Below are positions 1 through 25,314 of a stretch of 25,314 bases of DNA, piece after piece. Numbering within the stretch: the first letter of the stretch is position 1; each line of letters opens with the position of its first letter. The DNA comes from Baffinella frigidus (Eukaryota; Cryptophyceae; Cryptomonadales; Baffinellaceae). The notes under the pieces were generated by a model, which had not been told where the DNA came from, made no database searches, and saw only the letters and a program-made list of their open reading frames with translations. Position numbers and translations under genes: made by a program. The stretch covers positions 906,639 to 931,952 of the forward strand of contig MU646340.1 of assembly GCA_026770585.1 (NCBI GenBank). Reading direction: 5' to 3'.

Positions 1-83
1 TCTCTCTCTCTCTCTCTCTCTCCATATGTATCTCTCTCTGTTTCTCTCTCTCTCTCTCTCTCTCTCGCTCGCTCTCTCTCTCT
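1..83. repeat. TC-rich microsatellite
   Basis: This is an almost pure TC dinucleotide run at the window edge, interrupted by short TATG and GTTT pieces. It probably continues outside the window. No coding signal is visible. Confidence 0.95.
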
Positions 84-158
84 GGAAACCACACCCATGT
101 ACCAACCGACAAGACCAAACTCTGCACGCACACGCAACTTCGACATCTGGCCCCGACA

Positions 159-200
159 TCTCTCTCTCTCTCTCTCTCTCTCTCTAGAGAGAGAGAGAGA
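159..200. repeat. TC/GA palindromic microsatellite
   Basis: A TC run (159-185) passes directly into an AG run (186-200). Bases 171-200 form a perfect 30-nt palindrome centred on CTAG, able to form a loopless hairpin or cruciform. The short open frame across this stretch encodes only a Ser-Leu repeat and is not credible as a gene. Confidence 0.9.
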
Positions 201-230
201 CGAGAGATGCGGAAGGCATCCCTTGGCAGC

Positions 231-299
231 ACCCTGCCACCCTGCCTGTCACCCTGCCTGCCTGCATCTGCCTGCACCACCCTGCCTGCCAGCCTGCAT
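231..299. repeat. CCTGC-type short tandem repeat
   Basis: About ten imperfect copies of CCTGC or CACCCTGC sit end to end. This is low-complexity DNA. From 300 to 557 I see nothing recognisable apart from two copies of GTTGGGTGAAT-like sequence near 445 and 500. Confidence 0.8.
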
Positions 300-557
300 C
301 AAACGCGACGTCCTCGCGAGGGTATCCCTTAAGTGGCGAGACGGTCAAAATTAACCGCCAAGAGGTCCTAGGCAGGTTCTAGGGTCCTACGGTAGGGTGT
401 ATGATCCTACTCGCCACTTACGGGGTATACCGTGTGGACACCTTGGGTGAATCCACGTTGTTCTGGTCACGTTGAGAGAATGCACGTTTGGTTGGGCGCG
501 TTGGGTGAATGAACGTTGCGTTCTCGGCCTGGCGCAGGACCTACGACGGCCGCTGCG

Positions 558-1072
558 ATGGCGGGCGCGATGGGGTGGACAGACCTCGTGTCTTCCTCCG
601 TCATGGTGCGTCGACCCCCTGCCCGCCTGCGTTTGCTGCTCGTGCCTGGAGCCCAGGTACAGGCAAGTGCCGGGTGCACACGCGTCGCCGACGTTCTTGT
701 GCGCAGAGTCAGATGCTGGGGTTACTCGCACGCACTGCTGTAGGGCCCCGCGCTGCTCGTAGGGTGTGGGCACGGTGTGTATGTCTATTCCAACGAGGCT
801 ACGACCTCCGTGCGGACGCTGTGGGACCTCTCTCCTGAGCAGCCCAGGTACAAGCAGGTAGCTCGCCACTTGACATGCGTGTGCGTCAGTACCACGACTG
901 GTTGCGCATGTTGTGCCCGTCTCAGGAAAGGCATGCGGTAGGCCCCCGTCGGGGCAGATACCTCGCTCACGTGCTGAGCTCGGCCATGCCCTGGCAGGTG
1001 GGAACAGTGGGCTATGTTGTCGGGACCCCTGTGGGCTTGCTGGTTGGCGCGGCGTGCAAGACTCTCGTGTAG
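558..1072 (+). CDS. possible three-exon gene, function unknown
   Basis: I do not recognise this product and treat the model as tentative. Exon 1 would be 558-656 (33 codons, starting MAGAMGWTD and ending CCCAG before GTACAG). Exon 2 would be 744-857 after a TAG acceptor, phase 0, and contains LLVGCGHGVYVYSNEA, which resembles a beta-propeller blade edge. Exon 3 would be 926-1072 after CTCAG, phase 0, ending in a TAG stop. It carries a weakly hydrophobic Gly/Val-rich tail (GTVGYVVGTPVGLLVGA) that might be membrane-associated. A second junction choice (donor after 847, acceptor after 957, phase 2) keeps the same frame and shortens the product. In favour: natural-looking residue composition and three matching phases. 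Against: no known family, and several frames are open here because of high GC. It could equally be a decayed gene or chance. Confidence 0.28.
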
Positions 1073-1915
1073 CGCCCGCGAGGTGCTGAGGAATAACCAG
1101 AGATAATAAAGGCACACCTTCCCAGCTCCAACGATCTCGGCAGGACTGAGGTCATTGGTACCAGCGCGATCTACACATGTACTCCAACCTCCTCTTCTCG
1201 GCGTACGCTGTCGGGAGCCGAGAGTCAGCCAGCCTCCTAAGCTAGAGCAGGTGGCAGGGCGTCCAGGAATCGATGCTGCTGCTGAGCACGCAACTTCCCA
1301 CTGTGGTTCCATCGAATGAAAGCGTCAGAGTTTTTCGTGAAACACACCTGGAAAGCCACTTCTCGCGATCTGTGGTGATGCTTCGAGGCGCGGCATTTGT
1401 CTCCGGCGCCCCAGCTTTCTTGCCCAGCAGCGCCGACTGCACCGGGCGCCAGACAAAGCGGACCGTTACCGGCGGTCTTGCCATGGAGGATCTCCCTGAG
1501 AAGCGTCCTCCCAGCCCGAGACAGCAGGGTTGCCCGAACGCATCGGCCCTGTCAAAAGCGGCAGGAATCAACCACCACCTTCCAGCACAACCACCAGCTT
1601 CCAGAACACACAGCGCCACACTGAGGGGGGGCGAACCGCAGGGCGAAGAAGTGAAGCATTCCAATCAACAACCCCTCGACGATTCTGTCCGTCCCCATCT
1701 TTCCCCCATCCCTCATCCTCTCAAGGGGATCTACCAAGGGGATCTCTATGGATCTACTGCAAGGGGATCTAAATGGGACGGACCGTCCCTAACCTGATCC
1801 CCAGGGAGTTTCTCACAGAACTCACATTGAAATTGGAGCCATTGGTCGGGAATTGGAGCCGTTTTCCATTTCAGGTCCCCCTGCACGGGTTTTGATGGTC
1901 TGCCTGGAGCAAACA
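1073..1915. other. intergenic, no recognised gene
   Basis: Open frames on both strands (for example 1273-1797 plus, 1242-1664 minus) show no family motif. Bases 1722-1772 contain four spaced copies of GGATCT, three preceded by AAGG. The sequence AATTGGAGCC occurs twice, near 1832 and 1851, and again near 21158 upstream of the third gene. Confidence 0.6.
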
Positions 1916-2054
1916 CATCTGAAAGGATTACGAAACCGTGCGATGTCCGATTTCAACAAATGGAACGAGAATCTTGAGATTTTTCAGAAATCTCAAGACT
2001 CTCGATCCAACTTTTGAAATCGGACATCGCACGCTCCGGGAATCCTTTCAGATG
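1916..2054. repeat. 139-nt fold-back (inverted repeat) element
   Basis: The left arm (1916-1982, 67 nt) and right arm (1988-2054) are reverse complements at about 57 of 67 positions, separated by a 5-nt loop (TTCAG). The longest perfect stretch is 20 bp, covering CGTGCGATGTCCGATTTCAA. The structure would make one long, near-continuous stem. It could be a MITE-like fold-back element or a plant/algal-type microRNA precursor; sequence alone cannot decide. The surrounding DNA to about 2320 has no gene I recognise. Confidence 0.85.
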
Positions 2055-2328
2055 TTTGAACTGCCTGGTGATGCAAATCCCTGACCCAATTTTGTACAGC
2101 AAAACAGCAAATGGCTCCAAGTCCGACCGTCCCATACAGTTCCTCATGTCTACTGTGATCCTCTCCGCCAGCACAAAATGAACAGGTTATTGAGGGGGGA
2201 AGCGAATCAAAAGTTGACATTTTGGCCTGAGAAAAGTTGACTTTTGCCAGAAAAAAACATTTTTCCCCCTCTGGACAGGCCCGCCTCGGTACCGGAAATC
2301 TCGCCGTAACCTGTTTGGCAAGGTGTTG

Positions 2329-2420
2329 GCGGGGGATACACTTTTTTCACCAGGAGATAAAATTCTTAGTTTTTCGAGGGCTACAACTTTGCTCCTGAAC
2401 CCAAAAAGTGTATCCCCCGC
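2329..2420. repeat. 92-nt inverted repeat
   Basis: The terminal arms are GCGGGGGATACACTTTTT at the left and its exact reverse complement at the right (18 nt perfect). A weaker match follows inward (CAGGAG against CTCCTG). The central loop is about 35 nt. It lies just downstream of GCCCGCCTCGGTACCGG, a phrase repeated in variant form near 2816 just before the next inverted repeat. Confidence 0.85.
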
Positions 2421-2861
2421 GGTAAACATGTTCTAGGCTAAATCGGACGCTTCACCCCCCTCAGGTTATTCTGTTATTACCGGGGTGGGAGGGTGGAGAA
2501 GCACGAACAGGTTATTTAGTGGGAAAACCAGAAATGGCGCCAACGTCACGAACTATGATGCCTCCAACTTTTCTGCCCCTGACTAAAACAAAAAACTTTT
2601 TTTCGCAAAGTTGCAGGCCTTGGATGGGTTGAAGGGTGTGCAAAACCAGATGCGGTGGTTTTGGGGGAGTCAAATGTTGAGTATGTTTGCGGGCCTCTGA
2701 TGCCCCAGATTCATTGAGCGGATCTGAAGTGGGCCTTTTGAGGATTCTAGAACCGTCGAGAAAAATGAAATGAGCCCAGGGGGTCAAAAGTTACACCCAA
2801 TCGAGCGCCTGACGGGCCCGCCTCGGGACCGGGAATCCCCGCAAAGCCTCGTTTTGAGTTC

Positions 2862-2965
2862 CTTCCCCCTCTTAATGCTAAAATCTGAGACCACATTATT
2901 TGTCTACCAACTTTCAATTCTGTTTCACAAATGTGCTCTCAGATTTTAGCATTAAGAGGGGGAAG
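2862..2965. repeat. 104-nt inverted repeat
   Basis: The arms match perfectly over 29 nt (2862-2890 against 2937-2965, beginning CTTCCCCCTCTTAATGC) and partly for about 6 nt further in, leaving a loop of roughly 35 nt. A variant GCCCGCCTCGGGACCGG precedes it at about 2816. From 2421 to 2861 nothing else is recognised. Confidence 0.88.
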
Positions 2966-3250
2966 ATCATGTCCCTAGGCAAAAGCTCTGCTTCTCCACC
3001 CTCAGGCCTGGAGACGCTCTGCTTCTCCACCCTCAGGCCTGTAGCTTGCCCTAGCGGACGTGACGGTTTCCCTCTACATACACCCCTCGGGGTGTACTTG
3101 GGCTAGAGCCCCTACGTCTCGTCCTACCTCTCCATGTGGCGTGCAGCGGTCATGTTTGTCATCTTATTAAACCTCGCTTTAGGCCCCTCCCGATAAAAAA
3201 AACCTCAGGAACAAGTTCAGCTGGGCTCTAACGCATGTGGATCACCTCTA
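2966..3250. other. intergenic, direct repeat only
   Basis: A 24-nt phrase beginning CTCTGCTTCTCCACCCTCAG is repeated in tandem around 2986-3030. No gene is recognised. Confidence 0.5.
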
Positions 3251-3259
3251 CGTAACGAA

Positions 3260-3296
3260 AACAGGTACAAAACGTACCTGTTCACGAAAACAGGTA
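3260..3296. repeat. small hairpin with third copy
   Basis: AACAGGTAC (3260-3268) is followed by its exact reverse complement GTACCTGTT (3274-3282), then by a second direct AACAGGTAC ending near 3296. This makes a 9-bp stem with a 5-nt loop, in the same neighbourhood as the larger fold-backs. Confidence 0.8.
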
Positions 3297-3550
3297 CACA
3301 ATGCCAGTTTAATTAAGGACCGAAAAACAACGGTCGGTGCGCGGTCCTTGATTTATCAAGGAGTAAGCCCTGAACCAACATGGCCGCCATTGTATGCAAC
3401 CCAACCGAGATTGTGTCGCCAACGAACAGAGGCAAGTACAGGGGTACCTCTCTCATCAGAAAGCGCCTCCTCCTAGGACCCTACACTAGGCTATGCCGAG
3501 GGTCCTATGGCGGTCTTGGGTGGGCGGGGGGTTCTTATGAGCGAGGTCAC

Positions 3551-3685
3551 ACCAGCCATCAGAGCTGGAGCAAATCGTCCTTTTCGAGCACCCTGTTTCG
3601 TACCACAGGTCGTCGGAATCCGACGACCTCCAAAACAGATCAAGGGAACTGAAAAAGGCGATTTGCTCCCGCTCGGAGGGCTGGT
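3551..3685. repeat. 135-nt imperfect fold-back element
   Basis: The centre is a nearly perfect palindrome at 3608-3628 (GGTCGTCGGA, one base, then its complement). It extends outward through GGAGCAAATCG (3568-3578) paired with CGATTTGCTCC (3659-3669) and ACCAGCC (3551-3557) paired with GGCTGGT (3679-3685), with mismatched segments between. The overall design matches the 1916-2054 element, although the sequences differ. Confidence 0.75.
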
Positions 3686-5441
3686 TATCGGAGGTAACCT
3701 CTCGACCGGAACCTAAAACCACAACTCTGAACTCTAAACCCTGAACCATAACCCTCATCCCGAATCCCTGATCCCTAAACCCTAAACCCTGAACTCTAAA
3801 CCCTAAACCCTGAACACTAAACCCTAAACCCTAAACCTTAAACACAAAACACTCAAACCTGAATCCTAAACCCTCAACTTCAATAACGAAAGCCCAAAAC
3901 TTGAACCCTAAACCTTATACTCTAAACCCTCAACCCTCAACCCTAAACCCTCAATCCTAAACCCTAAAACCTAAACCCTAAACCCGAAATTCAAACTCTA
4001 AACCCAAACCCTAAACCCTGAACCCTAAATCCTGAACCCCAAAGACTAAACCCTGAACCCTAAACCCTAAACCCTAAACCCTAAACCCTAAACCCCAAAC
4101 CCTAAACCCTAAACCCCAAACCCTCAATCCTCAACTCTAAACCCAAAACCCTAAACCCTAATCCCTGAACCTCAAACTCTAATCCCTAAACTCTTAACCA
4201 TAAACCCCAAACCTTATACCCTGAACCCTAACCATTCAACCCTCAAAACCTCAACCCCCAAACCTCAACACTCAACCCGAAACACCAAACTCTACACCCC
4301 AACACCTAATCCTAAACCATAACCCTCATTTCAAATCCCTGATCCCTAAACCCTAAACCCTGAACTCTAAACCCTAAACCCTGAACACTAAACCCTAAAC
4401 CCTAAATCTTAAACACAAAACACTCAAACCTGAATCCTAAACCCTCAACTTCAATACCGAAAGCCCAAAACTTGAAACCCAAACCTTATACTCTAAACCC
4501 TAAACCCTAAACCCTAAATCCTCAATCCTAAACCCTAAAACCTAAACCCTAAACCCGAAACTCAAACTCTAAACCCAAACCCTAAACCCTGAACCCTAAA
4601 TCCTGAACCCCAAAGACTAAACCCTGGACCCTAAACCCTATACCCTAAACCCTAAACCCTAAACCCTAAACCCTAAACCCAAAACCCTAAACCTTATCCT
4701 AAAACCTCAACCCTTAACCCTCAACTCTAAACCCTAAACCCTCAACTCTCAACCCTAAACCTTAAACCCTAAACCCTAAACCCTAAACCCTGAACCCTAA
4801 ACCCTGAACCCTGACCCCTAAAACCTTAACCCCCAAACCTCAACCCTCAACCCTCAACCCTCAATCCTCATTTCTTGACCCGAAACCCTAAACCCTAATC
4901 CCTAAACCACAAACTCTAAACCCTAAACTCTAAACCCTAAACCCCCAACATTATACCCTGAACCCTAACCATTCAACCCTCAAAACCTAACCCCCCAAAC
5001 CTCAACACTCAACCCGAAACACCAAACTCTACACCCCAACACTTAATCTTAAACCATAAACCCTAAACACTATCCTAAACTCTAAACCCTAAAACCTAAA
5101 CGCTAAACCTTAAATCCCAAACCCTGCCCCCCAAACCCTAAACCCTAAATCCCAAACCCTAAACCCTGAACCCCCAAACCTCAACCCTAAACCCTAGACT
5201 CTCAACCCTACACACCAAACTCGAAACCCCAATCCCTGAACCCAGAATCCTAACTTCTAAACTCTAAACACTAATCCCAATCCCGAACCCTGCACCCTAA
5301 ATCTTAAAACTCAACCCTAAACACTGAACTCCAAACCCTAAACCCTAATCCTCAACCCCTAGACCCCAACCCTTAACCCTAAAACCTAATCCCTAAACAC
5401 CAAACCCCAATCCCCAACCCGTCAACCTTACACCCTAAAAC

Positions 5442-5583
5442 CCTCGCCACCGGCCGAATGGGGTGGCACAAGGGCCTCACAGGAGCCCAGCAGCAGCAGC
5501 ACGGTCCATGCCAGGATTGCTCACCTCCGAAGAACGTCGCACCGACCTTCACGTCAACGAATCTCAGAGCACAGCACATGCCC
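5442..5583 (+). repeat. dispersed repeat, copy 1 (142 nt)
   Basis: The segment starting CCTCGCCACCGGCCGAATGG is nearly identical (about 4-5 differences in 142 nt) to 7025-7166, 1583 nt downstream. It is the only non-heptameric island inside the telomere-type array. It is followed by a second repeated phrase (5603-5656), shared with 8529-8612. Confidence 0.88.
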
Positions 5584-5602
5584 ATCACCTCAAATTTACT
5601 CC

Positions 5603-5656
5603 AGGAGACGGGAACAAAAAGTATTTCTGCTAGCTTTGGAGCCGGAAACGTCCCAA
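5603..5656 (+). repeat. dispersed repeat shared with 8529-8612
   Basis: GAGACGGGAACAAAAA, then a pyrimidine-rich TTTCTGCT, then TTTGGAGCC and GGAAACGTCCC. The same ordered phrases recur at 8529-8612 with about 28 extra bases in the middle. Confidence 0.75.
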
Positions 5657-6530
5657 GCAAAAAACCCTGAACCCTAAACTCTAAACCCAGAAACAACGAA
5701 CCCTGAACCCTAAATCCTAAACCCTAAACCCACAATCCTAAACCCAAAACCCTTCACCCTCAACCTCAACCCTAAACCCTGGACCCTAAACCCTGAACCC
5801 TAAACCATAAACCCTAAACCCTGAAACCTAAACCCTAAATCCTAAACCCTAAACCCTAGACCCTAAACCCTGAACCCTAAACCTTGAAACACCGAACCCT
5901 GAACCCTTAATCCTAAACTCTAAATCTTGATCCTGAACCCTCAACCTTAAATCCTAAACCTGAACCCACAACCCTGAACTCCACACTCTCAACCCTAAAC
6001 CCTAAACCCTAAACTCTGAACCCTGAATCCTGAAACCTGAACCCTAAACCCTAAACCCTGAAACCTAAACCCTAAATCCTAAACCCTAAACCCTGAACCC
6101 TAAACCCCGAACCCTACACCTTGAAACACCGAACCCTGAACCCTAAATCCTAAACTCTAAATCCTAATCCTGAACCCTCAACCCTAAATCCTAAACCTCA
6201 ACCCTCAACCCTGGACTCCACACTCTCAACCCCAAACCCCAAACCCCAAACCCTGAATCCTGAAACCTGAACCCTAAACCTTAAACCCTAAACCCTAAAC
6301 CCTAAACCCTGGAAACTAAACCCTAGACCCTAAACCCTGAACCCTAAACCCAGATACACCGAACCCTGAACCCTAAATCCTAAACTCCAAATCCTAATCC
6401 TGAACCCTAAAACCTAAATCCTTAACCTCAACCCTCAACCCTGAACTCCAAACTCTGAACCCTGAACCTCAACCCCTAGACCCCAACCCCAAACCCTCAA
6501 CCCTAAACCCTTACACCAAACCCTAATCCC

Positions 6531-7024
6531 CATAGCCACGGGGTAAATTCAACCACATACAACCGGATGGAGGAGTCGGCTCCCTCAAGGATCCGACTTG
6601 AGCTGGATCAACTAACCGATCTGACGATCGATTAACCAATCCGACTCCTCCCTTTTCTGGAACCCAGAGGAATGATAGGTCTATATCGATGAGGTCGAAT
6701 TTTATGGTTCGTTAGTTACTTATTACGGATTCAGTGATCAGTAATCAGTAACTCCTCATCGTGGACCTACAAAACCTCTCCTTCTTCTTCGTCGTCTACC
6801 TCTTCTACTCCAATCTTCGGGGAGCATCCCTCGGAGACAGACTGAGCGGGGTATAAAATGGACCGATCATAGTCTGGTAATGGCACGGGTTAGGCAATAA
6901 CGGCGAAACCTCTTTAATAAATTCAGTAATCAGTAATCAACCCGTCAATCCTACACCCTAAACCGTAAACCGTAAACCCCAAACCCTAAACCCAAACCGT
7001 AAACAGTAAATTGTCGAAAAAAAA
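6531..7024. other. intergenic with inverted repeat and TATA-like site
   Basis: GGAGGAGTCGG at 6569-6579 is mirrored by CCGACTCCTCC at 6641-6651. The intervening DNA is itself rich in GATC/CGATC palindromic pieces. CAGTAATCAGTAA-type phrases recur near 6735 and 6925. GTATAAAATGG at about 6851 looks like a TATA box, but no gene is seen downstream. Confidence 0.6.
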
Positions 7025-7166
7025 CCTCGCCACCGGCCGAATGGGGTAGCACAAGGGCCTCACAGGAGCCCAGCAGCAGCAGCACGGTCCATGCCAGGAT
7101 TGCTCACCTCCGAAGAACGTCGCACCGACGTTCACGTCAACGAATCTCAGAGCACTGCACACGCCC
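7025..7166 (+). repeat. dispersed repeat, copy 2 (142 nt)
   Basis: This is the near-identical partner of 5442-5583. Identity ends abruptly after ACGCCC on the right, and on the left at an A-rich/CCCTAAA-like junction, so the unit boundaries are sharp. Confidence 0.88.
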
Positions 7167-7247
7167 TCTCCTTGAGGTCCTTGAGGTTCTTCGAGCTCCC
7201 GGCATAGGCGGACACCGGAACTTATCCTGCAGAATAAATTTACACCA

Positions 7248-7307
7248 GGTCCTTAAGGTCCTTTAGGTTTTGATTTCTCCCAACTTGGCCCAACGACACG
7301 CCTTTCC
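7248..7307. repeat. 60-nt dispersed repeat, copy 1
   Basis: This is a GGTCCTT(G/A)AGGTC(C/T)TTTAGGTTTT phrase followed by TTTCTCCCAAC, GGCCCAACGACACG and CCTTTCC. It recurs at 8013-8072 and, shortened, at 8439-8476. On the minus strand it is the end of a 91-codon open frame (7240-7515) whose product I do not recognise. Confidence 0.8.
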
Positions 7308-7481
7308 GTAGAAAAGATCTGCAGAAAAAGCATTTTTGCTTTCGGATCGCGTATAGCTCTCCAGTGCAGAGGCTCGTGAAGAGGGGATAGTGGGCGGCTC
7401 TCTTGGGGTGTTTGATTGCTTCCAAGTAGGAGCGCGCCCGCACACACACCGAACCCAAGTCAGCCTTTATGAGGCTCATGG

Positions 7482-7523
7482 TATCCCATGGTTGGAGCAT
7501 AAGATCTCCAGCCACGGATACCC
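7482..7523. repeat. short imperfect hairpin
   Basis: GGTATCCCATGGTTGGAG is followed after about 8 nt by CTCCAGCCACGGATACC, giving a stem of 17-18 bp with about 3 mismatches. Confidence 0.65.
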
Positions 7524-7689
7524 CACAAGGTGAGAGGGATTGTGTGGGGGTGTGAGGTGAAATCAGTCAGACACCAAAGGTGAAAGGAGAAAGATGTGGT
7601 TGTGCAGGGGTTTCCTGTCAGCACCCAACCGCGTTAGCACTGTCAAGCACCGACCCATTATAGTGCCCACCCGCATTAGCGTTCACGCG

Positions 7690-7925
7690 TGACGTTTGGG
7701 GGTTAGGTGTTAGGGGTTAGGTGTTAGGTGTTAGGTGTGAGGGGTTAGGGGTTAGGGGCAGGGGGTAGGTTAGGGGTTGGGGGCAAGTCACACGCGTCAA
7801 AGCCAATCCACACGCGTTAGAGCTCACCCACTCGAGGCAATGCCTACCCACACGCTTCAGTCAGTGTTTAGTGTTTAGTGTTAAGTGTTTAGTGTTGAGT
7901 GTTTAGCGTTCAGTGCAACATGAGA
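7690..7925. repeat. G-rich TTAGGGG/TTTAGTG degenerate repeats
   Basis: 7693-7785 is a run of GGTTAGG, GGGGTTAGGGG and GGTGTTAGGTG units. 7866-7918 is a run of TTTAGTG and TTAAGTG units. Here the G-rich strand is on plus, opposite to the 3.7-6.5 kb array. Spaced repeats of CACACGCGT(T/C)AGAGC-like sequence lie between and around them (about 7650-8000). The G-tracts at 7693-7785 could form G-quadruplexes. Confidence 0.85.
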
Positions 7926-8012
7926 ATAGTCGGTCGACCCGAGTGAGGCAGAGCTAGAAAATTGCGTCAGAGCCGATCCAGATGCGTCAGAGATAATCAG
8001 AGCCGTCCTTGA

Positions 8013-8072
8013 GGTCCTTGAGGTCTTTTAGGTTTTAATTTCTCCCAACATGGCCCAACGACACGCCTTTCC
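8013..8072. repeat. 60-nt dispersed repeat, copy 2
   Basis: This is the partner of 7248-7307 at an offset of 765 nt, differing at only a few positions. Downstream, 8073-8438 has open frames on both strands but no recognisable product. Confidence 0.8.
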
Positions 8073-8438
8073 CTCAGTTTCCTAGGTGTCCATACAAGTA
8101 GGACCTAGGATCCTAGAAAGGATTTGCAAAGAAAGAGAGAGAAGAGGCCCTTTATTAATACGGTCGTTAAGGCACGGCAGCGTCAAGCTTCACAAGAGGG
8201 TACGAGAGGTACATGGGCTGTACGGGGCACTAGCCCGAGAACCCCGAAGGGTTCAGGAACAGAGGGGAGCACCACCTCGTCGTGGTTCAGGGTCTACTTA
8301 GAGGTTCCCCTGGGAGGGTGGGTACCAACAACCCCCACCAAGGGGGATGCTGGGGAACCAAGCCCAAGGCCCTGCCGCCGGCATTACACACCAGAAGAGA
8401 CCAGACCAGAGGGCCCCGAAGGGGCTGAAAGCATTTTT

Positions 8439-8612
8439 GGTCCTTTTAGGTCCTTTAGGTTTTAATTTCGCCCAACATATGTGATTTTCGCCCAACATAA
8501 GTGATAGTGCTTTGGTGCTTTTGCTTTCGAGACGGGAACAAAAATGTATCTCTGCTGCCTTTGGAGCCTTTCTTTGGTGCAAAGATCCTTTGGGCCGGAA
8601 ACGTCCCGAGGA
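8439..8612. repeat. composite of two dispersed repeats
   Basis: 8439-8476 is a shortened third copy of the GGTCCTTTTAGG...TTTTAATTTCGCCCAAC repeat, followed by a short duplicated GATTTTCGCCCAACATA. 8529-8612 is the second copy of the GAGACGGGAACAAAAA...GGAAACGTCCC repeat seen at 5603-5656. The two families, separate elsewhere, are joined here. Confidence 0.7.
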
Positions 8613-8757
8613 AATGACAAACGAGACACTTCAGCCCGAACCGGAAATTAAACTCGGATCAGTCACTTCATTCAGGCCCGCTACTTTTGAGGATAATTTC
8701 CCTAGAATTTTCCATGAATCAACTTTTGAATTGGTTCTGAGGTCTGATTCTTTTTAA

Positions 8758-8775
8758 GTACCCTGGCCAGGGTAC
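8758..8775. repeat. 18-bp perfect palindrome
   Basis: GTACCCTGGCCAGGGTAC is a perfect, uninterrupted palindrome about 330 nt upstream of the first confident start codon. It could bind a dimeric regulator or simply be chance. Nothing else is recognised between 8613 and 8757. Confidence 0.7.
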
Positions 8776-9106
8776 TTCGCAAAATCCATATGCCCTACGG
8801 GGTAATTCCCTAGGGGCATTGGGGGGTTCCTACGAATATGGGTTAAGGCAGTCACTGTCGAGTTTATCTTCCAGTTCGGACTGTCTTCGGACTGCACTTC
8901 TGAAACCGGACACGACCAAATGCCCCCATCGGTTCACCAAATCGAGGATATCGATTGAGAGACGCCCCCACTGCAAACGTCGATTTCCACCGGAATGGCG
9001 CAAAAGCCCGGCAGAAACTCAAAAAACCAAAATTCACGATTTCATCCTCTTCAAAATCTTGAACGTGGTCGGCCGCAGGGGAATCTGTAGAAGACCTGGG
9101 GCCAGG
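8776..9106 (+). promoter_or_regulatory. 5' flank/UTR of the CTL gene
   Basis: This stretch precedes the chosen ATG at 9107. No clear TATA box or initiator is visible. It is open in the same frame as the CDS from 8819, which would add 96 residues. I treat it as untranslated because the MGC start at 9107 matches the start of known family members. The sequence around the start, GCCAGGATGG, has purine at -3 and G at +4. Confidence 0.4.
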
Positions 9107-12100
9107 ATGGGATGCTGGGGGTCAAAAGACGAGGAGGTGACCGAACAGGAGATCACAGAGGCGCAGGGCAAGGCCGCCACGAAGGGCGGCTCCGCGCTGA
9201 CGGTGATCCCCCCCTTGAATTGGGACGAGCCCCCTCTTGATTAAATTGTGACGCTGCGCGAATAGGCGCGAAAACGCCGCACGGGGAGGGGGATGCGGCT
9301 GAGACGATTTTGCGTGTGTGCAGGGGACGACCTTTGAGTTGAAGGAGGACCGCGGATGCACAGACTTCCTCTGCCTGCTCATCCTCATCGTCTTCTGGGG
9401 ATGCATGCTCTTTGTGGGAATCCTGGCTTTCGTCCGCGGAGAACCTGCGCGGCTGCACAATGGCTACGACTTCAACGGAAACCTCTGCAACTTCGGCTCC
9501 AACGCTGTCAAGCCATACCTGTACCGACCTCAACCCGTCCCCGCTCCTGCACTCCTCAATGGAGGACACGGTGCCCTTTCCACGTTTGGACTGATTTCTC
9601 CGTGCGCGGGGCCCCGCAGATACTACCCCTACCCTTACGCCGTGGCTGGAGCGGAGCCAGACCTCACCTGGGCAACCTGCGTCAAGGAGTGCCCGTGCCA
9701 GAACGGCTGCCCCGGTGTCGAGCTCAGCGTCACCGCCCCCGACCTGTAAATAACCCCCCCCCCCGTCGATGCTCGACCCCCCTCGCGCCCTCTGCGGAGG
9801 GACCGTTCCAGAATTCTGCGGACCGAGGTCCAGCCATACCTACCTAGACTTCTCCAGCAGGACTGGCGCAGAGGGACCGTGCAGCACGTCTTGTGTGCAC
9901 CGCCATCCCCCCTCGGGCGCCATTTATGGAGGTAGCGAGAGAGCCTCTCACGGCGCTCTCCCGGCGCGGCGCGTGTGTCCAGGTGCATCATGGCGTTCAA
10001 GACGAAGATGGACAACGGCGTGGAGGTGACGTGCGGAGGCCTTGCGGACGGGCGGACGGAGATGTCGCAGTTCACGGAGATGAGCGCGCGCAACGCCATC
10101 GGCTTCCGCAAGTACTGCATGAAGCGCACGCCCGTGTGCTCCGACTGCAACAACGCCACGTGCTGCGACGGATCCAACCAGGTCATCGCGGGCAACATCA
10201 CCACCGACTTCAACGAGACCGCGTACCCAGAGCTCAAGAAGTTCGGGATCCCGCTGGGGCACAAGTACGGCTTCTGCTTCGTGCCCTACCCCTCCGCCAA
10301 GACGAGCCTGCTCACGCGCTGCCTCCCCTACCTTCTCCCCGACACCTCCTCCTTCGCCGAGGCGCTGAACAGCTACGACGAGTCCGCCAACGGGACCACC
10401 GGGAATGCGACGGTGAGCAAGGAGGACATCGAGAGTGGCTTCACGGGGGTGCTCAACGCCTTCAACAATCCGGGCGAGACCTTCAACTCCCTCATGGACG
10501 AGGTATCCGCGTCGGGACCCGAGCACAAAAAAATCCCAAACCATCAACTCTCAGCCCTCCACCCTAAACCCTACGCCCTAAATCCTAAACCCTAAACCCT
10601 AAACCCTGAACCCAATCCCAAACCCTGAGCCCTGCACCCTGAGCCCTGAACGCTTCACCCTTGACGTGATGTCCGCAGGTGAACGAGCACAAGTACTGGA
10701 TCCTGATGTCGGCAGGCATCGCGTTTGTGGTGTCGATGATCTACACCATCCTGCTCCGCGTCGCCGCGCTGCCGCTGACGATCGTGATCCTCATCGCCAT
10801 CTGGCTGATGCTGGGCGCGAGCACGGCGCTGCTCTTCTTCAAGGCGGGCGTCATCAAGCAGTCGCAGGTGCCGGTCGAGCTGTCGGGCATCACGGCCATG
10901 GACCTCCCCGCAGGTTGCCCCCGAGCACCCCCTGTGAGAACTTATGGCGTGAAAAGTGGACCGCACCAAGTGTGACCACTGTGACCCCCACACGAGTGAC
11001 GCTCCCGGGGCCTCTTGTTGGCCCTCAGCACGCGGCCTCGCTCCATGCCGTTTTTTTTGAGTCTTTCAGAAAACGAACTGTGTTGCCACCCCCCCCTGCC
11101 GAGACATGTTTGACGTTGCGCGGAGCGCCTCTGTCGGCGAGTCTGTTGTGTGTGGCAACTGGCCCCTAAACCAAATCCTTAACTCACAGGTTTCTCAAGT
11201 GACCCCTCCACCCTCAACCTGCAGGGCTTACGCTGGATGCGGCAAAACAGAACCAGAACTTGTTGATCGTGGCGGCGGTGGTTGTCGCGGTGTGCTTCGT
11301 CATCTACTCGCTCCTCTTCTGCATCATGATCCCCCGCATCATGCTCGCCATCAAGGTATCTATCTACCCACGCCAGGTCGTCAGTGAGAATTTCAGACCG
11401 CAATCGTTCGTTTCGTGGTACTGAATGGTACGTAGCCACCTGGCGAGACGCAGCTCCTCGACCTTTACACGTCCGGTCAGAATACAAAATTTCGGATCAG
11501 GGTACAATTTTTTAAATAAGGCTTGTATCCGAAATTCCAACTTATGACCTGGCGTGGCTACCGAGGACGCCCCGTGGAGGGTCGAACACATAATACGGTT
11601 ACGAGGTGAGGGTCCAGGGTTGAGGGGGAGCGATTGGTGCACCTTGGTGCCATGCGGGGGAAGCCTCCTTCCTGTCAGGAGGCTTCCCTCAACTTTCCCC
11701 AACTTTACTGAAAGCCTTGACTGAAAAACAAGACCTACAGTAAAGTCTCTGGGTGGCAGGTGATCAACATCGCGTCGTCGTGCGTCGCGTCGATGCCCAC
11801 CATCTTCCTCTGCCCCATCATTCAGTTCTTCTGGATGCTATCGCTCTTTGCATGGTGCCCCCCTATCCCTCAACCCTCAACCGTCAACCCTCAACTCTCA
11901 ACCCTCAGCCCTCAACCGTCAACCGTCAACCCTCAACTCTCAACCCTCAACCCTCAACCATTAACCCTCACCACACCATGCACTCTGAACCCTACACCCT
12001 AAACCTTGAACTCTAAACCCAGCGATGCCCGAAGGTGTTGTCTGCCCCCTTCCCCCCACCCCTGGATGCTGGCCCGTGCAGTGAAGCCTAGGCACTGATA

Positions 12101-15100
12101 CCCCTCATTTCTCCAGCGTCAACCCCGAGATTGTGTTGGGCATACCCCGGCTGAAGTGTGGCCGCTCCTCTGTCCGCAGGTGGACAGCCGTGGCGGTATT
12201 CATCGCGTCAGTTGGGGAATGGAACGCGGAGGCTCACCAGTACCAGTGGGATGACGCCACTCGCTGGTGTGCCCTCTCCTCCTCCTCTGCCCGCCCACCC
12301 CCCAGCCCCACGCTCTCCGTGCACCTTCTTGCTCAGACGCTCAACTTATTTCCTCTGTACGATTGAAAATGTCCGCTCTTAGCCGCGCCTCACGTCTCGC
12401 ACCGAAACCCGAGAGCAGTGATCCATGCGTCGTCGGAGCTGCGAAGTAACAGCGTGTGGTGACCCTCGGCAGGGCCGCGGTGTTCCACTTTTTCGGACTG
12501 CTCTGGGGGCGGGCGTTCATCCTCGCGTGTGGCCAGCTGGTGATTGCTGGCGCCGCCGCCCAGTGGTCAGCCCCCCGACGCAGCCTCCCCAGACACAATC
12601 CCATTCTCAACCCGAACACCAACGTTGACATCTTTCTTGAGGGTTTGGGACTTTATCGCATGTAGGGGCAATGTTGAAGATATCCAACCCGGCGCCCCAA
12701 CCCGGCACGCTGCACCCAGAGCGCGAGACGGCCTGGGGCTTGCGCGGATGAGTGCCCCCACCGCATCGCGTAGCCATGCCTTGAAGGTGATCAAATCATG
12801 CAGCGCACGGACGAATGACGCACCCTGCGCATGGTCGGCAAGAGTGCTCGCGCGAGCGAGCACGGCCGCTCACGGAACCTCCTCACGTGCATTGTCAGGA
12901 CGCTGTGAGGACGGAGCCCGAGGATGGACGGGCCCGCCTCGGACACGGCGCCGCGTTATCTCGGGTATTGACTGTGCTGACATGGTTGGTCGCAGGTTCC
13001 TGGCGAGCGACAAGAAGGTGCTGACGCTGCCGGTCGGGGGCGCGATCAAGCGCACGGTTCGCTACCACCTTGGCACCGCGGGCCTCGGCTCCTTCCTCAT
13101 CGCTGTCGTCCAGTTCATCCGGTGCGCTGCCCCCCCCCCACCCCCCCGTCGCCCTGCGGACGAGCGGTGGAGTGTTTCGGGACGTGATGTTGAGTGTTCT
13201 TTGGGCGGGTTGGCACCGCGGCGCGCGAGAGAGTGAGGCGCGCGCGCGCGAGAGAGAGAGAGAGAGTGAGAGAGTGAGAGTGAGAGAGTAAGAGTGTGCG
13301 AGAGAGAGAGTGTGAGAGAGAGTGAGAGAGAGAGAGAGAGAGTGACGGTGTGGGGTGATGCAGGTGGGTGTTCCGGTACTACATGTACCAGCTCAAGAAG
13401 CTCGACAAGGACAGCCGGGTCCGTCCCTCCGCCGATGTCATTCCTTGCCTAGGGCCATCGCCTCGTCGTTGCGTCCCACCGCCGAGTCGTTGCTTGCCTT
13501 GGGACCTGCCTCGACTCCCCGCCGCACCACTTTCATCGACCTGGATTGAACCACGCACTGACAGTCAGTTCTGCCCCCCACCTCCTAGCCCCGCGCGCAA
13601 ACCCGTGCTTGCTGACTCAGACTCTCGTGTTCCTGTCGTGCGTCGGGAGTTGCTTCCTGTAGCCTCGCGCTCAACCCTGTGCACGGAACATTACGTTGTG
13701 TTATTGCGGGGGAGATGTGGTGCACCACACACACTCCCGAAACGTCTCGCAAGCGATCGAGCGCACACTCCACCCTCGCACGATCCATCAGACGGCAACG
13801 ACACTCACTCACTCCACCCTCTCTCGTGGGGAGGCAGGTGGCGCCGTGCCTGACGCGAGTGGTGGCAGCGGCGTGCGTGCCTGCCAGGTAGTGGCGTGCC
13901 TGCCTCGAGAGTGGTGGTGGCGGCGTGCGTGGCAGGTGGTGGGGTGCCTGCCGTGCATCGGACAGTGCTGCTTGACTCCACCCTCTTGGGAGGAAGCAGG
14001 TGGTGGCGAGCCTGACGAGAGTGGTGGTGGCAGATTGTGGGGTGCCTGACGTGCATCGGAGAGTGCTGCCTGTGGTGCCTCGAGAAGTTCCTCGACTTCA
14101 TCAACAAGAACGCCTACATCCAGGTCCGTCTCCACCCATCCAATCTACGCCCGCAGGCCAAGCGGTCCACACCATCTTGAACGTAAATCTGACCTGGTTC
14201 TGGTCCGTGAGGGGACAGCAGAATGCCCTCTCTTATGACGACACGTGGACCCTACCAAGTGGACCGCACCAAGTGGACCACTCTCACCCAAACACTCTGC
14301 AAAGGCATTTTGCGAACAACCCATTCGTGAATAGGGCATGGGACCCTACGCAAGACCATCCCGTTGGGACATAGGCTGGTCCTGCAGACATTGTAACCGA
14401 TTCTTGGTTGGTATCCCACCCCGAATCCCTTCGTAGCCCGCTGTGTGGCACACTCGCGACTCATCACTGCTTTTCCTGGTGCAGAGCCCGTCCGGTTTGG
14501 TCACTCTCGTCGGTCATAACCTGCTCAGTTACTGAAAAGTCGTGATAGTGTCCCCCTCCTTCTCCACTTATCCGCACAGCGTAGGGCCAGAACAGCGATG
14601 GAAGGCTGTTCAGGAGGTCGCTCTTTCCCGTCAATTTTGAGCATACAAGGTTTTCACAAAACAACTCAGCCGCTGAGGTTGCTCACCCTTCTTGTTAACT
14701 GCGTGGGTCGGAATTCTCTGGAGCAAGAATGCAGCCTGCTGTTGAAGTCGCCCTGCCGCTCCCCTGCCCTTCATCTCCTCTCCTCCTCTTCACCCCCCAG
14801 CCTGCTTGCCCCCCCGTCCGACCGGTGAAAACTCCAGCACATCCTTTTTTTTGTTCTGTTATTTCTACATTCAAGTGGCTGACGGATGGTGTGGGTGGAC
14901 AGACGGCGATCAACGGGACGTCGTTCTGCACGTCGGCGGGCGTGGCGGCAAGCCTCCTCATCCGCAACTGCCTCCGCCTCGGCGCCATCACCATGTCTCT
15001 GCCCCCCCCCTCATATCGGATCCGAATTGATAGTCAAACTTTACATACACTGGTCCTTGCCAGATTCACCATGCAAGTCTCCCACACAGCGACACCTCCT

Positions 15101-17026
15101 CGATAGTCAAGGGCTGAGTGCGATAACCACGGCGTTTTGCGAAAGCAAGGGCTCGTTGCGATCGCGAGGGCTTGTGCAAAAGCAACTTGACTGTCTTTGC
15201 CAGATCCCCTCCGCCCGTGAGTGACTCAGCCAGAGTCGCTGAATCCTGTTGGAACCCCTCTCGGTTCTAGCCAAAACCGAGACCCAAGTGTTGGGTGCCG
15301 GGCGTCAGTGGGAGATTGGTGCACTCAGCTGTGCCATGCGGGTGCACGGCGTTGCGCTGTAAAGAGCCGTGCGTAGGTGCCGTGTGTAGGTGCGGAGATG
15401 GTGCCTGACGTGTTGTGATGCGTCTCACGTATGGTGCCTGCCGTGTCGCGCGGCGTCTCACGTGTCCGACGCGGAGGAGTTCCGGACGAGGAGGATTCGG
15501 TTTCACGTGTCTGACTCCGAGGAGGTCCTGACGTGTCGGGGTGTGTGGCAGATGCTCGTCGCTGTTCATCTTGATCGGCAAGATCTTCATCGCTGTCGGC
15601 ACCGGTAACACCTCTCCTCCTTCACCACGCCACACGGAGAACACACGCACAATTCAGGCCTGTGCTGGGCACGGCACACGCCCAGACCACCACCACACCC
15701 CTCAAAAGCCTGTCTCTTCTTCGTGTGCCGTGCCCAGCACAGCCCTGACATATCCGTGTTTTCTCCTTGTGCCGTGGTGAAGGAGGGGTGTATGCTCTCA
15801 GTTTCACACCGGAAGAGATTTGAAGGAGTGATGCAGCGTGGCGTGGAAGTGGTGTTCTGAAGAGGTTTTGGGGCGGCAGCGCTCATCACGGCGTTGATCA
15901 TCGTGGGTGGCGAGTGGGACAACATCACCAAGTACCCTCCCTCCCTTACCCGCACACATTTTGACCACGAGCACGTAGACACTGAGACACTGGTCCATTT
16001 ACTGCACATAATTCGACCCCTCACCTCTCAATCCGTTCCTGGGGCACCTCGCTGAAAAGACCCCCCCCCCCCCTTCCCTCACGACCACCGTAAGGCCGCA
16101 GGCATCTGCCTACTGTCGGGTCCTGGGAGGATGGTGTGTGTGATTAGCGAGTAAACGCGCGCTGACACACGCACGGCGCCGCTGGGTTTGATGGTGGTGG
16201 TGGTGGTGGTGGTGGTGGTGGTGGTGATGGTGGTGGCGGCGGCTTACGGTGCGTGCACGCAGGGCGCCGATCTTTTCGATGGTGGTGGTCGTCTTGCTGG
16301 CGTACGCCATCGGGGCAGCCTTCCTCGACGTCTGGGACATGTGCATTGATACCATCTTCCAGGTCCGAGTGCCTCCAACCCCTACCCCCTAAACTCTCAT
16401 CCCGAATTCCTACACCCCACCTCCCAAACATTAAACTCTAATCTTGATTCCCGAACCCAAATCCCAAACCCTAAACCCCGAACGCCGGGGCAACGCCGCT
16501 GGTTGCCGCTTGGTGGTAATGGATCATCGCCGATGGGTTGTCGACGTTGGTGCGTGTCAAGACATGCTGTCGCACAACCTGTACTGATCCTCCGTACTGA
16601 GCGGTAACAATTTTGACTCAGCGTTGGAGTTTTTTGTGTGAAAACATTACCCTGAACCCTATCCTAAACCCTAACCCTCAACCCTAACCCCTAACCCCTA
16701 ACCCCTAACCCCTAACCCCCGACCCCCAAACAAATCCCCTAACCCCTAACCCCCAACCCCCAAAACAGGCGTACCTGATGGACATGGAGATGGGCACGGG
16801 CAAGGCCACGGGCGAGCTCAAGAACTTTGTACGTGCCCCGAAACCCTTCCCTCAGCGAACCCCGAACCTTCCGCCCTACACCCTGCACCCTGCACCCTGC
16901 ACCCTGCACCCTACACCCTACACCCTGCACCCTACACCCTGAACCCTAATGTCCGAAGCGCACCCGCAGGTGGCGGAGAACGAGCCGAAGGGCAAGGACA
17001 TCAAGGCCGCGACCTCGCACCTCTAA
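9107..17026 (+). CDS. choline transporter-like protein (CTL/SLC44 family)
   Basis: Multi-pass membrane protein of the CTL/SLC44 family, whose animal members carry choline (and ethanolamine) across plasma or organelle membranes. Exons: 9107-9202, 9324-9745, 9983-10502, 10679-10913, 11225-11355, 11760-11854, 12180-12266, 12473-12565, 12996-13121, 13364-13418, 14034-14123, 14903-14994, 15552-15604, 15880-15931, 16263-16362, 16769-16828, 16970-17026. All introns are GT-AG and every phase matches, giving 787 aa, slightly longer than typical members (about 650-720). The N-terminus MGCWGSK fits an N-myristoylation plus palmitoylation signal, and human CTL1 also starts MGC. EDRGCTD precedes TM1 (about 47-69). 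A large Cys-rich outer loop follows with KPYLY, CVKECP and five Asn-X-Thr sequons (about 70-346). Further hydrophobic segments lie near 353-373, 375-400, 436-460, 482-512, 534-560, 585-602, 672-712 and 718-748. Family signatures include FHFFGLLWGRAFILA, RYHLGT, CLWCLEKF...NKNAY and FCTSA. Substrate is inferred from the family only. Least certain: the first donor and the start of exon 11. Confidence 0.92.
10548..10666 (+). repeat. CCCTAAA-type array in CTL intron 3
   Basis: About 15 degenerate heptamers (CCCTAAA, CCCTGAA, CCCTGCA) lie in intron 3 (10503-10678). The C-rich strand is the sense strand, and the last unit lies about 15-20 nt before the AG acceptor. Confidence 0.9.
11428..11567. repeat. 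imperfect fold-back in CTL intron 5
   Basis: AATTTCGGAT and ATCCGAAATT are perfect 10-nt inverted arms around a short AT-rich loop. Outer segments (GTAGCCACCTGGCGAG at the left, GACCTGGCGTGGCTAC at the right) also partly complement. The central part is convincing, the outer part weaker. Confidence 0.55.
11658..11688. repeat. perfect 12-bp hairpin in CTL intron 5
   Basis: GGGAAGCCTCCT (11658-11669), a 7-nt loop, then AGGAGGCTTCCC (11677-11688). It is about 70 nt upstream of the exon 6 acceptor, so it could affect splicing. A related GATTGGTGCAC...GCCATGCGGG phrase flanks it and recurs near 15315 in intron 12. Confidence 0.8.
11862..12020 (+). repeat. CAACCCT/CCGTCAA array in CTL intron 6
   Basis: A heptamer array in which CCCTCAA dominates rather than CCCTAAA, with CCGTCAA variants. 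The C-rich strand is again the sense strand. Local homogenisation of one variant suggests tandem amplification within this intron. Confidence 0.9.
13122..13363 (+). repeat. CTL intron 9: poly-C tract and GA microsatellite
   Basis: This intron starts with interrupted runs of C just after the donor (about 13130-13147). From 13227 to 13343 it is a CG/GA-rich microsatellite of GAGAGA and GAGTGA units. It ends in GATGCAG at the acceptor. Confidence 0.85.
13811..14073 (+). repeat. tandem duplication of intron 10/exon 11 boundary
   Basis: Copy 1 (13811-13974) and copy 2 (13975-14073) both begin ACTCCACCCTCT and share GGAGG(A/C)(A)GCAGGTGG, GCCTGACG(C)GAGAGTGG, GGTGGCAG, and the start of exon 11 (TGGGGTGCCTG-C-GTGCATCGGA-AGTGCTGC). 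Copy 1 contains extra internal GTGGTGG...GGCAG repeats. The real exon 11 starts at 14034 in copy 2. The decoy acceptor in copy 1 (CAG ending 13935) opens a frame reading VVGCLPCIGQCC that runs out of frame through copy 2 and hits TGA near 14046. Confidence 0.82.
14124..14902 (+). other. CTL intron 11, no recognised element
   Basis: A long intron (779 nt) with short duplicated phrases (CCAAGTGGACC twice near 14252-14280) and a pyrimidine-rich 3' third leading to the acceptor at 14902. The open frames in it show no family signal. Confidence 0.6.
14995..15551 (+). repeat. CTL intron 12 with imperfect minisatellite
   Basis: This intron (557 nt) starts with a C9 tract just after the donor. From about 15400 to 15545 it carries four or five diverged units of TGCCTGACGTGT / TCTCACGTGTCYGACGCGGAGGAG type. 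No gene is seen within it. Confidence 0.6.
15614..15788. repeat. 175-nt fold-back element in CTL intron 13
   Basis: Left arm 15614-15680 and right arm 15722-15788 (67 nt each) are reverse complements with about 10-11 mismatches. The innermost 18 bases (CTGTGCTGGGCACGGCAC-type) and the outer CTCCTTCACCACG are perfect. The loop is about 41 nt and pyrimidine-rich. It begins only 10 nt after the donor of intron 13 (15605-15879), so it occupies most of the intron. Size and design match the intergenic element at 1916-2054. Confidence 0.87.
16188..16240 (+). repeat. GGT trinucleotide microsatellite in CTL intron 14
   Basis: About 15 near-perfect GGT units upstream of the exon 15 acceptor. On the minus strand this reads as poly-His, which explains an open frame there. 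It is not coding. Confidence 0.9.
16376..16766 (+). repeat. CCCTAAA/CCCCTAA arrays in CTL intron 15
   Basis: Two arrays (about 16376-16482 and 16650-16766) flank a unique middle segment. The second array is dominated by CCCCTAA and runs directly into the CAAAACAG acceptor of exon 16, so the repeat itself supplies the pyrimidine tract and CTAAC-like branch-point candidates. Confidence 0.9.
16850..16946 (+). repeat. CCCTGCA/CCCTACA array in CTL intron 16
   Basis: This array is dominated by CCCTGCA and CCCTACA heptamers inside a 141-nt intron (16829-16969). The C-rich strand is the sense strand. The dominant variant differs from that in other introns, suggesting local homogenisation. Confidence 0.9.
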
Positions 17027-17327
17027 GCGCGCGCCTCCTCACGCACACGCGTCTCCTCAACCGCGCGCGCCTGATCCCACCTCTCCTCTCAGCGCGAGCG
17101 CCTTTCCTTGTCCAAGCCCTCTGGGAACAGCAGGGCCGACCTTTAAAGTAAAGACACGATTTGAAGTAAACACACGATCACGGATCTCGCGTCACGCACG
17201 GCAGACTGTACATAGTCCCCGCACGGAGTCTGCCGTCGTCTCACGGACAGGGCCTACATGTTTCTTTGCCGTGTATCACGAAACCCCTTGGCTTCCTTCA
17301 TTACATGTACACGTGCACGAACCCCCA
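17027..17327. other. convergent 3' regions of two genes
   Basis: This 301-nt stretch separates the CTL stop codon from the stop of the opposite-strand methyltransferase. Both 3' UTRs and poly-A sites must lie here or overlap. AAGTAAA occurs twice near 17146-17170 on plus, and TGTAAT (the TGTAA type used by green algae) occurs on minus near 17305. Neither can be confirmed as a signal. Confidence 0.5.
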
Positions 17328-20300
17328 TCACTGCATCTCCTTCAAAAACGCCAGGGCCTCCACGAGCGTGAGCCCCCCCCCCGCGTCGCCCCCCCCCCGG
17401 CCAGGACTGTCCTCGAGAAACGCCTCGACGTCTGCGCGGAAGGCATCAAGGTCGTAGCCGTACTCATCTCGCATCTCCTCTTCGAAGAGCACCTCGTGGC
17501 ACGCCGACAGCTCCAACCGCCCTGCATGGCCAGAGAGATCCTCAGCCGAAATGTGTGTACCCGTGCCACCGACCAACACATGTGTAGAGAGGGTGGGCGG
17601 CGGGAAGGGAGTGCAAGGCCGCTCAGGAGGGTGGGTACCCAGCATATTGCGTGAGATGGGCCCACCTCGGGACAGACAGGCCCTAAAGGCCTGCCTCGGG
17701 ACGGAGTTGAGAAAGTGGGCGGTGACCGTGTGGAGAGTCGGCAGGCAGTCGCGCCTTGAATTGCCGCTCAATGTCCTTTTCCTTGTCTGCCGTCAGGAGG
17801 GGGTCTCCCTCCACGTGCCACCACTGCACACACCACCACGCCCAGAGGTTCATCGGAAGGCTTCTCATTGCCAAAAGCTTCATGCGGGAACACGGCAATG
17901 CGTATCTAGGCTCATAACCTTACAGTCTAGGTGCCCTCATAGCTTCCGGTTCAGCAAACCTAACGAAAGACAAGGGGTTCCGTGTGTCACGATTCTTTTG
18001 GTTTGGAACGGCTGGTGGAAGCTGCGTGCGCCAGATGCAACATGAGGACCCGACGGGCGGGCAGAGTGTGCGGTCCCACGCGCATGCTACTCACATGCGT
18101 CTGTTCCTGTATCAGGGGGCCGTGGAGCGGACCTTGATGATTGCGTCTTGATACTCTTTGACGGTGTCCACAGAGGGTTTGCCGCACGAGGCCGTCTTCC
18201 GAACCTGCCAAAAAAGATGTATTGTGAGTTCCGATGCGATTCGACAACTCTATTTTGGGGCATGATGCGAGTGGGGTTCGGTGCATGGGCCCCGTCATAG
18301 CTGCTCCGCGGCACAAAACCCTTCCGACGCAAGGCACGCACACGTTTGAACTGAACCATTTTTTACACGAAATGCTTTTCTTCACCTTCTCGCACGAAAG
18401 GTCTTCCGACACACGCATACACCTCTAGCACACGAGAGGTAGACATGCATCGGACAGACCGCAGCACCGCAAGGTGCACCCGGGCGGGCGCGAGATGGGG
18501 CGGGCGCGAGACCACATAGAGGTGCGCCTCGCGGGTCGTCGAGGTCATGGGGATTCGAGAGGCCTGGATCTCCAGAGGAAGACCCGGCACCGCCAGCAAC
18601 CTGCCATCATCAACTTCCAGTAACCTTACTGTTTCAAGTAAGCACCCCCACCACCACGCATCTCACACTTGGATCTCACACTTGGATCTCATGCTGCAAC
18701 ACGCTCCCAACGGGGTTCACAAAAATTCGAGGGATTGTCAATCCGAGCCTGCCCAACGGGATGAGCGATCCCCTGAGGAAAAGAGAACTGTAGCTGACAT
18801 TGCGACGTCACGCAGCCTAGGGGGGGGGCGACATCTGGGCAGATTCCCCAGGGGTGAGGGACCGTTGGAAGCTCACTTGGTGATGAATTCGTTTGGACGG
18901 AAGGAGATGACCGCGTAGACGCCCTGGGGAGGGGCGGGTCTAGGGTTAAGGGTTTAGGGGTGTAGAGTTTAGGGTTGGGGGTTTGGGGTTTAGGGTTTGG
19001 GGTTTGGGGTTTGGGGTTCAGGGTCCAGTGTCCAGTGTTCAGGGTTTAGGGTCTAGGGTTTATGGTTCAGTGTTCAGTGCTCAGGGTTTGGGGTTTAGGG
19101 TTTGAGGATTAGAGTTAGGGTTTAGGGTTTAGGGTTTGAGTTTTAGGATTTGAGGTTTAGGGTTCAGGGTTCAGGGTTTAGGGTTTAGGGTCTAGGGTTT
19201 AGGGTTTAGGGTTGAGGTACCTCTCACCGATCAGGGGGTGCGGGGTTCTGGCAGAGGGGTGGGGGTAAGAAAAGAGAACACTGCTCACAGCAGTGTGCGC
19301 CCTGCTCATCAAAGTCTATGTCCTAAACCTCAAAGTCTGTGTCCTACACCTCCAAGTGTGTGTCATCAACCTTCAAGTGTGTGTCCTAAACCTCCAAGTG
19401 TGTGTCCTACACCTCCAAGTGTGTGTCCTACACTTGCATGGAAGAGACCTGGGGGGCGAGGAGGCGGACGATTTCGCAGATCATGTGAGAGGCCTCGTCC
19501 GTGCACAGCAGCGCGTCCAGCGTCCCCTGTCGCCACGCCCGGGAACCGTCAGCACTCTGTGTGTGTGCAATCGTCTTTGTGCGTGGAGGGGCGTGCCTGT
19601 CCGTGTGCAATACCAGCGCCCAACGACGAGAGCAGGCGCTACGCATTCGGCAAGGCAACCAGTCTCAGGAAACAGATGGGGCGGGGGACGAGCCTTGTCG
19701 AAGATGAGTTCAAACGCCTCAGCATCAGGCAGCTCCTCCTCGCACTTGGTCATGTCCGCCACGACCCACGCCAACCCCGGGTGGCTCTCCTGGGTCTTGT
19801 CCTGCATGTGCGCAACCTGGGCCGCGTCGATGTCGGCGCTGGTGACCTTCTCGTACCCCGCCCCGAGCAGGTCCTCGCTCAGCGTGCTGGTCCCGCACCC
19901 CACCACCTGCGCCATCCACGCGATTCCCGCCCACGGTCACTCGACCGAGTCGCGCGGCACGTGGCGTGGCCCAGCGCGGAGGGGTTGTTGCAGGGTACCC
20001 CGGCCCGCGCAAGGTTGGCTGCTGCATCAGTCGCAGGCGCAGGTGGGGAATGGTGGAGGGTGAGTACCAGCACGCGCCGCGGCTCCGGGACACGTAGCGC
20101 CTCGGGCGTCACCTGTTGCACGCCTCAGATTTCAAGGCGGGCACGCGGCATTGGGCAGCGGCACTTGGAATCCTTCCCACTCGACTCGAGGGAGACCAAG
20201 GCGCCGCAGGGCTTTGGTCTGGGAATGCTTCTATGCTGCGAACCACCCGTTCATGTCTCAGTGTGAAAGACGCTCTTCCCCCTCTTCTTCGGCAGCACCA

Positions 20301-20771
20301 GCGATCCCGGGGGCCAGTCTGGTTTCTGTGCGAGAGCCACTGCTTTTTCTCGCTCTTGCCAAAATGCAATCCCTGAGACACTCACCATGTGCGCGAAGTC
20401 CGGAAAGTCGACAATCCAGTCGAACGTGCCACACGCTTCACCGTCTGCGAGTCCCGTGCCCGCTGCCCGCAGCTCTGCCAACGACGCCTGCATAGAGAAG
20501 GTCAGAAAGACGTGCCGCGAAAAGCTGCAGGGTTGCCTATTGGCGGTTGTACCACCTCGACGCACGGGTGCTGTCGGTTGTAGGGAGTGGGGATGGTGTT
20601 GGCACAGTGCAAGAAGCCCTGAGCATTGGACGGGGGAAGAGCTGCAGAGGCCGGTGATTTCTCAGGATACTCGATCATTTCAGGGAGGGATCGCCCCCCT
20701 CTGCGTGCACACGTCCTTGCCTATCATGGCAACAGGCGCCCGACCTGCATCTCTGGAGAAAGCTTCTCCAT
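17328..20771 (-). CDS. EEF1AKMT4/METTL13-like SAM methyltransferase
   Basis: Class I SAM-dependent methyltransferase resembling the eEF1A-lysine methyltransferase 4/METTL13 group, which methylates lysines on protein targets. The substrate here is inferred. Exons in transcript order: 20771-20745 (tentative), 20487-20386, 20112-20068, 19906-19694, 19526-19449, 18923-18877, 18600-18513, 18204-18133, 17823-17727, 17521-17328, giving about 320 aa. All phases agree. Motifs: FDWIVDF (about 32-38) in the pre-fold helix, LVVGCGTS (SAM loop, about 58-65), acidic SADID after strand 2 (about 81-85), VVADMTK (about 106-112), FDKGTLDALL (about 127-136) and AHLYVVRK near 203, the usual end of the fold. About 115 further residues follow: WWHVEGDPLLTADKEKDIE, then an acidic stretch with LFEEEMRDEYGYDLDAF, then a Gly-rich tail. 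I do not recognise this extension. The FDK/GTL junction needs a GC donor (AAG then GCTCGT). The usual YWDxRY element before FDW is not visible. A longer start at 20912 (MSWVAWCLFFIAA) would add a hydrophobic leader. Confidence 0.85.
17522..17726 (-). other. last intron of the methyltransferase gene
   Basis: A 205-nt GT-AG intron (donor GTCACC, acceptor CCATGCAG). It contains a duplicated GCCTCGGGAC-like phrase (reads as GGGAC/CCTCGGG on plus near 17668 and 17693) flanking AGGCCCTAAAGGCCT, a near-palindrome. Confidence 0.55.
18940..19216 (-). repeat. CCCTAAA-type array in methyltransferase intron
   Basis: On plus this reads TTTAGGG, TTTGGGG, TTCAGGG, TCTAGGG and TTGAGGG. On the minus (sense) strand it is therefore C-rich. 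It lies in the intron between the exons encoding LLAPQ and GVYAVISF, ending about 17 nt before the acceptor at 18924-18926. The orientation is reversed relative to the CTL gene but the same relative to transcription. Confidence 0.92.
19308..19437 (-). repeat. 21-bp minisatellite in methyltransferase intron
   Basis: About six imperfect 21-nt units of the form GTGTGTCCTACACCTCCAA (plus strand). Because the unit is a multiple of three, it makes a repetitive antisense open frame (VCVLHLQ repeats). It begins next to the donor of the exon at 19526-19449 and abuts the CCCTAAA-type array in the same intron. Confidence 0.85.
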
Positions 20772-20912
20772 GCCACCGACGTGCGTCCCGCTAATGCGAA
20801 ACGGCGGCAGGCAGGGGACCGCGCCGATCGCTGCTCCACCAGCGGTGGCTGAGACGCGAAACTCCGAAGTTGATGCTGCAATGAAGAACAGGCACCACGC
20901 GACCCAGCTCAT

Positions 20913-21294
20913 CAAACCGCACCCTGCGAGCCCATGGAACGGACTTCCTCCACACTCAACCACCTGACCTCGATCTGGATCTTGGGCGCAACCACGCGTG
21001 AGGAAACAACCACCCTGGGCCGGATTCTCGTTCGTGGAGATTCTGTGCGGGGAGGCCCGACGTTTTTTCCTGAGAGCTGCCTTTGATTTCGGTCTAAAAC
21101 AGTTGTGAAAATTCATAAAGTCAATTTACAAACCAATATTCATCTAAAGTTGTAGTAATTGGAGCCTTGCATGGCCCTGGCAAGGCCATCAGAAATCGAA
21201 AGACAGGGTGACGGGCGACGAGGCAAAATCAGACGAGAATTTCCTCTGTTCGTCCGTCCCTACAGAGACGCCCCGCTGTTCGGCCTTCCCTAGC
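20913..21294. promoter_or_regulatory. divergent promoter region
   Basis: This interval separates the minus-strand methyltransferase start from the plus-strand glycoprotein start. 21060-21170 is clearly AT-rich (for example AAAATTCATAAAGTCAATTTAC) in otherwise GC-rich DNA, as expected for a shared promoter. No firm TATA box can be assigned. A copy of AATTGGAGCC occurs near 21158. The interval shrinks or grows with the start chosen for the methyltransferase. Confidence 0.5.
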
Positions 21295-24253
21295 ATGGCA
21301 CCATGTGGAAGCGCCGACCGGCGCCGCGGGAAGCGCTGGCAGCTGCCTGCCACTGCGGCACTGCTGTTCGTGATCCAGATTTCAGCAGACGAAGATCCAG
21401 ATTCAGACGAAGAGCTGGAGGGCGTGGCCTCTTGCTTCCAGATCCTGGATCCGCCACACGGCCACATTTCCTCGTGAGTGCCCACTCTGCAGCTAGTAGC
21501 GTTCGAGCGGTCAGGTCCGGATGACGATCCAGGAGAAGAGCTCAAGGCGGAATGAGCGCTGATGGACTGTACTCCGTTCCTCACCCCTCCGAACCCTGCC
21601 ACGCAGGGAGGAAGAGCTGGTCAAGGGGCACAACTTCTACCTCATGGTCAACTGCGAGGGATTCGCTCGCGCCAAGACCGTAGGGTCACTCCCCACCCGC
21701 AACCTGCGACCCGCAGTTTGAAGGTAAAACCCCGAGGCGAGTAAGTCGAAGCCCTACGAGGCATCTTGCCTTGCGAGGACGAGACCTCGCATTGCTTCTG
21801 CCGCAGCGCTTGCATGCAGTCCTGCCATCGCACGCACATCAGCGATGTGACCCCGCCCCCCGTCGAAGGTGGGCGCTGCAAGGACAAAGCTTTGAACACG
21901 AACTGGAGCCGCACGTCGAAGAAGGCTACGTCCTTGACTTCCACGTTCCGCGCGGCAACTTCGAGATATCGATGAACCTCACCCGCAAGGACGGGTCTCG
22001 CCCTCCCTCCAACTGCCACGTGCCACCAACCCTCTCCATTGAATCAGAAGCCTTTTTTTTCCCGGCACACACCTGTACTCTACACCGTAACCCTTCAATC
22101 CTCACACTGAACAGTAAACCTCGCCGCACTTTACACCCTGAACTCTAAACCCTACACCATAAACCCTAAAACCTAGACACCCCCTAAGCCCTAAACGCTA
22201 CAAACGCAGATCAGTGGAGCAGGCGTGGACGCTGCTGCACTGCATTCCGCTCATCAACCCGCGCCTCGAGATCCTCTTCCCCCCGGAAGGCTTTGTGTAC
22301 ACTCCTAATCCCTGGACCCTGAACCCTGAACCCTAAACCCTGAACCCTAAACCCTACACCCTACACACTAACCTTACACCTTACACCCTAAACCCCAAAC
22401 CCTACACCCTAAACCCTAAACCCTACACCCTAAACTCTAAACCCTGAGCCCTTAACCCTATATCCTGAACCCTAATACTAAAACCCAACACCCTACACCC
22501 TACACCCTACACCCTACAACCTACACCCTACACTCTAGACCCTAAACCCTAAACCCTAAACCCTGAACCCTGCACCCTTCACCCTTCACCCTCAACGCTC
22601 AACGCTCAACGCTCAACCCTCAACCCTAAACTCTAAATACCAATCCCTGAACTGTAAACTCTAAATCTCAAATCCTACATCCTAAACCTTGAACCCGAAC
22701 CCCCAAACCCCAAACCCCAAACCCACAACCCCAAACCCGAAACCCTAAACCCTAAACTCGAAACCCTGAACCCTAAACCCCATACCCTGAACCCTAAAAC
22801 CAAAACCCTACACCCTACACCCTACACCCTACACCCTACACCCTACACCCTACACTCTCGACCCTAAACCCTAAACCCTAAACCCTAAACCCTTCAACCT
22901 TCACCCAAAACCTGAACCCAAAACCCTAAACCCGAAACCCTAAACCCTAAACCCCAATCCCTAAACTCTAAACTCTAAATCCTACACCCTAAATCCTAAA
23001 CCCGAAACCCGAAACCCGAAACCCTTAACCCTCAACCCAAACCCCACACCAGGTACCACGCAGACGTTGCCCCATTTATTGTCGTCCACGTGGTAACACC
23101 CACGCGCCCTTCTAATCTGCTCTCACCCTTTTCACCTTCAAAACATTGAAATTCCCGATGCAAGTTCTGAGTTGTAGGTACGCCACGTCTTCTCCTGCCC
23201 GGTCCACGATATATCTCCCTAAACCCTACACCCTACACCCTACACCCTAAACCCGAAACCCTAAACCCTAAACTCTAAACCCTAAACTCTAAGCCCTCAA
23301 CCCTCAACTCTCAACCCTAAACCTGAAACCGCAAACCCTGAAGCCTGAAGCCTAACCCCGTGTGGACGCCCTTGGGGCTCTTTCACCAGCGGGGGTTCCT
23401 CGTCATGGGGGGGGTTTCGCCCAGTGTCCGCCCCGCAGGGAGAGGTTCGATGCGTTGCGATCGAGATGCAGCGGTGCGATCGAGAGGGTCAAGGGTCAAT
23501 GTGGACGTGGCCATGACGAGAGGGTGAATATGGCGGTGGCCAGGTCGGGAGGGTGAGTATGGTGGCGGGTGGGCAGGTGGAGACTCCCGGGACGGAGGCG
23601 ATCCGGGGACCGATGCGTTACATCCTCGACATCCAACTCACCGCCACCTCCCCTCACGACAACTCCACTGTCTTCCCTGGTTGTCCCCCGCCCAACGAGT
23701 CAATCTGCCTCAGATAATCTTTGCTCCTGGTTACATGAATTCAGATCAGGACTCTGAAGCCCTGCCTCAGGTAATCTGGGCTCCTCGTTTAATGGATTTA
23801 GAGCAGGACTCCGTACAGACGCTCTGGTACAAACAGCATCTACATGTATTTATTGAGGAGCCCCGAGTAACGGACGCTGTGCGTGCGTCACTCTTGGGCG
23901 GTGACAGCGCTTTCTGCCCTCCAGTGTGACATGTAGAGCTCTGGGTAGTTCTGAATCGAGGAGTTGGCAGGGTGACTCGCGTGCCCCCCCCTCGCAGAAT
24001 CGCTCCACTGCCAGGGCGGTGATGAGTGCTTCCTGAAGACGACAAGTTGGATGGTGTTGATGGAGCCAAGGCGCTCTCTGCAGAAGTTCCCTCCCCCAAG
24101 GGCGATTCCAGGTCCGTCATTTCAGACCCCCCCCCCTAGGCTGTGGGGCATGCGGCTTCGAAGGCACACACTGCACTTATTCAGTGAATCGTCTGCGGTC
24201 TTTGCGTCGGCCTGGTTCTCCTCTTCCTTTCCCCCTCTCCCTCTCCCCCTCTC

Positions 24254-24290
<37 letters not shown>

Positions 24291-25314
24291 ACCCCCCCAC
24301 ACGCTGGGTTCCAACGTGTCCCGTGTACGTGTCCCTTTACCCAACCCCCGGGAGGGCGAGACAAGAGTCATCGCACGAGAACATCCCCTCTTCAAAAACG
24401 GCTCAAGTGACGGGAGGAGATAGATACATGCCTCTGCCAATGAGTTTGCGATGCATGAACAAAAAGTTTGCTACCAACTGATTTGGCGGAGGATATTGCG
24501 GGGCGTAGCGATGCTATCTCCGGAGAACCGAATCATCCCGCGGGCGTCGGACCTGATCTTCCTGCACCCGCTGCACCCGGACGTCAACTTCGAACCTCGC
24601 GCGGCTGACTTCGCACTCTCCGTCAAGCTCTGGGATGCGAGCTACTCTGTCTTCGTCCAGGTCCGTTGTGGCCCCGCCACCCCTCGGCACTTCCTTGACA
24701 CACCCATAGGTTGACTGAATCTTATTCGTCACGGTAGTGTCGACACTTCCTTGACCCCTGGGTAGTAAAGTTAGTACCCATGGCAAAAATAGGCGACTCT
24801 GACGCGGCATGTACTTGAGATGCCTGTGCCACAGACTCCAAACCACCAACTCGACCCTCTGATCCGGCAAGCACGAAACAGCGAGGCACCCGGCGCTTCG
24901 TCAACTCTTCCTGCACCCGCATGCACGCCTCACGCCCAGACCTCGCGCGACTAACCCCCCCCCCCTATTCAGGAGGTGGTGCTCAACATCTCGCACAGTC
25001 CAAACACCTCCTACACCTCCGCTGAAGCGCCCCCCCCCGGCGAATGCTCCAGCGCAGACCCCGCCGCCTGCCCGCGCTCTCCTACTCCCCCGCACGCTCC
25101 CGCGCACACCCCATCATGGGAACCCCCCGGGGACGCGCCGGAGGCTGGGGGTGTCGGGTGCAGAGGGGACACGCTCGGAGAAGGGTGCGCGTTTGACATG
25201 ACGCGCGATGCGGCGTACCTCCCGGACGTGGTGCCGGACGCGTCCAAGGGAAGACGGGAGGCTGCCAAGCACTGGGCGGTTGGCGTTGCTGCCCTCCATC
25301 GCTCCCTGCATGCC
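21295..25314 (+). CDS. secreted glycoprotein with tandem beta-sandwich-like repeats (5' part)
   Basis: Family not recognised; incomplete at the window end. Proposed exons: 21295-21473, 21607-21679, 21807-21994, 22210-22296, 23053-23092, 23577-23679, 23998-24111, 24509-24660, 24973 to beyond 25314, all GT-AG, all phases matching, at least 426 aa. Residues 9-14 are basic and 17-31 hydrophobic (LPATAALLFVIQISA), a signal peptide or anchor; an acidic mature start follows. Three segments share a pattern of Leu/Phe-Ile-x-x-Pro, a loop, then alternating hydrophobics: CFQILDPPHGHI (about 51-62), RLEILFPPEGFVYHADVAPF and DLIFLHPLHPDVNFEPRAAD (about 272-291). I infer Ig-like extracellular or ER-luminal domains. 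Asn-X-Ser/Thr sequons occur in MNLTRK, DNSTV, LNISHS and PNTSY. The last exon is Pro/Cys-rich. The exon 7/8 junction is uncertain: donor after 24085 with acceptor before 24492 also keeps frame. Confidence 0.68.
22075..22206 (+). repeat. CCCTAAA-type array in glycoprotein intron 3
   Basis: A short degenerate array (CTACACC, CCCTAAA, CCTAGAC) ends directly at the acceptor of the exon at 22210. C-rich strand is sense. Confidence 0.85.
22310..23050 (+). repeat. CCCTAAA/CCCTACA array filling glycoprotein intron 4
   Basis: Nearly the whole 756-nt intron (22297-23052) is degenerate heptamers. Two blocks of tandem CCCTACA (about 22495-22535 and 22806-22856) are followed by very similar ACTCT(A/C)GACCCTAAACCC sequence, an internal duplication with offset about 316. 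Variants include CGCTCAA and CCCGAAA. C-rich strand is sense. Confidence 0.92.
23093..23576 (+). repeat. glycoprotein intron 5 with CCCTAAA array
   Basis: A unique segment (23093-23216) is followed by an array (23217-23360) of CCCTACA, CCCTAAA, CCCTCAA and CCTGAAG units. A GC-rich segment with duplicated GATCGAGA(T/G) then runs to the acceptor at 23576. C-rich strand is sense. Confidence 0.85.
24255..24298 (+). repeat. poly-C tract
   Basis: Thirty-six consecutive C (24255-24290), one A, then seven more C, preceded by a CTCTCC-rich stretch. It lies in the intron before the exon at 24509. The length may be unreliable in the assembly. The proline-rich and glycine-rich open frames across it are artefacts. 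Confidence 0.9.

Follow-up and report, generated by a model that had tools for sequence, protein, structure and literature searches.

Internal telomere-type repeats are known as interstitial telomeric sequences (ITSs), and passages of a review on them discuss orientation in connection with replication and instability (PMC6410037). For mammalian intronic transposons, excerpts of PMC3088655 describe an orientation that is off 50:50 relative to the gene, and ascribe it in part to cryptic splice signals. For plant telo boxes, short AAACCCTA motifs, counts in Arabidopsis and rice have been broken down by gene compartment; in the sections available they are commonest in 5' UTRs, and in introns lie near the genome mean (Arabidopsis) or somewhat below it (rice), and the main text holds no words starting with strand, sense or orient (PMC3022908). 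According to passages of PMC2481429, two human introns whose pyrimidine tracts are weak have C-rich motifs that act as intronic enhancers; the paper also cites a C-rich enhancer close to the donor of a chicken intron, and a C-rich silencer. PCBP1 is described at a C-rich tract in part of PMC5829739.

The arrays considered here, from the Arctic cryptophyte alga Baffinella frigidus, consist of CCCTAAA and variant units and sit inside a contig of 1,211,062 bases. Being tandem telomere-type units inside a chromosome, they are ITSs, and like other ITSs they are internal, degenerate TTTAGGG-type arrays, some of them intronic; unlike those, they are very frequent and are biased in orientation relative to the gene. 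TTTAGGG is, we assume, the alga's own telomere repeat. Like the mammalian intronic transposons described in the excerpts above, the arrays are oriented unequally with respect to their host genes, but they are simple heptamer arrays in a cryptophyte host, and no effect of closeness to exons was shown. Motifs of the telomere-type heptamer unit are shared with plant telo boxes, which are however single motifs and not arrays. Introner elements (near-identical mobile copies with their own splice sites) are argued against by the different commonest units of different introns. By their likeness to the human C3-C4 motifs, which likewise sit in introns whose pyrimidine tract is weak, the C-tracts of B. 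frigidus introns are putative enhancers; in the passages available, however, the human motifs lie upstream of the pyrimidine tract, whereas the B. frigidus C-tracts come after the donor, and G-tracts, enhancers in the same human introns, are the scarcer kind in B. frigidus (PMC2481429).

Arrays in the window

The window, the whole stretch of 25,314 nucleotides that was analysed (C38:906639-931952), was modelled with 30 introns, 24 in plus genes and 6 in the minus gene (Table 1). The spliced CTL model is identical to B. frigidus protein P0001 at every residue and has a Pfam match to PF04515 at 2.4e-78. The methyltransferase (MT) exons are mostly covered by tblastn of the Rhodomonas transcript protein P0007 and of P0006, and have a Pfam match too; P0006 brackets the array intron MT3, and exon 18133-18204 is our own reading. 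The GLY gene is backed by B. frigidus T484DRAFT_1770650 (P0020), its seventh intron and last exon being our own model.

Arrays were defined as clusters of 20 or more hits, a hit being a 14-mer with no more than three mismatches to (CCCTAAA)n. They were present in 7 of the 30 introns (CTL4, CTL7, CTL16, CTL17, GLY3, GLY4 and MT3) and were C-rich in sense in all seven (two-sided sign test, P = 0.0156 if introns are independent), or in three of three when counted per gene. Since the minus-strand gene holds only one array, in MT3, the window alone cannot tell gene strand from chromosome strand. The DNA of the window outside modelled genes holds arrays of both orientations. Exceptions below the array threshold are found at 11607-11626 and 12636-12653, with G in sense, and in the minus gene at 19316-19335, with C on plus.

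Table 1. Genes, arrays and homopolymer runs in the window (window positions)
Feature	Position	Strand	Remarks
CTL gene (choline transporter-like, PF04515)	9107..17026	+	18 exons, 17 introns, all GT-AG
Methyltransferase gene (Methyltransf_25)	17328..20490	-	six introns modelled; 5' end and last intron unsure
Hypothetical-protein gene (GLY; 'glycoprotein' in the original prediction)	21295..25314	+	continues past window end
Array, intron CTL4	10531..10651	+	C-rich in sense
Array, intron CTL7	11864..12022	+	C-rich in sense; commonest unit CCCTCAA
Array block 1, intron CTL16	16377..16485	+	C-rich in sense
Array block 2, intron CTL16	16647..16764	+	C-rich in sense; CTAAC at -30 and -23 from intron end
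Array, intron CTL17	16874..16951	+	C-rich in sense; CCCTGCA/CCCTACA units
Array, intron MT3 (18924-19448)	18934..19219	-	C-rich in sense; 10 nt from intron end
Array, intron GLY3	22077..22203	+	C-rich in sense
Array 1, intron GLY4 (22295-23576)	22304..23050	+	C-rich in sense
Array 2, intron GLY4	23214..23359	+	C-rich in sense
Three arrays outside modelled genes	3712..7010 (3712-5443, 5660-6534, 6945-7010)	+	C-rich strand on plus
Two short degenerate arrays outside modelled genes	7693..7915 (7693-7783, 7861-7915)	-	C-rich strand on minus
G8 run in sense, intron GLY4	23407..23414	+	exception to the poly-C rule, absent from the original prediction
G9 run on plus (C9 in sense), intron MT4	18820..18828	-	
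C36 run, intron GLY6	24255..24290	+	

Array orientation along the contig and in the genome

The original prediction, that every clear array has its C-rich strand in sense, held in the window and not outside it: in Pfam-matched genes elsewhere, array introns were 8 C-rich, 2 G-rich and 1 mixed in sense (8:2; sign test P = 0.11). Pooling with the window gave 15 C-rich, 2 G-rich and 1 mixed intron, an unequal orientation with respect to the host gene (P = 0.0023 when the mixed intron is left out). On the same pooled set, again without the mixed intron, plus genes had 10 C-on-plus and 0 G-on-plus introns and minus genes had 2 and 5 (Fisher's exact test P = 0.0034; outside the window alone, P = 0.076), which bears out the milder claim that orientation tends to follow gene strand. 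The alternative that it follows chromosome arm is unlikely, since the C-rich strand is on plus in 22 arrays and the G-rich strand in 17, interleaved within 150 kb of one contig. Intron 1 of the NFACT gene (298 nt, 32 AGs) holds a 213-bp array that is G-rich in sense, with 5 G4 motifs, and another gene has an inverted C/G array pair within one intron.

The requirement for a Pfam match keeps 16 of 39 arrays (11 introns, with three neighbouring NFACT blocks counted as one) and drops 23, two of which, a C and a G array, share a gene without a match. In a PGAM-like gene the array lies after the last exon found, and calling it intronic depends on an inferred donor. A search for the myosin family gave 4 matches, which were left aside.

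Other tests were noisier. Among 20 arrays flanked by same-strand coding-like ORFs, 12 were C-rich and 8 G-rich; the coding-potential strand score put 10 of 37 scorable window ORFs on the wrong strand, though trained on the window. Splice scores at 38 array flanks tended the opposite way (14 C versus 24 G, P = 0.14). Strict donor motifs outside the window were few and gave mixed results, from 2:2 to 15:3. A home-made HMM gene finder fitted its training window and was poor on held-out genes, recovering 17% of GLY and 14% of MT exon bases when trained on CTL alone and 43% of CTL when trained on GLY and MT, and it produced micro-exons on a 200-kb stretch; its gene calls were discarded.

The arrays are very frequent: 39 were counted in about 100 kb of readable contig, and in 382 Mb there are 53,120 exact 21-mer matches, overlaps included. 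These 21-mers are near-equally divided between the strands genome-wide (27,288 and 25,832), a balance that is compatible with a gene-linked rule too. Heptamer scans of viral and prokaryotic contigs gave 0, 32 and 20 loci, which were inspected for arrays only and not used.

C-runs and G-runs in introns

The C-rich orientation of the heptamers, a tendency and not a rule, belongs to a wider habit of these introns, C-runs over G-runs. With arrays masked, the ratio of C to G runs of 4 or more in sense was 67:23 in the 24 plus introns and 19:6 in the 6 minus introns; the bias was absent from the 31 exons (14:15) and from six stretches outside modelled genes (33:40). When the labels were permuted, the one-sided P was 0.00006 for this threshold, 0.00026 for runs of 3 or more and 0.010 for 5 or more. 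At 3 or more, C-runs outnumber G-runs in all six minus introns. Elsewhere on the contig, 25 inter-exon intervals of 7 genes gave 81:37 (minus genes 50:20, plus genes 31:17; sign-flip P = 0.014), C-runs of 4 or more leading in 12 intervals and G-runs in 8. These intervals extend from ORF piece to ORF piece and may hold missed exons, as two seem to; 2 of 27 were dropped (shorter than 60 bases or overlapping), and a hydrolase ORF piece at 111145 was left out.

The claim that intronic poly-C follows the sense strand stands for 14 of the 15 intronic homopolymer runs of 7 or more in the window, including the G9/C9 run of MT4, and gives way at the G8 run of GLY4. Read in the direction of the minus gene, two C10 runs (17373-17382 and 17389-17398) are G-runs, but they belong to its last exon. 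Taken over both gene directions, poly-C is better supported than the array rule.

General base skew was rejected as the cause: array-free introns have a (C-G)/(C+G) of 0.067 in plus genes and -0.002 in the minus gene. Dinucleotide shuffles of the plus introns gave 66.4 C-runs and 21.8 G-runs of 4 or more versus 67 and 23 observed, and thus the asymmetry there is largely one of CC versus GG.

C-runs of 4 or more occur at 24.5/kb in the first 40 nt past donors versus 7.7/kb mid-intron (P = 1e-5), and positions +7 to +46 of 23 array-free introns are 42.6% C and 20.7% G. An acceptor pyrimidine tract was not found (50.8% pyrimidine at -30 to -6 versus 52.7% in array-free introns); the C-tracts are enriched in introns whose acceptor is without one. 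Some B. frigidus donors are themselves unusual, GTCCGT among them. CTRAY is present at -32 to -18 in 10 of 30 introns (2.0 ± 1.3 in shuffles), and within the arrays 16 times as they stand and 0 times when flipped.

Splicing as a filter and alternative explanations

Telomere-type heptamer arrays are very common in the genome, in both orientations. A C-rich-sense array resembles native intron content, with CCC tracts, sometimes a CTRAY branch-site-like motif and almost no AG or GT, and the reverse orientation brings G-tracts together with one AG and one GT per unit, many in an acceptor-like context. G-rich-sense arrays would then disturb splicing more often and be lost. When the 9 intronic array blocks are flipped, 16 AG and 6 GT become 216 AG and 271 GT, of which 77 AGs and 3 GTs score above the lower quartile of the window's real sites, versus 0 unflipped.

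We favour, at about even odds, tolerance in splicing filtering array orientation, as a strong tendency and not a rule. The data show the tendency itself, the C-tract bias in both gene directions with its position, the absence of a pyrimidine tract from acceptors and the counts of splice dinucleotides; from these we infer a filtering role for splicing and a helpful one for C-tracts. The NFACT array and the inverted C/G pair are evidence against this reading. In this small sample, the hallmark of a splice filter (stronger bias near splice sites, or depletion of cryptic signals inside copies) was not seen: AG was not depleted in intronic arrays (17/1882 versus 13/2670 steps outside genes, the latter omitting the two G-on-plus blocks; P = 0.096 in the opposite direction), and array ends were not significantly nearer acceptors than under uniform placement (P = 0.21 and 0.27). 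AG and GT do not account for how few G-runs there are outside arrays.

C/T-rich sequence that helps splicing, one of the two causes originally put forward, fits better than a ban on G, although introns have the C signal at their 5' end and are without an acceptor pyrimidine tract. A bolder version, tentative and somewhat doubtful, is that cryptophyte nuclear introns would be recognised through a C-tract code just 3' of the donor that replaces the acceptor pyrimidine tract, arrays having spread as their C-rich strand supplies this code, in the form of C-tracts and CTAAC branch sites, and adds no AG or GT.

The other proposed cause was selection against pre-mRNA that forms G-quadruplexes or R-loops, whereby sense G-tracts would harm transcription or RNA processing and the G-rich orientation would be purged from transcribed DNA. 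The 30 window introns do have 0 G4 motifs in sense, with antisense motifs in 10, and plus-gene introns have fewer G-runs of 3 or more than mononucleotide composition predicts (80 versus 111); however, dinucleotide shuffles already meet this number (83.3), in the 31 exons, which are transcribed just as much, G-runs outnumber C-runs (59:36 at 3 or more), the clearest effect is the C-run excess beside donors, and NFACT intron 1 carries its five G4 motifs in sense. We consider such selection unlikely, and a blanket ban on G-rich pre-mRNA fails on these exons, on NFACT and on a (GGT)n tract in sense near the CTL15 acceptor.

Mutation in place of selection, with transcription destabilising G-rich non-template tracts so that these become shorter, and C-rich tracts in sense being kept or lengthened by slippage, would account for a bias that follows gene strand and for C-runs in plus introns that are clearly above shuffles from 6 upwards only (22 versus 10.7). 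It is quite improbable, as exons have no bias and C-runs crowd the donor end of introns and are not evenly spread. To much the same slight degree we credit, for the arrays, mostly a small-sample impression, in which either orientation arises, local expansion aligns neighbours and the plus genes of the window happen to hold C-on-plus: the single minus-gene array, the count of three genes, the outside-only and noisy tests and the near balance of 21-mers (which a gene-linked rule allows) agree with it, but the pooled Fisher test and an array-independent C-run bias that changes direction with gene strand in each of two separate samples do not.

If the tendency ascribed here to splicing extends genome-wide, the arrays would be a natural experiment on the orientation of simple repeats and splicing. 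Cryptophyte introns would then show a C-tract signal instead of the usual pyrimidine tract, and caution would be due against treating telomere-type arrays as neutral insertions.

Arrays and gene models in the window

The window lies in an assembly of 382 Mb; for strain CCMP2293, the available text of PMC9756366 gives a genome of 534.5 Mb with 41.1% repeats. The plus-strand choline transporter-like model (CTL; 18 exons, 754 aa spliced) is identical letter for letter to a B. frigidus protein, and the third gene, a plus-strand hypothetical-protein gene (GLY), matches B. frigidus T484DRAFT_1770650. The minus-strand methyltransferase (MT) is backed by tblastn with a Rhodomonas transcript protein (P0007) and a relative (P0006), whose match flanks intron MT3 on both sides.

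Arrays were called as clusters of 14-mers with at most three mismatches to the heptamer repeat and at least 20 hits per cluster. This gave 14 blocks, nine intronic (one each in CTL4, CTL7, CTL17, MT3 and GLY3, two each in CTL16 and GLY4) and five outside modelled genes (C on plus in three, G in two). Arrays occupy seven of the 30 modelled introns and are C-rich in sense in all seven and in all nine blocks (two-sided p 0.0156 assuming independent introns, for a hypothesis drawn from the same data and with the minus strand represented by MT3 only). The preferred unit varies by intron (CCCTCAA, CCCTAAC, CCCTGCA, CCCTACA), which suggests that the intron arrays expanded locally and separately. Genome-wide, the exact heptamer-repeat 21-mer occurs 27,288 times forward and 25,832 in reverse, overlaps counted (reversed control, 14 and 13). 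Heptamer arrays with this unit were also seen in 20 stretches from database entries labelled as bacterial genomes or MAGs.

Coordinates of features in the window and elsewhere on contig C38
Feature	Position	Strand	Observation
Window	C38:906639-931952	forward
Near-identical stretches	5444-5560; 7025-7150		CTCGCCACCGGCCGAATGGGG..., each after a non-genic array block, by reading only; hinting at a duplicated unit that carries array ends
CTL10 intron simple repeat	13230-13350	plus	GA-rich in sense
(GGT)n	16190-16245	plus	in sense, shortly upstream of CTL15 acceptor
MT exon	18133-18204	minus	our own reading of the sequence
MT intron 2	19527-19693	minus	GC-AG
G8 run	23407
GLY6 intron runs	24255-24298	plus	C36, then C7; very long mononucleotide run
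NFACT array intron	C38:623000-623950		apparent second, decayed copy of preceding exon (GGTGCTGGAGCGGGCTGCCACCAGCGA), arrays both sides
ECM4-like array intron	C38:683519-684125		inverted C-rich/G-rich pair

C-runs in introns of both strands

Intronic poly-C runs had likewise been noted to follow the sense strand, and within the window this claim is better supported than that for arrays: of 15 intronic C- or G-runs of 7+, 14 have C on the sense strand, the G8 being the exception. With arrays masked, runs of at least four (C4+:G4+, in sense) number 67:23 in the introns of plus genes; in those of minus genes the count is 19:6, despite equal overall C and G there (521 and 523). The corresponding counts are 14:15 for the 31 exons and 33:40 for six stretches, combined, that lie beyond the modelled genes. 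Permuting the gene-strand labels across introns gave one-sided p values of 0.00026, 0.00006 and 0.010 for runs of 3+, 4+ and 5+, respectively; an exact sign-flip on the six minus introns alone gave 0.031, 0.0625 and 0.25. Dinucleotide shuffles of the plus introns reproduce the 4+ counts (66.4 C, 21.8 G), thus much of the asymmetry is one of CC versus GG, and C-runs of 6+ number 22 against 10.7 in the shuffles.

Arrays and runs elsewhere on the contig

The outside sample, 200 kb of the same contig including 99,836 bases of N, holds 39 arrays (22 C-rich and 17 G-rich on plus). When ORF pieces were joined into ten sets and compared with Pfam, seven sets matched, the plus-strand GST match falling below the Pfam cut-off; the matches to GST_C_2 and His_Phos_1 are presumably ECM4-like and PGAM-like genes. 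Of the 11 array introns in these seven genes, eight are C-rich in sense (two in NFACT, one each in the ECM4-like, hydrolase, GST, TRM5, ankyrin and PGAM-like genes), two are G-rich (both NFACT, one array of just 41 bp) and one, in the ECM4-like gene, is mixed; its RNA could form a long hairpin. NFACT intron 1 (298 nt, joining MSALDLQ to VQARTLRATSVGMRVANIYD), with a G-rich sense array, five G4 motifs and 32 AGs, is a firm exception. The original observation that every clear array in a gene is C-rich in sense holds in the window but not across the contig: the tendency is real, the absolute wording wrong.

The C-run bias replicates in the outside genes. Across their 25 inter-exon intervals C4+:G4+ is 81:37 (sign-flip p 0.014; minus genes 50:20, plus 31:17), with C ahead in 12 intervals and G in eight; the counts are 208:118 at 3+ and 33:13 at 5+ (p 0.054). 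The array tendency sits inside this stronger, array-independent bias.

Splice sites and the probable cause of the orientation

Among the 30 modelled introns, C4+ density within the 40 nt downstream of the donor is three times that of mid-intron, and over +7 to +46 (array introns included) the longest C-run exceeds the longest G-run in 24 introns, falls below it in one and ties in five. Donors of the introns in 9203-24972 are unusual, C being commonest at +3, +4, +7 and +8, not GTAAGT; GTCCGT occurs in four of 30. Twenty-nine introns are GT-AG. The acceptor consensus is GCAG/GT, spliced between G and G, without a pyrimidine tract; CTRAY motifs lie within -32 to -18 in 10 of 30 introns versus 2.0 expected. 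AG is absent from the final 109 nt upstream of the CTL15 acceptor. At 342 loose donor motifs outside the window, C-runs were the longer downstream at 158 and G-runs at 101, and upstream at 108 and 152, respectively. Stricter motifs gave few sites and mixed C:G counts (10:4, 7:3, 15:3, 2:2), and two broken-motif controls gave six and four sites only.

Splicing is the likeliest of the candidate causes of the orientation tendency. AG and GT are both absent from the CCCTAAA unit, and each occurs once in its complement; if all nine intronic blocks were turned round, AG would increase from 16 to 216, GT from 6 to 271 and acceptor-like AGs from 0 to 77. Together with the donor-side C-tracts, these gains favour a model in which introns tolerate C-rich sense arrays since splicing would be less disturbed than by the G-rich orientation. 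Three observations weaken a general ban on G-rich pre-mRNA, also proposed originally: exons carry G-runs, (GGT)n lies in sense close to the CTL15 acceptor, and NFACT intron 1 bears G4 motifs.

In the available text of each source, precedents for parts of the pattern come from transposons with an orientation bias in introns (PMC3088655) and from intronic enhancers rich in C (PMC2481429); the literature seen in part yielded nothing on telomere-type array orientation relative to genes in algal introns. AG avoidance in the letters of the intronic arrays was looked for and not found, array placement showed no significant pull toward the acceptor, and a splice-score test of 38 array flanks leaned the opposite way (14 versus 24). 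Thus a splicing filter, if real, would act on array orientation upon insertion or expansion.
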